Of a DNA stretch of 64,000 nt, positions 1-64,000 are shown piece after piece. This DNA is from Syntrophomonas sp. DTU019. Lineage in GTDB: Bacteria; Bacillota; Syntrophomonadia; Syntrophomonadales; Syntrophomonadaceae. The first letter of the stretch is position 1; each line of letters begins with the position of its first letter. The stretch is taken from contig CAJYDM010000001.1 of assembly GCA_913757435.1 (NCBI GenBank), positions 496,001 through 560,000 of the forward strand. Reading direction: 5' to 3'. A program made the position numbers and the translations under genes. The notes under the pieces are model-generated. The model was not told the origin of the DNA, made no database searches, and saw nothing but the letters and a program-made list of their open reading frames with translations.

Positions 1-1040
1 ACCTCCAGACCGAGAGAACGCGCGCCCTGCCTGGCTGATTCATCGTCATCAAGGCTATTGAAATCCAAGCCGGTGTGTTCCTTAATGGCATCCAACATTT
101 GCACCCGTTTCCAGGGAGTGGTGAAATCGATGATATGTCCTTCGAATTCTACCTGCAGGCTGCCATTGACCTTAAAGGCCGCGTTGCTGATGAGATCTTC
201 GGTCAGCTCCATCATAACTTCGTAGTCAGCATAGGCCTGGTACAGTTCCAACATGGTGAATTCCGGGTTATGGCGGGTAGATATACCCTCATTACGGAAA
301 TTGCGGTTGATCTCATAGACCTTTTCCAGCCCTCCTACCAGGAGCCGCTTAAGATAGAGCTCGGGGGCAATGCGCAGATAAAGGTCCATGTCCAGAGCGT
401 TATGATGGGTTATAAAGGGGCGGGCCGCAGCGCCGCCAGGAATAGGCTGCATCATGGGCGTCTCCACCTCTAAGAATCCTTTGTCATCCAGGTAGTTCCT
501 GATCTCCTTGATAAGTTGGCTGCGTTTGATGAATACCTCTTTCACCTCGGGATTGACGATCAAATCGACATAGCGCTGCCGATAGCGCAGTTCCACGTCT
601 TTGAGGCCGTGCCATTTTTCCGGCAGGGGATGAAGAGCCTTGGACAAATAGACCATATCATGGACATGGATGCTGATCTCACCCTTCTGGGTACGGAAAA
701 CTTGTCCTTCTATTCCTATCAAGTCGCCGATATCCATCTTTTTGTAAAGCTCATATTTGTCTTCACCGAGGTCGTCGGCCCGGAAGTAGAGCTGGATCCT
801 ACCTGCAATGTCCTGCAGATTGGCAAATCCGGCTTTGCCATGACGTCGCTTGGACATGATGCGCCCTGCCACCCGGGCGGTTTGGTTTTCCCAGAATTCA
901 AAGTCATCGATGATCCGCCTGGTCAAGGTATTGCGCTCAAAGCGCTGCCCGAAAGGATCCAATCCCAGGGATTTCAACTCCTGCAATTTTTCCAGGCGAA
1001 CCTTCCTCAATTCACTGATTTTTTGTTCCTGTTCAGACAT
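1..1040 (-). CDS. lysS: Lysyl-tRNA synthetase, C-terminus cut by window edge
   Basis: Charges tRNA-Lys with lysine in the cytoplasm (class II aminoacyl-tRNA synthetase). About 346 N-terminal residues of an expected ~490 are visible, and the rest lies left of the window. The protein starts [19 protein letters not shown], continues into the OB-fold anticodon-binding domain, and then shows class II motif 2 residues (FRNEG followed by HNPEFT) about 110 residues before the edge. It is downstream of greA in the same direction, the order greA-lysS being common in Firmicutes. Start chosen at the ATG that gives the usual N-terminus. Confidence 0.95.
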
Positions 1041-1188
1041 ACTGGCACTTCCTCACATTCTCTTCCTCAAGAACAAAAAGCCCCGGCTGTTTCGCCGCCG
1101 CAGCCTGTCCCATCTCAAGCCAGGATAGATCAACACCGACCTATCCTGCAGTGACGTTACAGTGGCTGTGCTTATCAGCATCAAGGCT

Positions 1189-1668
1189 TTATCTCTGTAC
1201 GTTAGTAATCTTATATTCTATAAGCCCGGCCGGGGCTTCGACAGCAACAACGGCATCCACTGCTTTGCCCAGTATGGCAGATCCCACTGGAGATTCATCC
1301 GAAATTTTGCCGTCTTTCAGCTTGGACTCCACTGATGAAACCAGAGTAACAGTCACATTGCGCCCGCTTTTCATCTCCTGCAGGGTGACCTTAGAACCAA
1401 GTGAAACCACATCGGTGCGAATTTCATTATCTTCCATCAAACGGGCTTTTTTCAAGGTCTTCTCCAGGGTCAAGATCCTTCCCTCGATAAAAGCCTGCTC
1501 GTTTTTAGCATCTTCATATTCGGAGTTTTCGCTGATATCTCCGAAAGCAATGGCCTGTTTGATCCTTTCCGCGACTTCTTCACGGCGAACAGACTTGAGG
1601 TGCTCCAACTCAGCTTCCAACCTGGCCAGGCCCTCTTTAGTTAAAAGGACTTCCTTTTCTTCTGCCAT
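1189..1668 (-). CDS. greA: Transcription elongation factor GreA
   Basis: Binds the RNA polymerase secondary channel and stimulates cleavage of backtracked transcripts. The 159-residue product has the usual length: an N-terminal coiled coil (about residues 1-75, with the GDISENSEY stretch at its tip) and a C-terminal FKBP-like domain ending in EYKI. The ATG at 1668 was preferred over one five codons upstream because AGGAGA lies six bases before it and the protein then begins MAEEKEV like other GreA proteins. A consensus sigma-A promoter and a terminator-like hairpin lie in its leader. Confidence 0.97.
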   Translation of the reverse strand: MAEEKEVLLTKEGLARLEAELEHLKSVRREEVAERIKQAIAFGDISENSEYEDAKNEQAFIEGRILTLEKTLKKARLMEDNEIRTDVVSLGSKVTLQEMKSGRNVTVTLVSSVESKLKDGKISDESPVGSAILGKAVDAVVAVEAPAGLIEYKITNVQR

Positions 1669-1698
1669 GCCATTTCTCCTCATCTGAAACTTAATAAA

Positions 1699-1716
1699 AG
1701 CGAGACGATGCTCGCT
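1699..1716 (-). terminator. Terminator-like hairpin in the greA leader
   Basis: AGCGAG/CTCGCT stem with a six-base loop, followed on the minus strand by TTTTATT. It lies between the greA promoter and the greA ribosome binding site, about 30 bases before the start codon. It could attenuate greA transcription or yield a short leader RNA. The stem is only six base pairs, so strength is uncertain. Confidence 0.5.
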
Positions 1717-1779
1717 GCTGCCCGTATTCCTATACTAGGCTACGGCCTTGAGTGCCGATACTACTTAATGCTTTATGGT

Positions 1780-1808
1780 ATTATAATGACTTCATTTGGC
1801 CTTGTCAA
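1780..1808 (-). promoter_or_regulatory. Consensus sigma-A promoter for greA
   Basis: Minus-strand TTGACA (1808-1803), 17 bp spacer, TATAAT (1785-1780). Both hexamers match the consensus at six of six positions. The -35 box lies inside the last codons of the upstream hypothetical gene. Confidence 0.85.
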
Positions 1809-2715
1809 GGAATAACTCCCACAACCCCAGCGAACTGGCGGCCTTCTCAAAGGGAACGAACCCTGCTGGTTGAACTGTCCCGGGATCTTGATGCAACGCA
1901 TGGGCTTGTTGCTGACTTTGCGGCCCCAGGCACAGTTCCATGATGGGAGCCAGATTGTGCAGTCTCGCCTCAACCCCGTGGCTGTGCAGGCTACTCTCCA
2001 GGGCCGGAGCCAGACCGCTGCTCTTATTGCCTAACTGCAGGTAAAACACATCCCGGGCTGAGATGCCCACAAAGCGATCCTGAGGATCGAAGACCACTAC
2101 CAGATCGCCTTTGCCCCAGCTCTGGGGATTGAACATACTGGTGCTGACAGCCCGCCCATTCTCGTACATCATCTGATAGGCTACCGGTTCGTAACTTGCC
2201 GGATGATAACTCTGAAATGACACCGGCAGATCAAACTGGGTGGCGTATTCCACAAAGTCCACCACATCTTCGTTGTCGGTTGCCACCACGATCCTCTTGA
2301 TATCATGCCGGGAAAGACTGTGAATGATGTATGCCGCCGCCAGAGCCTTGATAAAATGGTCTCCAAACACCACCTTGATGTCTGATTGGGAATGGAGAAA
2401 CCTGCTCTTCAAGCGCCGGTCCACAGCCAATGCGGGCAGACTAAAGTCGCGGGTTACCTCAATGGACTTAGAGAGCATTTGTACCTGCCGTTCCGGTTCC
2501 ATGCTGTCCAGGTTGCCCTCCCCCAGGGGCATGAGCACATGGTATCCACGAGCCTTGATGACCGGTAAATCAATCAGCCGCGTCACCCGGGGAGCAAAAA
2601 AGAAAGGGGCTAATCTATCCAGTAGGTATTTCTGATACACCAGCCCCCGCTTATCGCTTTCCATTAGGTTAAAAAAGGCGAATTCCAGTTCAGATCTCTT
2701 CCTTCTCCAGGTCAA
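1792..2715 (-). CDS. Conserved hypothetical protein (307 aa)
   Basis: Not recognised. Soluble protein with no signal peptide or membrane segment; the middle (about residues 130-230) has alternating hydrophobic strands with VVATDNEDVVDFVEYA and DLVVVFDP, which could be a Rossmann-like or nucleotidyl-type fold. It overlaps the 3' end of the quinate-dehydrogenase-like gene by 26 bases and follows the HTH regulator, so the three probably form one operon. Start is uncertain: TTG at 2715 is used, with only a weak AGG before it. The next ATG is 17 codons further in and has no ribosome binding site. Confidence 0.7.
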   Translation of the reverse strand: MTWRRKRSELEFAFFNLMESDKRGLVYQKYLLDRLAPFFFAPRVTRLIDLPVIKARGYHVLMPLGEGNLDSMEPERQVQMLSKSIEVTRDFSLPALAVDRRLKSRFLHSQSDIKVVFGDHFIKALAAAYIIHSLSRHDIKRIVVATDNEDVVDFVEYATQFDLPVSFQSYHPASYEPVAYQMMYENGRAVSTSMFNPQSWGKGDLVVVFDPQDRFVGISARDVFYLQLGNKSSGLAPALESSLHSHGVEARLHNLAPIMELCLGPQSQQQAHALHQDPGTVQPAGFVPFEKAASSLGLWELFLDKAK

Positions 2716-3601
2716 CCATACCTGGCTTCATGTTAAGTTCCTGCAGCATCCCATAGTAATCCTGTGCGGTGATCTGATCAACCGGTTTACCAATCAAGGA
2801 TACCATCAGGGCTTCGATCACATTGGTGCCAAAAGACCTTCCCCCCATATTAGGAGTGGTGGTGATGACCTTGCTGACACCGCGCTGTTTTAGCAGCCGC
2901 ATGTCATCACGGGTGGTAGTATTGGTGATTATTACCTGCCCGCCCAGCTTATCAGGTAGATAGCGCTTGATATAATTGAAGTCTCCCGCAATTACATCTG
3001 CTTCATAATAATATTTCGAATGCTTGGGAATTATGACTTCCTGGTCCTTGCCGGTGGGATACAGTTTGTCAAACGGCATGCTCACTACGATCGGTGCTAC
3101 CAGACGCCCTATAACCTTTAAGGCTTTTAAAGATCTCAACGGGATGGGCACATCCAACGTGTAAATCAGGTCCCCCAGAGTTAGTCTAGCACCGACCTCC
3201 TCTAGGGCTTCAGCCATGCCGAAACGGTCTGCAGCACTGACCATAAGAACATTCTTACCCTTGAGGTTGTAGAGCCCGTCCTGCTGAATGTCCAGGACAC
3301 ATTTGCGTTCCAGGGTGTTTTTCAGCCCGCTGCCATCCACCATGGGGCTCTTATGGGCCACCAGCAGTCTTTTGGCATCTTTGATCACATAGCGCTTTCC
3401 GGCGATATAAACATAAAGATCGATGCCTCCCATCCCGAAAGCATCTACCTTGCCATCCAGGTCTTTGATCAATTGGATCGCCTGGTCCCAATCCCCATCG
3501 GTGCCAATCCGTTCAATAAGGAACTTTTCTCCCATAAATTCGGTTTCGAAGCTGTGGTCCCGCTTTGAGGAACCCAGGCTCACACTGACGATACGTCTCA
3601 G
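2690..3601 (-). CDS. Quinate/shikimate dehydrogenase-like protein
   Basis: Resembles proteins annotated as quinate 5-dehydrogenase in Clostridia; I see similarity in style rather than proven activity, and the reaction is unverified. The N-terminal part holds RRIVSVSLG and DAFGMGGIDLYV. The C-terminal half holds a Rossmann-like stretch (GGQVIITNTTT, residues ~215-225, then SKVITTTPNMGGRSFGTNV). The best ribosome binding site, AAGGAGG, lies eight bases before an in-frame CTG at 3601, and no ATG, GTG or TTG is well placed. CTG is therefore proposed as the start (303 aa); the next GTG is six codons later with poor spacing. Middle gene of a three-gene set with the HTH regulator upstream. Confidence 0.6.
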   Translation of the reverse strand: MRRIVSVSLGSSKRDHSFETEFMGEKFLIERIGTDGDWDQAIQLIKDLDGKVDAFGMGGIDLYVYIAGKRYVIKDAKRLLVAHKSPMVDGSGLKNTLERKCVLDIQQDGLYNLKGKNVLMVSAADRFGMAEALEEVGARLTLGDLIYTLDVPIPLRSLKALKVIGRLVAPIVVSMPFDKLYPTGKDQEVIIPKHSKYYYEADVIAGDFNYIKRYLPDKLGGQVIITNTTTRDDMRLLKQRGVSKVITTTPNMGGRSFGTNVIEALMVSLIGKPVDQITAQDYYGMLQELNMKPGMVDLEKEEI

Positions 3602-3641
3602 AGCGAATACCTCCTTAAGGTGCGCTGTATTTGTTATCGGC

Positions 3642-4172
3642 CTAACGCGCCGCCTTAACCGAACGCAGTATCTTCTTAAGCACTTCGGGATCGACCCATT
3701 TGTCCTCCGTAATCGGAGATATTCCGATTTCGAGGGGGATGACCTGCACATCCAGTATGCTCTCGATCAATTTCAAGCGGGTATCAGAGCCGATCAGAAT
3801 AACGATATCAAACTCCCTGGCGCGGGCGATAAGATCCATCAGTTCATTGAGCACATCCTTGCCGCTGCGGTTGTTGACGTAATCCAGACGCTCCTGTTCG
3901 GTCATCAGGAATATAAAATCGACGCCCTCTTTTTCCAGGAGTTGTTCGATCTCCCTTTTGTTCTTGATGGGAAAACCGACACAGGCGATGGATTGCCCTT
4001 TGCGCAGTTCGCCCACCTTTTCCAGACGGGAGATAAAGGTGCGGTCCATGTTGAGACGATCCGCAGTCTCCTGCTGGGAGAACCCGCGCGCCCTTAGAGC
4101 CAGAGCTTTTTTCAGCGCAATGGAGATCTTATTCCAGCTTACTATTTTGTCTTGAATCCGATAAAACTCCAT
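3642..4172 (-). CDS. Helix-turn-helix transcriptional regulator
   Basis: Residues about 20-50 form a Xre/Cro-like helix-turn-helix (ALRARGFSQQETADRLNMDRTFISRLEKVG). The remaining ~125 residues form an alpha/beta domain (SIACVGFPIKN, FDIVILIGSDTRLKLIE, VQVIPLEIGISPI) that could sense a ligand. Probably a regulator of the two genes behind it. Start at the ATG preceded by AAGGAG at five bases (176 aa), not the longer frame. A sigma-A promoter lies 40 to 68 bases upstream. Confidence 0.75.
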   Translation of the reverse strand: MEFYRIQDKIVSWNKISIALKKALALRARGFSQQETADRLNMDRTFISRLEKVGELRKGQSIACVGFPIKNKREIEQLLEKEGVDFIFLMTEQERLDYVNNRSGKDVLNELMDLIARAREFDIVILIGSDTRLKLIESILDVQVIPLEIGISPITEDKWVDPEVLKKILRSVKAAR

Positions 4173-4211
4173 GATTACTCCTTGAGCACAATCTGTAAAC
4201 AATCTGCGCTT

Positions 4212-4240
4212 ATTCTAACATTTAACAGGAATTGGAGCAA
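4212..4240 (-). promoter_or_regulatory. Sigma-A-type promoter for the HTH/dehydrogenase operon
   Basis: Minus strand TTGCTC (4240-4235), 17 bp spacer, TAGAAT (4217-4212), reading into the HTH regulator. Confidence 0.6.
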
Positions 4241-4330
4241 GGAAACGCTCCAAGATGTGCTCCCGGGTGGGGCTGTCTGGCGACAGGGGACTTTTATCAA
4301 TTGGTTGCCTCAATTCCCCCTATGGCATGA

Positions 4331-5302
4331 TCAGTTGTCAGCTTGGATAGTGATAGAGGCTAAGGCTGCCAACAGCTCATCGCGGCTCACGGCCTGATTT
4401 ATAGCTGTCCGCACCCGGGTGGCGCCCCTTAGCCCTTTGCAATACCAGGCGAAATGCTTGCGCATCTCCCTGACCGCGACGCGCTCTCCCTTATATTGAA
4501 TAACCAAATCGAGATGCAGTTGGGCTGCCTGATAGCGTTCCGCCAGAGTCGGATCGGGCAAGGCCTGGCCTTTTTCCAGGAGGGCCACTGCCTCCCGGTA
4601 GATGAAAGGATTGCCCATGGCGCCGCGCCCTATCATGACCGCATCGCAGCCGGTCTGCTCGATCATGCGCAGTGCGTCGGCAGCACACCAGATGTCTCCG
4701 TTGCCTATCACTGGAATATTAAGATGTGCTTTTAGGTTTTTTATGGCGTTCCAGTCAGAATATCCGGAAAAAAACTCCTGCCTGGTGCGAGGATGCAAAG
4801 CCACTGCTTTTACCCCTTCCGCCTCCGCCAACAACGCAATCTCCATGTAATTGATGCTGTTCTCATCCCAGCCCTTGCGCAGCTTAACTGTCACCGGCAC
4901 CTGCACCGCGTCTATCACCGCACGCAACAGGTCTCGGGTCAAGGCAGGATCCTTCATCAGGGCTGCACCCTCTCCGTTACGCACTATTTTAGGGGTCGGG
5001 CAACCCATATTAATGTCGATGAGCTGTGCACCCATTTTGTTAAGCATCCTGGCTGCTTTAGCCATGGCCTGAGGTTTGGAACCGAACAACTGCACCGCCA
5101 CCAACCCTGATTCACCTGCCACCTCAGCCATTTCCAGGGTGCGTTGCTGCTTGTACACCAGTCCCATGTCACTTATCATTTCGGTATAAACCAGACCACA
5201 ACCAAATAAGCGGGCCATTTCCCGGCCCGCCCTGTCGGTCACCCCGGCCAGCGGCGCGGCCACCACCCGGTTGGGTACTACTATATTGCCTATTACGAAC
5301 AT
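4331..5302 (-). CDS. dusB: tRNA-dihydrouridine synthase (DusB family)
   Basis: FMN-dependent reduction of uridine to dihydrouridine in tRNA. TIM-barrel start APLAGVTDR near residue 18; catalytic cysteine in INMGCPTPKI near residue 100; phosphate-binding GNGDI and IGRGAMGNP later. 323 aa, normal length. The ATG at 5302 has GGAG six bases upstream; this start lies three bases past the coaX stop, so translation is probably coupled to coaX. dusB also sits close to lysS in Bacillus. Confidence 0.93.
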   Translation of the reverse strand: MFVIGNIVVPNRVVAAPLAGVTDRAGREMARLFGCGLVYTEMISDMGLVYKQQRTLEMAEVAGESGLVAVQLFGSKPQAMAKAARMLNKMGAQLIDINMGCPTPKIVRNGEGAALMKDPALTRDLLRAVIDAVQVPVTVKLRKGWDENSINYMEIALLAEAEGVKAVALHPRTRQEFFSGYSDWNAIKNLKAHLNIPVIGNGDIWCAADALRMIEQTGCDAVMIGRGAMGNPFIYREAVALLEKGQALPDPTLAERYQAAQLHLDLVIQYKGERVAVREMRKHFAWYCKGLRGATRVRTAINQAVSRDELLAALASITIQADN

Positions 5303-5304
5303 AT

Positions 5305-6072
5305 TCAACTCCGATTCAAATCGTATATCAAACGCAGGCCTTCCATAGTCAGCATGTCATCAATGATGTCGATACAATCAGTCTCTCCGGCGATTGCGCG
5401 GGCCAGTCCGCCAGTGGCTATCACTTTAGGAGCAAATTCCAGTTCTTTCTTCATGCGGTTTATAATACCCTCCACCTGACCTACGAAGCCATAAATAATG
5501 CCGGCCTGAATGCTGCTGATGGTATTTTTCCCCAATATGCTCTTGGGTTTTATCAGTTCTACCCGGGGCAATTTGGCAGCCCTGGAAACCAGGGCATCGC
5601 TGGCCACCTTAATTCCTGGAGCAATGGCTCCTCCCAGGTATTCTCCCTTCTGATTGATCACACAGAACGTGGTGGCAGTTCCGAAGTCGACGATTATCAA
5701 TGGACCTCCGTATTTGTGAAAACCAGCCACCGCATTGACCACCCGGTCTGCTCCGACCTCACGAGGATTCTCATATTTAATCGCCAGCCCCGTCTTGATG
5801 CCAGCCTCGACAATCAACGGCTGGCAATTGAAGTACTTGCTGCTGAGGCCTTCCAGTTCCATCATCACCGCCGGTACCACTGAAGAAATCACCACTGCGT
5901 CGATATTCTCCAGTTTCAGCCGGTTCAACCCGCACAGCTCACTGATGATGATGGCATACTCATCACTGGTGCGCATAGTGTCGGTGCGTATGCGCCAGTG
6001 GCCTACCAATTCCTGTTCTTTAAACACGCCGATGGCCATATTGGTGTTGCCCACATCAAATACACAGATCAT
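5305..6072 (-). CDS. coaX: Type III pantothenate kinase
   Basis: Phosphorylates pantothenate in the first step of CoA synthesis. ASKHA-fold protein: N-terminal phosphate loop DVGNTNMAIGVF (residues 5-16), GADRVVNAVA near 105, and DFGTATTFCVI near 128. 255 aa is normal. It lies downstream of the NAD genes and panBCD, so pantothenate synthesis and its first activation step are close together. It runs directly into dusB. Confidence 0.95.
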   Translation of the reverse strand: MICVFDVGNTNMAIGVFKEQELVGHWRIRTDTMRTSDEYAIIISELCGLNRLKLENIDAVVISSVVPAVMMELEGLSSKYFNCQPLIVEAGIKTGLAIKYENPREVGADRVVNAVAGFHKYGGPLIIVDFGTATTFCVINQKGEYLGGAIAPGIKVASDALVSRAAKLPRVELIKPKSILGKNTISSIQAGIIYGFVGQVEGIINRMKKELEFAPKVIATGGLARAIAGETDCIDIIDDMLTMEGLRLIYDLNRS

Positions 6073-6118
6073 GACCGTTCATCTCCTATCTTCCGTACGA
6101 GCATTATGCAGCCATATC

Positions 6119-6949
6119 CTAGTACACTTCCAGAAGGTCGAAACTTATGTCCAGGCTCTGCGTGGAATGGGTCAAAGCTCCTACCGATATGAAATCTACT
6201 CCGGTCTGGGCTACTTCTACCAGGCGGTCTTCAGTGATCCCTCCGGAAGCCTCTAAAAGTGCCCGTCCCGCCACCATCTCCACTGCCTGCCTCATGGTGG
6301 CAGTGTCCATGTTGTCTAACATTATGATATCGGCCCCGGCCTCCAGAGCCTGGCTCAATTGTTCCAGGCTTTCCACTTCCACTTCTATCTTAGTTGTAAT
6401 CGGTACCCGCTGACGCAGTGTCTTCACCGCATTCAAAATACCAGCTCCCGCCACAATATGATTGTCTTTAATCATAACCCCATCATAGAGACCAAAGCGG
6501 TGGTTGCGGCCTCCACCCACTCTGACGGCGTATTTCTCCAATTCACGCAGTCCTGGTGTGGTTTTGCGGGTATCGACGATACTGGCATGGCAGTCCTGTA
6601 TCTTATCTGTCATGGTTTTGGTACGAGTGGCTATACCGCTAAGACGCTGCAGCAGATTCAAAGCCACCCTTTCTCCACTTAGAAGAGCGGTGGTTTTTCC
6701 ACTCACCTCAGCAATGCGGTCCCCGGGCTGAACCGCCTGCCCGTCGCTAACAAAAGGCTGATAAATTGCCTCCGCATCCAAACAGCGGAATACTGTCCGG
6801 CATATCTCGGTTCCGGCGATAATCCCAGCGGCTTTGGCCACCAACACCCCTCTAGCCTGTTGATCGGCCGGAACCAGGTTGAAGGTGGTGATATCCTGCC
6901 GGCCGATGTCTTCCTGTAGTGCCATTCTCACTATCTTTTCTATCATCAT
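6119..6949 (-). CDS. nadC: Nicotinate-nucleotide pyrophosphorylase (quinolinate phosphoribosyltransferase)
   Basis: Converts quinolinate and PRPP to nicotinate mononucleotide, the third step of de novo NAD synthesis. Characteristic stretches are LNLLQRLSGIAT (~97-108), DTRKTTPGLR (~126-135), KYAVRVGGGRNHR (~139-151) and the late LEASGGI. 276 aa, normal length. Third gene of nadA-nadB-nadC, 25 bases after nadB, with GGGGGA upstream of its tandem ATG codons. Confidence 0.97.
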   Translation of the reverse strand: MMIEKIVRMALQEDIGRQDITTFNLVPADQQARGVLVAKAAGIIAGTEICRTVFRCLDAEAIYQPFVSDGQAVQPGDRIAEVSGKTTALLSGERVALNLLQRLSGIATRTKTMTDKIQDCHASIVDTRKTTPGLRELEKYAVRVGGGRNHRFGLYDGVMIKDNHIVAGAGILNAVKTLRQRVPITTKIEVEVESLEQLSQALEAGADIIMLDNMDTATMRQAVEMVAGRALLEASGGITEDRLVEVAQTGVDFISVGALTHSTQSLDISFDLLEVY

Positions 6950-6974
6950 CTGTGGATTATCCCCCTGTAGTAGG

Positions 6975-8576
6975 TTAACAATTCATAAAGCTCATTTCCT
7001 TAATCCAGCGCAGGTCATCACGCAGCGGATAATCAGAGCGGAAATGCCCTCCCCGGCTCTCTTTGCGCCATAATGCGGCTTGAATTATGATACGGCCCAG
7101 TATTAGCATATTGATAGTTTCATAGTATTCCAGGATGTCATCCTGCCGTTGGATGGAGTTATAAAGGGCCTCAACTTCCAGGTATGCCTGCTTGAGACTG
7201 TTCTCATTCCTTATTATGCCCACATGCTCCCACATCATATCACGCAGCCGCGAACGTACCAGGCTAGGTGCCAGACCGCCTTCGCTGGAAGAAAAAACCC
7301 AGCTAGAATCGAATTGCCGGTAAATCTCATCAGCACCGATGCGGCGCCGATACATGATCTCTTCAGCCTTATCAATAATGCGCTGCCCGAAAACAATACC
7401 CTCTAACAACGAGTTGCTGGCCAGGCGGTTGGCGCCGTGTACCCCGGTGCAGGCTGCTTCCCCGCAGGCATAAAGTCCTCGAATGCTGGTCTCTCCGTAA
7501 GTATTGGTACCGATACCGCCCATGATAAAATGGGCTGCCGGAGACACCGGGACATATTCCCTGGTCAAATCGATGCCCCGCTCTAAACAAGTACGGTAAA
7601 TATTGGGGAAGCGCTGCGGAGCGTTGGGGATGACAGTCATATCCAGATAAACGTAAGGCTTAGGGTTATGCTGTAATTCATTCCAGATAGCCCGGGAAAC
7701 AATATCACGCGGGGCCAGTTCCAGCAGGGAATGGTAGTCTTTCATAAACCTCTCCCCGGCGCCGTTATACAATATGGCCCCCTCGCCGCGCACTGCTTCG
7801 GATATCAGGAAGCGCTGAGATTCATCGCCATACAAAACTGTAGGGTGAAACTGAAAGAATTCCATATCGGTGAGCCTGCACCCTGCCCGGAAACAGGCTG
7901 CCATGCCATCACCGGTAGCCACATCAGGATTGGTGGTGTGTTTGTAAATCTGCCCTGCGCCTCCGGTAGCAATGATTACCGCCCGAGCGCTGTAAATGAT
8001 ACGCTGCTTTATCTGAGAATCATAGCACAAGGCCCCGAAGCACTCGTTACTGTCGGTATCGGTCAAGATGTCCAGCAAGAACTGACCTTCCCTGATTTCG
8101 ATGCCAGGGTGGTGTTGGCACCGCTCGGCCAATGCACCGCGTATGGCAGCTCCAGTGGTATCAGCGGAATGCAAGATACGGGCTTTGCTGTGGGCACCCT
8201 CCCGGGCCAGAGAAATGGCCCCGTTTTTCATGTCAAACTGCGCCCCGGCGGCGATCAGTTCCCTGACCCGCTCCGGCCCTTCCCGCACCAGCACATCCAC
8301 GGCCTCGATGTTGCACAGACCTGCTCCCGCTTCCAGGGTATCCTCCAGATGAAGGAAGGGAGAATCTTCCTCATGTACTGCGGCAGCAATTCCTCCCTGG
8401 GCTAATCCGGTATTAGAATCGTCTATGTTCTTTTTGGTAGTGACGATGACCTGTCCGTGCTGTGAAGCCTTTAAAGCGGTGAACAGCCCGGCAATACCGG
8501 TTCCTACAATCAGAAAATCAGTCTTGATCACCGGGGTGTCATCCCCCAGGTCTTCGAGGTAGCGTGTAATAATCAT
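6975..8576 (-). CDS. nadB: L-aspartate oxidase
   Basis: FAD-dependent oxidation of L-aspartate to iminoaspartate, the first step of de novo NAD synthesis. FAD-binding GTGIAGL near residue 27, NTGLAQGGIAAA near 55-66, and the FRSDYP motif near the C-terminus (FR of the succinate dehydrogenase/aspartate oxidase family). 533 aa, normal. In an anaerobe the electron acceptor is presumably fumarate or another non-oxygen acceptor (inference). GGGGGAAGACA precedes the ATG. Confidence 0.97.
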   Translation of the reverse strand: MIITRYLEDLGDDTPVIKTDFLIVGTGIAGLFTALKASQHGQVIVTTKKNIDDSNTGLAQGGIAAAVHEEDSPFLHLEDTLEAGAGLCNIEAVDVLVREGPERVRELIAAGAQFDMKNGAISLAREGAHSKARILHSADTTGAAIRGALAERCQHHPGIEIREGQFLLDILTDTDSNECFGALCYDSQIKQRIIYSARAVIIATGGAGQIYKHTTNPDVATGDGMAACFRAGCRLTDMEFFQFHPTVLYGDESQRFLISEAVRGEGAILYNGAGERFMKDYHSLLELAPRDIVSRAIWNELQHNPKPYVYLDMTVIPNAPQRFPNIYRTCLERGIDLTREYVPVSPAAHFIMGGIGTNTYGETSIRGLYACGEAACTGVHGANRLASNSLLEGIVFGQRIIDKAEEIMYRRRIGADEIYRQFDSSWVFSSSEGGLAPSLVRSRLRDMMWEHVGIIRNENSLKQAYLEVEALYNSIQRQDDILEYYETINMLILGRIIIQAALWRKESRGGHFRSDYPLRDDLRWIKEMSFMNC

Positions 8577-8596
8577 TGTCTTCCCCCTGCCTGACC

Positions 8597-9514
8597 CTAC
8601 GGGCGTATAGCCAGCATCTTGTTTAAGGCCTGGCTGGCCTTGACCCTCACTGATTCAGGGACATCGATCGGGTACTGGTTTCTTTCCAGACAATCTGCCA
8701 AGAGCGGCAGAGTGATCAGTTTCATGTCCGGGCAGGAAAATCCGCCCCGGGCGATATGAAAGGTCTTATCATGGCAGTTCTTCTGCAAAGTATAGAGGAA
8801 ACCCTCTTCGGTGCCGATGATAAACTCCCTGTCAGGGCATTTTCGAACATATTCCAAGATGCCGCCGGTGGAAGAGACCGCATCTGCCATAGCAGTTATC
8901 TCTGGAGTGCACTCTGGGTGCACCACCAGTTTAGCACCAGGGTATTCGCGCTGGCAGGCCTCAACTTCGTCCCTGGTCAATTCATTATGGATGGGACAGT
9001 AGCCCGGCCACAAAATCATGTCCCGCCCGGTCTGCGCGGCTACATAAGACCCAAGATTGCGGTCCGGCACGAAGATGATCTCCCTCTTCTCGGGGATGCT
9101 CTCAACCACCGCCAGGGCGTTGGAGGAGGTGCAGCAAATGTCGCTCTCGGCCTTGACTGCAACCGACGAATTGACATAGCTGATCACCACTGCCTCGGGA
9201 TGCTCCTGTTTAAGGGTCCGAATCTGTTCAGCGGTTACCATATCGGCCATAGCACAACCGGCTTCGGACACCGGCAGCAAAACGGTTTTGTCGGGGTTCA
9301 GAATCTTGGCACTCTCTGCCATGAATCGCACCCCGCAAAACACAATTACCTCAGCTTGAGTCTCTGCTGCCTGCCTGGCCAGGTTCAAAGAGTCGCCTAC
9401 ATAATCAGCTACGTCCTGAATCTCCGGGATCTGATAGTAGTGGGCCAGTATTACCGCCCCCCGGGATTCTTTTAACCGAATAATCTTCTCCATCCACTCT
9501 TCAGCTGTGTGCAT
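8597..9514 (-). CDS. nadA: Quinolinate synthase A
   Basis: Condenses iminoaspartate with dihydroxyacetone phosphate to quinolinate; an iron-sulfur enzyme. HYYQIPEIQDVADYVGDSL occurs at residues ~25-43, and CGVRFMAESAKIL follows with the first conserved cysteine. Further cysteines appear in DICCTSSNA and in the late FSCPDMK. 305 aa is the usual short form. First gene of nadABC, following panD by 17 bases. Confidence 0.97.
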   Translation of the reverse strand: MHTAEEWMEKIIRLKESRGAVILAHYYQIPEIQDVADYVGDSLNLARQAAETQAEVIVFCGVRFMAESAKILNPDKTVLLPVSEAGCAMADMVTAEQIRTLKQEHPEAVVISYVNSSVAVKAESDICCTSSNALAVVESIPEKREIIFVPDRNLGSYVAAQTGRDMILWPGYCPIHNELTRDEVEACQREYPGAKLVVHPECTPEITAMADAVSSTGGILEYVRKCPDREFIIGTEEGFLYTLQKNCHDKTFHIARGGFSCPDMKLITLPLLADCLERNQYPIDVPESVRVKASQALNKMLAIRP

Positions 9515-9530
9515 ACAATCCCTTCAATCT

Positions 9531-9890
9531 CTAGTTACTCACCTGCTGGATCGCATTGCGCTCATCCACAAACACCACCGTGGGATGATGCTTGCGGCAT
9601 TCTTCCCGGGGAAGCTGGCAATAGGTCAGTATTATGATAATGTCCCCTTTTTGTACTAACCTCGCAGCAGCGCCGTTTAAACACATCATCCCGGAGCCTC
9701 GGGGGCCGGCGATGACATAGGTATCAAACCGTTCGCCATTGTTTACATTTACGATAGTTACCTTCTCATTTTCCATTATATCAGCGGCAGCAAGTAAGTC
9801 CTCATCAATGGTTATGGAACCCACATAATTTAAATTGGCGTCAGTTACTACCGCCCGATGAATTTTCGATTTGAGCATAGAGCAAAACAT
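9531..9890 (-). CDS. panD: Aspartate 1-decarboxylase proenzyme
   Basis: Makes beta-alanine for pantothenate. A pyruvoyl enzyme that self-cleaves between Gly and Ser; the site is visible as [11 protein letters not shown] near residues 22-32, and FDTYVI and the [16 protein letters not shown] region follow. 119 aa, normal length. It starts two bases after the panC stop, so the two are translated as a unit. Confidence 0.97.
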
Positions 9891-9892
9891 GA

Positions 9893-10741
9893 CTACACCT
9901 CCACCAACCGATTGTCAATTAATCTGGTATTTCCGAATTTTACCGCCAGGGCCATAAGCGCTTTTCTGTCTACCTGCTCCATATCGCCCAAATCGGCGGC
10001 ATCATAAATATCAATATAATCGATAACGGCCTGGGGACTAGATGCAATCACTTTCCTCATGATTTCTTTCAATCTGGCTACGTTACGTTCCCCTTGCTGT
10101 ACATGCATCTCGGCTTCTCTTAAGGCCTGGTTCAAGACCAAGGCCTGGCGACGCTGCTCCTCATCCAAATATACATTACGGGAGCTTTTCGCTAATCCGT
10201 CTTCTTCCCGTACAATAGGCACCCTGACTATTTGCAGGGGAAAATTAAGCTCTCTGACCATTTTTTCGATTACCATTACCTGCTGGGCATCTTTTTGACC
10301 AAAGAAAGCTTTGTCAGGCAGGCATATATTGAACAGTTTGGAAACCACCGTGGCTACTCCTTTGAAGTGACCCGGCCTGGAAGCACCACATAGCTTGGCG
10401 GTGATCTCCCCGCCCACTTCCACAAAGCTATTGTATCCAGGAGGATACATATCGCTTATCAAAGGAGCGAACAACGCATCAACTGCCTCCTCCTCCAATA
10501 ATGCCTGATCCCTGCTCAAATCCCGGGGGTAGGTCTCAAAATCCTCCCCAACCCCAAATTGTATGGGGTTGACAAAGATGCTTACTACCACCACATCACA
10601 TTGTTGGCGGGCTTCCTGCACCAGGGACAGATGTCCCTGATGCAGATACCCCATAGTAGGAACCAGGCCTATGCTCTTCCCGGCTCGCTTTTGTTCCAAA
10701 CACCATTGTTGTGCTACTTTGACTCCATCTAATATCAGCAT
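9893..10741 (-). CDS. panC: Pantothenate synthetase
   Basis: ATP-dependent ligation of pantoate to beta-alanine. Contains [14 protein letters not shown] (~29-42, with the HxGH nucleotide-binding motif), [10 protein letters not shown] (~54-63), and the KMSKS-like region AKSSRNVYL. 282 aa, normal. Middle gene of panB-panC-panD; GGATAAAGGGAA before the ATG. Confidence 0.97.
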
Positions 10742-10798
10742 TTCCCTTTATCCTCCCCACTTCTGTCAAAGTCTCCGGTCCATATCCAACCGGTAAGT

Positions 10799-11629
10799 CT
10801 AATACAGCTTTTCCAAAACATCGTCCTTTATAGTGAAACCATGTTCCGGTCCGGGGAAGGTGCCGTCCGCAACTTGAGTTTTATACTGCTTAAAGGCTTC
10901 GGTGATCAGCGGCTGCAGATTGACAAACTTTTTTACAAATTTGGGGATATGCCCGGTGTTCATACCCAACATATCGTTTACCACCAGAACCTGTCCGTCA
11001 CAATAGGGTCCCGCTCCGATGCCGATGGTGGGGCAGGACACCTCCGCGGTGACCCGCCGGGCCAGTTCAGAGGGCACGCATTCCAACACAATGGAAAACA
11101 CCCCCGCCTCATCCAGGGCTTTGGCATCCTGAATCAGCTTGCGGGCTGTTTCCAAATCTTTACCCTGCACTTTAAAGCCACCGAGCTGGTTAACTGACTG
11201 CGGGGTCAATCCGATATGTCCTTGCACCGGGATCTGGGCGTCCAGAATAGCCTTGATGGTGTCGACCCGTTCCATTCCCCCTTCAATTTTTACCGCCTGG
11301 GCTCCTCCTTCCTGTATGAGGCGCCCGGCATTTTGAATCGAATCCGGAATGGAGACATGCACCGAAAGAAAAGGCATGTCCGCAACCACCATGGAATTGA
11401 CAGCCGCTCTGACTACCGCTTTGGTGTGGTGGACCATGTCATCCATGGTGACCGGCAGGGTGGTAGAATATCCCAGCATCACGTTGCCCAGGGAATCCCC
11501 CACCAATATCATATCTATACCGGCCTGATCGATCATTGCCGCCATGGAATAATCATACCCGGTCAGCATAGTAATTTTTTCTTGTTTATTTTTCTTTTCT
11601 TTAAGAATAGCTGTGGTTATTTTTGTCAT
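10799..11629 (-). CDS. panB: 3-methyl-2-oxobutanoate hydroxymethyltransferase
   Basis: First committed step of pantothenate synthesis: transfers a hydroxymethyl group from methylene-THF to 2-ketoisovalerate. TIM-barrel motifs: TGYDYSMA (~23-30), [15 protein letters not shown] (~40-54), GHIGLTPQS and [15 protein letters not shown]. 276 aa. It depends on folate and lies near folP-folB-folK. Precedes panC by 57 bases. Confidence 0.97.
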
Positions 11630-11643
11630 AATGCCACGCTCCT

Positions 11644-12525
11644 TTACTTTTGAATGGCTCTGTAAAAGATCTCCCTGAAGCGTGCTGCCTGATCAGCATC
11701 AATAGTCCCCTTATTGAAGGCGATAGGTGCGGTGTACAGACCCAGGCACGCATACAACAGCCTATCCTCGGGCATGCTGCCCTCCAGGCCTTCCAGGTGG
11801 TCTAAAACCGTTTTTATATCGCCCCTGGCAATAGGTCCGGTCAAGGCAGTGGGAATGCCTACATCACCGATATTATTGATGCTGCCCTGTATCAGCGGGA
11901 ATAATGCCTGGCTGGCCTGTTGACGCGGCAAGCCGACTGCTTCCAGCAAGCGCATTCCCAAATCGATAACAGTGACCAGGTAGTTGGATACCGTGCAGGC
12001 CCCCGCATGGTAGAGCACCTTGGCATGACGGTCAATGATAAAAGACTCGCCTCCCAGTGCAGTAACCAGGGTTCGGCCCAGTTCATAAGCCTCTTTATCC
12101 CCTTCGATGCTAAATATTGATCCGGGAAGATTGGCTACAGCTCGGTCAACACTGGCAAAAGACTGCAAAGGATGTATCGACAATACAAAAGCGCCGAAAG
12201 CCGAGGCATTCTCCAATAACTGTGAGGTCTGTGACCCACTCATGTGGATCACCACCTGACCGCTGTGAAAAGCGCCGCTTTCCGCCAATTTGTCCGCTAC
12301 ATCCTTGATGGCCATGTCTGATGTGGTTATAAAAAGAATATCTGCAGAGCGAGAAACCTCTTGAGGTGATGAACAGGTGGCACAACCGATCCGCTCCACA
12401 AGTGTTCTTGTAGATTCGGATAATTTGTCATAGACACCCGTAATCTCGTATCCCTTGTTGCTGAGTACCACCCCAACAGCCGTTCCTACTACTCCCAAAC
12501 CGATTATGCCGACCTTGCTTGTCAT
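11644..12525 (-). CDS. Rossmann-fold oxidoreductase-like protein (DUF2520 type)
   Basis: N-terminal NAD(P)-binding fingerprint [13 protein letters not shown] (residues 5-17), then [22 protein letters not shown] and SIHPLQSFA, typical of the Rossmann-like plus DUF2520 family related to pyrroline-5-carboxylate and ketopantoate reductases. Its place directly before panB makes a ketopantoate reductase role possible but unproven; no panE is visible in the window. 293 aa. Confidence 0.8.
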
Positions 12526-12630
12526 TCCCTTACCTCCTCAGGATTATGGCTATACTGTGCCATAAAATCGCGCCGTCTCGTTCCCAATAATGATACAAGC
12601 GGACATGAAAAGGATATCGGCGGGAGATCC

Positions 12631-13122
12631 TTATTGCATTTTGATGATTTCATTCTGCTCTCGCCCTAAAACCTCTTTCAGCACCTCCTTAACAGTCATC
12701 CCGTCTTCGGGAAGAATCAGTTCCGGGTTCAATTCTTCCAGGGGGATGAGAACGAACAACCTTTGTCGCAGGTAGGGATGGGGTATCTGCAACTCCGGCA
12801 GATTGATCTGCTCCCCTCCGTACCACAGGATATCCAGATCTATAATCCTTGGGCCCCATCTCGCTCCGGCTTGGCGGCCCATTTTAATTTCAATCTGTTT
12901 CAGCTCTCTTAACAAGCCCAATGGGGAGAGCCCGGTATCGATAGCAATTACCTGGTTCACGAATGTATTCTGCTCGGTCACACCCCAAGGCGGGGTCAGG
13001 TAATGGGAAGATACTGCTGTAATGGTGGTTTTCCCTATAGCAGCTATCTTCTTCAGGGCAGATTGAAGGTTTTCCACCCGATCGCCCATATTGGAGCCCA
13101 GGCCAATGTAGGCTTCTGTCAT
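12631..13122 (-). CDS. folK: 2-amino-4-hydroxy-6-hydroxymethyldihydropteridine pyrophosphokinase
   Basis: Transfers pyrophosphate from ATP to 6-hydroxymethyldihydropterin in folate synthesis. Motifs: AYIGLGSNMGDR at the N-terminus, LKQIEIKMGRQAG, GPRIIDLDILWYG (conserved acidic pair binding magnesium), and IPHPYLRQRLFVLIPL. The ATG at 13122 has GGAGG seven bases upstream; this shortens the longer frame to 163 aa and gives a normal N-terminus. The start lies 18 bases past the folB stop. Confidence 0.96.
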   Translation of the reverse strand: MTEAYIGLGSNMGDRVENLQSALKKIAAIGKTTITAVSSHYLTPPWGVTEQNTFVNQVIAIDTGLSPLGLLRELKQIEIKMGRQAGARWGPRIIDLDILWYGGEQINLPELQIPHPYLRQRLFVLIPLEELNPELILPEDGMTVKEVLKEVLGREQNEIIKMQ

Positions 13123-13139
13123 CGCTGAGCCTCCGCAAC

Positions 13140-13511
13140 TCAAACCGTATCCTGACGGTGGCGACGAATCTGCACCGCCATATAATCGAATTCGCCCTCA
13201 ATCGGTGCTTGCGGTTTGTATACCGTGGTCTCCAGCATCTTTATCAAAGGGAAGTCCAGTAGCAACTGCTGGCTTATCTTTTCAGCCACGGTTTCAATTA
13301 GATTATAAGAATTTTTTTCAACTATATGTTTAACTTTTAAATATACTTCTCCATAATCAACGGTGTCTTCAAGCGAATCCTTCCGGCCTGCCATCTCCAG
13401 GTTCAGGAATAAACTCAAGTCCACCACGAAGGTTTGAGGCCTGTCCTTTTCACCGGGGAGAATCCCGTGGCGGCCGGAAAACCTCAGTCCTTTTAATATG
13501 ATCTTATCCAT
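13140..13511 (-). CDS. folB: Dihydroneopterin aldolase
   Basis: Converts dihydroneopterin to 6-hydroxymethyldihydropterin. Begins MDKIILKGLRFSGRHGILPGE with the family's conserved HG, then DTVDYGEVY and NLIETVAEKI. The ATG at 13511 is chosen because it matches the family's MDK start. It overlaps the folP 3' end by eight bases, indicating translational coupling. 123 aa. Confidence 0.95.
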   Translation of the reverse strand: MDKIILKGLRFSGRHGILPGEKDRPQTFVVDLSLFLNLEMAGRKDSLEDTVDYGEVYLKVKHIVEKNSYNLIETVAEKISQQLLLDFPLIKMLETTVYKPQAPIEGEFDYMAVQIRRHRQDTV

Positions 13512-14697
13512 TTTCATTTTTCATTGCGTCGACCATATCTGCCACCCGCCGACTTGCCTTCACATCGTGAACTCTGACTATGTCGGCCCCATTCAATATT
13601 CCCATGGCTAAAACGGCTAAACTTCCTTCCAGACGCTCCTCGACTTCCAGGTTCAGGGTCTGTCCAATGAAGCCTTTGCGCGAGGCAGCTAACAGGAGGG
13701 GCTTACCCAACCCCTTGAAGGCCGCCAGATGCTTAATCAGTAAACGGTTTTGTGCCGGAGTTTTTCCGAACCCCAGCCCCGGGTCGATGATGATCTGCTC
13801 AGCAGGAATCCCGGCTGCAATCGTATCTTTAACCATTATATCCAATTCATTAATGATGTCAGCTATTAAATCCTGGTAGGGCCGGTCGGCATTGATCTGC
13901 AGTCGGTTGTGCATCAACACCACCGGGGCCTTGTTTCCGGCTACAGTAGGTATCAAACCTGGATCAAGGCTTAGTCCGCCGATATTGTTTATCATATGCG
14001 CGCCCGCCTCCAGACACTGCTGGGCGACTGCGCCGCGGAAGGTGTCTATGGATAAGACCAAGTCTCGGTTTGCCAGCAGTTTCACTACCGGCAAGATCCG
14101 CTGCAGTTCTTCGTCCAATCCCGCGATTTCTGCCTGGGGACGGGTAGAAGCCCCACCGATATCGATAATGTCGGCCCCCTGTTCCCACATTTCACAAGCC
14201 CATTTAACCGCCTGCTCCGCCCGGTTGTACCGTCCTCCATCATAAAAAGAATCCGGGGTCAGGTTGAGTATCCCCATAATCAGAGTGCGCCTGCCCAACT
14301 CGAGGCTTTTGCCATGGCATAACTGCACTCGGTGTAGTCTGGGCTCCAGGTTTTCCAGCAGATCATGCAACTCCCCAGCCAGCTGGCGCAGGCCAAAGGG
14401 CTGCAACCGCAGTTTCTTGATAAGCAGCCGGTATTGTTTAAGTGTACCCATAAGCAGAACATCGGTGGTCCCTTCCCCATACAGGGAGTGCCTGGACACT
14501 GCCGCTTCCCCGCCCTTGGAGAGCATCTCCTGCTTGATTATGTTGGCTGCCCGGCAGGGGATGTCTTTCAGTTTTACCCAGCGAAAAATACCCTTGGGAA
14601 TCAAGAAGGCGTAAGCCCCGTCATCGACCCCAATGGTTTGTAATGCTGCCCGGACTTCTTGAGCATTATTAAGAAATACCGCATGATGGTAGGCCAT
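13504..14697 (-). CDS. folP: Dihydropteroate synthase with N-terminal extension
   Basis: Joins p-aminobenzoate to the pterin pyrophosphate. The catalytic TIM barrel begins near residue 135: IMGILNLTPDSFYDGG, then DIGGASTRP, MHNR, IIDPGLGFGKT, and LAASRKGFIG. About 130 extra residues precede it, absent from the ~280-residue B. subtilis and E. coli enzymes; they hold a small alpha/beta segment of unknown role. The total of 397 aa is read in one frame without a break. ATG at 14697 has GGGAGGA just upstream. Confidence 0.95.
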   Translation of the reverse strand: MAYHHAVFLNNAQEVRAALQTIGVDDGAYAFLIPKGIFRWVKLKDIPCRAANIIKQEMLSKGGEAAVSRHSLYGEGTTDVLLMGTLKQYRLLIKKLRLQPFGLRQLAGELHDLLENLEPRLHRVQLCHGKSLELGRRTLIMGILNLTPDSFYDGGRYNRAEQAVKWACEMWEQGADIIDIGGASTRPQAEIAGLDEELQRILPVVKLLANRDLVLSIDTFRGAVAQQCLEAGAHMINNIGGLSLDPGLIPTVAGNKAPVVLMHNRLQINADRPYQDLIADIINELDIMVKDTIAAGIPAEQIIIDPGLGFGKTPAQNRLLIKHLAAFKGLGKPLLLAASRKGFIGQTLNLEVEERLEGSLAVLAMGILNGADIVRVHDVKASRRVADMVDAMKNENG

Positions 14698-14725
14698 GCA
14701 TCCTCCCAAGCCAGGCCGCTATTTA

Positions 14726-15259
14726 TCAGTATTCAAAACTGGCGGCGATAGGCTCTTTGGATTTCAGCTTAGGGCATTTATTGCTGATATCGCATTCCAC
14801 ACATACCCTGGATAGATTGTCAGCGCGGTACAGACGTTCACCCAAAAAGCTCATATCGCGGCTTATATTTCGGTGTTCGAATATGGCCCGGCATATTATC
14901 TCCACCTCATTGGGGTTGAAATATGCCCGAGGCAGTATCTCCCGAGCCAGCTTGGAACCATAAGAGGCATGGTCCACTCCGGTCTGGTATTCATGCCATT
15001 TTCCCAGGTCATGGGTCAGCCCGGCTGCGTAAATCACCTCTTTGGCGGCTAGTTTACCACTTAAGCCGCTGTCTTTGATGAAATAGTTGAGGTCGTTATG
15101 TTCTAACACCAGGATATAGGTGATTCTGGCCACATCCAGGTGATGCCGAAAATCGTGCTGGCAGTAGCGGGGCTCTTGCTGTTCCTCAAAATTACGCTGC
15201 AGATATTCCTTGTATATAGTATCCTTAACCAGTAACTCAACCCTCTTCAAAATATCCAC
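14726..15259 (-). CDS. HD-domain protein
   Basis: Probable metal-dependent phosphohydrolase of unknown substrate. HD signature: HHLDVAR near residues 39-45, LTHDLGK near 100 and a later HRN. The C-terminus carries a cysteine pattern CVECDISNKCP that could bind metal. 177 aa from a GTG at 15259. A TTG three codons later with GAGGTGG six bases before it is an equally good start. First gene before folP, behind its own promoter. Confidence 0.8.
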   Translation of the reverse strand: MDILKRVELLVKDTIYKEYLQRNFEEQQEPRYCQHDFRHHLDVARITYILVLEHNDLNYFIKDSGLSGKLAAKEVIYAAGLTHDLGKWHEYQTGVDHASYGSKLAREILPRAYFNPNEVEIICRAIFEHRNISRDMSFLGERLYRADNLSRVCVECDISNKCPKLKSKEPIAASFEY

Positions 15260-15280
15260 CTCAATATAAAGTTGGTTTTA

Positions 15281-15309
15281 ATATTATATTAACCTTACCC
15301 TGTAATCAA
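15281..15309 (-). promoter_or_regulatory. Sigma-A-type promoter before the HD/folP operon
   Basis: Minus strand TTGATT (15309-15304), 17 bp, TAATAT (15286-15281). A TATAAT two bases nearer the -35 would give a 15 bp spacer. Confidence 0.5.
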
Positions 15310-15441
15310 TTCTTAATCTCTGTGCCCCAAGATTATTATATTATAAATAAAATCTATTCTCCTGTCTCGATAAAACATGAAAAATTTCCAGGCCGTTCCC
15401 AATACAAAGCCGGAAATGATTCGGAAGTGCTGGTAAATGAT

Positions 15442-15466
15442 CAAGGACGGCTCAAAGCCGTCCTTG
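15442..15466 (-). terminator. Hairpin terminator after ndk
   Basis: Perfect 11 bp stem CAAGGACGGCT/AGCCGTCCTTG with a CAA loop, six bases past the ndk stop. The following minus-strand bases are only moderately T-rich (ATCATTT). Confidence 0.65.
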
Positions 15467-15471
15467 CCAGT

Positions 15472-15927
15472 TTACTGTATCCATCGGTCCAGGCTGCGGG
15501 AATATTCGCACAGTTCATCGGGAGAAAAGAACAGGTCAATTTCACGTCTGGCTGCCTCGGTCGAATCCGAGCCATGGATAAGATTGAAATTGGTGGCTTG
15601 TGCCAGATCTCCGCGCACCGTGCCGGGGGCAGCTTCACGAGGATTGGTGCTGCCCATCAGCGTTCTTATGGTCTTAACGGCCTCTTCACCTTCCCAAACC
15701 ATGGCCACTACCGGCCCCGAGGTAATAAAATCGATCAACTCCTGAAAAAAGCCCTTGCCCACATGTTCAGCATAATGTTTTTCGGCCAGCTTGCGGCTGA
15801 TGACCATCATTTTCATCGCTGCCAATCGGTAGCCTTTTCTCTCTATACGCTGTATTATCTCTCCTACCAGGCCGCGCTCTACTCCATCTGGTTTAACCAT
15901 GACAAAGCTTTGTTCGGTCAAAAACAA
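15472..15927 (-). CDS. ndk: Nucleoside diphosphate kinase
   Basis: Equalises NTP and dNTP pools by phosphate transfer through an active-site histidine. [17 protein letters not shown] lies at residues ~8-24 and the catalytic site [12 protein letters not shown] near 115-126. 151 aa, normal. Start is TTG at 15927 or a second TTG two codons later; AAAGGAGG lies just upstream. Follows ftsH by 10 bases. Confidence 0.96.
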
Positions 15928-15936
15928 CAGCCTCCT

Positions 15937-17799
15937 TTATTGTTCAGGTTCAGTATTCTGTTCCTCTGAGCTGCCGCCTTCAGTTGACTGATCCGCCGCT
16001 TGCCCATCAGTCATAATCTGCTCAAACTGCTCCGCCTCCATGGTTTCGTTTTCAATCAAATACGTAGCCACACGGTGCAATTTGTCCATGTTTGCTTTGA
16101 GTATAGCCTCCGCTTTGCGGTATCCGCTGTCCATATACTGGCTGGCAGCTTTGTCGATAGCGTAGGCTATGGCATCCGAATAGTTGCGGTCTCTGGCGAT
16201 ATCCCGGCCCAAGAAAACCTCCTCGCTTTTATGTCCAAAGGTAAGCGATCCTAATTCATCAGACATACCCCATTCGGTGATCATCTTGCGCACGATGCTG
16301 CTGGCACGTTCCAAGTCATTCTGAGCTCCGGTACTGATGTCGTTTAATACCAGGGCTTCGGAGACCCGCCCTCCCAGCAAGAAGGCCACCTCATCAAGCA
16401 GATGCGACTTGGTGATATAGTTGCGATCCTCTTCGGGCAGAATCAAGGTGTAACCTCCGGCACGGCCGCGCGGAATTATGGATATCTTGTGCACCTTGTC
16501 GGTATGCGGCAGAGAATAGCCTACAATAGCATGCCCGGCTTCATGGTAAGCCACCAGGCGTTTTTCCTTGTCTGAAATCACACGGGTTTTCTTTTCCGGA
16601 CCGGCGATGACCCGTTCAATCGATTCTTCCAGCTCTTCCATGCTGATGGTGCTTTTCCCGCGGCGGGCTGTCAGCAGAGCCGCCTCATTGATCAGATTGG
16701 CCAGGTCGGCGCCGGTGAATCCCGGGGTGCGCTTAGCCAGTATTTCCAGGTTGACATCCCCGGAAAGGGGTTTGTCCTTGCTGTGCACCCGCAGGATGGC
16801 TTCGCGCCCCCGCACATCCGGCCGGTCAATGAGGATATGGCGGTCAAAACGGCCTGGCCTCAATAAGGCCGGGTCCAATATGTCAGGACGGTTAGTGCCA
16901 GCCATCACTATAATGCCTTCATTGGTATCAAAACCGTCCATTTCCACCAGCAATTGATTGAGGGTCTGTTCCCTCTCATCATGCCCTCCGCCTAGGCCTG
17001 CACCACGCTGCCTGCCAACTGCGTCGATCTCATCTATAAACACGATGCAGGGAGCACTCTTTTTAGCCTGTTCGAACAGGTCTCTGACTCGGGCTGCCCC
17101 CACGCCCACGAACATCTCTACAAAATCAGACCCGCTGATGGAGAAAAACGGCACCCCGGCCTCGCCGGCCACGGCTTTGGCCATCAACGTTTTGCCGGTC
17201 CCCGGGGCTCCGAACAACAAAACCCCTTTGGGTATCTTGGCTCCGAGCTGCACAAATTTCTGTGGATTCTTGAGAAATTCCACTACTTCCTGCATCTCTT
17301 CTTTAGCCTCTTCCGCCCCGGCTACATCTTTAAAAGTGATCTTAATATCCTCTTGCGACATCAAACGTGCTTTGCTGCGCCCAAACTGCATTACCCGATT
17401 GCCGCCCCCCTGTGTCTGGTTCATTATGAACATCAGGAAGGCAATCAGTATCACTATGGGCAAGAGAGTAGTCAAGAGGGTCATCCAGATGGATGGCTCC
17501 GGCTCCGGTTTGGTGGAATAAGGCACATTCTTTTCCCGCAGGACGGTGATAATATCGGTTTCTTTTGAAACCGTAGCCATGTATTTGGTGCCGTCCTTGA
17601 GGTCACCGGTGATCTCATAAACCAGTTCATTGACCTGCACCTGCGCAGAAGCCACCTGCTCCCCTACCACCATATTATAAAAATCCGGTTCGGCCAGCTC
17701 TTGAATCTGCTCATCGGTACCTGAGGTCATCTTTATGGCAAAGACCGCCAGCAGTACTATAAGTACATATATGGCTATGTTTTTCAGGGCTCGATCCAA
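15937..17799 (-). CDS. ftsH: ATP-dependent zinc metalloprotease FtsH
   Basis: Membrane-anchored AAA protease for membrane and regulatory proteins. First membrane helix ~8-23, extracytoplasmic domain ~24-103, second helix ~106-127. The AAA domain has Walker A GAPGTGKT at 197-204, Walker B VFIDEID, and a second region of homology ending RPGRFDR. The zinc protease site HEAGH lies near 420. 620 aa; the C-terminal tail is acidic and Gln/Glu-rich. TTG start with GGGGAGG upstream. tilS lies upstream as in Bacillus, but hpt, usually between them, is absent. Confidence 0.98.
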
Positions 17800-17839
17800 A
17801 ATTTTTCCTCCCCTTTGAAATACTGCGAATATCCGTAAT

Positions 17840-17868
17840 ATTTTAGCACAACCACCTACTTAATGCAA
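17840..17868 (-). promoter_or_regulatory. Sigma-A-type promoter for ftsH
   Basis: Minus strand TTGCAT (17868-17863), 17 bp spacer, TAAAAT (17845-17840), about 40 bases before the ftsH start. Confidence 0.6.
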
Positions 17869-17878
17869 TTGACGCTGC

Positions 17879-19276
17879 TCAAGACGGGTTGCGATTAAGC
17901 TGCTTTGTTTGTAGTCTTTCCCTTTTTATGACCAAAATGTACCGGCTTTGAGAAGTGGCTCGGGCTTCTTCACCAGATTCGTAGCCGACCAGAGCATATA
18001 CCATTCCCTGTGCAGATACCAGTAAGGGGATGCGTTCCCGCTCTTCCCAGGGGATTTTCTTCTTAATATAATATTCTTTTAATTTGGTGGAACGGGAAGT
18101 GCCCGGAGGGGTAAAGCGGTCGCCGGGCATACGGGACCTCAAAACCAGAGGTGCTTCGAGCTTGTCCCAATCGAGAACGGTATGAGGACTGTGGGGACAG
18201 TATTGTTCGCCGGGCAGCAATGAACAGCTTACCGTTTCACCGGTCTCTTTGATGGTTATCTCTCCCGGAACCGGAAAATTATAGCTGAAAGCAGCGTTCC
18301 GCCGCCTATGAGTGGTAAATTGCAGCTGTTCATAGACTTTATATACCATCAAGCCCTGTTTCAGAGCCAAATACCGAGAAGACCCCTGACTCTGACCCAG
18401 TCTGATGATGCTGTCGATGTCTTGTTTTTCCCATCCCTGTGCCCCGGTGAGGTGGTCGCAAATAGCCTTCACCAGACGTCTCTGGGCTGCTGTATGGAAC
18501 TGGAAAAAAGTTGGCAAGTGCAATACCAGCCCGTCCACGCTTTCGCTTACCACCTGCTCCCAGAGCTGAGAAGTCAGTTCGCGCAGCCAGTCGTCTTCCT
18601 TACTGATGATATCGGCCAGCTGATTCAGGCTATTAACCAACTGAGGGTTGTAATGTTCCTCTAATAAAGGTATCAATTCATGCCGGATACGATTGCGGGT
18701 GAATCCCAGGTCAGCATTGCTGTGGTCCATCCGGTAGGGAACCTGATTCTGATGCAGGTATTCCAGTATTTGATCCTTTTTCAATCCCAACAGGGGCCTG
18801 ACGACATTATTGTTAATAGGAAGAATGCCGCGCAAACCCTGAGTACCGCTGCCCCGCAAAAGGTGTAAGAGCACCGATTCAGCATTATCCTCTTGATGAT
18901 GAGCGGTGGCTATGCACTGGGCCTGGCATTTCTCCAGAACCTCAGCAAAGAAGGCATACCGGCAGATGCGTCCCATTTCTTCTACCGAGCGCTTATCCTG
19001 GCTGGCCAGTTGCGCGATATTCAGGCGCTTGACCTCCAGGGTCAGTCCCCAGGCCTGGCATTGCTGTTGCACCAACTCCAGGTCCTGATCAGCCTCCGGC
19101 CTTAACCCATGGTGAAGATGGGCAGCGATCAAGGTCAGTCCCCAATCCGCCCTGAGCCGCATCAGGATATGCAGCAAGGCCATGGAATCCGGACCTCCCG
19201 ATACAGCTACTACAATTTTGTCCCCCATCTGGAACAGCTGGTGGTCTTTTATGTATTTTTCAACCCGGCGGTACAT
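17879..19276 (-). CDS. tilS: tRNA(Ile)-lysidine synthase
   Basis: Modifies C34 of the AUA-reading tRNA-Ile to lysidine, an essential step. N-terminal PP-loop VAVSGGPDSMALLH (~24-37), HLHHGLR (~54-60), then ATAHHQEDNAES near 130 and LLRGSGTQGLRG. The C-terminal TilS domain holds RSRMPGDRFTPPG and KLKEYYIKKKIPW. 465 aa, normal. It lies between spoIIE and ftsH as in B. subtilis. Confidence 0.96.
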   Translation of the reverse strand: MYRRVEKYIKDHQLFQMGDKIVVAVSGGPDSMALLHILMRLRADWGLTLIAAHLHHGLRPEADQDLELVQQQCQAWGLTLEVKRLNIAQLASQDKRSVEEMGRICRYAFFAEVLEKCQAQCIATAHHQEDNAESVLLHLLRGSGTQGLRGILPINNNVVRPLLGLKKDQILEYLHQNQVPYRMDHSNADLGFTRNRIRHELIPLLEEHYNPQLVNSLNQLADIISKEDDWLRELTSQLWEQVVSESVDGLVLHLPTFFQFHTAAQRRLVKAICDHLTGAQGWEKQDIDSIIRLGQSQGSSRYLALKQGLMVYKVYEQLQFTTHRRRNAAFSYNFPVPGEITIKETGETVSCSLLPGEQYCPHSPHTVLDWDKLEAPLVLRSRMPGDRFTPPGTSRSTKLKEYYIKKKIPWEERERIPLLVSAQGMVYALVGYESGEEARATSQSRYILVIKRERLQTKQLNRNPS

Positions 19277-19366
19277 AAGAGTCCCCTCGCTAGCTAGCTA
19301 TACTCCTATGCTACCCCAGTTTCACCCGAAGTCAAACCCTGGCTGGGCTTTTATTTAGATTCCTGC

Positions 19367-21847
19367 TCAGCAAGCCAGCATGGCGCTAAAGTTCCGCTCC
19401 AAAGCCATACAAATCACTGTCATGTCATCTTCCGGCCGGCCTTTACACAGGGTCAAGGCCCGGTGCAATATGTGCTCGGCCAGAACCTGCGGATCGCTCT
19501 CATCCATAGTCTGCAAGAAATCCTGTATCCAAAAGGGCTCCACAGCATCGGGCAAGGCCTCGACCACACCGTCACTGAGCATTACCACCATATCGCCTGG
19601 ATACAAAGCGATTCGATCTCTGAATACCTCGATGTCCTCCAGAATCCCGATGGGCAGAGAACTGGCAGCAATCATCTGCACTTGTCCCTTGCGCTTGATA
19701 AATGACGGCGCTGAGCCGGTTTTTACAAAATCGGCCTGCCCGCTATAAAGATCGATCATAACCAGATCCAAGGTGGCAAAAGTCTCATTTTTGGAACGCA
19801 AAAGCAGAACAGAATTGATGGTCTGCAGGGACATGTCCTGGCCAAATCCGCTGCCCAAAAGGTTTTCCAGCAATTGAATGGCGGCCTGGCTCTCCCGGCT
19901 GGCGTTTTCACCAACTCCCATACCATCGCTCAAGGCTACCAGCTGTTTGCCTTCCTTCAGAGTGGCTATAGTGAAACTATCGCCACATACGGCTTCTTTG
20001 CCGACTTGGGCGGCTCCGGCGCGGACATTGTAGTGATGACACGGGGTGAGGGTCAGCTGGCAGGTGCCATGCCCCATCCAGGAGGGGCATTTGCGGTCGG
20101 TTACCGCCAGGCATTGGCCTATCATGGAAGATATCATGGGAAGCATGCTGTTTTCGCAGCCTCTGCCATCACTGCAGGAATTGGCCTGCACCACCAGCGA
20201 GAGTTGTCCGGCGGCATTTACCCAGGGCTGAACCTCCTTAACTTCCAGGCCTCGTTCCCGGCATTCTTTCATAAGCCGGTCACGCAATTCCGCATCGAAA
20301 CGGGGTTGGGCCTCTACCTCCCGAGCCAGGTTGCGCATGATCTGGCTTACCCCGCTTAACTGACGGGATATCAGGCTGCGCGACTCCTTTAATTTCCCAG
20401 CCCAGTATTCATTAATGCGCAGGTTGTCAAAAAGATATTGCACGGTGTTGACAATGTCTTTGCTATAAGGGCATTTCTGGCGTAAATTGGGAGGGCAATC
20501 ATTATAATTGATAGTGCCTTCCGCTTCAGCCAGGGCAAAAACCTCCAAAATATCCTGGGAGGTCCGATAACAGTCTTTTCCCCAGCAGGTTTCTTGTTTA
20601 ACACAATATTGGCATATTCCCTGAGAAACCTGATCATACAGATAGTGAACATAGGATTCCCCTGCCAGGCTGTCCTGCTGATTAGGATGAGAATCAAAGG
20701 TACGGCTCAGGTTTTCGAACAACCCGGCCAGCTCATCCATGCGGCTCTGTGCATCGCCCTGGCCGGGCTCAGTCCAAGGGACGCTTGGAGCACCCGCCTG
20801 AACCCCTGCCCCTCCACTCTGGGGCAGTTTTTCTTTCCAAGCCGACGGAAGCATAACGAACAGCAAACATGCCACAGACGTCTCCCACATTCCCACAACA
20901 TTCATGCTGGTCTCAGGCACGAACATGGCCAAGGCCAAGTGGCCCAGCATAAAGCCCACAATTATACCCACCCGGCCCAGACTCCGGAATAAACCGGCCA
21001 GGAGTCCGGAAAGGGCGTACATACCCAGAAATTGCGTGAAAACGCTCGAGGCCAGGGAAGGAATCAGCCCGGCCATCACACCTACCATAGTGGCCGCACC
21101 GCTGCCCCACAAGTAGGCGGCCAGGAGTATGCTTACCCGGCAGAATACGCCTCCAAGGTTTAATCCCATTATGGTGATATCGTTTAAACCCATGGCGATT
21201 CCCACAGCAACGATAAGAAAGGCGGTTATATCCTCGAATTGGAATTCTACCATGGATTTTCGGGTTTGGACCGCTTCCCCGGCGATATTGAATACGAACA
21301 CCAATACCCCTGAAATCAAGGCTTCGAAAGTAATTACCATGCCCTGATAAACCGAAGGCCCCTGAATCAGGCTGACCAGGCCTTTGCAGACCATCAGCAT
21401 GGCGGCACATACCAGTGGGTACCCCCACCATTGCCTTTGCCATGGTATCCTCACAGTTTGAACCACTGCTACCATACTAATTAAGGCAAACAGGTTAGCC
21501 AGGAGTGGGATCCCTCCGGTTACGGTAATTATACCCAGAGCGGTGCTGCCGGTGAGTATAATGGTACGTCCCAGATCCCTGCGCCCCAGGGCCATTACGA
21601 AGGCAAAGGCAAACGGCAGTAACTCCCCCAGGACAAATGCTCTGGCCAGTATGAAACCGACCACACTGAGCACTATATTAATGGGGATCACTGCCGTTCT
21701 TATGATATAAAACAGGGTGGTCAGTTGTTTGACAACCTTATCAATATTCCATCCGGCCATGGGGTTAGGAACCTTGTGGTTCCTGATACGTCTGCTTAAA
21801 CCTGAATTTGATACGCGTTGGTAAGGATATACCTCGGTTCTTTCCAC
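19367..21847 (-). CDS. spoIIE: Stage II sporulation protein E (PP2C phosphatase)
   Basis: Dephosphorylates SpoIIAA to release sigma-F in the forespore and takes part in polar septation. The N-terminal ~330 residues contain many hydrophobic helices (about ten membrane spans), followed by a central FtsZ-interaction/oligomerisation region and a C-terminal PP2C domain with ALSDGMGVGENA and MLSDGVVEALP. A GTG start at 21847 (826 aa) is chosen: it has GGGGGA upstream, while the longer frame's ATG overlaps the -10 box of the promoter. Two cysteine clusters (CQYC..CWGKDC) occur in the middle. Confidence 0.95.
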   Translation of the reverse strand: MERTEVYPYQRVSNSGLSRRIRNHKVPNPMAGWNIDKVVKQLTTLFYIIRTAVIPINIVLSVVGFILARAFVLGELLPFAFAFVMALGRRDLGRTIILTGSTALGIITVTGGIPLLANLFALISMVAVVQTVRIPWQRQWWGYPLVCAAMLMVCKGLVSLIQGPSVYQGMVITFEALISGVLVFVFNIAGEAVQTRKSMVEFQFEDITAFLIVAVGIAMGLNDITIMGLNLGGVFCRVSILLAAYLWGSGAATMVGVMAGLIPSLASSVFTQFLGMYALSGLLAGLFRSLGRVGIIVGFMLGHLALAMFVPETSMNVVGMWETSVACLLFVMLPSAWKEKLPQSGGAGVQAGAPSVPWTEPGQGDAQSRMDELAGLFENLSRTFDSHPNQQDSLAGESYVHYLYDQVSQGICQYCVKQETCWGKDCYRTSQDILEVFALAEAEGTINYNDCPPNLRQKCPYSKDIVNTVQYLFDNLRINEYWAGKLKESRSLISRQLSGVSQIMRNLAREVEAQPRFDAELRDRLMKECRERGLEVKEVQPWVNAAGQLSLVVQANSCSDGRGCENSMLPMISSMIGQCLAVTDRKCPSWMGHGTCQLTLTPCHHYNVRAGAAQVGKEAVCGDSFTIATLKEGKQLVALSDGMGVGENASRESQAAIQLLENLLGSGFGQDMSLQTINSVLLLRSKNETFATLDLVMIDLYSGQADFVKTGSAPSFIKRKGQVQMIAASSLPIGILEDIEVFRDRIALYPGDMVVMLSDGVVEALPDAVEPFWIQDFLQTMDESDPQVLAEHILHRALTLCKGRPEDDMTVICMALERNFSAMLAC

Positions 21848-21881
21848 TTTACATCCCCCGTCTCCTTGGTCTTGTCCACAC

Positions 21882-21914
21882 ATTATACCAACCAGTAATT
21901 GGCAATTTTGTCAT
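21882..21914 (-). promoter_or_regulatory. Spo0A-type sigma-A promoter of spoIIE
   Basis: Minus strand ATGACA (21914-21909), 21 bp spacer, TATAAT (21887-21882). A 21 bp spacer is the known peculiarity of Spo0A-activated promoters such as B. subtilis spoIIE and spoIIG. A 0A-box-like TGACAAA (6 of 7) overlaps the -35, and a weaker AGACAAA lies further upstream. Confidence 0.6.
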
Positions 21915-21983
21915 TCAGGGGGATATCAGTAATGGAATTTTCCAACAAAATCATGCTCATTCAGGGGCGGGGACGGATTTTGT

Positions 21984-22880
21984 CTAACCCGGGATTGTTT
22001 TCTGGGCGTCCTTTTCATACATCTCCCATATCAGACCTTCCAAGAGATCGCTCTCACTTACCACAGACCATTCTTTATTGAGAGCCAGCATCAGGCTAAG
22101 CATTATTTGTATGCCGTACACAATAACATCAGCACGTTCAGGCTGCAGGCCTGCCACCTGTTGGCGTGAAGTTAAGGGCATATGGCGAAGCTTTTGGTAA
22201 ATCAGGCTGATTTCTTCCCTATCCAACCGCTGTCCGTGCACCTTTTGGCTGTCATATTTGGTCATGCCGTATTTCATAGCTACCAGACTGGTGGCTGTTC
22301 CTCCGCAGAATACCAGCACAGCGTCACGGAAACAAAGCTGCTGTCCTTTGATATCCTCCAGAACCGCCATGACCTGATCATCGTCGGGTTTGACTTCGGC
22401 ACATCTGACCGCACCTAAAGGCAGCGAACACAGGAACAGTTCAGCGTTGCTGTGAATCAGTTCTGTACTACCTCCGCCTAAGTCTGCCACCAGCAACGAC
22501 TGACCCAAATTGAGGCCCTTCTGCACCCCTTTATAGGTCAAAGAGGCTTCTTGTTCTCCGCTTATTATTTCTATCTCTTCATGCAGGTGCAACCGGCACT
22601 GTTCTGCGAACCAGCTGCGGTTGGAGGCTTCCCGAACCGCACTGGTAGCCACCATGCGGTAGTTCTCCACCCCGGCCTGACCGATGAGTTGCATAAAGTG
22701 TTGCAGACATAGTATAGTCCGTTCTGCGGCCTTTCGGCTGATTTCTCCGCTGGCCGCAAGCCCGGCTCCGACCCTGGTAGTATTCACTTCCCGGTGCAGC
22801 ACCTGCAGCTGCTCATTCACTATGCTGGCTATCATCAGCCGACAGGAGTTAGTGCCGATATCGATACTGGCATATCTCAT
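21984..22880 (-). CDS. Ppx/GppA family phosphatase
   Basis: Exopolyphosphatase or guanosine pentaphosphatase of the ASKHA fold. SIDIGTNSCRLMIA at residues 5-18 (phosphate 1), VADLGGGSTELI near 130 (phosphate 2) and CGGTATSLVA near 205. 298 aa corresponds to the short form without the C-terminal HD domain. Polyphosphate and pppGpp cannot be told apart as substrates from sequence. Located between yabR and spoIIE. Confidence 0.9.
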   Translation of the reverse strand: MRYASIDIGTNSCRLMIASIVNEQLQVLHREVNTTRVGAGLAASGEISRKAAERTILCLQHFMQLIGQAGVENYRMVATSAVREASNRSWFAEQCRLHLHEEIEIISGEQEASLTYKGVQKGLNLGQSLLVADLGGGSTELIHSNAELFLCSLPLGAVRCAEVKPDDDQVMAVLEDIKGQQLCFRDAVLVFCGGTATSLVAMKYGMTKYDSQKVHGQRLDREEISLIYQKLRHMPLTSRQQVAGLQPERADVIVYGIQIMLSLMLALNKEWSVVSESDLLEGLIWEMYEKDAQKTIPG

Positions 22881-22907
22881 CCTGTTGATTCCCCCTGTAT
22901 ATCAAAA

Positions 22908-22932
22908 AGGCACTTCCCGTCAGGAAGTGCCT
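22908..22932 (-). terminator. Intrinsic terminator after the S1-domain gene
   Basis: 10 bp stem AGGCACTTCC/GGAAGTGCCT with a five-base loop, followed on the minus strand by TTTTT. A-rich on the other side, so it may act in both directions. Confidence 0.9.
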
Positions 22933-22948
22933 AAAAAAAGCTCACTTA

Positions 22949-23401
22949 TTAATAGCTGCGGCGGCGCCGTGGCTCAACCTTATTTTTCAAGGGCTGCATG
23001 CGTTCGTCACTCTCTTTGAGGAACTTGGCGATTTTATCATCCAGACTCAAATGAGCCCCGCCATGTTTGTGTGCAGGGACATAATGCCTTTCTCCTGAAC
23101 CTGTTCGACCATTTGCACCCGTTTCCCGGCCGGGGTTGCTTCGAGGCGGGGGCACCGGATTGGCTTGTTTGATAGATAATCCGATCTTTTTGCCCGCGAT
23201 GTTGAGCACCTTGACCTTGACCTTATCGCCTTCCTGGATGAAGTCTTTGACATTCTTAACATAGGTGTTGGCAATTTCAGAGATATGAACCAATCCGACC
23301 ATGCCTCCGGGTAACTCAATGAAGGCTCCAAAATTGGTTATCCCCTGAACTCTTCCTTCCAAGATGGCTCCGGGCACCATATTCGTTTGTTCTGTCGGCA
23401 T
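22949..23401 (-). CDS. yabR: S1 RNA-binding domain protein (YabR-like)
   Basis: Single N-terminal S1 domain: GAILEGRVQGITNFGAFIEL, LVHISEIA, GDKVKVKVLNI (residues ~10-75), followed by a basic low-complexity tail rich in Pro, Arg and Gly ending RRRRSY. Related to general stress protein 13/YabR. Presumed RNA or ribosome association; substrate unknown. It follows divIC as in B. subtilis. Confidence 0.9.
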   Translation of the reverse strand: MPTEQTNMVPGAILEGRVQGITNFGAFIELPGGMVGLVHISEIANTYVKNVKDFIQEGDKVKVKVLNIAGKKIGLSIKQANPVPPPRSNPGRETGANGRTGSGERHYVPAHKHGGAHLSLDDKIAKFLKESDERMQPLKNKVEPRRRRSY

Positions 23402-23498
23402 ATGACTAAATGTCCCCCTCGAAAATCTATAAGTTTCACTAGGTTCATTGTATTATGCGCCGGGGATGTAGTCAACCTCATTAGTGCCATTGTGGGCT

Positions 23499-23792
23499 TC
23501 ACGGGCTGTCTGTCTGAACTTCCATCAAAACCTTCTCCCCCTTTTTGACCATGCCCAGTTTTTCCCGTGCTATCCTCTCCACTGCTGCGGGGCTGTTCAG
23601 CTTGTCCTTCTCTGCGCTAAGCTGTTGATTACTCTGGGTAATCTCTATCTTTTTCATCTCTAAAGCTTGTTTCTGTGCGTTGAGTTTCCAGATGGTGCAG
23701 CATCGAGGTACAAGTGTTACCGCAAAGAATCCCAGGAGTAAGGCCAGCATAATGAGCCTAGGTTTCGGCTGTCTAATCAGGGTCATCCTCAT
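23499..23792 (-). CDS. divIC: Septum formation initiator DivIC/FtsB family
   Basis: Small bitopic cell-division protein: basic N-terminus, one membrane helix (~13-30, MLALLLGFFAVTLVP), then a coiled coil (~35-75) and the conserved ERIAREKLGMVKKGEKV. 97 aa, typical. Overlaps the end of the HTH gene by 20 bases. The yabP-yabQ-...-divIC-yabR order matches Bacillus, with the small HTH gene as an extra. Confidence 0.9.
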   Translation of the reverse strand: MRMTLIRQPKPRLIMLALLLGFFAVTLVPRCCTIWKLNAQKQALEMKKIEITQSNQQLSAEKDKLNSPAAVERIAREKLGMVKKGEKVLMEVQTDSP

Positions 23793-24009
23793 TCTCCTCC
23801 TCTCCGGCCAGACCTAGTATTTCCCCAGGAATAACTATGACCACTTCATATCCCTTGGAACGGGCACGGTTGTACAAAGTGGCCACCGTACTGGTGCCAA
23901 TCCGCAATGTCTTGGCTATCTCCGCTGTGGATTTGCCCATCTCTTTTAAAGCAACAACCTGTTTTTCCCTGAAACTAAGCTTTTCAGCGCCTCTAATTTC
24001 AATTTTCAT
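23773..24009 (-). CDS. Small sigma-factor-like HTH protein
   Basis: 78 aa with one helix-turn-helix of the sigma-70 region 4/LuxR style: LSFREKQVVALKEMGKSTAEIAK then RIGTSTVATLYNRAR. The tail is acidic. Target unknown. It sits between yabQ and divIC in a sporulation/division cluster, where B. subtilis has no such gene, so a role in timing of this cluster is possible but inferred. Confidence 0.75.
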   Translation of the reverse strand: MKIEIRGAEKLSFREKQVVALKEMGKSTAEIAKTLRIGTSTVATLYNRARSKGYEVVIVIPGEILGLAGEEENEDDPD

Positions 24010-24120
24010 GCTATCTTATTATCCACATCTTTTCCACAACCTGTGGACAAATATATTACGATTTTATGCTTTTACTAGTTCTTGCCGACAGACGGTTATT
24101 CCTGCCTGAAGGCAATATTT

Positions 24121-24552
24121 TTATTGTTCCTCATCTTCGGGCTGTCGAGATTGTTTCAGGGCCTCTAACCAGGCCAGGGCTTTTCTTTCCCCCCAGCGCC
24201 AGGGTGTACCCACCCGATAGACGATGGCGGCAATGAAATCCACATTGACGCGGGCGGCCTTGCGCATTACAGGCCGGGTTTTGGGAGCGATGGTCTGAAA
24301 ATAGATGAAAATACCAGTAAACAGTGCCAGAATGATATAAACCCTGATTTCACCCTGATTGATGATCAACAACAGAGTGAATACCAGCAAAAGAATCAAG
24401 ACCCATACCATGAAATCCAGAATATATAATATCCACCTCCTGATAGAGGATAAGGCCATGCTGTATTGATAAAACTGGAAAACCATGCCTGCCAAGAGAC
24501 CCACCAGGAAGGTGCAAAAGAACGGTTCAAGCTGAGATAAAAGCCAGGGCAA
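24121..24552 (-). CDS. yabQ: Spore cortex biosynthesis protein YabQ
   Basis: Membrane protein required for the spore cortex. Four hydrophobic segments within the first ~110 residues (FFCTFLVGLLAGMVFQFY, ILDFMVWVLILLLVF, IILALFTGIFIYF), then a basic C-terminus. 143 aa. TTG start with GGGAGGG eight bases upstream. Directly behind yabP. Confidence 0.88.
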   Translation of the reverse strand: MPWLLSQLEPFFCTFLVGLLAGMVFQFYQYSMALSSIRRWILYILDFMVWVLILLLVFTLLLIINQGEIRVYIILALFTGIFIYFQTIAPKTRPVMRKAARVNVDFIAAIVYRVGTPWRWGERKALAWLEALKQSRQPEDEEQ

Positions 24553-24592
24553 TGCCAGCCCTCCCTCTCTTTGTTAGCCTGCCCGGCTGCAA

Positions 24593-24862
24593 CTATTTGA
24601 GCAGCCGCTGAATTATATTCTTGCTGCGGGATTTCAGATCAGCGGATTGGGCTTTATATTCAATGCTGGTTATGTTGCCGTCCACCGAGACCTTGCCATC
24701 ATCCAGGTTCAAATTGCTGACATGCATATTGTCTCCGGTGATGTATAAATACCCCAACCTGCTTTCGATGATGATTTCTTTCTCATCAAAGGTGTTGACA
24801 TTGGTGACTCCGCTGATGTCCATGTGCTCGCGGTTGATCAACATAAGACTGTGCTCCGCCAT
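24593..24862 (-). CDS. yabP: Sporulation protein YabP
   Basis: Small spore-coat/cortex protein of the YabP/YqfC family. LMLINREHMDISGVTNVNTF near the N-terminus, then IIIESRLGYLYITGDNMHV. 89 aa. AAGGAGGG before the ATG. First gene of yabP-yabQ-HTH-divIC, with a sigma-E-like site upstream. Confidence 0.92.
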   Translation of the reverse strand: MAEHSLMLINREHMDISGVTNVNTFDEKEIIIESRLGYLYITGDNMHVSNLNLDDGKVSVDGNITSIEYKAQSADLKSRSKNIIQRLLK

Positions 24863-24923
24863 TTTTTCCCTCCTTGCATTATCGGGACAGTGAGGCTTAT
24901 GTCCCGTCGTTACCTATACCATA

Positions 24924-24953
24924 ACAATATGCGTTAGGGTAGGGCTTTTATGC
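24924..24953 (-). promoter_or_regulatory. Sigma-E-like promoter before yabP
   Basis: Minus strand GCATAAA (24953-24947), 15 bp, CATATTGT (24931-24924), resembling the mother-cell sigma-E -35 and -10 elements. yabP and yabQ are sigma-E-dependent in B. subtilis. Confidence 0.5.
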
Positions 24954-24976
24954 CAGCCAGGCCTGGGCAGAAAATA

Positions 24977-25004
24977 CCCATCGCTCCGATGCCGGGGCGA
25001 TGGG
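24977..25004 (-). terminator. Terminator after the HU/rlbA pair
   Basis: 8 bp stem CCCATCGC/GCGATGGG immediately after the rlbA stop, followed by TATTTTC on the minus strand. Confidence 0.65.
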
Positions 25005-25006
25005 CC

Positions 25007-25249
25007 TTACTCGATTATTCTGTACAAAGTCTTGGCGTCGTTGACTTTGACGTTTTCTTTGATATCCAGTACCTCTAAACGGGTCTGTTTGTTGCCTATC
25101 GAAAGGGTGATGATGTCACCTTTTTTCACCTCTGTAGCCGGTTTGGCCACACGGCCATTAACCAGCACCCGTTCGCTTTCAGCACAATCCTTGGCAACGC
25201 TGCGCCGTTTTATCAGTCGCGATACCTTAAGATATTTGTCTAAGCGCAT
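25007..25249 (-). CDS. rlbA: S4-domain RNA-binding protein (RlbA/YabO)
   Basis: 80 aa, almost wholly one S4 domain: MRLDKYLKVSRLIKRRSVAK at the start, then VLVNGRVAKPATEVKKGD. Homologous to Hsp15 and YabO; expected to bind rRNA or stalled 50S subunits. The ATG at 25249 lies one base past the HU stop, so the longer frame reaching into HU is rejected. Translationally coupled to HU. Confidence 0.9.
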   Translation of the reverse strand: MRLDKYLKVSRLIKRRSVAKDCAESERVLVNGRVAKPATEVKKGDIITLSIGNKQTRLEVLDIKENVKVNDAKTLYRIIE

Positions 25250-25250
25250 C

Positions 25251-25523
25251 TTATAAAATAGCTTCTTTAAACCCTTTGCCGACTTTAAAAGCCGGCACTT
25301 TGGTGGCAGCAATATTGATTTCTTTGCCGGTCTGCGGATTTCTGCCTTTGCGAGCCTGGCGGTCGCGCACTTCAAAGGTGCCGAAGCCGATCAGCTGAAC
25401 CTTGTCGCCTGCCTTCAAGGCTTCCTGCACACTGCTGATAAAGGCGTTGACCGTTTTTTCCACGTCCTTTTTAGTCATCCCTGTCGCTGCTGCTACATCC
25501 CCAATTAAATCGGTTTTGTTCAA
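25251..25523 (-). CDS. hup: DNA-binding protein HU
   Basis: Histone-like architectural protein, 90 aa. Begins [20 protein letters not shown]; the DNA-binding arm contains [10 protein letters not shown] and ends [17 protein letters not shown] start with GGGGAGG upstream. In B. subtilis the HU gene is elsewhere; here it precedes rlbA. Confidence 0.96.
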
Positions 25524-25629
25524 AACTATTCCTCCCCATGCAAGTTTTGGTAATTCTTATTACGCATATTCGCTGTATATAGGCGAACTCCTGCAAAAGA
25601 AATACAAAATTTTCTAATTAAAGCCTGAA

Positions 25630-26397
25630 TTATAGGCCTTGCTTTTTGGCCTCCTCCCACAGCAGGTCCATTTCCTCCAGGCTCATCTCTTTAAGCACCC
25701 GCCCCTGGCGTTTGACCTCGGCTTCGATGTAGTTGAAACGGCGTACAAACTTATCATTGCTGGCCTGCAGGGCCTCTTCAGGCTCGATATTCTTTATTCG
25801 CGCCACATTGACCAGGGCAAAAAAAACATCTCCCATCTCCTCCACCAATTCCTCAGTGCTGGCTGCCCGGCCAAGTTCCTCGATCTCTTCTTTAAACTTG
25901 TCCACCGCACCATCCACCCCAGGCCAGTCAAATCCTACCCGGGCAGCTTTCTCCTGAACCTTGAAAGCCCTTAAGAGCGCCGGAAGCATCACCGGGATGC
26001 CTTCTAAAATGGTCTTTTTCCCCTCGTCTTTTTTAAAACCCTCCCAGATCTCCAGGACTTCACCACTGGTTTGCAGGGACAGGTCCGAAAACACGTGGGG
26101 ATGGCGATGGATCATCTTTTGCGAGACCGTCTCTGCCACCTGAGAGAGATCGAAATGTCCCTCCCGCCTGGCCAGTGCGGCATGGAAAACCACCTGCAGC
26201 AAAACATCTCCAAGTTCTTCACGGAGCTGGCGCATATCCCCAGATTTAATGGCTTCTACTACTTCGTAACACTCTTCGATCAGATAGCGGGACAGCGATT
26301 GATGGGTCTGTTCCCGGTCCCAGGGGCAGCCCGCAGGGCTCAATAACTTGTCCATTATCCTGGCTAATTCTTCGGTTTTATCACCAATCTGGCCCAC
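25630..26397 (-). CDS. mazG: Nucleoside triphosphate pyrophosphohydrolase MazG
   Basis: Hydrolyses NTPs to NMP and pyrophosphate, a housecleaning enzyme. Two MazG domains: the first with CPWDREQTHQSLSRYLIEECYEV (~24-46) and EELGDVLLQVVFH (~60-72), the second with EELVEEMGDVFFALVNVAR (~180-200). 255 aa; the N-terminal methylase domain of B. subtilis YabN is missing, as in many Clostridia. GTG start with AAAGGAGG. Follows spoVB by 16 bases. Confidence 0.95.
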   Translation of the reverse strand: MGQIGDKTEELARIMDKLLSPAGCPWDREQTHQSLSRYLIEECYEVVEAIKSGDMRQLREELGDVLLQVVFHAALARREGHFDLSQVAETVSQKMIHRHPHVFSDLSLQTSGEVLEIWEGFKKDEGKKTILEGIPVMLPALLRAFKVQEKAARVGFDWPGVDGAVDKFKEEIEELGRAASTEELVEEMGDVFFALVNVARIKNIEPEEALQASNDKFVRRFNYIEAEVKRQGRVLKEMSLEEMDLLWEEAKKQGL

Positions 26398-26412
26398 AGC
26401 GCTTTTCCTCCT

Positions 26413-27963
26413 TTATCTACCTGTAATGCGTCTGACCATGTCCCAATCCATTTCTCTGGTGATCAGCAAAAGCACCAGATACACTGCCATCCCGCATAAT
26501 ATGGCCCCGGCTGTAGCCAGATGAGAACTGATGTCATAACCCAACAGCCAGGAATAGAATGAACTGGTACTGAGCGCCATTATAATCGTTATCAGTATAA
26601 GTTTTAGCATACGCCCGGCTTCGTATTTAATGCCGGTGGCTTTTTTCAGAGAGAGGATATTCAACAGTGAGCCCACGGTAAATGCGGCTACAGTGCCAAT
26701 GGCAGCCCCGCGGATATTCAATGCCGGCACACTGGTCAATGAATAATTGAACAATACCTTGAGCATCCCGGTGATGATTAAATGGCGCATGGCGATCTCT
26801 GGTCTGCCGATACCTTGCAGACCAGCACTGGATATCTGAAAAGCCGCCAGCACTATGGCCGAAAAGGCCAATGGTTCCAAAGGTATGCCGGCTTCGGCCT
26901 GCCCATAGAGCAGGTCGCAGATAGGAAAGGCCAGTATAAACAGTCCGGCCGCAGCCGGAAAGGATATTATCATGCCAGCCCTGAAGGCATAATTGAGGCG
27001 TTCATTCAACAACCCCCGGTCCTTCCTGGTCAAAGCCTCAGATACAGCCGGCACCAGGCTAGTGGCTATGGATATGGTGAAAATGGTGGGCAGACTGATC
27101 AAAACGGCTGCCATTCCTGCCAGGTGGCCGTATAGTGCGGTAGCCTGTGAGGTGCTGAAGTTTAACGCTAAAAGCCGGCCCGGCACTATGACCGCATCCA
27201 GCATCTGCACCAAAGGCAGCACCACAGCTCCAAACGAGACCGGGACGGCCAGACGTATCATCTCCACGGCCAGGTCCCAGGAGGATGTATTAGTGTGTAA
27301 GAGACGCAGCCCGGTCTGTCTCTGCTGATGACAGTGCCAATAATAGAACAGGATCAACACTAAAAGGCCGCCCACTCCGCCCACGACCGCGCCAAAGGTA
27401 GCGCCGGCAGCGGCGTATTCCAATCCCCGCGGATACAACAAATAGGCCAGGAACAGGACTGCGCTCACCCTGAAGATCTGTTCTACAACCTGTGAAGCCG
27501 CAGTGGGCAACATGGTCTGCTGGCCTTGAAAATAGCCACGAAATACCGACATCAGGGCAGCCAGGAAGATGGCTGGTGCTACTGCCATAATGGCATAGTA
27601 AGCCCGACCGTCTTTTAAAACGTACCAGGCCAGGGTCTTTGAGGAGGCTATCACCAAGAGGGTCAGCAAAAGCCCCAAAACCGTTAACATGACCAGGGAG
27701 GCCCTTAGTATGCGGCGGCTTTCCCCCGGAAAACCCTGGGTCTCTTTGCGAGCGATAAGTATGGAAATAGCGACCGGAACCCCGGCAGTAGCCAGAGCCA
27801 GTATAGTGGTGTAAATAGGATAGGCCATCTGATAAAGGCCGATACCTTCGGCACCAATCAGTCTGGCCAAAGGAATCCGATATATTGCCCCCAGAATTTT
27901 GCTAATAGCCCCAGCAATGCTTAGAATTACAGCGCCTTTAAGGAAACTCTGGCGATGATTCAT
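26413..27963 (-). CDS. spoVB: SpoVB-like polysaccharide/lipid flippase
   Basis: Integral membrane protein of the MVF/MATE-like flippase group used in spore cortex synthesis. About 14 hydrophobic segments over 516 residues; begins with SFLKGAVILSIAGAISKILGAIYRIPL, and YQMAYPIYTTILALATAGVPVAIS is typical of SpoVB. In order with mazG and spoVT as in B. subtilis yabM-yabN. Confidence 0.9.
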   Translation of the reverse strand: MNHRQSFLKGAVILSIAGAISKILGAIYRIPLARLIGAEGIGLYQMAYPIYTTILALATAGVPVAISILIARKETQGFPGESRRILRASLVMLTVLGLLLTLLVIASSKTLAWYVLKDGRAYYAIMAVAPAIFLAALMSVFRGYFQGQQTMLPTAASQVVEQIFRVSAVLFLAYLLYPRGLEYAAAGATFGAVVGGVGGLLVLILFYYWHCHQQRQTGLRLLHTNTSSWDLAVEMIRLAVPVSFGAVVLPLVQMLDAVIVPGRLLALNFSTSQATALYGHLAGMAAVLISLPTIFTISIATSLVPAVSEALTRKDRGLLNERLNYAFRAGMIISFPAAAGLFILAFPICDLLYGQAEAGIPLEPLAFSAIVLAAFQISSAGLQGIGRPEIAMRHLIITGMLKVLFNYSLTSVPALNIRGAAIGTVAAFTVGSLLNILSLKKATGIKYEAGRMLKLILITIIMALSTSSFYSWLLGYDISSHLATAGAILCGMAVYLVLLLITREMDWDMVRRITGR

Positions 27964-28078
27964 AAGTCCCTCCCCAATATCATAGGGTTTATTATATCAC
28001 AGTTAAGACTTGCTGCAGGCAAAAACACCCATGTTGAATGATGCGGTAAATCGGGTGGTTTTGGAGGCTGTAAACGCA

Positions 28079-28118
28079 AAGAAGCGATCCTCGCTCGCGC
28101 GGAAAAAGATCGCTTCTT
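28079..28118 (-). terminator. Terminator after spoVT
   Basis: 11 bp perfect stem AAGAAGCGATC/GATCGCTTCTT with an 18-base loop that holds a second GC-rich hairpin, 14 bases past the spoVT stop. T-rich but mixed bases follow. Confidence 0.7.
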
Positions 28119-28131
28119 GAGAACTGATGCC

Positions 28132-28695
28132 CTACTGTTCCATTTGTTTGGCCAGAAATCCAGCAGCAGTCTCCGCTAGTTTTACTTCCATATCACCCAG
28201 TTTTACGCCCAGTTCTTTGGTGACTATTATAACTGCTCCAATAGGATCACCCTGTGTTATGATCGGTGCAATGACCTGTGATTTCACTGTGTATTCACGA
28301 TCTTCATTCATGATGACATGAACATTTTCATCATCGCTGATTTCGATCTCATTCATCATCAAGGTAGTTCTCTCTTCCAGAGCCCGTTCTACCGCCTTGC
28401 CGATGGATTTGCCCAAAAATTCCCTTTTGTTGGCCCCAGCCAGGGCGATTATTACATCCCGGTCTGCGATCATCGAGATATGACCAATGGTTTCATGCAG
28501 GGAATCGGCATACTCCTTGGCAAAATCACCCAGTTCCCCTATGGGAGAATATTTCTTCAGAATAACTTCACCTTCGCGATCAACGAATATTTCCAAAGGA
28601 TCACCCTCACGAATACGTAAGGTCCGGCGTATTTCCTTGGGTATAACAACCCTTCCCAGGTCGTCTATGCGTCGTACAATTCCTGTTGCTTTCAA
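28132..28695 (-). CDS. spoVT: Stage V sporulation protein T
   Basis: Forespore transcription regulator. N-terminal AbrB swapped-hairpin domain (MKATGIVRRIDDLGRVVIPKE) and C-terminal GAF domain (~55-187). 187 aa, slightly longer than B. subtilis (178). Lies between mfd and spoVB in Bacillus; here the germination operon is inserted between mfd and spoVT. Confidence 0.95.
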   Translation of the reverse strand: MKATGIVRRIDDLGRVVIPKEIRRTLRIREGDPLEIFVDREGEVILKKYSPIGELGDFAKEYADSLHETIGHISMIADRDVIIALAGANKREFLGKSIGKAVERALEERTTLMMNEIEISDDENVHVIMNEDREYTVKSQVIAPIITQGDPIGAVIIVTKELGVKLGDMEVKLAETAAGFLAKQMEQ

Positions 28696-28753
28696 TTTAC
28701 ATTTATCCCTCCTTTTTAAAAAAACTTGAAAATGTTGTTTTCTTTCTCAGTGA

Positions 28754-28784
28754 TAGTATATAGCTGATAAACGGCTTTTATTCA
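28754..28784 (-). promoter_or_regulatory. Sigma-G/F-type promoter of spoVT
   Basis: Minus strand TGAATA (28784-28779), 18 bp, TATACTA (28760-28754), close to the forespore sigma-G pattern. spoVT is sigma-G-dependent in B. subtilis. Confidence 0.6.
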
Positions 28785-28867
28785 CTTTTCGCCCCGGCGG
28801 TGAAAAATTATTGAAGATATTATGCCAGGCACATAATACTATTACAGCTTGATACTGGCCGCATTGG

Positions 28868-28898
28868 TGCATAAAGGCGCTATTCATGGCTCATACTG
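28868..28898 (+). promoter_or_regulatory. Sigma-G-type promoter of the ger operon
   Basis: TGCATA (28868-28873), 18 bp spacer, CATACTG (28892-28898), a near match to the sigma-G consensus. The expected start of transcription near 28905 lies past an upstream ATG at 28902, which supports the start at 28941 for the first gene. Confidence 0.7.
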
Positions 28899-28940
28899 AG
28901 GATGATTGGAAGGACATGTTATAAAGGTAGGATATCATCT

Positions 28941-30539
28941 ATGCGCTATATTAACCGCAAACCGGTTAGAGACCAGAATAATGCATCCCAGCCTGCAAAG
29001 AATGATCCTGTGCAGGCTAAGACCGACCTTCGGCTAGAAGGACTTTCCGAGCAATTGGATGAGAATCTGCAGAAACTGCAGCTGTTGCTGGAGAATTGCT
29101 CTGATGCGGTCACCCGGGAACTGAGCTTTGGTTCCGAAGGTTCCAATAAGGCGGCCATTTTATATTTTGACGGTCTGATTGACCGGGTTGAATTGGAGGA
29201 GCACCTCTTGCGGCCACTGCTCCACAACAACTATGAACCCGGTGACATCAGCGCAGACAAACAGAATCAGATTGTAACCGCATTAATCCGAGAACTCCTG
29301 CCCATGGGGGAAATAAAGACCCTGGACACTCTAGAAGCAGTTTGCGACCACATCACTGCCGGCGACACGGTCTTGCTGGTAGATGGGCAGAAGCAGGGTA
29401 TAGTAGTAGGGACCCGTTCCTGGCAAAGCCGCTCCATTGATACTCCGCAGAACGAATCTACCATCTGGGGACCCAAAGACGGATTTGTTGAGACCCTGCG
29501 CTTTAACACTGCTCAGCTCAGGCGCCGACTGAAATCCACCGATTTGAAGATGGAGGCCATGTCCATCGGTCGGATAAGCAAGAGCAGTGTAGTCATATGT
29601 TATATGAAAGACATAGCCCCAGACAAACTTGTATCCGAGGTAAAGAGCCGCCTGGAAGTGATCGATATCGATGCCATCCTTGATACAGCTTACCTGGAGG
29701 AATATATCAGCGACGAGAAATATTCAATTTTAGCCCAGGTGGAATATACCGAGAAACCGGACCGTATCTGCGGGCACCTCTTGGAAGGCAGAATAGCTAT
29801 TCTAGTTGATGGTTCACCTATGGCTATGGTTGTTCCCGCCAGTTTTCCCCAATTCCTAAATGCCGGGGAGGATTATTATCAGAATTTCATTGCTTCTACT
29901 TTATTAAGGCTGGGGCGTCTGGCCGCTTTCTTCATTGCCTTATTGCTGCCCTCAGTTTATGTGGCGGTGGTAAGCTACCACCAGGAGATGATTCCCCTGT
30001 CCTTATACTTGACCCTGGTCGCGGCCCGTCAAGGAGTGCCATTCCCAGCTGCGATCGAAGCCTTGATACTGGAACTTGCTTTCGAATTGCTACGTGAAGC
30101 TGGGCTCAGGTTGCCTCGGGCCATCGGGCCGGCAGTCAGCATCGTAGGTGCCTTGATAATCGGCGATGCTGCCGTTCAGGCGGGCCTGGTCAGCACTCCT
30201 ATGGTGGTGGTAGTTGCCTTTACCGGGATAGCCTCTTTTGTCACCCCTTCTTACAACGCTGGCCTGATGGTGCGTATCCTGCGCTTTGGAATGCTATTTC
30301 TCGCTGCTACTCTAGGCTTCTTCGGCATAATCATGGGCCTGCTCCTGCTAGCGGTACGCATGGCCTCAATGTCCTCGCTGGGACAGCCTTATCTCTCACC
30401 AGTGGCGCCTTTTAACCTGTCTCATGTCAGTGATGTTCTGGTGCGGCGTCCATGGAGTGTTGATACCACGCGCCCTTACCGGGAGGGCATGAAAAATCAA
30501 ACCCGCCAAAAGCTGCCCCCGAAAAGGGAGGAGTCCTAA
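28941..30539 (+). CDS. Spore germinant receptor A subunit (GerA/GerK type)
   Basis: Inner-membrane subunit of a nutrient germinant receptor. Cytoplasmic N-terminal domain with GLIDRVELEEHLLRPLL-like text (~75-95), then VLLVDG near 145 and typical GRIAILVDGSPMAMVVPASF near 290. At least four membrane helices lie in the C-terminal half (~325-490). 532 aa from the ATG at 28941. First gene of a five-gene plus-strand operon, overlapping nothing but ending one base before the C subunit. Confidence 0.93.
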   Translation: MRYINRKPVRDQNNASQPAKNDPVQAKTDLRLEGLSEQLDENLQKLQLLLENCSDAVTRELSFGSEGSNKAAILYFDGLIDRVELEEHLLRPLLHNNYEPGDISADKQNQIVTALIRELLPMGEIKTLDTLEAVCDHITAGDTVLLVDGQKQGIVVGTRSWQSRSIDTPQNESTIWGPKDGFVETLRFNTAQLRRRLKSTDLKMEAMSIGRISKSSVVICYMKDIAPDKLVSEVKSRLEVIDIDAILDTAYLEEYISDEKYSILAQVEYTEKPDRICGHLLEGRIAILVDGSPMAMVVPASFPQFLNAGEDYYQNFIASTLLRLGRLAAFFIALLLPSVYVAVVSYHQEMIPLSLYLTLVAARQGVPFPAAIEALILELAFELLREAGLRLPRAIGPAVSIVGALIIGDAAVQAGLVSTPMVVVVAFTGIASFVTPSYNAGLMVRILRFGMLFLAATLGFFGIIMGLLLLAVRMASMSSLGQPYLSPVAPFNLSHVSDVLVRRPWSVDTTRPYREGMKNQTRQKLPPKREES

Positions 30540-30540
30540 G

Positions 30541-31716
30541 ATGCGGCGCGGTATACTGCTGGGTATGATTATGCTGCTGGTGTTATCCAGCCTGGGAGGG
30601 TGTTACAACCGGGTGGAATTGGATGAGACCGTTGCTGTCACCGGCTTCGGACTTGATGTAGACAAAGGTCAGAAGGTAATCAGTGTTCAAATAGCAAGTC
30701 CCTCGGGCAAGCCCGAGGGAGGCAGCAATGCCGAGGTGGAGACTATGGTTTTAACGGAATCAGCTTCTGGTTATGCCCAGGCGGCCCGGCAGATCACCCT
30801 GCATTTTCCACGCACCCCCGTCTGGTCGCTGTCCACCAGCATCATACTGAGTGAAGCACTGGCCCGCGATGACTTGCGGTTGATGATGGATTTCGTATCC
30901 CGCAACCGCTTTATCCGGCCTAATATGATGATGTTTCTTACCTTGGGAACCAGCCCTGAAGAGGTAATGCAGGTCAAGACCCCGCCTGAAGAATACTCCT
31001 CCCTGGCCTTGGTTAAAATGATGCAAGGCCAGGAATCACAATCCGGCATCTATATGCCCGTATCACTCCGGGAGTTCCGTTCCAAGTATGTCACCCCTGG
31101 TGTGGAGCCGGTCATTCCCCAGGTGCAGATTGTCGAGATGGATGGCGAAAAGGTCTTACAATTACAGGGGGTAGCAGTTTTCCTCGGTCATAACATGGTG
31201 GGATCGCTAACAGAAAAAGAAAGCTACGGCTTGCGTCTATTGGTACCAGAAGAAAACCGAGGCGGATTGATAACGGTCAACCTGTCCGGAGACAGGGAGT
31301 CCGGGCCTTTAGGAGAGATGGTGACCATGGAGATCATCCGTTCCCGAGCCCGCTCTACACCACGGCTCAATGCCGATGGCTCAATGGTTATATCCGTTGA
31401 TATTGAGGCCGATGGCAATCTTTATGAGCAGACCACCTCAGAGAACCTCCAAACTACCGCTAATCTTGTCAGGCTGGAGGATTTGACCTCTCAGGCCATC
31501 AAAGAGGATGCTCTGGCCTGCATTCACAAAGCGCAGCTTTTAAAAAGCGATATATTCGGCTGGGGGTCCATGATCAGCCGCCAGCATCCTGACTTGTGGC
31601 AGCGATTGGAAGCGGATTGGCCGTCTTTTTTTGCCTCTTTGCAAGTGGAGGTTGAGGCCAAATACAGTATTCGCCGTACTTACCTGATAGAAGAGGCCAT
31701 GCAGATAAGAAACTAA
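30541..31716 (+). CDS. Spore germinant receptor C subunit, Ger(x)C lipoprotein, copy 1
   Basis: Lipoprotein signal with lipobox LGGC (cysteine 21), then YNRVELDETVAVTGFGLDV, the usual Ger(x)C opening. Middle GIYMPVSLREFRSKYVTPGVEPVIPQV and a C-terminal domain ending with RRTYLIEEA. 391 aa. GGGAGGAG precedes the ATG, which follows the A-subunit stop by one base. Works in the germinant receptor on the outer face of the inner forespore membrane. Confidence 0.93.
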   Translation: MRRGILLGMIMLLVLSSLGGCYNRVELDETVAVTGFGLDVDKGQKVISVQIASPSGKPEGGSNAEVETMVLTESASGYAQAARQITLHFPRTPVWSLSTSIILSEALARDDLRLMMDFVSRNRFIRPNMMMFLTLGTSPEEVMQVKTPPEEYSSLALVKMMQGQESQSGIYMPVSLREFRSKYVTPGVEPVIPQVQIVEMDGEKVLQLQGVAVFLGHNMVGSLTEKESYGLRLLVPEENRGGLITVNLSGDRESGPLGEMVTMEIIRSRARSTPRLNADGSMVISVDIEADGNLYEQTTSENLQTTANLVRLEDLTSQAIKEDALACIHKAQLLKSDIFGWGSMISRQHPDLWQRLEADWPSFFASLQVEVEAKYSIRRTYLIEEAMQIRN

Positions 31717-31733
31717 AAGAAAGGTTGGTTTAT

Positions 31734-31937
31734 ATGTTCACCGCCCTATTCTTTTTACTGGTAGCGCTCCTGGTTGCCATAGATGTTCCCGATCTGCGGC
31801 GCCAAAAGCTGAATAAAGATTTGGCTGTCTATACTATATTCATGCTTGCCGCTATTTACTTGGCTATGGTGCAGTTTTATCACTGGCCCTTTTTCAACCC
31901 GTTGTTGATGGCCGCCATGCGCATGCAGAGCCCATAG
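31734..31937 (+). CDS. Small two-helix membrane protein, candidate germinant-receptor D subunit
   Basis: 67 aa with two hydrophobic segments (~2-18 and ~37-55) joined by a short basic loop, DVPDLRRQKLNKDL. Size, topology and position inside a ger operon match the D subunits known in some Bacillus receptors (GerKD-type), which modulate receptor function. I infer the match from architecture only; sequence homology was not tested. ATG at 31734 has AAAGG ten bases upstream; a TTG at 31725 is an alternative. Confidence 0.65.
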   Translation: MFTALFFLLVALLVAIDVPDLRRQKLNKDLAVYTIFMLAAIYLAMVQFYHWPFFNPLLMAAMRMQSP

Positions 31938-31973
31938 CGGAAAGGCCATACCATTGAGAAAGGGTGATATACT

Positions 31974-33092
31974 TTGGCACGGCTTACCAATATACAACTA
32001 TTCTGCATTTTGCTTGTTACTCTGGCGGTAACGCCCTACCAGGTCATGGCCAAAATGCTTGCCATGATTCTCGCCCAACACGGCTGGATGGCGATTCTGG
32101 GCTCGGTTCTGCCCGGGCTCTTGCTGGTATGGATCTATTATTATCTGCTCACCAACAGCAGCCGCCCTTTCCCGGGCATGCTTGAGGAGCACCTGGGCCC
32201 AGTCCTCGGTAAAATCATCGGCTTCGTTTATATTTGGGCTTTCTTTCTGGTGGTGGTGATGAGCCTGGTACTATTTGCAAACTTTTTTTTGAGCAATGTG
32301 CTCCCCGGTATGCCCATCAGCATACTGTTGATATTTATTATCTTGCCGGCTTTTTATGCTCTGCGCACCGGTTTGGAGGCCACTGCCCGGGTGGTGGAAT
32401 TAATCGTACTGACCGCATACCCGCTGGCTATGCTTTTGCTGTTGTTCGGCCTGGGCCCCGAGACTGACTGGTCACGCTTGCTGCCACTGGGCCACTTCGA
32501 TATGGCTGCTTTGGGCAACGGGGTCTGGTTGGTCAGCAGTTATATCAGCTTAATGGTCGTGGTATTGACCCTGGGGCCATTCTGTCATCAGCCCCGGCTA
32601 TTATGGAGATGGATGCTGGCTGTTTTTGGGATGTTCCTTTTTAGCACCCTGGCGGCGGTAATAATTCCCATCGTTGCCTATGGTCCAGTTCTGACTTCCA
32701 TACAGACCTTTCCCATCTTCAACATAGCCCGTGCTACCGATGTGGCCAACTTCATCCACAACATAGAGATAATAATGGTATCAGTGGTCATGCCGGGTGT
32801 CTTCTCCATCCTGGCCATCTTCTGGTTTGTTACCTGTTACAGCGCCCAGCAGGTATTCGGCCTGCAGGACTATCGCATTCTGGTCGGACCCACCGCCATC
32901 ATGGCAGGCGTTTCAGCGGTTCTTCTGGTTCCCAACATTCATTTTTTGTACATAATGCTGCAGCAGATCTTCCCTTGGATTTTCATAATCCTGTTTGCCA
33001 TTTTGCCGGCCTTTATGGTGCCTGTGATATGGCTAAAACTACGGCGCCGCCAAGACTCTGACTCCAAAAAAAAGGCAGCTCCCCCAAAATAG
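31974..33092 (+). CDS. Spore germinant receptor B subunit (GerB, amino-acid permease-like)
   Basis: Polytopic membrane protein of the GerAB family within the APC transporter superfamily, about ten helices over 372 residues; likely the ligand-binding subunit. Begins ARLTNIQLFCILLVTLAVTPYQVMAKM and contains a conserved LGKIIGFVYIWAFF. TTG start at 31974 with AAAGGG eight bases before it. The basic tail (RRRQDSDSKKKAAPPK) is cytoplasmic. Confidence 0.92.
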   Translation: MARLTNIQLFCILLVTLAVTPYQVMAKMLAMILAQHGWMAILGSVLPGLLLVWIYYYLLTNSSRPFPGMLEEHLGPVLGKIIGFVYIWAFFLVVVMSLVLFANFFLSNVLPGMPISILLIFIILPAFYALRTGLEATARVVELIVLTAYPLAMLLLLFGLGPETDWSRLLPLGHFDMAALGNGVWLVSSYISLMVVVLTLGPFCHQPRLLWRWMLAVFGMFLFSTLAAVIIPIVAYGPVLTSIQTFPIFNIARATDVANFIHNIEIIMVSVVMPGVFSILAIFWFVTCYSAQQVFGLQDYRILVGPTAIMAGVSAVLLVPNIHFLYIMLQQIFPWIFIILFAILPAFMVPVIWLKLRRRQDSDSKKKAAPPK

Positions 33093-33132
33093 CGGCTATG
33101 CAGATTATTTAGAATGATCTGAGGTATCGATT

Positions 33133-34305
33133 GTGAAAGCAAATTTATCCCTGAGTATAATAACCATAATATTTTTAATCAGCCTGTCATGCTGCAATGG
33201 CTGCTATAATCGGACCGAATTGGAGGACACTATGGCTGCGGTAGCGCATGGTCTGGATCTGAGTGCGGACGGGACTCAGGTGGTTTCCACAGCCCAATTT
33301 GCCCTGCCCAAATCGGGCGGCAGCCAAGATGATGCCCCCAAATTCCTGCTGCGCAGTGCTGCAGGGCCTACCTTCTCTGCCGCTGAACAGATCATGAGCA
33401 CTGCTTTGCCCCGCAAATCATTGTGGGGCATGACAACTACCTTTATCATCGGAGAGAATATTGCCCGCCGTGATATAGGGCTGTTTTTAGACCATCTAGC
33501 CCGAACCAGCACGGTCAGAGAAGCCTCCCTGCTCTTCCTGGCTTACGGCTCTACTCCGCACCAGGTCTTGGCAGTCAAAATCCCGCTTGAAGATACTGCT
33601 GGGGTCGCCTTGTCCAAAGCAATCCGTACCCAGGAATCTCAAACCGGACTGTACAGCCCGGTCTCCATCAATGAATTCCTCTATAAAGTTGATAGCCTGG
33701 GAGTAGAACCGGTACTGCCGCAAGTAAAAATAGAAACGGTTGATGGTCGAGAACGCCTGACCCTGAGTGGTCTGGCAGTTTTTCGCGGCCGCCATATGGT
33801 AGGTTCGCTGGATGAACAGGAAAGCCGGGGATACCATCTGATGAAGGCCTCGACCCGAGGCGGGCTTTTTGAAATAACCCTGCCTGACCAAGACGGGTTT
33901 GGTGTTGAAAGACAACAATTACTTGAAATAATCACTTCGCAAGCCGAGGTTGAAGCGCGGCTCGATGAGGGCAAGGTCAGCATGAAAATAACCGTCTCTG
34001 CTGAGGGGAACCTTTACGAACTGGACATGCCCGAAAACCTGGCCAGTCTAGAAATGCTGGGGCAGTATGAACAACTGGCCAACGAATCTATCCAGAGAGA
34101 TGTAAGCGCTTGCATCGACCGGGCGCAAGCCTATCAAAGCGACATACTGAGCTGGGGGCAGCTACTGGAACGTCAGCGGCCTGAGATTTGGGAGGCTTTA
34201 AAAGCAGACTGGCCGACTCAATTTGCCAGAATACCTTATGAAATAAATGTCGATTTTAAATTGCGCCGCACCTATCTGCAAGGCCAAAGTACCATAGAAC
34301 AATAA
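33133..34305 (+). CDS. Spore germinant receptor C subunit, Ger(x)C lipoprotein, copy 2
   Basis: Same architecture as the first C subunit: signal peptide, NGCYNRTELEDTMAAVAHGLDL (lipid cysteine probably 24 by alignment), GLYSPVSINEFLYKVDSLGVEPVLPQV and a C-terminal LRRTYLQG. The two copies are clearly paralogous but diverged through their length. 390 aa. GTG start with GAGG upstream. Last gene of the operon and convergent with mfd, 9 bases apart. Confidence 0.9.
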   Translation: MKANLSLSIITIIFLISLSCCNGCYNRTELEDTMAAVAHGLDLSADGTQVVSTAQFALPKSGGSQDDAPKFLLRSAAGPTFSAAEQIMSTALPRKSLWGMTTTFIIGENIARRDIGLFLDHLARTSTVREASLLFLAYGSTPHQVLAVKIPLEDTAGVALSKAIRTQESQTGLYSPVSINEFLYKVDSLGVEPVLPQVKIETVDGRERLTLSGLAVFRGRHMVGSLDEQESRGYHLMKASTRGGLFEITLPDQDGFGVERQQLLEIITSQAEVEARLDEGKVSMKITVSAEGNLYELDMPENLASLEMLGQYEQLANESIQRDVSACIDRAQAYQSDILSWGQLLERQRPEIWEALKADWPTQFARIPYEINVDFKLRRTYLQGQSTIEQ

Positions 34306-34314
34306 TCCCTTGGG

Positions 34315-37300
34315 TCAGATCATCTGCAGGACTCTGTGCAGGGTCTGCAAAGCATCCCCTTCCGGCCTAACCGCCAGGGTATGGGCATTTAATTTGCGGA
34401 TTTGAAAGCCCCCCATATTTGTCTGCAGGTTATTTGGCAAAGCTTTTTCCAATTGAATCTCTATCTGCTTGCCTTTGCGGCGCAGCACTTTGATCTCTTT
34501 ATCCCGGGCCATCAAACGCAAGAGGGTGATCTGCAAAAAGTTCTCCACTGGACGGGGCAGCTTACCGAAACGATCCTCCAGTTCGGCCCTGATCTCTCCA
34601 ATGTCCTCCTCGCTGTTTGACAGCAATAAACGTCGGTAAATCCGGATTTTAACTCCGGGATCGGGTATATAGGTATCAGGGATGTAATAATCGATATCCA
34701 CATCTACCATGGGAGCCTTGCGCTGCGCCAGGGGTTGCCCCCGCAGGCGTGAGGTTTCTTGTTCCAGCAGACGACAGTACATATCAAAACCGACTGCCTG
34801 AATATAGCCGTGCTGTTCAGGGCCCAGGATGTTGCCGGCCCCCCTGATTTCCAGGTCGCGCAGGGCTATTTTCATTCCCGCCCCCAGTTCATTGAACTCC
34901 CGAATGGCATTGAGGCGTTTTTGTGCATTCTCATTGAGAACTTGCTCAGGATGATAAGTCAGGTAGGCAAAAGCAATGCGGTTAGAGCGACCCACCCGGC
35001 CGCGCAGTTGGTAAAGTTGCGCCAACCCCATTTTATCAGCATTATCGACTATTATGGTGTTGACATTGGGCATATCCAGTCCCGATTCTATAATGGTGGT
35101 GCATAACAATACCTGGTATTGGCCTTTTACAAAAGCATCCATGACCATCGACAATTCCGCCTCGGGCATCTGGCCATGGCCTACCGCGATGCTTATATCG
35201 GGGAGCATCTCCTGCAGGTGCTGCTGCACCCGATATATGCTCTCAATACGATTGTGGACGAAAAACACCTGCCCGTCGCGCTCCAGTTCGCTGCGGATAG
35301 CCTCGCAAATGATATCGTCGCGGTATTCCATTACATAGGTGGTTATAGGGTAGCGCCCCGACGGCGGGGTCTCAATGATGCTGAGATCGCGAAGCCCGGT
35401 CAGGGACATGTGCAGACTGCGGGGTATGGGGGTGGCAGACAAGCTCAAGACATCTACCATCTCCTTGAACAGCTTGATTTTCTCTTTCTGCGCCACTCCG
35501 AAGCGGTGTTCTTCATCTACTATCAACAGGCCTAAGTCTTTGTAACTGATGTCTTTGGACAGCAAACGATGGGTTCCAATGACAATATCCACCAGGCCCT
35601 TCTTGATATCTGCAATAATCCGCTTCTGTTCAGCCGGGGATTTGAATCGGCTCAATACCTCGATCTCAGCCGGAAAGCTGCTAAAGCGCTCTACAAAAGT
35701 GGTGTAGTGCTGCTCAGCCAGAACCGTAGTCGGTACCAGGACCGCCACCTGCTTGCCATCCATTACCGCCTTGAAGGCGGCCCGCATGGCTACCTCAGTT
35801 TTACCATAGCCCACATCGCCGCAGATCAGTCGGTCCATCGGCCGGGGGCTTTCCATGTCACGCTTGACGTCCTGTATGGCTCGAAGCTGGTCGGGGGTCT
35901 CCTGATAGGCGAAATCATCCTCAAATTGCTGCTGCCAGGGGGAGTCTTTGGAAAATGCGTAGCCTTCTCGGGCCTGGCGGCTTGCGTACAAGGCCAGCAG
36001 TTTTTCTGCCATGTCCTGAATGGATTGAGAAATCTTGGCTTTGGTACGCTCCCATTCAGAGCCGCCTAATTTGCTGAGGCGGGGATTTTTATCCTCAGGG
36101 GCACTGTATTTGTATAATACATCTAGTTTCTCCACAGGCAGGTACAGACGATCTGTACCTGCATATTGAAGCAGAATATACTCTTTAGTCACGCCGTGTT
36201 GCTCTACCTGAGTGATGCCTCTGAATATCCCGATCCCATAGTGTTCGTGAACAATGTAATCCCCCGTGGTCAACTCTTCCAGTAGGATTCTCTCCCGGTT
36301 GTCCTGGGCTTTGCGGGAAGTCTTGCGGGCTTTTACCCGGCCCCAAATATCCTTCTCGGTTAACAGCACCATTTTAAAATCTGGAGAGATGAATCCCTTA
36401 GCAGAAGGGTTGTCAACGAATTCCGGTGCGGCAAGATTGTTTTCCTGCAACCAGGCCTGTAGTTTTTCCCTGGTGGTGCGCCGCTTGACCGCTATCTGGA
36501 TCACATAGCCCTTCTGCTGCCACTCCCGCAGACGGGAGAGCAGTTTGGCCTCATCCCCGTAAAAAGGCTCCATATCCTGTTGGGTAAAATGATGCAAGAT
36601 AGCGGCCTTGACCTGAGGAATGTTACCGGGGAAAAAGGAATGATAGGCCACCGCCCGGGCTGCCAAAAGCCCTTGCAGGGTTTCGACACCTAAGAGTGGC
36701 AAGTTGCGAACCGCCTTGGTCGCTTTATGGGCTTCCTTGATGGTCTCGCGGTAAGCTCGCAGAACCTTTTGATAGGCCTTGACAAAGTCCCTGGGTTCGT
36801 CGGCAAAGATAACCACCGGTTCAGGCAGGTAGTCAAACAGGGTGGCTTCCAGGGAGCCGCTCAATTCATCAGCCGGGGGTATGAAGATCTGCTTTTCATG
36901 ACCTGCCGAACGCTGGCTGTCAGTGCTAAAGCGGCGGATCGATTCAACCGTATCCCCGAAGTACTCCAGCCGATAGGGGCTGGCTGCTCCCAATGGGTAA
37001 ATGTCGACTATGCCCCCTTTGACAGTAAAGTCGCCGGGCTGACCCACTGCTCCTACCCGCCGGTAACCACTATCTATCAGGCCACCCAGCAGATGATCGC
37101 GGGAATATTCTCGGCCTTGATCAATTCTCATAGTGCTGGCGGCCATCTGCTGAGGTGACATCATGTAATGCAAGCAGGCTGCCGGGGTGCTGATGATAAA
37201 GCCGCTTCGACGCGGGTGATTGAGGCATTCCTGCAAAGTGGCCACCCGACTGCCTTCCACCTGGGAATAGTTTTCCTTCAGGAAGACGAAGTCTCGTCCC

Positions 37301-37536
37301 AAAAAGAGCTGTATATGCTGATCGTCAGTGGAACGCCGCAGTTGAGCCTGCAGATCATAGGCCTTCTCTTCCCCCGGCACCAGACACAGAAATTTACCCG
37401 GAGTGTGTTTAGCCAACTGCTGTAGGAAAAAAGCCTTACCACTGCCGCTCAGTCCGCTTAGTACTGCGTTTTCCCCAGCTTTTAGGTGCTGGCTGACCTC
37501 CATTATCAACCTGTCATCCAATCTCCGTTCCCCCAT
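34315..37536 (-). CDS. mfd: Transcription-repair coupling factor
   Basis: Displaces stalled RNA polymerase and recruits UvrA. N-terminal UvrB-like part with LSGLSGSGKAFFLQQ, RNA polymerase-interacting domain around ~415-480 (LTTGDYIVHEHYGIGIF), then the translocase with Walker A GDVGYGKTE near 573, DEEH box (VDEEHRFG), and RGRVGRS. C-terminal D7 module to the end. 1073 aa, slightly shorter than the common ~1150. Follows fin as in B. subtilis. Confidence 0.96.
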   Translation of the reverse strand: MGERRLDDRLIMEVSQHLKAGENAVLSGLSGSGKAFFLQQLAKHTPGKFLCLVPGEEKAYDLQAQLRRSTDDQHIQLFLGRDFVFLKENYSQVEGSRVATLQECLNHPRRSGFIISTPAACLHYMMSPQQMAASTMRIDQGREYSRDHLLGGLIDSGYRRVGAVGQPGDFTVKGGIVDIYPLGAASPYRLEYFGDTVESIRRFSTDSQRSAGHEKQIFIPPADELSGSLEATLFDYLPEPVVIFADEPRDFVKAYQKVLRAYRETIKEAHKATKAVRNLPLLGVETLQGLLAARAVAYHSFFPGNIPQVKAAILHHFTQQDMEPFYGDEAKLLSRLREWQQKGYVIQIAVKRRTTREKLQAWLQENNLAAPEFVDNPSAKGFISPDFKMVLLTEKDIWGRVKARKTSRKAQDNRERILLEELTTGDYIVHEHYGIGIFRGITQVEQHGVTKEYILLQYAGTDRLYLPVEKLDVLYKYSAPEDKNPRLSKLGGSEWERTKAKISQSIQDMAEKLLALYASRQAREGYAFSKDSPWQQQFEDDFAYQETPDQLRAIQDVKRDMESPRPMDRLICGDVGYGKTEVAMRAAFKAVMDGKQVAVLVPTTVLAEQHYTTFVERFSSFPAEIEVLSRFKSPAEQKRIIADIKKGLVDIVIGTHRLLSKDISYKDLGLLIVDEEHRFGVAQKEKIKLFKEMVDVLSLSATPIPRSLHMSLTGLRDLSIIETPPSGRYPITTYVMEYRDDIICEAIRSELERDGQVFFVHNRIESIYRVQQHLQEMLPDISIAVGHGQMPEAELSMVMDAFVKGQYQVLLCTTIIESGLDMPNVNTIIVDNADKMGLAQLYQLRGRVGRSNRIAFAYLTYHPEQVLNENAQKRLNAIREFNELGAGMKIALRDLEIRGAGNILGPEQHGYIQAVGFDMYCRLLEQETSRLRGQPLAQRKAPMVDVDIDYYIPDTYIPDPGVKIRIYRRLLLSNSEEDIGEIRAELEDRFGKLPRPVENFLQITLLRLMARDKEIKVLRRKGKQIEIQLEKALPNNLQTNMGGFQIRKLNAHTLAVRPEGDALQTLHRVLQMI

Positions 37537-37650
37537 ACATAAAGGTGGACGCCCAATATAGCCTCCACTGTAAATTTGCTTACTATACAGATATCTTATT
37601 TGTATCTCCCGGTTACAAGAACTTCAGCACCGGAGAAAAATCCGCCGGCT

Positions 37651-37812
37651 TCAGTTGTAAAAATGCTGACCGCTATTCTGATTCTGGACCCCGCCGATCT
37701 CCTCGGCGCACTCCTGACAAATACCCTGCAGTTCGACTACTCCGGCCTGCCCCTCAATTTCAGATGTCTTATAAATACGCCCACAGCATTCACAGGTATG
37801 GTAAATCTTCAC
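37651..37812 (-). CDS. fin: Anti-sigma-F factor Fin-like zinc-ribbon protein
   Basis: 53 aa, MKIYHTCECCGRIYKTSEIE and later GICQECAEEIGG: two CxxC pairs of a small zinc ribbon. Between pth and mfd, precisely where B. subtilis has yabK/fin, whose product helps end sigma-F activity. It lacks the longer middle of the Bacillus protein. GTG start with a GGGGGGCGG run upstream. Assignment rests on position, size and the cysteine pairs. Confidence 0.7.
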   Translation of the reverse strand: MKIYHTCECCGRIYKTSEIEGQAGVVELQGICQECAEEIGGVQNQNSGQHFYN

Positions 37813-37878
37813 TGCAGCCGCCCCCCGCAATTGTTCTTAACCTTATTGTCCCCTAGCCAGAGCGAAGATTATACAGGG

Positions 37879-38430
37879 CTAGTTGAATTGGTTCATCGTT
37901 TTGATCAAGCCCTCTTTTACCCATGATTCCACGGCATCCGCGGCCCTAGAAACCGCGCTGTCCAATTCCAGCCTCTCCTCTCCCAGCGGGGCAGACAATA
38001 CCCAGTCCACCGCACCATGCGGCGGACGGCCGATCCCAATGCGCAGGCGCGCAAAGTCCTGAGTACCCAGCAGCTGTGAAATAGAGGCGATGCCTTTATG
38101 TCCCCCGCTGCCGCCAGTGGCCCGAATGCGCAGCTCGGCCACCGGTAAATCCATATCATCGTAAATGACCAGCAAATCCTCCAGAGGCATTTTATAAAAG
38201 CGCAGCATGGGCTGCACCGACTTGCCACTCAGGTTCATGTAGGTCAACGGCTTCATCAAAAAGACCTTTTCCGGCCCGATCCGACAATGGCCAATAACAG
38301 CGTCAAAACGGCTTTCTTCTCTCTCCACGCGGTGGCGCCTGGCCAGCTCATTAACTACCTTAAAGCCCAGATTGTGTCTGGTCTCACTATATCTTTTGCC
38401 CGGATTGCCCAGGCCCACAACCAGCTTCAT
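37879..38430 (-). CDS. pth: Peptidyl-tRNA hydrolase
   Basis: Releases tRNA from dropped-off peptidyl-tRNA (spoVC in Bacillus). Begins MKLVVGLGNPGKRYSETRHN with the catalytic histidine in ETRHN; KPLTYMNLSGKSV near 60 and DMDLP near 92, followed by GGHKGIASI. 183 aa, normal. Downstream of prs. Confidence 0.96.
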   Translation of the reverse strand: MKLVVGLGNPGKRYSETRHNLGFKVVNELARRHRVEREESRFDAVIGHCRIGPEKVFLMKPLTYMNLSGKSVQPMLRFYKMPLEDLLVIYDDMDLPVAELRIRATGGSGGHKGIASISQLLGTQDFARLRIGIGRPPHGAVDWVLSAPLGEERLELDSAVSRAADAVESWVKEGLIKTMNQFN

Positions 38431-38494
38431 CGCTTGGATTACCCCACGTTCATTGATCTATTTACTCTATTATAGCTTATTTATAGCAGCAAAA

Positions 38495-38516
38495 ACTCCG
38501 GCCTCCGGGCCGGAGT
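38495..38516 (-). terminator. Intrinsic terminator after prs
   Basis: 9 bp GC-rich stem ACTCCGGCC/GGCCGGAGT with a four-base loop, followed by TTTTGC on the minus strand, 14 bases past the prs stop. pth therefore probably has its own promoter. Confidence 0.9.
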
Positions 38517-38530
38517 CTTTGCTGCTAACC

Positions 38531-39484
38531 CTACATTTCAAAAAGTTTGCTTACTGAGAGATCCTCATGAATCCTTAAAATAGCCTCTCCGACCAGGGGC
38601 GCAATGGATAACACGGTCATGTTAGGGAGCAGTTTGCCCTGCGCCAAAGGAATGGTGTTGGTGACTACTATCTCTTTGACCGGAGCGGCAGCCAAACGCT
38701 CGATAGCCGGTCCTGAAAAGACCGGATGGGTACAGCAGCAGTATACTTCGCGAGCGCCTTTTTCCACCATCGCCCGGGCGGCTTCGCAGATGGTACCGGC
38801 GGTATCTATTATATCGTCAACGATGATGACATGTTTGCCGTGGACCTCACCGATGACGTTCATGATTTCCAGCTGATTGGGGGCTGGCCGGCGTTTATCC
38901 ACAATTGCCAGCGGAGCCCCGAGTTTGGCTGCCAGGTCACGAGCCCGGGTCACCCCTCCCACATCAGGAGAGACGACAACCGCCTGGTCGCCAAATTGCT
39001 TACGCTTTAAATATTCAGCTATGGTGGGAACCCCGGGGAGATGGTCCACCGGGATATCAAAGAAGCCCTGAATCTGGTTGGCATGTAGGTCAACCGCTAC
39101 CACCCGCTGAGCGCCAGCTTCCACGATCAAATTGGAAACCAGTTTGGCAGTAATGGGATCGCGAGCCCGGCTTTTACGGTCCTGCCGGGCATATCCGTAA
39201 TAGGGAATGACCGCGTTGATACGCGATGCTGATGCCCTGCGGAAGGCGTCGATCATTATCAACAGTTCCATCAGGTTATCATTGACTGGCCAACAAGTAG
39301 GCTGGACCACGAAAACATCCACCCCACGAACACTCTCGGAGATTTCGCAGCCGATCTCACCATCGCAAAATCTTGTTACCTTGGCATCCCCTACCGGGAT
39401 GCCCAGATATTTGGCGATGGCCTGTGCCAGTGCCGTGTTGGCATTGCCAGTGAACAATTTCATTCGCCACCGGGATGCTTTCAT
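38531..39484 (-). CDS. prs: Ribose-phosphate pyrophosphokinase
   Basis: Makes PRPP for nucleotide, NAD and histidine synthesis. LFTGNANTALAQAIA (~10-24), DVFVVQPTCWPVNDNLMELL, PYYGYARQDRK (~97-107), and the PRPP loop VDDIIDTAGT near 226. 317 aa. The ATG at 39484 has AGGAGG ten bases upstream; it overlaps the glmU stop as ATGA, a coupled pair as in B. subtilis. Confidence 0.97.
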   Translation of the reverse strand: MKASRWRMKLFTGNANTALAQAIAKYLGIPVGDAKVTRFCDGEIGCEISESVRGVDVFVVQPTCWPVNDNLMELLIMIDAFRRASASRINAVIPYYGYARQDRKSRARDPITAKLVSNLIVEAGAQRVVAVDLHANQIQGFFDIPVDHLPGVPTIAEYLKRKQFGDQAVVVSPDVGGVTRARDLAAKLGAPLAIVDKRRPAPNQLEIMNVIGEVHGKHVIIVDDIIDTAGTICEAARAMVEKGAREVYCCCTHPVFSGPAIERLAAAPVKEIVVTNTIPLAQGKLLPNMTVLSIAPLVGEAILRIHEDLSVSKLFEM

Positions 39485-40866
39485 TGATCTGTTACCTCCT
39501 GATCATGTTTGGTTTTCTTGGGCCACCCAGCAATGTTTCTCTGCCGGGCGCGTTCCACTGCCAGGCTTTCATCGGGGACATCCCGGGTTATAGTCGAACC
39601 CGCTCCGGTGACGGAATTTCTGCCGATCCTCACCGGGGCTACCAGGTTGGTATTACTGCCGATAAAAACCCCGTCCTCGAGAAAGGTCGGATATTTATTG
39701 TACCCATCATAATTGCAGGTTATGGTTCCGGCGCCGATATTAACACCCCGGCCCACCTGTGCATCACCTACGTAACTCAGATGGGGGATCTTACTACCCT
39801 CGCCTACGGTAGAATTCTTTATTTCCACGAAGTCCCCCACCTTGACCCCGTTGCCCAATCTGGTTCCAGGACGAAGGTAGGCAAACGGCCCAATAGTGGA
39901 TTGGTCGCCGATATGGGCATCAATAATCCTTGATGACTCGATTACCACCTTGCGGCCGATAACCGAGTTGCTGATCCGGGCCGACGGCCCTATATCGCAT
40001 TCCGGTCCGATCACGGTATGGCCTTCGATGATGGTATGGGGTCGGATGATGGTATCTTCCCCGATAGTCACAGTTTTGTCAATGTAAACGGTTTCCGGTG
40101 CGATCATAGTAACCCCCGACTGCATCAGGGACATATTCTTGCGCTGATACAATACCGCCTCACAGTGGGCCATCTGTACCCGATCGTTGATGCCCAGCAC
40201 ATCACTGCTGTTCTCACTGACTGCCACCTCTACGGGCCGACCATCAGCTATCATCATAGCCAGCACATCAGTTAGATAATATTCCCCCTGAGCGTTGGCA
40301 GTGGTCAACCCGGCTAAACGGGGAAACACCTCACAGCTCTGGAAACAATATATGCCCGAGTTGATCTCGCTGACTCGCTTTTGATCCTGGCTGGCATCCT
40401 TTTCCTCGACTATTCTCTGCAGCGACTGGTCCTGGTTGCGAATGATGCGGCCATAACCAGAGGGATCTTCGACTAGGGCGGAGAGAACCGTGGCAGCGGC
40501 ATTGTTTTCCTGGTGCCAGCGGAGCAATTTTGCCAGGGTAAGGCCTTGAATCAGCGGGATATCCCCCGACAGAACCAAAATATTATCTGCCCCTTTGGCC
40601 CGGGCTTCGGCCTGTCTTAATGCATGCCCCGTACCCAATTGCTGTTCTTGGACAACGAAATCGACGTCCAGTTCGGCCAGGGCCTCTTGCACATATTCCC
40701 TGCCATGGCCCACCACCACTACTATGTCCTTGATGCCGGCTTCTTGTACCGCCTGTACCACATGTTGTATCATGGGCAAGCCAGCTACCTTATGAATTAC
40801 CTTGGGATAGGCAGAGCGCATGCGCACTCCCTTGCCCGCGGCTAATATTACTGCAGTATTCAACAA
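39481..40866 (-). CDS. glmU: Bifunctional UDP-N-acetylglucosamine pyrophosphorylase/glucosamine-1-phosphate acetyltransferase
   Basis: Makes UDP-GlcNAc for cell wall synthesis. N-terminal nucleotidyltransferase with LAAGKGVRMRSAYPKV (~8-23), QLGTGHA near 75 and SGDIPLI near 100. C-terminal left-handed beta-helix from ~250 with hexapeptide repeats and NYDGYNKYPT near 386. 461 aa. TTG start with GGGGAG nine bases before it. Cotranscribed with prs. Confidence 0.97.
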   Translation of the reverse strand: MLNTAVILAAGKGVRMRSAYPKVIHKVAGLPMIQHVVQAVQEAGIKDIVVVVGHGREYVQEALAELDVDFVVQEQQLGTGHALRQAEARAKGADNILVLSGDIPLIQGLTLAKLLRWHQENNAAATVLSALVEDPSGYGRIIRNQDQSLQRIVEEKDASQDQKRVSEINSGIYCFQSCEVFPRLAGLTTANAQGEYYLTDVLAMMIADGRPVEVAVSENSSDVLGINDRVQMAHCEAVLYQRKNMSLMQSGVTMIAPETVYIDKTVTIGEDTIIRPHTIIEGHTVIGPECDIGPSARISNSVIGRKVVIESSRIIDAHIGDQSTIGPFAYLRPGTRLGNGVKVGDFVEIKNSTVGEGSKIPHLSYVGDAQVGRGVNIGAGTITCNYDGYNKYPTFLEDGVFIGSNTNLVAPVRIGRNSVTGAGSTITRDVPDESLAVERARQRNIAGWPKKTKHDQEVTDQ

Positions 40867-41063
40867 TGTATATCGCTCCCCTATAAAACTGCTTTTGATC
40901 GCACCATTTCCTATTGGTACAAGCTAACCAACTTGCAGCAATAGTTATTGGGTTTACCAGAATTAACAAATTCTATACGAACCCAGAAATCTCCTCTATG
41001 GGAATAAGATATCAAGGCCCCGAGCAAGCCCTGCACCGCTGCCAGACTGGATTAACCAGTCAT

Positions 41064-41843
41064 TTATATCTGAACCGGATCGATCAGGTAAGCCTGAGCC
41101 AGGTGCAGATCACTCGGTTTGTCTACATCCACGCCCACTTCGGCATACCCTGAGATCAGGGCCTTTCCGGTAACACCCGTTACTGCTCCAAACCGTTTTT
41201 CCACTGCCGGGATGGAAAGACGCTTGAAAATATAGCGTAAAACCAACCCTAATCCAAAAAGCTGCGCCATAGCCAGGGGGCTTTTGCGCCGCCTGACCAA
41301 TTCTTGGGCAATATCCATGACCTGATCCACGACCCGGCTGCGGATGATAAACAGGTTGCCCCCGGTGAAGGTGCCCTCTTGCAGGGTCACATAAGTGCGG
41401 GATACGCCAGGGAACTTATGCTCATTAACATCTTTGCTGGTAATCGGATAAAAGAAGTCAGCTTGATATTGCTCGGATTGAGCTATGAAATCGTCAATGG
41501 CGGCGGTTGTGATAAAAGGGATATCGGTGGGTAATATGAGCAGGCTCTCGCTGATCTGCTCTCCTTTGAGCAATTCAACCGCATTGGCGAAACTTGCCAT
41601 GGCGTTGTCCCCGCCTTCAACGAACATCAGGTCGGGATCTTTGCCCAGAACCGGGCGCAGTTCGCTCACCGGCCCGCTGACCACTATGCGGCCAACGTTT
41701 TGGGAGGCGCGCAAGGCTCTGTATACATAGCTTATCATTGGGCTGCTGCCGATTATGATCAAGGCTTCATTGTCGTAAGGCGCTATCTTTTTCAACTCGG
41801 AGGCGCTTTGTCCCCCGGCCAGAATGATAGCATCATATTGCAT
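41064..41843 (-). CDS. NTP transferase domain protein (MobA/GlmU-like)
   Basis: Single nucleotidyltransferase domain, IILAGGQSASELKKIAPYDNEALIIIG at the N-terminus and LPTDIPFIT near 105. Lacks the usual GxGTRM(x)4PK loop in full: lysine and arginine positions differ, so the activated sugar or cofactor is unknown. 259 aa from the ATG at 41843 with GAGG seven bases upstream. Between the GntR gene and glmU, in the place of purR-spoVG of B. subtilis. Confidence 0.75.
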   Translation of the reverse strand: MQYDAIILAGGQSASELKKIAPYDNEALIIIGSSPMISYVYRALRASQNVGRIVVSGPVSELRPVLGKDPDLMFVEGGDNAMASFANAVELLKGEQISESLLILPTDIPFITTAAIDDFIAQSEQYQADFFYPITSKDVNEHKFPGVSRTYVTLQEGTFTGGNLFIIRSRVVDQVMDIAQELVRRRKSPLAMAQLFGLGLVLRYIFKRLSIPAVEKRFGAVTGVTGKALISGYAEVGVDVDKPSDLHLAQAYLIDPVQI

Positions 41844-41855
41844 CACATTTCCTCA

Positions 41856-42545
41856 CTATCTGGGCAATCCATCCCGTTTAATAGATTCCATTATGACATT
41901 TTCAGCATTTTCTATATGGTCCTGAGCCACCTGCCTGGCTAGACTGACATCTCGGGATTGCAGCGCCTCTACAATGGTGCGGTGTTCCTTTAAAGACTGA
42001 TACATGCGACCCGGGACAGACAGAGAGGTAGTGCGCAGGCGCTGGATCTGCTCGCGCAGGTTGTTGACTATGGTAACCAGTCTTTCATTGCGGCTGGCTT
42101 TATAAATGGCTTCATGAAATTTTGTATCTATATCCACCAGCTTGTCAAAATCTGAGCTGGCTATGGCCTCAGCCTTGATCACCAAGCAGCGTTCCATAAA
42201 TTCCAATTCTTCCTCAGTCACCCGTTCTGCTGCCAAAGCTGCAGCCAATCCCTCCAATGAAGCCCTGATCTCGAATACATCGGCGATATCCTTGGTGGAT
42301 ATGTCAGCCACATAAGCCCCTTTACGCGGAACCATTACAATAAAGCCTTCTAATTCCAATTTGCGCAGGGCTTCACGTATGGGGGTGCGCGAAACTCCAA
42401 GTTCCTCGGCCATCTGTATCTCCATCAACCGCTCCCGGGGTTTTAGGCTGCCATTGATAATGGCTTCCCTAATTGCCTCTAACACCAATTCCCGGAGCGG
42501 TTTATAAGAATCCAAGTTAACCGGCAGTAATCTGCGTTCCTGCAC
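41856..42545 (-). CDS. GntR-family transcriptional regulator (FadR/FCD subgroup)
   Basis: N-terminal winged helix (~25-80: MEIQMAEELGVSRTPIREALRKLELEGFI) and C-terminal all-helical FCD ligand domain with metal-ligand-like D..H residues (DTKFHEAIYKAS and EHRTIVEAL). 229 aa. GTG at 42545 is chosen because GGAGGT lies seven bases upstream, a sequence that itself encodes the Gly-rich C-terminus of IspE. The two genes overlap by 29 bases. Ligand unknown. Confidence 0.85.
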   Translation of the reverse strand: MQERRLLPVNLDSYKPLRELVLEAIREAIINGSLKPRERLMEIQMAEELGVSRTPIREALRKLELEGFIVMVPRKGAYVADISTKDIADVFEIRASLEGLAAALAAERVTEEELEFMERCLVIKAEAIASSDFDKLVDIDTKFHEAIYKASRNERLVTIVNNLREQIQRLRTTSLSVPGRMYQSLKEHRTIVEALQSRDVSLARQVAQDHIENAENVIMESIKRDGLPR

Positions 42546-43458
42546 TAAGACCACCTCCACCATAAGATGATACCAGAAATACTTCAGAGAAGTCTCGGGA
42601 GAATTTGTCCCGGGCTGTTTCAGCTCTGCTCTGCTCCGCAAAGATGCCGAAAACAGTTGGCCCACTGCCGGACATCAATGCCCGCAGGGCGCCATACTCA
42701 ACCATTTTCGCCTTTAGTTCGGCTATTTGCGGATGCATCGCCACACTTACCGGTTCTAACACATTAACCAGATTTTTGGCTATATTCATAATATCACAAT
42801 CTTGCCAGGCTGCAAGAAAAGCCGGGGTATCCGGCCTAACTGTTATATTATCTGGCTTCAGATTATGGTAGACCTCGCGGGTAGAAATCTGAAAATCCGG
42901 CTTGACCAGCAGAATCCAAGGCAAAAAGCAACCTGGCAGCGATTCCAGATCCTCTCCGCGCCCTCGGGCCAGAGCCGTAGCTCCTGAACCAGCCACAACA
43001 GTACCCGGCTCCCCCATACCAAACTTTCCCAGCAGGCAGAAGGGGACATCCGAACCTAATCGGGAAGCCAGGTCACTTAAATCTGACCACCCCAGCTCAT
43101 ATTTGAACATCAGATTCATGCCCCATAGAGTAGCAGCGGCGTCAGAACTGCCTCCGGCTAGGCCTGCGCCCAGCGGTATGTTTTTTTCTATGCTTATTTC
43201 GACCCCCGCCCCCTTGCCATATCTGCTCAAAAGAAGTTGCGCCGCTTGATAGGCCAGGTTGCTGCGGTCATCAGGTAAGGCAGGATTATCAGAGCGTAAT
43301 CGTATGCTCCCCGGCGGGCCAGGGCGAATGGTAACCCGGTCGGTTAGCCCGATTTGGTGCATCACCGATTCTAATTCATGATAGCCATCCTGGCGCTTAT
43401 ATTTGACATCTAAGGTCAAATTCACTTTGGCTGGGGCTTCAACAACGATGACTGGCAT
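42517..43458 (-). CDS. ispE: 4-diphosphocytidyl-2-C-methyl-D-erythritol kinase
   Basis: GHMP kinase of the MEP isoprenoid pathway. APAKVNLTLDV at ~8-18, the ATP-binding PLGAGLAGGSSDAAA near 92-106 and LMSGSGPTVFG near 262. 313 aa from the ATG at 43458, preceded by GGGGG; an ATG four codons earlier has no ribosome binding site. B. subtilis also has ispE (yabH) upstream of glmU. Confidence 0.96.
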   Translation of the reverse strand: MPVIVVEAPAKVNLTLDVKYKRQDGYHELESVMHQIGLTDRVTIRPGPPGSIRLRSDNPALPDDRSNLAYQAAQLLLSRYGKGAGVEISIEKNIPLGAGLAGGSSDAAATLWGMNLMFKYELGWSDLSDLASRLGSDVPFCLLGKFGMGEPGTVVAGSGATALARGRGEDLESLPGCFLPWILLVKPDFQISTREVYHNLKPDNITVRPDTPAFLAAWQDCDIMNIAKNLVNVLEPVSVAMHPQIAELKAKMVEYGALRALMSGSGPTVFGIFAEQSRAETARDKFSRDFSEVFLVSSYGGGGLSAGTQITAG

Positions 43459-43503
43459 ATTATCCCCCATTTTTTCTACATTATATATCCTCCCAAAGGA
43501 AAA

Positions 43504-43524
43504 GGGAACGACCAGGCCGTTCCC
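43504..43524 (-). terminator. Terminator between spoIIR and ispE
   Basis: 7 bp stem GGGAACG/CGTTCCC with TTTTCC following on the minus strand, 38 bases past the spoIIR stop. Confidence 0.7.
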
Positions 43525-43561
43525 TCAATATAGGGGGGTTGAGGAGTATTGATAATAGAAT

Positions 43562-44143
43562 TTATCCTTCGTAGTCCTGGCCTTTGAGGGTAATCTGCAG
43601 CCCTTTGGGCAGGAATTTCAGAAATTTTAGGCTCACCTCGGCCTTTTCAGGGCTGTCCAGGCTCAAACCCTGGTCTGAAGATGAAACCATGCACAAGGGT
43701 GGAAACAGTACGCACCACCAGTTTTTACCCTGACCCTCCCCGATAATAACCCGTACGGCCTGATACTGACCAGCTGGAAACACTAGATTGCCGTAGCTCT
43801 TGGTGGGGAAGTCGTGTCGGCCGATTTCTACATTGACCGTATAATCATATCCCCTGGCCGCGATGGTTTCTTCGGCACACTGTTTTATGGCGGGTATCTC
43901 CCGAATAGCTATTTCTTGAGCCTCTGTTGCACTGACCGCATCGACCAGCGCTGCTCTCATCTGAGCCACCACCTGATCCTTGACTTCTAATTTGAGCTGC
44001 TGGTCGCTGGGGTTGTCACTGTGGGCGATAACATGTAAACGGAGCACATCCTCACTCAGGGATATACCGCGAATATCTTCATAAATATACCCCAGGGCGA
44101 ATAGCAGAATGATACCGAATGCAGAGAATAAAGCCTTTCTCAT
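43562..44143 (-). CDS. spoIIR: Stage II sporulation protein R
   Basis: Forespore-secreted signal that activates SpoIIGA to process pro-sigma-E. N-terminal signal/membrane helix (~4-20), then LSEDVLRLHVIAHSDNPSDQQLKLEVKDQV, the family hallmark, and NWWCVLFPPLCMV near 148. 193 aa. AGGGAGG before the ATG. Last clearly core gene before the accessory region. Confidence 0.95.
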   Translation of the reverse strand: MRKALFSAFGIILLFALGYIYEDIRGISLSEDVLRLHVIAHSDNPSDQQLKLEVKDQVVAQMRAALVDAVSATEAQEIAIREIPAIKQCAEETIAARGYDYTVNVEIGRHDFPTKSYGNLVFPAGQYQAVRVIIGEGQGKNWWCVLFPPLCMVSSSDQGLSLDSPEKAEVSLKFLKFLPKGLQITLKGQDYEG

Positions 44144-44321
44144 CTTACAAACCTCCCTTCTAAATTGGAGTATCTCCTAAATGGTCACATATAAAACCGC
44201 GCCAACTGTGAAAACCGGATTTATTTTTGATCCATTACTTTATTCATGATATAAAATGCCATTTATCCATAGGCTTTATACTGGACAAGTTTAATTTTTG
44301 TGGATTAAAAAGCCATACAAA

Positions 44322-44345
44322 AAAGACAGCTTAAATGCTGTCTTT
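44322..44345 (-). terminator. Intrinsic terminator at the core/accessory boundary
   Basis: 9 bp stem AAAGACAGC/GCTGTCTTT with a six-base loop, followed on the minus strand by TTTTTTG. It ends minus-strand transcription arriving from the accessory element, about 180 bases before spoIIR. Confidence 0.85.
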
Positions 44346-44388
44346 CATAAATCGCTAACCCTGGCCCGCGGCATGAACTCTTCTTTAT

Positions 44389-44550
44389 TTAGGAGGATCG
44401 GTCTTGCCCTTCTTGGTTGCGGGATAGGTATTCGCGTATTATCATGCGAACCAATGCACTCCGAGATATCTGGTTTTTTCTAGCCAATTCCTTGATATCG
44501 TTAACCTGACTCCTGGTCAGGAACCAACCGCAAAACTTAATTAAAATTAT
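44389..44550 (-). pseudogene. Ribbon-helix-helix protein fragment without a normal start
   Basis: An open stretch of 53 codons encodes FLTRSQVNDIKELARKNQ then SRSALVRMIIREYLSRNQEG, a recognisable ribbon-helix-helix DNA-binding domain. No ATG, GTG or TTG is well placed before the domain, and a TGA closes the frame upstream. Either a truncated relic of an element-borne regulator or a gene with a non-standard start. Upstream of the boundary terminator. Confidence 0.5.
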
Positions 44551-44606
44551 TCATACATACTCTATCCATAGGTTATCTCGAGGGAGGAATGGTTGTCAAT
44601 ATACCG

Positions 44607-44726
44607 TCATTTCAAGTTCTCTTTCTTGATGGCGGATGCGATTATTTTAGCAACCTCTTTTAGAATCTTTTTATCCCTCTCTATGTCTGGCTCCGCGTAA
44701 ACGGATATAACATTAATCTTTTTCAT
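44607..44726 (-). CDS. Small hypothetical protein (39 aa)
   Basis: MKKINVISVYAEPDIERDKK followed by a lysine-rich amphipathic helix. Not recognised. AGGGGGAG precedes the ATG. A TTG at 44774 with AAGGAG seven bases before it would give an in-frame 55-residue form. Lies after the M50 protease gene and its terminator. Confidence 0.5.
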   Translation of the reverse strand: MKKINVISVYAEPDIERDKKILKEVAKIIASAIKKENLK

Positions 44727-44811
44727 CCCGCTCCCCCTGGTTAGGTGTTTGTTAATCTTATGCGTATCAGCCAAGTCATCACTCCTTAAAACTTTTCCTA
44801 TATAAACAGGA

Positions 44812-44836
44812 AAAGCCAGGCTTAGAGCCTGGCTTT
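44812..44836 (-). terminator. Intrinsic terminator after the M50 protease gene
   Basis: 10 bp perfect stem AAAGCCAGGC/GCCTGGCTTT with a five-base loop and TTTTCC beyond, 16 bases past the protease stop. Confidence 0.85.
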
Positions 44837-44851
44837 GGAGTTTTAACTTCC

Positions 44852-45343
44852 CTAAATGAGTGTTTGAGTGATGGAAAGTGTTAAAAGATAGCAGCATATC
44901 GAAACAGCGACACTAAGAATTATCGTTATCAGCATCTTGCTAACCATATTAATAGAAGTGAATATTTGGCCTCCATCAGATGGAAGGCCAACCTTGGGCT
45001 GGTAAGGTATAAGGTTAGTGAAGCCAGCCATGAGTCCAACCAAGCCAAACATCGGCGACCAATATAGTGTAGCCAGCCCAGCAATTAGGTTTGTGAAGGG
45101 GCCAGCGGCTATGACTAACTTCTGTTTATAGCTTGGTAATGTTGCCCATTCTTTATCAGCGTGGTTTAATCTCCCTGATATTGGGATAGCAGCGATTTCG
45201 ACAATCCCTTTCTTAAAAACCACCGGGCCAACCGTACCTATCTTTAGAAGCGTTGGTTTGTTTCTTAATATCCGAGACATCGAATAATGCCCGGCTTCGT
45301 GGATTATCGTGTGTAATGCAAGACAGACTAGAAAATATATCAA
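44852..45343 (-). CDS. M50 family (site-2-type) membrane metalloprotease
   Basis: Zinc motif HEAGH at residues 15-19, inside the first hydrophobic helix. Third zinc ligand probably Asp123 in LPSDGGQIF, preceded by TNLIPYQP (the family's N-P-x-x-D-G region). Four to five membrane helices over 163 aa, with no PDZ domain. TTG start overlaps the stop of the 58-aa gene (TTGA), with GGGAGGT eight bases upstream, so translation is coupled. Substrate unknown. Confidence 0.85.
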   Translation of the reverse strand: MIYFLVCLALHTIIHEAGHYSMSRILRNKPTLLKIGTVGPVVFKKGIVEIAAIPISGRLNHADKEWATLPSYKQKLVIAAGPFTNLIAGLATLYWSPMFGLVGLMAGFTNLIPYQPKVGLPSDGGQIFTSINMVSKMLITIILSVAVSICCYLLTLSITQTLI

Positions 45344-45516
45344 GCAGCTCTACCTCCCGTCTGGATTTTGATATTGTTTATCCCGAATGCTAAAAAAGAT
45401 TGTTTAATTCTATGGGTTATTAATATCCCAGCGCGGGCGAGAAGTAGTCCATTTTTGTGAATGTCTTCACCCAAGATGTCTTTGTCGGCGAGAACACAAC
45501 TTGTATCAATTTTCAT
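45340..45516 (-). CDS. 58-aa protein resembling the N-terminal domain of HD-GYP proteins
   Basis: MKIDTSCVLADKDILGEDIH then NGLLLARAGILITHRIKQSF and LAFGINNIKI. The pattern VLAxDI..NGxLLLxxGxxIT..I...L..FGI..I is that of the small domain preceding HD-GYP phosphodiesterases, here standing alone. Function unknown. AAAGGAG lies before the ATG, and an ACCCGGC/GCCGGGT hairpin just before that. Coupled to the M50 gene. Confidence 0.7.
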   Translation of the reverse strand: MKIDTSCVLADKDILGEDIHKNGLLLARAGILITHRIKQSFLAFGINNIKIQTGGRAA

Positions 45517-45530
45517 TTTTCTCTCCTTTC

Positions 45531-45547
45531 ACCCGGCTACGCCGGGT
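45531..45547 (-). promoter_or_regulatory. CCGG hairpin before the ribosome binding site
   Basis: Seven-base-pair stem ACCCGGC/GCCGGGT with a three-base loop, ending about three bases before AAAGGAG of the 58-aa gene. One of several such hairpins in this element. Confidence 0.6.
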
Positions 45548-45616
45548 TTTTATTTCCCGGCATAGCCGAATGTAGGGAGTTTGGGGCTACTAATTACGCA
45601 TTATCAACACAATATA

Positions 45617-45647
45617 CAGCTCCGCGCCCTTGTGAGGCGCGGAGCTG
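45617..45647. terminator. Strong intergenic hairpin
   Basis: Perfect 12 bp stem CAGCTCCGCGCC/GGCGCGGAGCTG with a seven-base loop, 22 bases after the stop of the 321-aa gene. No clear T-tract on either side, so it may be a processing or mRNA-end hairpin rather than a classical terminator. Confidence 0.6.
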
Positions 45648-45669
45648 CTTAACTATAACTATATTTGGA

Positions 45670-46635
45670 TTAGACACGACTAATCTCAAAGATTCTGAGG
45701 TTTTCCTCAAAGCCTTCTCTGGCTTTTTCGATTTTCGCCAAGGCATCACCCAGAGCGGCTTTATGTCCACGGATAAGCCCCATAATCCGGGCGGCTTCTT
45801 TATTGAAGCGTTCTGCGGCTTTTTTCTTTGTTTCTTCCGGATCAGTAGATTCTTCGATCCTCTCTTGTTCTTTGAGCAGTAACGACTCGAATTCCTGGGT
45901 GGCGAAGACGATGGCATCTTCCATCAGTTCCTCTTTTAATTCGATGTCGTCCACTATTGGCAGAAGGTCGATTCTGATGGCTTTGTCGCCAATACTTCTA
46001 TTGATTTCTAGTGCCATATCTTTGACTCCCCGGCCTACATATTCCTTTTCTTTGGGGATTGTCCAGGCAGCTTTTATGTCTTCAACTGGAATCCCTACTG
46101 AGGCTATGATCCGGTTGAAAACCCCTCTAATTTGACCCGGAGAGGCAAGCTTCGCTTCCTCCTCTATCTCGGCAGGAACCTTCTTCAGGAGTTCTCTAAG
46201 GAATTCCGGGCAGGGCTTGAGGTCTTTTTGAGCATCAGCCATATCCCATGAAAGGGGTGAATCGCTCAGTATGAATTGGTATTCGTCGGTGGTGCGGTTG
46301 TAAAATAACCGGGCGACTTTATCCCCATCGGTGACCCGCTGCTGCCTCCTGTTGACTGCCGCCGCCAAAATCACCCGCTCAATGATGTCACCTCCGTTTG
46401 CAGAAGCATCAATCATCACGACTTTGTAAAGAGCGTCTTCGGTTTTGTGATCGCCTTTAAGGCGGGCGGTGACAGTTTCAAAGACTTCGCACATGGTACG
46501 CTTGCGGGGGATGAAAGCCTCAAAGCCTTTCTCTCTTAGTAGTTCGCAAAAACTGTCATAGTTGTAAGTGAAGTTTTTCAGTGCGTATGACAGCCTAATT
46601 GCGATGTAGTCTGTGGCTAAAAGTGAACCAAACAT
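45670..46635 (-). CDS. Hypothetical protein of the element (321 aa)
   Basis: Begins MFGSLLATDYIAIRLSYALK. Soluble, mixed alpha/beta N-terminal two thirds (DALYKVVMIDASANGGDIIE, residues ~60-80) and a charged, Glu/Lys-rich coiled-coil C-terminus (~225-320). Resembles proteins of unknown function found in phages and plasmids of Firmicutes; no catalytic motif seen. The ATG at 46635 has AAAGGAG eight bases before it; the reading frame continues 47 codons further upstream but only through leader hairpins. Confidence 0.7.
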   Translation of the reverse strand: MFGSLLATDYIAIRLSYALKNFTYNYDSFCELLREKGFEAFIPRKRTMCEVFETVTARLKGDHKTEDALYKVVMIDASANGGDIIERVILAAAVNRRQQRVTDGDKVARLFYNRTTDEYQFILSDSPLSWDMADAQKDLKPCPEFLRELLKKVPAEIEEEAKLASPGQIRGVFNRIIASVGIPVEDIKAAWTIPKEKEYVGRGVKDMALEINRSIGDKAIRIDLLPIVDDIELKEELMEDAIVFATQEFESLLLKEQERIEESTDPEETKKKAAERFNKEAARIMGLIRGHKAALGDALAKIEKAREGFEENLRIFEISRV

Positions 46636-46657
46636 AATATTGCTCCTTTCTTGTTGG

Positions 46658-46700
46658 CCCGGACACAGCCGGGCTTTGTCCGACTGCTCCGGGACGGAGC
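46658..46700 (-). promoter_or_regulatory. Double-hairpin leader before the 321-aa gene
   Basis: GCCCGG/CCGGGC hairpin (46658-46675) next to a GCTCCG/CGGAGC hairpin (46686-46700), 10 to 60 bases before the AAAGGAG of the gene. Same style as the other CCGG leaders. Confidence 0.55.
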
Positions 46701-46853
46701 TTATGCCTTGATTTTTTCGAGGGCGGCTTTCCGCGTTTACCAGTTTAACAATAGGCGCAACGTATGGGCGCGACACGATTATACTTTTGCTGTTGTCAAA
46801 AGGCCGAACAAGCCGTTTTTGGGGTATCTAAGTGACAATCTTCGGAACCCGTT

Positions 46854-47252
46854 TTAAACAGCGATTTCCAACCAGTCTATGTTGGCAATATTGGCAGAAT
46901 TCAATGTTCCGCTTCTTACATAGTGCAGGTTGAACCACCTCTTGTTGGATCTCGTGGCGATCACTTGATTGCCACTATGCCAGGCCAGCCGAGTTTCACC
47001 GATTTCCCACAGGCCGCCCTGTCTCAGGTATTGTCCGATAGTTATTTTGGCGCAGCTGTCCGGTATCAGAACCAGTTTGTTCATGGGGACTATTTTTGTC
47101 CCAACCTCGTTGGGGGTTGGGTTTAGCTGCCCCCTGATGGTGTTCCCGGTAACAAATTCCACAAGTGCGTGATCCTTTTTAATCAAGAGGATTTTTCCAG
47201 AAGAATACCCTCCCCCAGTCCTGGGGACCATTACTGAATCGCTGATTTGCAT
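46854..47252 (-). CDS. Hypothetical protein with a duplicated-gene C-terminal domain (132 aa)
   Basis: The N-terminal half is a small beta-rich domain (SVMVPRTGGGYSSGKILLIK). The C-terminal half (ITIGQYLRQGGLWEIGETRL then QVIATRSNKRWFNL) is clearly paralogous to the 68-aa protein at 52.3-52.5 kb. Function unknown. AGGGAGAAA before the ATG; the gene starts 11 bases after the stop of the 146-aa gene. Confidence 0.7.
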   Translation of the reverse strand: MQISDSVMVPRTGGGYSSGKILLIKKDHALVEFVTGNTIRGQLNPTPNEVGTKIVPMNKLVLIPDSCAKITIGQYLRQGGLWEIGETRLAWHSGNQVIATRSNKRWFNLHYVRSGTLNSANIANIDWLEIAV

Positions 47253-47262
47253 AATTTTCTCC

Positions 47263-47703
47263 CTATAGTGACCGTAGTTCGACTTGATGGGTTCCGAAAT
47301 TATACAGTCCCAGCAAGTCGTGTGCGGGGTCTAAGGTGCAAACCTCGCAGCTTCTTCGGTCGAGCAATACCGCGTCTATGAAACAGTTGTTTCGCCCAGA
47401 ACAGACTATGATTTCAGCTTCGTAGCCGTCGTCAAAACGGGCCGTGAAAATCTGAAGTATTGTGTCAGTCGGTATGATGCCTTCGTCCCAAGAGTCGATT
47501 GTTTCTCCATCAAGAAGCCTTTGCAGTTCTTGTGCGTATTCTTTCTCGACAAAGATGACTGCTTGCCTGGTTGTGTCGATCCAGGCACATTTGCCAACAG
47601 GCAGGTCGTGTGCGGTATGGGTGTACCTAGAAGCTAGTTCTGTCGTATCCACCCAACCGATGGTGTTGTTCCAATAGCCTTCTTCACCAACAATGATATA
47701 CAT
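47263..47703 (-). CDS. Hypothetical protein (146 aa)
   Basis: MYIIVGEEGYWNNTIGWVDT; acidic, beta-rich, no known domain. Start at the ATG with GGAAAGGAGG directly upstream; the longer frame would translate the structured repeat unit and is rejected. Follows repeat unit A, which separates it from dnaE. Confidence 0.7.
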   Translation of the reverse strand: MYIIVGEEGYWNNTIGWVDTTELASRYTHTAHDLPVGKCAWIDTTRQAVIFVEKEYAQELQRLLDGETIDSWDEGIIPTDTILQIFTARFDDGYEAEIIVCSGRNNCFIDAVLLDRRSCEVCTLDPAHDLLGLYNFGTHQVELRSL

Positions 47704-47717
47704 AGTTCCTCCTTTCC

Positions 47718-47815
47718 TCCCGGAGTGTTCCAGGGTAAGATGTTTTATTCCCGGTGGATACCGAGTCAAGGGATCATGCGATCCCGTCTGCGCCCTGAAT
47801 AGGGAGCAGACAGGA
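47718..47815 (-). repeat. Structured intergenic repeat unit, copy A
   Basis: Between dnaE (stop 12 bases away) and the 146-aa gene. Reading the minus strand: hairpin I GTCTGC-CCCT-ATTC-AGGG-GCAGAC (47811-47786), hairpin II GGGATC-GCAT-GATCCC (47785-47770), hairpin III around CGGT/ACCG (47765-47750) and hairpin IV CCCTGG-ACAC-CCGGG (47735-47719), then the ribosome binding site. Hairpins I, II and loop sequences are shared with copies B and D. Confidence 0.8.
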
Positions 47816-47822
47816 GGCATGG

Positions 47823-50798
47823 TCAGGCAATTTTCTTTGGTAGCTTATTGGCCCGATAGGCAAATAATTTAAAGCTGTCTTCTTCGAGTTTGGCTTTGCC
47901 TTGGAACATATAGGCTTGTCCGATATCTATTTGCTTATCGAATACTAAGACTCCTATTTGTCCCGAGTAGTCCTCGACAGTTGCGTAGCACCAGGTCTTG
48001 CCATTTTTGCAGCCGTATTTTGTCTGGGTTACAAGCCCGGTTATTTTGACATTGCCTTCATTAATATTGAAGATGTCTTTACTCGCCGGGAGGTTGTAAG
48101 CATCCAAAGGGTGGCTGGAGACATAGAAGCCTAATGATTCTTTTTCAAGGGAGAGCAGTGTATCTAATGCAAATTCCCCTGTGTCGAGGATGTCGGGAAG
48201 CAGGGTTTCCCCCGCGCCGAAAAGGGTTTGTTCATCCTTTTGGACCATTGAGGTTGCTTTTATAATAATAGGAAGGAATTCTAAAAGACTTTTTCGTTTT
48301 CCGAATGCAGATAAGGTACCTGAATTAATAAGGGTTTCTAAAACCCCCTTATTAAGGCGGGTCTTATAGATCAAATCATAAATATCAGAGTAGGGCTGAT
48401 TATTGATGATTCGCTCCAGGGCTGATTCGCCAAGGTTCTTGACTGCGCCAAGGCCGAACCGTATGCCTCCTGAGTCTATCGAGAACTCAACTGCGGATTT
48501 ATTGATGTCCGGCGGGAGGATTTTAATACCCATCCTGCGGCATTCGTTCAACATCCCCGCGATTTTGTCCAGATCGCTGGTGTTGGTCAAGAGCGCAGCC
48601 ATGAATTCAGTGGGGTGGTGCGCCTTGAGGTAAGCGGTTTGGTAAGCAATCAGAGCATACGCGGCTGAATGACTTTTATTAAAACCATAGCCGGAGAAGT
48701 AGTCGATAAGATTAAAGACCTCTTTGGCAATATGTTCGGGTATGCCGTTGTTTACTGAGCCGTCAATGAATTCCTTGCGGAGGTTCTCAATAACTTCGGG
48801 GATTTTTTTCCCTATGCCTTTACGCAGAGTATCGGCGGCGGGGAGGGAGAGGCCGGCCATGTCGGTTGCTATCTTCATGGTCTGCTCTTGGTATAATATG
48901 ACCCCGTAGGTTTCCTTCAAGATGGGTTCTAATATAGGATGGAGGTATTTTATCTCTTTTGTGCCGTGTTTGCAGTCGATAAAGTCGTCCACCATGCCTG
49001 AGCCTAGCGGTCCGGGCCGATATAAGGCTACCATCGCGATAAGCTCCTCGAACCGGTGGGGCTTTAGCTTTCTTAAGATTCGCTGCATACCTTCGGATTC
49101 GACCTGGAATACCCCAATGGTGTGTCCTTGAGATAGGAGGTTGAACACTACCGGGTCGTCAAGGGGAATTTTATTAATATCAATGTCTTTGATTAGTTTA
49201 ACTGCGTCATCTATGATGGTGAGGGTTTTTAACCCCAATATGTCCATCTTTAGAAGGCCAATCTCTTCACAGGTAGACATTTCGTACTGGGTGGTGGTTT
49301 GATTGTCGATTACCTGTGTCGGGATGATGTTATTTAATGGCTCCGAGCCGATTATCACCCCGGCAGCATGGACCCCGGTGTGTCGCGGCATTCCCTCGAT
49401 TTTTTTAGCAGTGTCGATGATGTGTTGGAGATCGGGGTCTGTTGCGTCATCCAGGGAATCGGTTTTCTTGGCAAGCCGGTCGATTTCATACAACGGCTCC
49501 TCCAAGACCCTGCCAACATCTCTGATGGCTGCTCGGGCTGCCATAGTCCCAAAGGTGATGATTTGGGCAACATATTCTTTGCCGTAGCGGTGGGTAATGT
49601 AGTTGACGATTTCCTGCCTTCGGCGGTAGCAAACATCCTGGTCTACATCGGGCATCGAAACCCTGCTAGGGTTGAGGAAACGCTCAAATATCAATCCCCA
49701 ATCCAGAGGATTTAGTTCAGTAATACCTAAAAGATAAGACACCAAGCTGCCTGCTGCTGATCCCCTGCCTGGGCCTACCGGGATACCCTGAGATTTGGCC
49801 CAGTTCACGATGTCCTGGACTATCAAAAAGTAGTCTGCGAAGCCCATGTTGGATATTATTTCTAGTTCATAGTTCAGCCTACTGACGACTTGAGGACTGG
49901 GGGTTTTGGGGAATCTTTTTGGGAGTCCTAAAAAGGCTTTTTCTCTAAGGGTTTTTACTGTGTCCTCTACAGGGAATTTCGGAAGCAGTATTCTGCCGAA
50001 TTCTAATTCTAAGTTGCATTTTTCGGCGATTACTGCGGTGTTGGATATTGCTTCGGGGGTTTCTCTGAAAAGACTTTTCATTTCTTCGGGCGACTTAAAA
50101 TAAAACTGGTCGTTGAAGAATCTGAATCGTTCAGGATTGGACAATACGTTCTTGGTGCCGATGCACAATAATATATCCTGGGTTTCTGCGTCTTCCTGAT
50201 TAATGTAGTGAGTGTCGTTGGTGGCGACTAGCTGGATATTGTGGTTTTGGGCTAACCTGATTAACTCCGGGTTTACTGCTTTTTCTTCGGGTAAGCCGTG
50301 GTCCATAAGCTCCAAATAGTAGTCATCGCCGAACAGCTCTTTGAATTCGGTGAGACGCGCGTCCACTTCTTTTCTATCCTGAATCAGTCTCGGGATTTCG
50401 CCTCCGATACAACCTGATAGCGCGATCAGCCCTTCGTGGTGCTGAGTCAAAAGCTCCCAGTCTATTCGAGGCTTATAATAAAATCCTTCCGAGTAGGCGC
50501 GGGAAACAAGCTGGATAAGATTCTGGTATCCTGTTTTGTTTTTACATAACAGCACTAGATGGTAGTTGGTTCTGTCTTTGCTGAACCAGTCGGGGACATA
50601 GTAGGTTTCACAGCCTATTATGGGGTTCAATCCAGCCTTTTTGCAGGCTTTATAAAAATCAATGGCCCCGTAAAGGTTCCCATGGTCGGTTATAGCAACT
50701 GCTGGCATATTAAAAGACCTGGCTTTAGCAACCAAGTCTTTAACGCGGGAGGCCCCGTCTAGGAGGCTGTATTCACTGTGGTTATGCAGATGTATCAA
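47823..50798 (-). CDS. dnaE: DNA polymerase III alpha subunit carried by the element
   Basis: Replicative C-family polymerase. PHP domain at the N-terminus (LHNHSEYSLLDGA, then AITDHGNLYGA), palm with PVGPGRGSAAGSLVSY and catalytic aspartates in MPDVDQDV near 382-389, helix-hairpin-helix region, and a C-terminal OB fold (VKITGLVTQTKYG). 991 aa, shorter than the ~1150 of chromosomal DnaE; the tail beyond the OB fold is missing. TTG start with AAAGGAG nine bases upstream. Behind a promoter, a 21-codon leader frame and a terminator. Confidence 0.95.
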   Translation of the reverse strand: MIHLHNHSEYSLLDGASRVKDLVAKARSFNMPAVAITDHGNLYGAIDFYKACKKAGLNPIIGCETYYVPDWFSKDRTNYHLVLLCKNKTGYQNLIQLVSRAYSEGFYYKPRIDWELLTQHHEGLIALSGCIGGEIPRLIQDRKEVDARLTEFKELFGDDYYLELMDHGLPEEKAVNPELIRLAQNHNIQLVATNDTHYINQEDAETQDILLCIGTKNVLSNPERFRFFNDQFYFKSPEEMKSLFRETPEAISNTAVIAEKCNLELEFGRILLPKFPVEDTVKTLREKAFLGLPKRFPKTPSPQVVSRLNYELEIISNMGFADYFLIVQDIVNWAKSQGIPVGPGRGSAAGSLVSYLLGITELNPLDWGLIFERFLNPSRVSMPDVDQDVCYRRRQEIVNYITHRYGKEYVAQIITFGTMAARAAIRDVGRVLEEPLYEIDRLAKKTDSLDDATDPDLQHIIDTAKKIEGMPRHTGVHAAGVIIGSEPLNNIIPTQVIDNQTTTQYEMSTCEEIGLLKMDILGLKTLTIIDDAVKLIKDIDINKIPLDDPVVFNLLSQGHTIGVFQVESEGMQRILRKLKPHRFEELIAMVALYRPGPLGSGMVDDFIDCKHGTKEIKYLHPILEPILKETYGVILYQEQTMKIATDMAGLSLPAADTLRKGIGKKIPEVIENLRKEFIDGSVNNGIPEHIAKEVFNLIDYFSGYGFNKSHSAAYALIAYQTAYLKAHHPTEFMAALLTNTSDLDKIAGMLNECRRMGIKILPPDINKSAVEFSIDSGGIRFGLGAVKNLGESALERIINNQPYSDIYDLIYKTRLNKGVLETLINSGTLSAFGKRKSLLEFLPIIIKATSMVQKDEQTLFGAGETLLPDILDTGEFALDTLLSLEKESLGFYVSSHPLDAYNLPASKDIFNINEGNVKITGLVTQTKYGCKNGKTWCYATVEDYSGQIGVLVFDKQIDIGQAYMFQGKAKLEEDSFKLFAYRANKLPKKIA

Positions 50799-50821
50799 AA
50801 TATCATCTCCTTTTCACGAAA

Positions 50822-50850
50822 GCAAAAAAGCTCCGCAACCTGCGAGCTTT
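50822..50850 (-). terminator. Intrinsic terminator in the dnaE leader
   Basis: Stem AAAGCTC(C)GCA/TGCGAGCTTT with a three-base loop and TTTTTT on the minus strand, between the leader frame's stop codon and the dnaE ribosome binding site. A second hairpin CCGAAACAGC/GCTGTTTCGG (50873-50904) lies within the leader frame and could form a competing structure. Confidence 0.8.
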
Positions 50851-50916
50851 CTAGTTCTTCTTAATACAAAAGCCGAAACAGCCAGGTTTTACTAGCTGTT
50901 TCGGGGTTTTGCACAT
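50851..50916 (-). CDS. Possible 21-aa leader peptide of dnaE
   Basis: MCKTPKQLVKPGCFGFCIKK plus a final N, preceded by GAGG seven bases before the ATG. Three cysteines and six lysines in 21 residues. The stop codon abuts the terminator stem, the arrangement of an attenuator leader. Not recognised as a known peptide; could also be a small secreted or signalling peptide. Confidence 0.5.
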   Translation of the reverse strand: MCKTPKQLVKPGCFGFCIKKN

Positions 50917-50959
50917 TTTTCTACCTCATGGGTAATAAAGATGGTGTGGTGTTATGTTT

Positions 50960-50988
50960 ATTATATAACATATAACTTATAAAGTAAA
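50960..50988 (-). promoter_or_regulatory. Sigma-A-type promoter of the dnaE transcript
   Basis: Minus strand TTTACT (50988-50983), 17 bp, TATAAT (50965-50960), giving a leader of about 155 bases before dnaE. Confidence 0.6.
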
Positions 50989-51033
50989 TAATCTGGTGAT
51001 TTTACTTTATAGGTTACTTACTTTTGCAAAGGA

Positions 51034-51081
51034 TTGCTTATTTGCACAATTTATTGTATAATATGTATAGATTATACAATA
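51034..51081 (+). promoter_or_regulatory. Promoter and palindromic operator of the RHH gene
   Basis: TTGCTT (51034-51039), 17 bp spacer, TATAAT (51057-51062). An inverted repeat with perfect 11 bp arms TATTGTATAAT/ATTATACAATA (51052-51062 and 51071-51081, eight-base spacer) covers the -10 box and start region. Likely binding site of the ribbon-helix-helix protein encoded just downstream. Confidence 0.75.
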
Positions 51082-51100
51082 TATACATGGAGGCACTTCA

Positions 51101-51538
51101 ATGAAAGATATTATGACAAACATAACATTGCCTGCCGATGAGGACCGGGCCTTGAAAATCAAGGCAGCCGAGGCTGGCCTGTCAAAGCGCAGCCTGGCTA
51201 CCCAGATTACAAGGGATTGGCTTAAAGAGCAGGGCGCAAAATCCCGCATATCCGATATAATCGCCCAAGTAGGAAGAATGCCGGATAACGAGAAGTTTTT
51301 TCAAGCAGTTGAGTCTTTGGTTGAAGGCAGCGCAGCACTTGTCCGTTGCCGAGTACAAAAGGGTGTCGCAGATGATTTTGGCAACGAATACAAACTGGCT
51401 TCTGAAGAAGCATCGGCGCGGAAACAGATTTTGGATTCTTTGGAAATACTGAGGCAAGTAGTTGACATCCCAGAAATTGACGCGGATGTTTTCAGTGCGC
51501 TTTTGGTCGAGGATTATTTTAAGAAGCGGATTCGTTGA
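51101..51538 (+). CDS. Ribbon-helix-helix-like regulator (145 aa)
   Basis: The N-terminal ~45 residues (TNITLPADEDRALKIKAAEA then SKRSLATQITRDWLKEQ) look like a ribbon-helix-helix DNA-binding domain; the rest is helical and unrecognised. It is the only gene reading rightward in the element and is divergent from dnaE, so it may control both directions. GGAGG seven bases before the ATG. Its 3' end overlaps the convergent 123-aa gene by 20 bases. Confidence 0.7.
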   Translation: MKDIMTNITLPADEDRALKIKAAEAGLSKRSLATQITRDWLKEQGAKSRISDIIAQVGRMPDNEKFFQAVESLVEGSAALVRCRVQKGVADDFGNEYKLASEEASARKQILDSLEILRQVVDIPEIDADVFSALLVEDYFKKRIR

Positions 51539-51890
51539 GGAGTTTTTTGATACTGTCGTATTCTCTTTGCAGTAAGAATGCGCAATCCCCGATAGATGCG
51601 CGATCATCAGGACCTAGATAGAGCACTTTTCCGTGTGCGGCAAATATCCTATTGGTTGCTTTTAGTCTGCTGATAAACGCATCGTGGGCGGTTCTGCGGT
51701 TTCTATCCAGACGCATGATTTCCTCCCTTAATTCTTCTTCAGAGCAGCGATAAGGTAGGATTTCCAGTTGCGCGTCCATAGTTGTGACGGCCATCGCGTA
51801 GCGCACGGCATTGTTAATCATTTCTCCTACAAGCCTAACTTCGTTAGGATTAAGGCTCGGAAGAATATCCAAAATTCTCTCTCGGTACAT
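51519..51890 (-). CDS. Hypothetical helical protein (123 aa)
   Basis: MYRERILDILPSLNPNEVRL, then NNAVRYAMAVTTMDAQLEIL, LDRNRRTAHDAFISRLKATN. Mostly alpha-helical. Resembles small proteins of unknown function (DUF3232-like) seen in clostridial mobile elements, with limited certainty. A CCCGG/CCGGG hairpin and AGGAGGG immediately precede the ATG. Confidence 0.65.
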   Translation of the reverse strand: MYRERILDILPSLNPNEVRLVGEMINNAVRYAMAVTTMDAQLEILPYRCSEEELREEIMRLDRNRRTAHDAFISRLKATNRIFAAHGKVLYLGPDDRASIGDCAFLLQREYDSIKKLLNESAS

Positions 51891-51899
51891 ATTTCCCTC

Positions 51900-51916
51900 C
51901 TCCCGGTATATCCGGG
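51900..51916 (-). promoter_or_regulatory. CCGG hairpin fused to the ribosome binding site
   Basis: TCCCGG/CCGGGA stem with a five-base ATATA loop; its 3' arm ends at the AGGAGGG of the 123-aa gene, so the hairpin and the ribosome binding site touch. Confidence 0.6.
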
Positions 51917-51944
51917 ATTTTGCTCCAAAATTTTGAAATACGTC

Positions 51945-52208
51945 TTAGCTAGGCTGTGCGGTTAAGGTGACTTCGATATGTTTTGTCGACCGCATACTCG
52001 CAATGTGGTCAACTAATGAATGGAGAAAATCGTTTACAAGCCGCCGCCCTTCGGGGTTGTCATTAATATAGACTGTCTTGTTCCATACGGGCGGTTTCTC
52101 TAACGATTGACCCGGCGAATAATACTGTACGTTGAAATATATCCGTTTTCCGTCTATCCACGGGAAAGACCTTACTTTGTATGAGTCAATCCATATATCT
52201 AACTCCAT
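51945..52208 (-). CDS. Hypothetical protein (87 aa)
   Basis: MELDIWIDSYKVRSFPWIDG, beta-rich first half, then an amphipathic helix (RRLVNDFLHSLVDHIASM). Not recognised. AAAGGAGGG before the ATG. Confidence 0.6.
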   Translation of the reverse strand: MELDIWIDSYKVRSFPWIDGKRIYFNVQYYSPGQSLEKPPVWNKTVYINDNPEGRRLVNDFLHSLVDHIASMRSTKHIEVTLTAQPS

Positions 52209-52272
52209 TTAGTACCCTCCTTTGCATTCGTAGAATTCTGCTCAACATTCTTCTGCACCTATAATTCCAAGG

Positions 52273-52298
52273 GGTTTTCTTCCTACAGGAAGAAAACC
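52273..52298 (-). terminator. Intergenic hairpin after the 68-aa gene
   Basis: 11 bp perfect stem GGTTTTCTTCC/GGAAGAAAACC with a TACA loop, touching the stop codon of the 68-aa gene. No T-tract; may be a processing or stability hairpin. Confidence 0.55.
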
Positions 52299-52505
52299 TT
52301 AATGAACGACATATACCGGGGATTCCGCGATTTTTAGCCAGTCCATGAAAAAAGCATTGGCTAAAACACTCATATTTTCTAATTGAATCTGAAACCACTG
52401 GTAGCTGGTTCTTGTTGCAACGACTTGTTTACTGCCGTGCCAGACGCATCGGCTCTCGCCAATATTCCAAACACCGCCTCGTTTAAGATACTGTGATATT
52501 CCCAT
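52299..52505 (-). CDS. Small paralogue of the 132-aa protein (68 aa)
   Basis: MGISQYLKRGGVWNIGESRC then VWHGSKQVVATRTSYQWFQI match the C-terminal half of the 132-aa protein at 46.85-47.25 kb nearly position for position. The N-terminal beta domain of the larger protein is absent. AAAGGAG five bases before the ATG; preceded by repeat unit B, as the 146-aa gene upstream of the larger paralogue is preceded by unit A. Confidence 0.65.
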   Translation of the reverse strand: MGISQYLKRGGVWNIGESRCVWHGSKQVVATRTSYQWFQIQLENMSVLANAFFMDWLKIAESPVYVVH

Positions 52506-52518
52506 GATTCTCCTTTCT

Positions 52519-52609
52519 CCCGGCGTGTGCCGGGCTAAAATTTCTGTACCCGATGAGTACCGGGGCAATGGATCATGCGATCCCGCCTGCGCCCAAATAG
52601 GGCGCAGGC
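52519..52609 (-). repeat. Structured intergenic repeat unit, copy B
   Basis: Between nrdD (stop 12 bases away, same distance as in copy A) and the 68-aa gene. Hairpin I is a perfect 10 bp stem GCCTGCGCCC/GGGCGCAGGC, hairpin II GGATC-GCAT-GATCC, hairpin III CCCG/CGGG, hairpin IV CCCGGC-ACAC-GCCGGG. Stem pairs differ from copy A by paired changes. Confidence 0.8.
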
Positions 52610-52620
52610 AGCAGACACGA

Positions 52621-54681
52621 TCAGACGTTTGTGTAGATAGCGTATTTTTTTCTGCTCTTGGCTTCTAATTGCTTGCCCTTGTTGAATTGCTTGATGGGCC
52701 GGAGATACCCTACTACGCGGGAATAGACTTCGGTTTCTTCGCCGCAATCCGGGCAAGTGAACTGTTCGCCTTTTAAATACCCGTGGATTTGACACACTGA
52801 GAAACTCGGGGTTATCGAATAGTACGGGATTCTGAAGTGGACCATCTTTTGCAGAAGGCGCTTGATTGCCTCTGCAGAGGGAGATTCACCTAAGAACACA
52901 TGGAACACCGTACCACCAGTGTAGAGTTCCTGTAAGTCCTGTTGGTGTGACAGGGCTTCAAATAGGTCATCAGTATAATTGACCGGGAGTTGGGTGGAGT
53001 TGCTGTAGTAAGGGTGCGGGCTTCCGTGGCGTTCTTTATCCTTCAGTAAAAGGCTGTACGAACAACCTTCGGCTGGAGTGGCTTCAAGATTGTAAAGATT
53101 TCCTGTTTTTTGCTGGTAGCACCTGATTCTTTCGCGCATGAAGTTTAAGGTTTCGACTGCGAATTCATGACCAACAGGATCAGCAATATTGACTCCTAAA
53201 AGATTCAAGCAGGCTTCGTTCATACCCACTAAACCAATAGTGGAAAAGTGATTGTTCCAATATCGTCCTGTGGCCTGTTTTACGCCTTTAAGATAGTGTT
53301 TGGTGTAGGGGTATAACCCCTGGTCGGTGAAGTTTTCTAAGACTTTGCGCTTGATCTCTAAAGACTGAGAAGCAATATCCATTAGTAAGCCTAACCGGGA
53401 GAAGAAGTCTTCTTTGTTTTGAGATAAGTGCCCCAACCTGGGTATGTTGATGGTTACTACACCGATACTGCCCGTAAGAGGATTGGATCCAAATAGACCG
53501 CCCCCGCGCTTCTGGAGTTCGCGGTTGTCTAACCGTAAGCGGCAGCACATACTCCGCGCGTCTTCGGGAGACATATCAGAACCCACGAAGTTCGAGAAGT
53601 AAGGTATGCCGTACTTTGCGGTCATTTCCCAAACGTGATTGAAATTTTCGTCTTCCCAGTTAAAATCCTCAGTGATGTTGTAAGTGGGGATGGGAAAAGT
53701 AAAGACTCTACCGTCGGCATCGCCATCGATCATCACCTCAGTAAAGGCGCGGTTGAGCATATCCATTTCTTCTTGGAATTCTCCGTAGGTCAGGTCTAGC
53801 ATTTCGCCGCCGACTACCACCGGAGAGTAGCTCATATGATTTGGGCAAACAATGTCCATTGTAAGATTGGAAAAAGGGGTTTGGAAACCAACTCGTGTCG
53901 GCACGTTAAGGTTGTAGATAAACTCTTGCATCGCTTGTTTTACTTGTTGAAAATCGAGAGCATCATAAAATATAAACGGAGCCAATAGAGTATCAAAGTT
54001 TGAAAACGCCTGTGCGCCTGCTGCTTCGCCCTGCAAGGTGTAAAGGTAGTTAACTATCTGTCCCAACGCAGTCCTGAAGTGTTTAGGCGGCTTTGAGGCG
54101 ATTTTGCCTTTAACTCCCCTGAAGCCCTGCGCCAACAAGTCTTCTAAAGACCACCCCACGCAGTACGGTCCTAAAACGGAGGTGTCATGGATATGAATAT
54201 CGCCGGATTCGTGGGCCTGGCGGATGGGGTCGGAATATAGCCGGTGGAGCCAATAATCCTCAACCAATCTGCCGGAGATGTGAAAGTTCATCCCCTGTAA
54301 GCTGAAGCACATATTGGAATTTTCGTTGATGCGCCAGTCATTTTGACTGACATATTTTTCGATCACATCATTGTTTATTTGCTTGATAGCCTGGGTTTCC
54401 CGGTTGTCCTGGTGCTGTTTGCGGTAGATGATATAAGCTTTAGCTGTCTTATAGTGGCCCGACTTGACCAGAGTCTTTTCTACCTGATCCTGGACTTGTT
54501 CCACAGATGCTATTTTATCAGGATATTTGTTGATTAGAGCAGTCTCAACCACACGGGTTAAATATACTGCCCGGTTAAAGTCTGCGCCGCCGCTGGCTTT
54601 GGCGGCGGCCCAGATTGCGTTAGTGATTTTGATGGGGTCGTATTCCACGACTCTTCCATCGCGTTTGATGATTTGCTTCAT
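52621..54681 (-). CDS. nrdD: Anaerobic (class III) ribonucleoside-triphosphate reductase
   Basis: Oxygen-sensitive glycyl-radical enzyme making dNTPs. N-terminal ATP-cone (IKRDGRVVEYDPIKITNAIW, residues 4-23), catalytic barrel, zinc site with CQIHG near 629 and CPDCG near 645, and the glycyl-radical loop RVVGYLRP near 657-664. 686 aa. AGGAGG before the ATG. No nrdG activase gene is seen in the window, so activation must come from elsewhere. Confidence 0.96.
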   Translation of the reverse strand: MKQIIKRDGRVVEYDPIKITNAIWAAAKASGGADFNRAVYLTRVVETALINKYPDKIASVEQVQDQVEKTLVKSGHYKTAKAYIIYRKQHQDNRETQAIKQINNDVIEKYVSQNDWRINENSNMCFSLQGMNFHISGRLVEDYWLHRLYSDPIRQAHESGDIHIHDTSVLGPYCVGWSLEDLLAQGFRGVKGKIASKPPKHFRTALGQIVNYLYTLQGEAAGAQAFSNFDTLLAPFIFYDALDFQQVKQAMQEFIYNLNVPTRVGFQTPFSNLTMDIVCPNHMSYSPVVVGGEMLDLTYGEFQEEMDMLNRAFTEVMIDGDADGRVFTFPIPTYNITEDFNWEDENFNHVWEMTAKYGIPYFSNFVGSDMSPEDARSMCCRLRLDNRELQKRGGGLFGSNPLTGSIGVVTINIPRLGHLSQNKEDFFSRLGLLMDIASQSLEIKRKVLENFTDQGLYPYTKHYLKGVKQATGRYWNNHFSTIGLVGMNEACLNLLGVNIADPVGHEFAVETLNFMRERIRCYQQKTGNLYNLEATPAEGCSYSLLLKDKERHGSPHPYYSNSTQLPVNYTDDLFEALSHQQDLQELYTGGTVFHVFLGESPSAEAIKRLLQKMVHFRIPYYSITPSFSVCQIHGYLKGEQFTCPDCGEETEVYSRVVGYLRPIKQFNKGKQLEAKSRKKYAIYTNV

Positions 54682-54710
54682 GTTTTCCTCCTAAAAGAGT
54701 TTTTAATTTT

Positions 54711-54738
54711 AAAGGAGTCCGATAATTCGGACTCCTTT
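54711..54738 (-). promoter_or_regulatory. Hairpin in the nrdD leader
   Basis: 12 bp perfect stem AAAGGAGTCCGA/TCGGACTCCTTT with a four-base loop, about 20 bases upstream of the nrdD ribosome binding site. Its 3' arm contains ACTCCT, able to pair with the AGGAGG of nrdD, so an alternative fold is possible. Confidence 0.6.
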
Positions 54739-54744
54739 TCAGAT

Positions 54745-54867
54745 TCATATTGGGCCTTCCCAATAATACATACATCTGGAACATTCGATGAAATAATAAT
54801 ACTGCCCTAGTTCTTCGTCCCATTTCTTGGTGATGATTGCCTTTCCGCAGGCACAGCCTACAATCAT
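54745..54867 (-). CDS. Small zinc-ribbon-like protein (40 aa)
   Basis: MIVGCACGKAIITKKWDEEL, then ECSRCMYYWEGPI: CxC and CxxC pairs suggest a tiny metal-binding ribbon. Function unknown. AAGGGGG before the ATG. Upstream of nrdD, separated by the nrdD leader hairpin. Confidence 0.6.
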   Translation of the reverse strand: MIVGCACGKAIITKKWDEELGQYYYFIECSRCMYYWEGPI

Positions 54868-54880
54868 TTGAATTCCCCCT

Positions 54881-55204
54881 TTAAGGATGGATTTTAACAA
54901 TGATGACTTTTTCCCAGGCGTAGCCGTCAACGATTTTGCGGGCTTCTTCTTCGGTGATTTCGTCAGCTATGTCTTCATCCCATATTTCCTCCATTAGTTC
55001 GTCATAATCAAGAGATTTAACGTATATTCTCTCTCTGCAGGGAGCTTCCCAGACTTCTTCTATCTCGGCGGTTCCCCATTGGGCCACCCAAGAATTGAAG
55101 TCGTCCGAGGGGACACAATCGGTATCCACCAGCGGGAGTATTCTCAGCTTGGGGTTGGCCTGTATGATGTCGAACAACTGTTTGGTTTCCTCTTGTTGGC
55201 TCAT
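54881..55204 (-). CDS. Hypothetical acidic protein (107 aa)
   Basis: Strongly acidic (EELMEEIWDEDIADEITEEE) with a helical start MSQQEETKQLFDIIQANPKL. Not recognised. AAAAGGAG before the ATG, and a small AAGTTT/AAACTT hairpin just before that. Confidence 0.65.
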   Translation of the reverse strand: MSQQEETKQLFDIIQANPKLRILPLVDTDCVPSDDFNSWVAQWGTAEIEEVWEAPCRERIYVKSLDYDELMEEIWDEDIADEITEEEARKIVDGYAWEKVIIVKIHP

Positions 55205-55320
55205 AGATAAGTCTCCTTTTAAGTTTTGTAAACTTCTAGTGCTTTTTTGTCGCAGACGATACCCATAGGATTGAAGGGGTATTGGCTCATTAGTTCTTCC
55301 GCTTTTTTATCCTTTCCGCG

Positions 55321-55488
55321 TTAGTAAGAGATACACAAACTATCATTTTTGCAAGAGGGACACTTAGTTATGTTTCCTTCACATCGGTCAGAGATGTAAT
55401 ATCCGCCCAACATTGAAACAATGAACACTGCCTTATAGAATTCCATGGTGTCTACTTCAAAGCTGCAGCGTTCACAATATAACCCCAT
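55321..55488 (-). CDS. Small zinc-ribbon-like protein (55 aa)
   Basis: Two cysteine pairs, YCERC near the N-terminus and KCPSC near the C-terminus, around a hydrophobic middle (YKAVFIVSMLGGYYIS). Start at the ATG with AGGA just upstream. Function unknown. Confidence 0.55.
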   Translation of the reverse strand: MGLYCERCSFEVDTMEFYKAVFIVSMLGGYYISDRCEGNITKCPSCKNDSLCISY

Positions 55489-55586
55489 ATCTTCCTGTCC
55501 CAATGTCAGTATGTTATTGAATATTTTTAGTTAATCTCCAATGCCTTTTCTCCTTTCTTTTTGTGCATGGCGCAAGTTTTATTAAG

Positions 55587-55610
55587 TTCGGGCAGGTTAT
55601 TCTGCCCGAA
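55587..55610 (-). terminator. Hairpin after the 100-aa gene
   Basis: 9 bp stem TTCGGGCAG/CTGCCCGAA with a six-base loop, five bases past the stop of the 100-aa gene. T-tract weak on the minus strand. Confidence 0.6.
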
Positions 55611-55614
55611 AGGG

Positions 55615-55917
55615 TTATTCGCTTGAGGGCTGCCTGAGAGGATTGATCACTACTAATCCGCTCGGCCCTTTAAGGATTAAGGGTGCTGTTCCCTTCCGAT
55701 AATAAAGGGTGATTTCGCCCTGGAGTATCTCTTTTGCTAACTGCAATTTATCGCTGCCCACGGCTGCTGTTGAGTTATCTAATCGTAGATTAGTTACCCC
55801 AGATAATTCTGTCACTTCTACCTGGTCCAGCGGTATGCTTTCATGCCCGGCTGTATCCAGGAAAAACTCATAGTCTGGAAATTTTCCATTGTTTAGACCG
55901 GCCTTCCCCATCCTCAA
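55615..55917 (-). CDS. Hypothetical protein (about 100 aa)
   Basis: Contains PDYEFFLDTAGHESIPLDQV and a C-terminal LILKGPSGLVVINPL. Not recognised. It overlaps the end of the gene before it by about 50 bases and has no clear ribosome binding site, so its start (TTG 55917 or ATG 55911) depends on translational coupling. Confidence 0.55.
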   Translation of the reverse strand: MRMGKAGLNNGKFPDYEFFLDTAGHESIPLDQVEVTELSGVTNLRLDNSTAAVGSDKLQLAKEILQGEITLYYRKGTAPLILKGPSGLVVINPLRQPSSE

Positions 55918-56218
55918 GGGTGACTACTATGCGACCTTTCAATGGCTCCGGGATGGTGTCGCATCTTACTTTGCTCAACATATACGAATCCGAAGATACC
56001 ATATGACCATCCTGGGTCATTAAAACTCCCATGAAGTATGTCTTGTAGTGAACCTGCGCAGCCACCTTTTTGGCGTTGTCGAAGGCTTTTTTGAAGTCTT
56101 CAGATATAGCCACCATGACATACTCTGAAATCGCGTTTTTAATTGCGTTTTCAAGTTCGGTCTTCTCTTTTTTAGCTACTTCTTCTGGCGTCCCAATGGT
56201 CATAGTATTCATGCTCAT
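55868..56218 (-). CDS. Hypothetical protein (about 116 aa)
   Basis: Helical N-terminus rich in Glu/Lys (TPEEVAKKEKTELENAIKNA), then strands YKTYFMGVLMTQDGHMVSSD and RIVVTLEDGEG. Not recognised. Start uncertain: three ATG codons lie close together near 56218, all within the 3' part of the small Cys-rich gene in another frame. Confidence 0.5.
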   Translation of the reverse strand: MSMNTMTIGTPEEVAKKEKTELENAIKNAISEYVMVAISEDFKKAFDNAKKVAAQVHYKTYFMGVLMTQDGHMVSSDSYMLSKVRCDTIPEPLKGRIVVTLEDGEGRSKQWKISRL

Positions 56219-56294
56219 AATGCTCGCAGTCCTCGCAATAAGAAGTGCCATCGTGTTTGCAGTATTCGCAATCCCCGTAATGATCTTTGCTCAT
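56172..56294 (-). CDS. Small Cys/His-rich protein (40 aa)
   Basis: MSKDHYGDCEYCKHDGTSYC followed by EDCEHYEHEYYDHWDARRSS. CxxC and CxxC pairs plus many His and Tyr residues suggest a metal-binding miniprotein. GGAGG nine bases before the ATG. Its 3' end overlaps the start of the next gene out of frame. Confidence 0.6.
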   Translation of the reverse strand: MSKDHYGDCEYCKHDGTSYCEDCEHYEHEYYDHWDARRSS

Positions 56295-56347
56295 GGTTTT
56301 ATGCCTCCATTCAGTGAAGTCTTTTTCTAAGGGTTTTTAACTCCTAT

Positions 56348-57253
56348 TTAACCAGTTTGCAGTGCCCATAAACCACGAGATACAGAATAAAATTCAGGTT
56401 TACTCTGCAATGTCTCGCGGATTTTGGCTTTTGGATCAGAGTGCTTTTTAGTGGTAACGAATCCTCTCAGTTCGGAATACAGTTCCGGCAGTCCGGCTTC
56501 GCCGCCAAGTTTTCTTAATGCTTGCCTTACGGCTTGTCTCCAGGAAAGGTTGTATCGCCTAGAATCAAAGACTTTGTGAGATACAGCTATTATTTTGGTT
56601 TCATAACAAGAACTGTCTTTTCGCATGATTACGGCATATTCGTGGACTATCGGGATAAACCGCCCTGAATATTGCCTAGAATTACTAAGGCAGTTGTGTT
56701 GCGTTTTTATAACGATCTGTTCAAGGGTGCCGAAAAAGGCCATGTCTTTAACCATGCTATATAACTGACCGTTCTTCTTAGCATCGCCGACCAATGTAAT
56801 CAATCTGCCCCCTTTAGGAAGGGATAGAAAAGAATTGTAGTGCATCCGGTTGATGGCTTTAATAAAATCATGGTAATTACTGAAGTGTGAAGGGTCATCA
56901 GGATGAGGGGTTTTGCCCCACTGGTGTCCAGAATATAAAACCATCTTTTGCGGATATGGGGGGTGTAGGATTATTAATGTGGGCATTTTGCTATAGCCCC
57001 CCATATTGACAGGGGGTAAATCATCTCTTAGAAGATTAACCCCGCCAAAGGCCGGGTTTAAATCTGTGCCGATGCAAGGGATGTTTTTTTCCCGGCAGAC
57101 ATCCAACGTTGTGCCGGAGCCTACGGTATAGTCCCCTACCGAATCCGGTCTGAAAAAATCAATTATGTCTTCAACAAACTTGGGAGAAAAATTCCCCCGA
57201 TAGGTATTTTTCCCCCCAGTGCCTCGTTCCGGGTAGGATACCACGCTCTGCAT
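56348..57253 (-). CDS. DNA methyltransferase (N4-cytosine/N6-adenine type) with C-terminal winged-helix domain
   Basis: S-adenosylmethionine motif DYTVGSGTT (residues ~41-49) followed by CIGTDLNP, and a motif IV-like LHPPYP near 96-101 where D, N or S is usual before PPY. The C-terminal ~70 residues (WRQAVRQALRKLGGEAGLPE onward) look like a HARE-type winged helix. 301 aa from the ATG with AGGAGG six bases upstream; that sequence includes the stop codon of the preceding gene. No restriction enzyme is adjacent. Confidence 0.8.
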   Translation of the reverse strand: MQSVVSYPERGTGGKNTYRGNFSPKFVEDIIDFFRPDSVGDYTVGSGTTLDVCREKNIPCIGTDLNPAFGGVNLLRDDLPPVNMGGYSKMPTLIILHPPYPQKMVLYSGHQWGKTPHPDDPSHFSNYHDFIKAINRMHYNSFLSLPKGGRLITLVGDAKKNGQLYSMVKDMAFFGTLEQIVIKTQHNCLSNSRQYSGRFIPIVHEYAVIMRKDSSCYETKIIAVSHKVFDSRRYNLSWRQAVRQALRKLGGEAGLPELYSELRGFVTTKKHSDPKAKIRETLQSKPEFYSVSRGLWALQTG

Positions 57254-57263
57254 ACTATCCCTC

Positions 57264-58061
57264 CTAAACAACTTTTTTTAGCGTCCTGTTTTCTTTACGC
57301 AGGTCTTTCAAATCCTGTTCGAGTTCCTGCTTTTCAGCTTTGAGTTTTTCTATTGTGTCTTGCAGCAGGTATCTCTCTTGATAGAGGTTGGTATTCTCGG
57401 CTACGAGATTAAGAAAACCCCCAGCGAATTCACTGAATTGAATCTCGGAGGCTTTTTGAGAAATGACTTCTTGGACATATTCGGTGGGATTAGAGCTTTT
57501 TGCTGCGGCCACAAGGTCGTTTACGTCTACTAGCGGGTTGTTTAACAATGAATCAGGGATAGCCCCTACCCGTGTGTAGACAAGCGCATCGTGGATGTCG
57601 ATTACCATTGTATCGGCGATTTCCAGCACATTGAGAACCTTTTTCATATTTGCTGCTTTCCGGCATTTCGTTAAGAAGGGTTCTTTTTTGTCTCTCCTTC
57701 TCAGGGTTCTTCTGGTTTTGATGGGAACACCATGTCTAAGTCTTATGCTTGTTTTGGATTCTACTTTGTCGGGCGGGATGTTTTTTACTAGGTTGATGTT
57801 CCATTTGATAGATTCGGGACTTTTCCCAGTTATTCCAGCTAATTCTTCGATAGACATACCCTCGTCATGTTTGAACATTAACCGGCAGCAATAAATATAT
57901 GCCGCGAAGGTATCTGTGATCGGAAGTGGGAAGGACATAAAAAATTCTCTTGTTTCTTTTACTGAACTGTCTGTGGCAAGGGCTGCCATTTCAATGCCTT
58001 CTTGGATAGAAGAACACTTAAAAAACATCTCTTTTAAAACATCTTCTTTTTTAAACAACAT
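57264..58061 (-). CDS. Hypothetical protein with HTH and C-terminal coiled coil (265 aa)
   Basis: Possible helix-turn-helix at ~68-95 (MSIEELAGITGKSPESIKWN), a basic stretch KTRRTLRRRDKKEP near 115-128, and a strong coiled coil in the last ~40 residues (LQDTIEKLKAEKQELEQDLK). Might be a DNA-binding or partition-type protein, but no ParB box is seen. AAAAGGAG precedes the ATG, itself preceded by repeat unit C. Confidence 0.65.
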   Translation of the reverse strand: MLFKKEDVLKEMFFKCSSIQEGIEMAALATDSSVKETREFFMSFPLPITDTFAAYIYCCRLMFKHDEGMSIEELAGITGKSPESIKWNINLVKNIPPDKVESKTSIRLRHGVPIKTRRTLRRRDKKEPFLTKCRKAANMKKVLNVLEIADTMVIDIHDALVYTRVGAIPDSLLNNPLVDVNDLVAAAKSSNPTEYVQEVISQKASEIQFSEFAGGFLNLVAENTNLYQERYLLQDTIEKLKAEKQELEQDLKDLRKENRTLKKVV

Positions 58062-58079
58062 AAAACCAGCTCCTTTTCT

Positions 58080-58144
58080 CCCGGAGTGTTCCGGGGTATG
58101 ATATTTATTCCCGGCGGATGCCGGGGTAATGGATCATGCGATCC
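58080..58144 (-). repeat. Structured intergenic repeat unit, copy C
   Basis: Hairpin II GGATC-GCAT-GATCC (58131-58144), hairpin III CCCGGC/GCCGGG (58110-58126) and hairpin IV CCCGGA-ACAC-type loop-TCCGGG (58080-58096), then the ribosome binding site of the 265-aa gene. Hairpin I of the other copies is missing; a different long stem (11 bp arms with one mismatch, GCGCAGGAGGT/ACCTGCTGCGC, 58197-58228) stands upstream instead. Confidence 0.75.
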
Positions 58145-58248
58145 AGCCAATTTGCTATTTTAAGTAAACAGGTGGATAGTATGAGCAGGAACTTGCCCGC
58201 GCAGGAGGTCTTTTTTAAAACCTGCTGCGCCGGGAAATCCCGGCTTAA

Positions 58249-58521
58249 TTACTCCAATACTAGCGTTGAAGCCCTTCGTTTTGATTCGAGCTTACTCGCG
58301 TTAGCGTAAGGGTTGGTTTTCCCTTCTGCGGGGGTTTTTTCGGACTTCTTGGTGAAGTGAGAATAATAATAGCCGGCCGCTACTCCTAATACAGCTACAA
58401 GCAATACCGGGGCATACACAAGCCCTAGTATTACCAAGAGGGCTTTTGCGGGCCAAGACCCCAAAATGGCCTTAATGGGCTTTGGAACTTCTGTGGGATA
58501 CTTGATTTCAATAGTTTTCAT
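58249..58521 (-). CDS. Small membrane protein (90 aa)
   Basis: One or two hydrophobic segments (~23-46, AKALLVILGLVYAPVLLVAV) flanked by basic residues, then a soluble Lys/Ser-rich tail. Function unknown. AAAGGAG six bases before the ATG and a small TGGC/GCCA hairpin just before that. Confidence 0.6.
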   Translation of the reverse strand: MKTIEIKYPTEVPKPIKAILGSWPAKALLVILGLVYAPVLLVAVLGVAAGYYYSHFTKKSEKTPAEGKTNPYANASKLESKRRASTLVLE

Positions 58522-58607
58522 CAAAAACTCCTTTCTGTGGCGCGTGCCAACTTAAAAACTCATTGCAACTCGCGTAATTTGGCGGTCGTTATTTCGGCGT
58601 GTTTAGG

Positions 58608-58699
58608 CCCGGAGTGTTCCAGGGTAATATTTCTGTACCTGGCGAGTACCAAGGCAAGGGATCATGCGATCCCGTCTGCGCCCTGAATAGGGAGCAGAC
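58608..58699 (-). repeat. Structured intergenic repeat unit, copy D
   Basis: Between the primase gene (stop 59 bases away) and the 90-aa membrane protein gene. Hairpin I identical to copy A (GTCTGC...GCAGAC, 58674-58699), hairpin II GGGATC-GCAT-GATCCC (58658-58673), hairpin III CCTGG/CCAAGG (58636-58654) and hairpin IV as in copy A (58608-58624). Unlike A to C, hairpin IV is 87 bases from the next start codon. Confidence 0.8.
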
Positions 58700-58757
58700 A
58701 GGAGACATGAGCTTTATTCCCATGAATTGATAACAGGGAGTCTTTTTCGAGTGAGAT

Positions 58758-59780
58758 TTAAGCTACTATGCCGGGCAGGAAAAACTCTGGCGTAGGTGTC
58801 GTTCCTGATTTTAGGAGCGTCAAGCATACGTCATCTATGCCCTTTCCTAAGCTTTTATTCCACCCGGCGATGACCGGTTCAAAACCTTGTTGTTTTAAGT
58901 GTGCGGCCAGTTTGTCTCTAGCTTCTATGGTGTGAGGGTTATCCTCCATATCGTAGGCGATTACGATTCTCCCCCCCCGGATGATGTCCAGGGGGATGGT
59001 TTTCCAAGTATTTGTACCTGGAATTCCTATGCAGGGTACCTGTAAGAAGTGTTTGACCATATAGGTTTTCAGTATCCCTTCGATGATCCAGGGGGTTCCC
59101 TGGCCGGGAATTATGATAGCTGATGCTTTAGTTTGCCCTGGATAAGAGAACCAGGTATATTTCGGTTCGGTCTGGTTACGAACCTGAAGGCCGGAGATTT
59201 TCCCGTATGCATCTACTACCGGGATGAGCATTCCTGAAGGTATGCAGTCCCAGTAGGGTTTGCCTTTGCGCGAAGTTCTCTCCCTAAAGCCGGGAACGTC
59301 TGCCAGGCCGTATTTTTTATTCAACATACGACAGATGTTCCACCGGACCTTAGCTTCAGGCAATGATTTGAAATAATGGTGTTTCGATTCGGGTAATCCC
59401 CGGCGTATCAGGTCTTGACGGTGCTCGGGGTTTAAGGTCAAGTGGGCTAGAAACTCTCTGTAGACTGCGTTTAGTTTCTCTGTGTTCCTAACAAACACTG
59501 GTTCGTCTCGGATGATGTTATTACTGAAAGGCACTAAATCAAGCATTTGTTTGTAGGCCGTCTTGGTGTCTACACCACACCGAATAGCCCAAAGGTCGGT
59601 TATGCTGCCTTCAAGATGGCAATGATGGCAGCAGAACACGCCTTTGCTGATGTTTACATAAAGTTTTGGATAAGCTTTTCGTTCGGTGGCGCAGAATGGA
59701 CAAATAAAAATAACCTCTTTGCCTGCGGTGGATATTTGTTGTAAGTCCAGGCTTTGGGCTATTTTTTCTAAGTCGAACAT
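58758..59780 (-). CDS. CHC2 zinc-finger/Toprim primase
   Basis: N-terminal zinc finger with CPFC (27-30) and CCHHCHLEG (50-58), then a helical region, and a Toprim-like domain with IIEGILK near 230 and VIAYDMEDNP near 270. 340 aa; lacks the helicase-binding domain of DnaG. Expected to make RNA primers for the element's DNA polymerase. Weak ribosome binding site (GGTGGTG); 11 bases after the nuclease gene. Confidence 0.85.
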   Translation of the reverse strand: MFDLEKIAQSLDLQQISTAGKEVIFICPFCATERKAYPKLYVNISKGVFCCHHCHLEGSITDLWAIRCGVDTKTAYKQMLDLVPFSNNIIRDEPVFVRNTEKLNAVYREFLAHLTLNPEHRQDLIRRGLPESKHHYFKSLPEAKVRWNICRMLNKKYGLADVPGFRERTSRKGKPYWDCIPSGMLIPVVDAYGKISGLQVRNQTEPKYTWFSYPGQTKASAIIIPGQGTPWIIEGILKTYMVKHFLQVPCIGIPGTNTWKTIPLDIIRGGRIVIAYDMEDNPHTIEARDKLAAHLKQQGFEPVIAGWNKSLGKGIDDVCLTLLKSGTTPTPEFFLPGIVA

Positions 59781-59791
59781 TGCACCACCAC

Positions 59792-60874
59792 CTATATCTT
59801 AGAAATACTGAGTCGAGCGGTTTTGCCTATCGTGGCCCCCAGATCTAAAAAGTCTTTTTCTTTCCAGCCGTGTTTGTTAATTAAGTCTTTCTGGGCATCG
59901 GACCCGATTTTTAGGATGCTGCCGATGTCGAGTTTTTGTCTCTGCATCTTTTCTACTACAGCCCTGCGGGCTTTTAGGTCAAAGCGGAAGTATTCTGAGG
60001 TATTGACTTCAGCCTTAATCTGCGGAGTCTCGACCGAGCCTTGTGTAGTGATGTACTTTTTTAGCCGGTCTTCATGGAGCTTGATTTTTTCCTTGGTGAG
60101 CATTATCCCGTGGGCGACTTTTTTCGCATCTTCATGAGTTAGAATGGCTTCTGGGATTTCTGTTTTTGGTGCCAGACAAAAGTTTTTATAGTCGCACCAT
60201 ACGCAGTTGCCGGGGCTTTTGGGAAAGACTTCTGAAGGGTCTTGTCCCATTTCCACCCGTTGTTTGCGGGCCTCGCATTCGTATGCGGTGTCTCTGGCCC
60301 ATTCCAAGGCTTCGTTTATTTCGGTTTCGGTATATTCGTGTTCGATTACCTGGTTGAACCTCAAGAAGGCCAGTCGGCCAATCACGGGGAGGCCGTGTTT
60401 CTTTTTCATCGCGGCGGCGTACAATCCCAACTGGTAAGTATCAGTGGGGTGATAAGTGCTCCGGTTGGTTTTCCAGTCGGTGATTATCATTGCTTTGCCA
60501 TTCTTCTGATTGAGGTCGATAAAGCCCCTTAAAGAAGGCGCGAAGGGTGAATCGTCCAGAGGAAACTGGAAGTATTCCTCAACTTCTCCTCCGTCTTCTA
60601 TGGCTGCATGAACAGCATTTGCGCACACACATTTGTTTAGGGTTTCTTTTTCATCGTCAAGGTCGTTGGAACCGGCGGCCACATCGACTAACATGGGGAT
60701 GATTTCGGCGTCTTTGGCTTTGATGGCGGTTTCTATTACCGAGTGGCAAGCCTTGCCGAATATTAAGGGCAATCCGGGACTGCTGGGAAGTTTGAGAACG
60801 TATCTGCAATAGAATTTATGCCAGCACCCGTATTTGTCGGGCAGGGTGGTGGATAAGCCTGAAAATGAGTACAT
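59792..60874 (-). CDS. PD-(D/E)XK nuclease, RecB/Cas4-like
   Basis: Begins with SFSGLSTTLPDKYGCWHKFY and FGKACHSVIE; catalytic core ITDWKTN near 132-138 with the preceding acidic residue in FIDLNQ; C-terminal cysteine cluster CVWCDYKNFC near 220, consistent with an iron-sulfur cluster. 360 aa. Found next to the primase, so replication or recombination is the likely role; no cas genes or CRISPR arrays are near. AAAGGAGG before the ATG. Confidence 0.85.
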   Translation of the reverse strand: MYSFSGLSTTLPDKYGCWHKFYCRYVLKLPSSPGLPLIFGKACHSVIETAIKAKDAEIIPMLVDVAAGSNDLDDEKETLNKCVCANAVHAAIEDGGEVEEYFQFPLDDSPFAPSLRGFIDLNQKNGKAMIITDWKTNRSTYHPTDTYQLGLYAAAMKKKHGLPVIGRLAFLRFNQVIEHEYTETEINEALEWARDTAYECEARKQRVEMGQDPSEVFPKSPGNCVWCDYKNFCLAPKTEIPEAILTHEDAKKVAHGIMLTKEKIKLHEDRLKKYITTQGSVETPQIKAEVNTSEYFRFDLKARRAVVEKMQRQKLDIGSILKIGSDAQKDLINKHGWKEKDFLDLGATIGKTARLSISKI

Positions 60875-60892
60875 GATGTTCCTCCTTTGATT

Positions 60893-60921
60893 AAGGGTCC
60901 TGTTAATTTAACAGGACCCTT
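60893..60921 (-). terminator. Long palindrome at the end of the VWA gene
   Basis: 14 bp arms AAGGGTCCTGTTAA/TTAACAGGACCCTT almost back to back, the 5' arm on the minus strand encoding the last residues and stop codon of the VWA protein. Followed by AATC, so not a classical terminator; lies just before the nuclease gene's ribosome binding site. Confidence 0.6.
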
Positions 60922-61205
60922 TTAAATACTTCTCCCAACCTGATCGGGAGCATATTGAGGTCGTCTACATACGCCGGGTTTTCATACATATACATGAACT
61001 CTGGCAGTTCGCTGCTGCTACCGAAGAAAAGAGAAATCAGATTGATTCCTCTCTTTTTGGCTTCGAGGGCGGCCTGTTTGGTGTCGTTCTCGCCGAGGCT
61101 ACCCATATAACCGGTTCCTCCGTGGCGGGGCGAACCATCTGATAATACGAACAGGACTTTTTTAGGCTCTGAGCGCATCGAAAGCTCGTTAGTGGCGAAA
61201 TAGGG

Positions 61206-63549
61206 ATAGGTAAGGCTTTTGAAGTTATCTTCTATTTTCCCCCACACCGTGACTTTCACCTCAGCGTTCCATCGGCATTCAAGTCAATTTCTATGGATTA
61301 TACTTGGTGATCAATCTTGGGTTCAACTGAATTTTGTTCGATTTGTTGCCTTCGCAATCTGTTTTTCGTCTAGCATAAGGCACTCTATCAATGGTGCAGG
61401 TATCGTTGCATGGATTAGTTGATGGACTGTTTATTGATCATCGGGTTTTGATATTTATCGGCTCCACCTACTTTGGCGGATGATGACAGTGAATGTCATC
61501 GTAGTCCATGTTCTCCTTGTTATGGCGCACCTGCCTTTTACGAATAAAATACGATTGTCGCATTCTAATGATTGTTCCATTACAGGGTTTAACATCAGAT
61601 ATTGTAGTACTTGGTCTAATTGCAAGATTTTGTGAATTTCCTTTCGCCTTCTGTGTATTGATAGATCGCTTCTTTGCATAGATTTTGGTTTGAACATAGC
61701 TTACAACCGCCATTGGATGTCCATCAGGTATCGCATCTGTTTGGATTTCCCGTAAAGGTCTTGTTATTGCGTTGTTCAAATCTTTTATTTCTTTTTGTAA
61801 CCTACTTCTTAAACGGTTTTGGTGGTTATGGCAACTCTGCCTATTATGCTCAGATTAATGTTAGTGGCTATGCGATAATGTTAATCCTAAGACCATTTGA
61901 ACTCTTTGCAGTTCTGGTATTCGCTTTATCATCTTTGGGTCTTCGCATTTTTGACTTGTTGCTTTAATTTTAAGGTAGCGTTTTCTTGCTTTATCACTAA
62001 GTGCGTGATTTAACTTGTTTGCTGCCTTTGTTTTGAACTTTAATTTTGAAAACCAATTCATATTGTCGTTTCAGATTGACAACTCTAGTTTTTCGGGCGA
62101 TATTTCCAGCTTCACCTTTTCTAACCATTTCGTGGCTACGTTTTGATTCTTGTTCGACAGAAGTTCTAAAGTCGTCTATCTTACTATATACATTTCTTTC
62201 AGATTGGTTTTCTTCATGGCTGTGTATCCATTGGTAATTGATTGTTCCGTTTTACTGGGATGCTATGAGTCTTACTGGATTGGTCCATTATTTTATCATT
62301 TATCAGTTCATTTAGAACTTGTTATAGCAATGGCGATAGGATTTGGGGTTCCCTTAGGCCTGATAACGTTATCTGGCATTTGGATGGTGCGAAGAATTTT
62401 TCGATTATATATAGCAAGGTTTATCCTTATACCCAATGACCACATTATTCATTTCGATGGTTTACATTGTCGAACTTTGATATCGAATCTATAGCGTAAT
62501 TAACCCTTGTCGTATATATGATAGTTTGAGCAATAGCCGTTTCACTACTTCTATTGGGTCTGGAACGACCTATCGCTGAATTTTTGTTTCGAGATTGGTT
62601 CAAGGACTTTTACATTGCTGTATAACCTGTCCATATACACGGAATTCCTGCGAGTTTTTCTTTCGTTGGGCTTGGGGATATCTTTACGACGGACTGCTCT
62701 ATGGTAGTTTTTAGTATTCTCGGACTTATCAACCATTCGGACGGCATTTGCCGACTGATTTATGGTTAATTGTCAGTTCCAGGGGTGTTGCTCCTGGTGC
62801 TTTTGATATTCCTATATGCCAAAGTATGTTTTCATGGCTGGTGATGACTTCCATAAGGTTGTCAAAATTTTACCTTCACATTTCTTTATATAGGTTGTCA
62901 AAAGTATCCTGGAGTCCATACCGTTGTGCCTAAGATTGTTTATTTTCATAGTATTAAGGATCTACCTCTTTCCTTGTTTTAGAGTGATCCTTTGGTCTTA
63001 CTGTAACCCTTTGTTCATCCATAGTTTTGGTTTGAATGCTAGAGGCTGTTCTTCATCTTCATTACAAGACTTCTTCGGTCGTGCTCCGCTTTCACTCGCC
63101 GATCAACTCATTTTTCTTCGTCAGTTTATTGTTTTCAACTCGGCAGCTTCCTCGTTCCGATAACTTATCTATGCATATCCGGGTTCTGCTTTGAGCCTGT
63201 TAGCATAGTGCCTGTAACACTATGGTGTTCATAACTCAAATTACCCACCACACTAACACAACAGGGTATCATTTCTACACATTTGGCTTTTAGACCACAT
63301 TCGCAGATTCGTCATGTTTTACCAATTCTAACATAGATATTTTGTAGACCCCGGCCTATAGGTAAACCATCCACTCCTGACGCTTTCGTATTGATTACTC
63401 AATTCAGTTACTTCAGCCGACTTCTCCGGGCTTCATTTGCCGCTGGAGTATTTCAGGTAGCGTTTCAGGGTCCCCGTCATTCCACCTTTGGGTTATCAGT
63501 TCTCCATCTTGCTATCATGCCTAAACTTTTCATTAGGAACGAGTCGCAC
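61206..63549 (-). mobile_element. Degenerate group II intron
   Basis: The minus strand begins with the canonical GTGCGAC at 63549, followed by domain I-like sequence (GAAGTAACTGAATTGAGTAA, GGATGGTTTACC) and a GAGTGAAAGCGGAGCA segment. A broken reverse transcriptase frame occupies the middle. Near the 3' end, GGAACGC...GGTGAAAGTC...ACGGTGTGG then GGGGGAAAA resembles domain V/VI but is several bases short of the 34-base domain V. The 3' end is placed at CTTACCTAT (61206); an in-frame exon junction would need the end one base further on. A-T-rich relative to neighbours. Confidence 0.8.
61323..62872 (-). pseudogene. Group II intron reverse transcriptase/maturase with HNH domain, frameshifted
   Basis: Pieces of one protein in three frames: LMEVITSHENIL then LAYRNIKSTRSNTPGTD (RT0/RT1), AVRRKDIPKPNERKTR and VLEPISKQKFSD (RT2), GRSRPNRSSETAIAQTI, KFDNVNH (catalytic YADD region not recovered), and a C-terminal HNH remnant DYDDIHCHH followed out of frame by VGGADKYQN and LIHATIPAP, ending TGA at 61323. 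At least five frameshifts, so no functional protein. Confidence 0.8.
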
Positions 63550-64000
63550 TCGAATAGCCATCGCGGTTTCTCATCGCATCAAAATGGGCTATCGGAGACG
63601 AATCTTCGCTGCAATCGATTTGGCTTTTGAGATAGACACTGAGGAGGCGTGGTGCTGCGAAAAACCCGCTGATTTTGTGGGTGATCTTTAACGCCCGGCA
63701 GGTTTCTGATAATACGCAGGTGGCGTTTTTTGCTGATTCCATTCTTGTTCCGGCACCCATTGACCCGGATAAATCTACTAATACAAAGACTGCCAGTTCG
63801 GGGATGTCCCCTGGGATAGTCCGTTTAGTAAATACTGTGGGGTCAGGTATGGCTAGTTTATAAAGCGATCCGGCGTGTAGTCTGCCCCGGTGAAGTCCTC
63901 GGATATCGTAGGATTTCTTGGTTTCATTCTGATTTCAATAAGTTTTGCAATTATTTCGTTGCTTTTTTAATGTGGAGTTATCTGAGGAAAATAATTCGTG

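Follow-up and report, generated by a model that had tools for sequence, protein, structure and literature searches.

A repeated structured leader that looks like an RNA switchboard for the genes of a Syntrophomonas conjugative element

The 64-kb stretch of Syntrophomonas sp. DTU019 DNA analysed here (the window) carries copies of an intergenic unit that is a covarying RNA family without an entry in Rfam. With a probability of roughly 0.6, we read it as a family of cis-acting intercistronic mRNA leaders and as the basis of a post-transcriptional regulon of large conjugative elements. The repeated leader resembles an RNA switchboard of an undescribed kind that would serve genes of the element itself; if it is read by a protein, it would illustrate how a mobile element can regulate many genes of its own through their mRNAs.

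Copies of the unit and their distribution

A first-pass annotation of the window had described four copies of a multi-hairpin unit, and all four (A–D) were recovered where it had placed them, on the minus strand, which is that of the genes. Copies A, C and D share 70–84% identity with copy B, the reference, over 76 nt. The sequence GGATCGCATGATCC, previously given as GGATC-GCAT-GATCC, is indeed invariant in the four, and copies A and B begin twelve bases past a stop codon, as described. Their parts are as follows:

47772–47824, minus: copy A 5' domain with GATCRTGY-type box, hairpin I and RCATGATC strand; predicted long imperfect hairpin
47786–47811 and 47771–47784, minus: hairpin I and hairpin II, respectively, in the alternative fold of copy A
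47750–47765, minus: copy A hairpin III, CTCGGT-ATCC-ACCGGG
47719–47734, minus: copy A hairpin IV, CCTGGA-ACAC-TCCGGG
47701–47712, minus: ribosome-binding site plus start codon ATG, 146-codon gene downstream of copy A
47263–47703, minus: gene after copy A, 146 aa, without Pfam, PHROGs or PADLOC match
52571–52622, minus: copy B 5' domain, forming a long hairpin with its hairpin I core at 52584–52610 (alternative: hairpin II at 52570–52583)
52549–52564, minus: copy B hairpin III, CCCGGT-ACTC-ATCGGG
52519–52534, minus: copy B hairpin IV, CCCGGC-ACAC-GCCGGG
52503–52513, minus: ribosome-binding site plus start codon ATG, 68-codon gene downstream of copy B (follows nrdD)
58132–58186, minus: copy C 5' domain, with a long but weak hairpin (alternative: hairpin II at 58131–58144)
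58110–58125, minus: copy C hairpin III, CCCGGC-ATCC-GCCGGG
58080–58095, minus: copy C hairpin IV, CCCGGA-ACAC-TCCGGG
58059–58073, minus: ribosome-binding site plus start codon ATG, 265-codon gene downstream of copy C
58660–58712, minus: copy D 5' domain (hairpin I core 58674–58699; hairpin II alternative 58659–58672)
58638–58653, minus: copy D hairpin III, CTTGGT-ACTC-GCCAGG
58608–58623, minus: copy D hairpin IV, CCTGGA-ACAC-TCCGGG, not directly followed by a ribosome-binding site
58519–58551, minus: short hairpin TGGC-ACGC-GCCA, then AGAAAGGAG and the start codon ATG, 90-codon gene downstream of copy D, assigned from sequence

A fifth copy (E) lies just beyond the window at C1:565170-565238, upstream of a 19-codon ORF that overlaps ssb, and a degenerate sixth copy is located near it (C1:565841-565905, 18 bits). 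Copy D follows a primase gene. According to a genome-wide search, the unit is confined to one ~122-kb conjugative element of the 3.2-Mb genome, where all copies are on the mRNA strand. A covariance model built from copies A–E only (R1) matched two copies (F and G) in L100, a contig of a related element, with 45 and 37 bits. After retraining on these seven copies, the model (R2) recovered copy H blind (59 bits, E 2.6e-10), on a different contig of that assembly. The unit thus precedes at least five genes of the source element and three more in its relative. The eight genes downstream of copies A–H have no mutual similarity, and their comparison with PADLOC gave nothing informative.

Only two element lineages with the unit are known. 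It was not found in 62 other genomes of the class, in 397 genomes of the phylum, or in GTDB contigs by a strict pattern search, and blastn against phages and plasmids returned no match. Viral contigs contained no unit matches beyond chance. Exact 16- and 17-base matches in these contigs (17 and 38 stretches) were dismissed as chance, because the best of them reached only 27 bits and lay inside an ORF. A search of the viral contigs through the AAA, nuclease and gene-C proteins found nothing, and the primase led to only two relatives, 30% identical. The hairpin arrays of L101 contain A.C mismatches on the strand read, and L101 was therefore not counted as support.

A small mobile hairpin element of the REP/MITE type that spread inside the conjugative element, one of the options listed in the first-pass annotation, would account for dispersed copies, and the genome does have five Y1 transposase genes. 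However, none of these genes is inside the element, the copies occur only there and are always gene-oriented and before genes, and they combine unrelated stems with fixed loops. We consider this origin extremely improbable.

Stem covariation and the strand under constraint

In the named helices of the eight copies, 135 of 136 cells are paired (99.3%), and 10 of the 17 pairs have changed on both sides (23 cells). The covariation score of 0.607 compares with 0.236 (sd 0.039) in shuffled alignments, 0/500 of which reach it. Nine pairs changed on both sides with seven copies and four with copies A–E alone (0/500 shuffles in each case). The first-pass annotation had proposed selection on the structure of RNA or single-stranded DNA and had named covariation in homologues as support for it. 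Such homologues exist: copies F–H, retrieved with the covariance models, pair with changed stems, and this strong covariation supports the proposal. The earlier description is correct for hairpins III and IV, for the ACAC loop, for the loop-closing pair of hairpin IV (C-G in B and A-T in C, with ACAC kept) and for the second pair of hairpin I (C-G in B and T-A in both A and D). The hairpin I mismatch in A and D, by contrast, is T opposite C and not G opposite A.

The loops are far more constant than the stems that carry them. Hairpin III has an A-Y-N-C loop throughout the eight copies and hairpin IV an ACAC loop in seven of them; between the source and the relative element, the stems of both hairpins are wholly different, but the loops are kept. 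On the gene strand of the element there are six hairpins with an ACAC tetraloop, five inside units and one in the degenerate sixth copy, compared to none on the opposite strand. The same tetraloop was found in 1 of 189 hairpins in 43 kb of host DNA and in 0 of 492 in G306.

Wobble pairs in hairpins I–IV, read on the mRNA strand, comprise 15 G.U and no A.C. Hairpins III and IV are joined by an A/U-rich linker of about 14–16 nt, and hairpin IV ends 5–7 nt before GGAG in copies A, B, C, E, F, G and H. The earlier observation that the hairpins end near a ribosome-binding site consequently holds for A, B and C, but not for D, whose site follows the separate short hairpin; judged from the sequence, this hairpin and AGAAAGGAG may be the equivalent of hairpin IV and the ribosome-binding site. 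The 15:0 wobble asymmetry together with the fixed distance to the ribosome-binding site favours mRNA over the template DNA strand as the constrained molecule. No promoter-like site was found inside copies A–D, and no T-run follows any of their hairpins on the gene strand.

These features bear on a comparison with Frpo/ssi sites. In conjugative elements, such folded sites precede ssb and establishment genes; it is the transferred template strand that folds, with the -35 and -10 boxes in the stem (PMC11541004). If the unit were a single-stranded DNA promoter or initiation site of this type, host RNA polymerase would read the entering strand for early expression of ssb and establishment genes. 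The setting agrees with this: the element is conjugative, ssb lies downstream of copy E, and a methyltransferase and many small genes of unknown function are nearby, as in the places that Frpo sites occupy (PMC11541004). Yet no promoter boxes are seen in copies A–D, the wobbles in hairpins I–IV indicate constraint on the mRNA strand, and a constant distance to the ribosome-binding site would not be expected, so that we regard this function as improbable.

At the gathering threshold, Rfam 15 matched only a group II intron in the window, and a permissive search that included the STAXI motif (RF01728) gave no credible match at any unit. The initial impression that the unit belongs to no known family is thereby borne out. 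STAXI, likewise repeated and structured, occurs close to ssb and further genes for the handling of DNA, and was argued to act as RNA, not as single-stranded DNA; it forms a tandem pseudoknot in which UUCG loops are frequent and is listed for Enterobacteriales (Weinberg et al., 2010, PMC2864571). Both are repeated structured motifs near ssb, but the unit consists of a long hairpin and two ACAC-type hairpins that adjoin ribosome-binding sites. The PeSL cassettes of T4-type phages (Arbiol, 2010; Comeau, 2014), as outlined in PMC4503421, combine an early promoter with a terminator-like stem-loop. To the extent of that outline, they resemble the unit as repeated intergenic stem-loop cassettes ahead of unrelated genes, and differ from it in their promoter and terminator-like parts. 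Another option is a processive antitermination site (nut- or put-like), whose RNA would modify RNA polymerase to let it pass terminators further downstream. The repetition of a structured RNA in a single direction of transcription within a mobile element would agree with this. Since the units stand directly before individual genes and not at operon starts, and in view of the Rfam result, such a role is very improbable.

Fold of the 5' domain

Whole-unit folds of copies A–D are far below those of shuffled sequences (z -3.1 to -5.3). For the 5' domain, z is -6.9 in copy A (47770–47823), -7.3 in B (52570–52623), -2.8 in C (58131–58184) and -6.2 in D (58659–58713). The long 5' stem previously described for three copies was thus retained for A, B and D, but copy C has a weak one too. 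The four-hairpin model stood only in part, as hairpin II is one alternative among two: its strands also pair with the upstream GATCRTGY box, and are predicted to form with it one long imperfect hairpin in place of hairpins I and II. In each of the eight copies, this long imperfect helix is the structure of lowest predicted energy for the 5' domain. Predictions for the full-length unit favour the hairpin-II state in copy A and the long helix in copy B; in copy C, hairpin II has a probability of 0.60 and the long helix is not favoured. Mismatches in the box that closes the long helix are balanced (4 G.U and 4 A.C-type, counted by eye), and the long helix is therefore less secure than hairpins III and IV. 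Based on these predicted folds, the model should be revised to a long 5' hairpin (or, alternatively, hairpins I and II) followed by two ACAC-type hairpins.

A switch that hides the ribosome-binding site was also considered. No conserved pairing of this kind was found across the copies, and since the 5' segment pairs well with the site only in A and G (p 0.07 and 0.09), the switch was rejected as a general mechanism.

The long helix could instead belong to a cassette for RNA processing or stability, in which RNase III-type cleavage would occur in the long 5' hairpin and the two small hairpins would shield the new 5' end. T7 early mRNA is processed between cistrons in an analogous way. Besides the uniform lowest-energy prediction for the 5' domain, the position of copies A, B and G directly 3' of the stop codon of the preceding gene agrees with this explanation. 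Here the loops would need no dedicated protein, however, and the persistence of ACAC-type loops amid the turnover of their stems would be left unexplained. Moreover, the long helix is not the favoured state in full-length A and C. We therefore regard a processing cassette as possible, but unlikely.

A putative leader regulon and its reader

We favour the leader regulon, in which one leader ahead of unrelated genes (ssb and small ORFans) would join them in a single post-transcriptional regulon of the element. In its 5' part, the leader would form the long imperfect hairpin closed on the GATCRTGY/RCATGATC box, which could rearrange into a shorter hairpin plus GGATC-RCAT-GATCC. The 3' part would present the two fixed-loop hairpins (A-Y-N-C and ACAC), followed after 5–7 nt by the ribosome-binding site and the start codon. 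The twin ACAC-type loops beside the ribosome-binding site would be recognised in trans by an RNA-binding factor of the element or of the host, which would thereby set the translation (or stability) of the next gene, and the long 5' hairpin may insulate or process the message between cistrons. We infer that the unit is transcribed, that its message is processed, and that a factor controls the step of translation.

Leaders of the CsrA/RsmA type follow a comparable scheme: several hairpins with a fixed loop are situated near the ribosome-binding sites of many genes, and one protein reads them. Their loop is GGA, as opposed to ACAC/AYNC in the unit. A loop-binding factor probably does read the unit, and one candidate is a ribosomal-protein-S1-like protein of the element, whose gene lies beside copy E (C1:566520-567341) and whose best PDB match is bS1 (E 1.5e-53). 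No S1-like gene was found in the assembly with copies F–H, which contains only fragments of the related element. Fixed loops on exchangeable stems would offer an easy handle for finding the factor.

More speculatively, and with considerable doubt, each large Firmicute conjugative element might have a private leader code: a hairpin whose loop is fixed and element-specific and whose stem covaries freely would precede the ribosome-binding sites of many unrelated genes and be recognised by an element-encoded reader (perhaps an S1-like translation protein). If true, every element would have a translational regulon to itself. Different repeated leaders occur in other elements whose primases are related, which suggests a wider pattern.

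Copies of the unit and the conjugative element that carries them

The four copies of the multi-hairpin unit reported in the first-pass annotation are all present and lie on the gene (minus) strand. A search of the 3.2-Mb genome added a fifth copy and a degenerate sixth and gave no other credible match:

Window 47718-47815, minus strand: copy A
Window 52519-52609, minus strand: copy B
Window 58080-58144, minus strand: copy C
Window 58608-58699, minus strand: copy D
Source contig 565170-565238: copy E, 5' of a 19-codon ORF overlapping ssb
Source contig 565841-565905: degenerate sixth copy, 18 bits

The copies sit in a conjugative element of 45% G+C within host DNA of about 51% G+C. In window coordinates, continued beyond the window's end, the element runs from about 44 kb to about 167 kb. 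Its products include the alpha subunit of DNA polymerase III, an anaerobic NTP reductase, a primase, RecT, SSB, a VirB4-type ATPase and ParA. At about 61300-63500 of the window a VWA-type gene is split, and a group II intron match (RF02004, 63341-63504) lies there; this gene is intact in the related contig L100 and genome G306. Copies C and E share upstream homology (window 58190-58247; locus L005, 1600-1680) that holds two more hairpins, GCCGGG-N-CCCGGC and GCGCAG..CTGCGC.

Blastn against phages, plasmids and 199 relatives returned nothing beyond one weak partial match, and no unit was found by covariance-model searches of 62 other genomes of the class and 397 genomes of the phylum, or by a strict-pattern search of GTDB contigs. 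The element's AAA protein led to one close relative, L100 (JAHKLX010000029.1; proteins 48–82% identical), a bacterial conjugative-element contig filed, probably by mis-binning, in an assembly labelled Micrarchaeota. A covariance model trained on A–E only picked out units F (45.3 bits) and G (36.8 bits) on that contig, and a model retrained on seven copies found an eighth, H (59.3 bits), on a different contig of that assembly. The more distant relatives L101 and L102 (the latter from G306) yielded no unit. That the unit itself is mobile is disfavoured, the sequence tests being against it.

Covariation, folding strand and the 5' domain

Paired stem changes, as originally proposed, are borne out across eight copies: helices II, III and IV pair in 135 of 136 cells, and 10 of their 17 pairs change on both sides. 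None of 500 shuffles reached any of five covariation measures, and sliding the partners in the eight-copy alignment makes the covariation score collapse. Helix II does not vary and is therefore uninformative on its own. Between the two elements, III and IV have different stems but keep their loops: A-Y-N-C throughout in III, and ACAC (seven copies) or ACAA (one) in IV. The six ACAC tetraloop hairpins of the element are all on the gene strand; five belong to units and the other to the degenerate sixth copy.

On the mRNA strand, the 203 stem pairs of hairpins I–IV include 15 G.T, two T.C and no A.C, whereas folding of the template strand would be expected to give A.C instead of G.T wobbles. Frpo-type promoters, which would act as single-stranded DNA, are disfavoured, with sequence tests against them. 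RNase III-like processing may still apply, and antitermination was weighed as a further rival.

Hairpin II stands only in part: its strands can pair, but a longer alternative helix competes with it in the 5' domain. Immediately 5' of hairpin I lies a box, GATCRTGY. Pairing of this box with RCATGATC, and of its adjoining bases with GGAT, would make the 5' part one long imperfect hairpin. In each of the eight copies the 5' domain reaches its lowest energy in this fold (z -2.8 to -8.5), as do six of the seven full-length copies folded under constraints. In the ensemble of seven copies the long helix is favoured in B, E, F and H and hairpin II in A, G is split, and C prefers II over the long helix. 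The closing box of the long helix, inspected by eye, holds as many G.U as A.C-type cells (four each), which makes this helix less secure than III and IV. A 14-base strand able to join either fold is more conserved than any other part of the unit, and its conservation would fit a two-state element.

Downstream genes and a possible reader

Hairpin IV ends 5–7 nt before GGAG in seven of the eight copies (A–C and E–H); in copy D, the exception, a separate TGGC-ACGC-GCCA hairpin precedes the ribosome-binding site. Among the eight proteins encoded downstream no similarity is detectable, and the majority match no family. Loops that stay fixed on exchangeable stems, beside the ribosome-binding sites of unrelated genes, suggest that the unit is read by a loop-reading factor in post-transcriptional control. 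Such a factor would recognise the loops adjoining these sites and thereby control the following genes. An S1-like protein of the element (source contig 566520-567341; L011 10520-11341) is encoded beside the copy-E region; its family matches ribosomal protein S1 (E 1.5e-53), and it is conserved in the sibling elements L101 and G306. It is only a candidate, because elements without the unit also have it and no copy of it turned up in the fragmentary assembly holding F–H.

Leaders in other elements

Repeated leaders before genes were also read from the sequences of three more sets of elements whose primases are related; each set has its own type. The first leader, in 7–8 copies directly 5' of genes, consists of a terminator, an A/T spacer, an apparently covarying hairpin with paired changes (CCTGCG-AAATA-CGCAGG type) and GAAAGGAG; G044 and G267, whose elements are nearly identical, carry it (L085–L088 and L097). 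The second (L079–L082; about 10 and 6 copies in G236 and G394) has a TTGGCAGTTTGCCAA hairpin, then AGTT(T/A)GC and a ribosome-binding site, at which AAGGGG can in several copies pair with a flanking CCCCTT. The third, in three copies, runs ribosome site, hairpin, ATG. A GC-rich hairpin separates the ribosome-binding site from the start codon of several genes in loci L083 (about 8055, 8959 and 9556) and L089 (about 8131 and 9046). L101, a related Desulfallas element, carries two arrays of three tandem hairpins (4419-4524 and 20381-20488, 16 kb apart) with CTTYYAAGTA-type loops. The 104,792-base G306 contig NZ_FQUW01000012.1 has exact 310-base inverted repeats at both ends, which would mark a linear replicon or an artefact of assembly.

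Follow-up and report, generated by a model that had tools for sequence, protein, structure and literature searches.

A putative premature-termination leader ahead of a second dnaE gene in an apparent plasmid-like or conjugative element of Syntrophomonas sp. DTU019

How is a second dnaE gene expressed when it is carried by what looks like a mobile element and is preceded, on its own strand, by a promoter, a short reading frame and two terminator-like hairpins? The question is raised by a 64,000-nucleotide stretch of Syntrophomonas sp. DTU019 (assembly GCA_913757435.1, contig CAJYDM010000001.1, positions 496,001 to 560,000), which we call the window and in which all coordinates are given unless a contig is named. 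A preliminary description had read the region ahead of the gene as a transcription attenuator in which a leader peptide might sense the supply of cysteine or lysine. We consider it somewhat probable that this region is a premature-termination leader, of the attenuator type, belonging to the element's own dnaE unit, and we regard control of read-through into dnaE by a leader peptide as rather unlikely.

The dnaE gene and the element around it

The element's dnaE (47823..50798, minus strand) encodes 991 amino acids from a TTG start at 50798, with a Shine-Dalgarno sequence, AAGGAG, located 8 nt upstream, and its product has the full PHP/alpha/finger/HHH domain structure of the polymerase. It is a second gene in addition to the chromosomal dnaE of the same genome, with which it shares 54%. 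In searches covering the genus, 151 relatives, 502 GTDB loci, IMG/VR, phages and plasmids, the closest DnaE proteins were chromosomal copies of about 54% identity, with the remainder at 38-48%, and nothing above about 54% was found in relatives, GTDB species, IMG/VR, phages or plasmids.

The gene is situated at one side of a long block, mostly on the minus strand, that begins just past spoIIR and extends beyond the window. This block has the appearance of an integrated element of conjugative or plasmid-like type; it contains nrdD, a primase-like DUF3854 gene, a Cas4-like nuclease, SSB, RecT and an actin-like gene, as well as two type II/IV secretion ATPases and a VirB4/TcpF-like ATPase. A second, shortened copy adjoins insertion sequences or transposase-like genes on contig C4 (G000:C4:153907-155367; L043:3908-5368); dnaE is reduced in it to its end, which is followed by downstream genes (95-99% identical), and the leader is absent. 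Searching with neighbouring genes showed that two further genomes contain a related element (G044:C22:90001-130000, loci L137 and L138, and G267:C54, loci L139 and L140). Common to both are nrdD (61%), DUF3854 and a gene of 368 amino acids, and one of them has relatives of two more genes. Judged by eye, these related elements have what look like sliding clamp and DNA ligase genes, yet despite such replication genes no DnaE match was found in the stretches that were read.

The element also contains a 115-nt structured intercistronic RNA, R1, which is separate from the dnaE leader and occurs in five copies, all on the minus strand: four in the window (47707-47823, 52507-52621, 58068-58180 and 58596-58711) and a fifth before ssb (G000:C1:565160-565278; L046:5160-5278). 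Most copies run up to the ribosome site of the gene that follows, and the stems show compensatory changes (for example, alignment columns 17-36, GC to AU; 64-73, GC to AU; 63-74, CG to UA). Within the window R1 had no Rfam match at the gathering score, its own genome held no further copy, and among 299 genomes of the phylum the only other match was weak (G014:C66, E 9.7e-5); there is a weak possible relative in the related element of G044. R1 is apparently undescribed, and could be an element for processing, translation or antitermination. Elsewhere in the window, a Group II intron RNA (RF02004) lies at 63341-63504 on the minus strand, within 60903-63760; the intron's protein seems degraded, and the gene that it splits resembles, on visual inspection, a von Willebrand A-type gene belonging to the element.

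Promoter, operator-like repeat and terminator-like hairpins

A sigma-A-type promoter, TTTACT-17-TATAAT, occupies positions 50960..50988 of the minus strand and matches the consensus at 10 of 12 positions (TTTACT 50988-50983, a 17-nt spacer, TATAAT 50965-50960), with a transcription start predicted near 50952. Taken alone, such a match is not beyond chance in this AT-rich stretch, since 12.7% of shuffles equal it. Its -35 box is overlain by a 16-nt inverted repeat with a 12-nt gap (50973..51016; arms 50973-50988 and 51001-51016), complementary at 15 of 16 positions (94%), which was seen in none of 300 shuffles and is not closely matched anywhere else in the window. The repeat is probably a repressor operator, so that the dnaE promoter would be repressor-controlled as well, and because the repeat sits on the -35 box we infer that the promoter is real and regulated.

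Facing away from dnaE, a divergent gene on the plus strand (51101..51538) encodes 145 amino acids. Its -10 box is covered by a perfect 9-bp palindrome, TTGTATAAT/ATTATACAA (window 51049-51088), suggesting autoregulation. To our own eye the N-terminus of the product looks like a ribbon-helix-helix DNA-binding segment; Pfam returned no match for it and, used as a search query, it found only a 45-residue match elsewhere.

Between the promoter and dnaE there are two hairpins, both in the sense orientation. T1 (50873..50904, minus strand) has 13 pairs and lies inside the short frame; its stem can be extended to about 50914/50864, at which length it reaches about -22 kcal/mol and ranks among the strongest terminator-like sites on the minus strand of the element. 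T2 (50825..50852, minus strand; about -12 kcal/mol) is a predicted intrinsic terminator that starts from the frame's stop codon and has a tail of six T residues (TTTTTT, 50829-50824). The leader as a whole folds at -49.9 kcal/mol, as against -30.8 +/- 3.8 kcal/mol in dinucleotide shuffles (z -5.0; 0/200). There is no clear promoter in the interval from T2 to dnaE, the only good one being that upstream of T1. The parts and their order are plain from the sequence, and the preliminary description had placed the promoter, frame, hairpins, junction of stop codon and terminator, and TTG correctly on the minus strand. It had passed over the repeat that overlaps the -35 box and a third terminator-like hairpin, which lies early in the dnaE coding sequence. 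The latter, T3 (50713..50743, minus strand; -15 kcal/mol), spans codons 19-29 or so, with a stem, AAAGACTTGGTTGCTAAAGCCAGGTCTTT, at about 50743-50715 followed by a tail, TTTTAATA; it may be a chance feature of coding sequence, or may make early elongation dependent on translation of dnaE. T1 and T2 were also considered as plain tail terminators of an upstream minus-strand operon, an explanation that we reject because a plus-strand gene intervenes.

With this arrangement, transcription would begin near 50952, and the repeat across the promoter probably allows it to be repressed as well; most polymerases would stop at T1 or T2, producing RNAs of about 85-90 or 130 nt, and dnaE would be made only from those transcripts that read through. 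The hairpins might alternatively serve to halt stray transcription into the replication genes during quiescence, processive antitermination bypassing them when the element is active and the frame being incidental. Precedent for this comes from Tn916, where a terminator that overlaps the start of an orf insulates the DNA-processing and replication genes behind it and is bypassed by canT RNA (PMC11658703), and from the many Gram-positive conjugation operons that combine numerous internal terminators with antitermination (PMC8955417). The element itself has strong, intergenic terminator-like sites predicted on the same strand along its length. However, insulation would not require the good promoter and its operator-like repeat directly upstream of T1, and the genome has a single NusG match, located outside the element, so that no LoaP-type NusG paralogue was found; we therefore see insulation as a possible but rather improbable function.

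The short frame and the release of termination

The frame that contains T1, MCKTPKQLVKPGCFGFCIKKN, runs for 21 codons on the minus strand (50851..50916) from an ATG at 50916 to a TAG at 50853-50851, and has a Shine-Dalgarno sequence, GAGGT (50923..50927, minus strand), 6 nt before the ATG. Of shuffled leaders, 3% have a frame of at least 21 codons led by a Shine-Dalgarno sequence if it must start with ATG, and 12% if any start is allowed; when T1 is held fixed, a Shine-Dalgarno-led frame spans it in 6-14% of shuffles. The codon score falls between those of genes and shifted frames, another frame scoring slightly higher, and fits coding or non-coding sequence alike. Were this a free-standing gene for a protein of 21 amino acids, ended by T2 and with dnaE served by read-through, then its own Shine-Dalgarno sequence, its ATG and a stop codon immediately before a terminator would be as expected, but a hairpin as strongly terminator-like as T1 is not expected inside an ordinary gene, and no homologue was found; we think this very improbable.

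The peptide has three cysteines, as had been counted before, and five lysines (codons 3, 6, 10, 19 and 20) rather than the six previously reported. Enrichment in these two residues has a P value of about 0.007-0.02, uncorrected and for residues chosen post hoc, and the frame has no codon run. The idea that cysteine or lysine supply is the signal is unsupported: their codons are scattered, the frame and its Shine-Dalgarno sequence are not clearly above chance, and no pairing shows a stable antiterminator displacing T2.

A frame so marginally above chance would also suit an attenuator released by something other than a peptide, in which T1 and T2 respond to a small RNA, antisense RNA, RNA-binding protein or ligand while the frame has arisen by chance; T1, very stable by itself, could then be a site of binding or pausing. 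Yet among known leaders, riboswitches and T-boxes in Rfam no family reached its gathering score for the leader, the sub-threshold leader matches being weak (for example, RF04312, 26.4 bits against 59; Thr_leader, 21.8 against 55), and no antisense promoter of note is present at the leader. Release of this kind seems to us unlikely.

Comparison with other genomes adds little on the frame. As a DNA query the leader occurs in a single copy in its own genome and finds only short chance matches among plasmids and phages, and no homologous leader emerged from the collections searched by DNA, DnaE, neighbouring genes and the divergent regulator, which is why the relative conservation of frame and hairpins gives the frame no support. 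Some terminator-like site lies within 300 nt in about one third of 118 dnaE upstream regions, and a survey of that kind is therefore unable to show precedent.

To examine switching, the nascent RNA was folded with the ribosome footprint masked codon by codon. In the absence of a ribosome both hairpins form (T1 0.99, T2 0.87-0.89). With the ribosomal A site at codons 4-17 T1 is lost, and with the ribosome at codons 20-22 T2 falls from 0.87-0.89 to 0.37-0.00, being fully gone at the stop codon. Folding thus establishes that certain ribosome positions are able to block T1 and T2. A possible transient antiterminator (50837..50888, minus strand) pairs AACCUG 50888-50883 with CAGGUU 50842-50837, but it is dominant only with the ribosome at codons 4-6 and the end of T2 still unmade by polymerase; at equilibrium T2 beats it once the U-tract emerges, and 16% of shuffles match its pairing strength, which is not better than chance. 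The first candidate, CGGCUUUU/GAAAGCUCG, was discarded, its probability being near zero with a complete T2. The attenuator order proposed at the outset, with promoter, frame within the first hairpin, terminator and gene, is real, and no pairing shows a stable antiterminator replacing T2.

Modelled in this way, a trp-like switch is not favoured for the dnaE leader, and direct occlusion by a translating ribosome would be the simplest route to read-through. The most likely release would be linked to translation: a ribosome that is translating the short frame would prevent T1, and one at or near the stop codon would cover the 5' arm of T2. Such translation-linked release of T1 and T2 we put forward tentatively, as possible but doubtful. 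A true leader-peptide attenuator on the replicative polymerase of a mobile element, tying the element's replication to the translation status of its host, is in our estimation unlikely. If the host resembles Bacillus subtilis, models of close coupling become less certain here, because in that species RNA polymerase outruns the ribosome (PMC9226507).

Comparison with known systems

The mechanism proposed for the dnaE leader is of a known kind. Attenuation is familiar from biosynthetic, tRNA-synthetase and resistance genes, and we found no description of attenuation of dnaE in the open literature searched. The tet(M) attenuator of the conjugative element Tn916, reportedly described by Su et al. 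in 1992, is said to combine a short leader frame with terminators that it overlaps, ahead of the gene; the dnaE leader is similar, being on a putative mobile element and having a short frame that overlaps terminators. The tet(M) attenuator reportedly governs a ribosome-protection gene in response to tetracycline, and not a polymerase.

In the vmlR leader of B. subtilis the first stem-loop contains an upstream frame, ribosome stalling leads to an antiterminator, and the position of the ribosome sets termination (PMC9226507). The dnaE leader has the same succession of short frame in the first stem-loop, predicted intrinsic terminator and gene. Leaders such as those of vmlR (PMC9226507), ermK, bmrCD and mef-mel (msr) (PMC5418344) have mutually exclusive antiterminators and belong to resistance genes, while that of dnaE has a weak candidate antiterminator and precedes a replicative polymerase gene.

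There is also a resemblance to the T1/T2/T3 terminators of Tn916, in that a mobile element has a terminator, overlapping an orf, ahead of its replication genes (PMC11658703). Tn916 T1, however, is near the element's end and precedes genes that lack a nearby promoter when integrated, whereas the dnaE leader has a promoter directly upstream (PMC11658703). The several terminator-like sites predicted along the element's long same-strand operon are like those of the canT, conAn and LoaP systems. If the dnaE leader is real, premature termination would let a mobile element limit how much of its replicative polymerase is made, either to insulate the host from harm or to couple the polymerase to translation.
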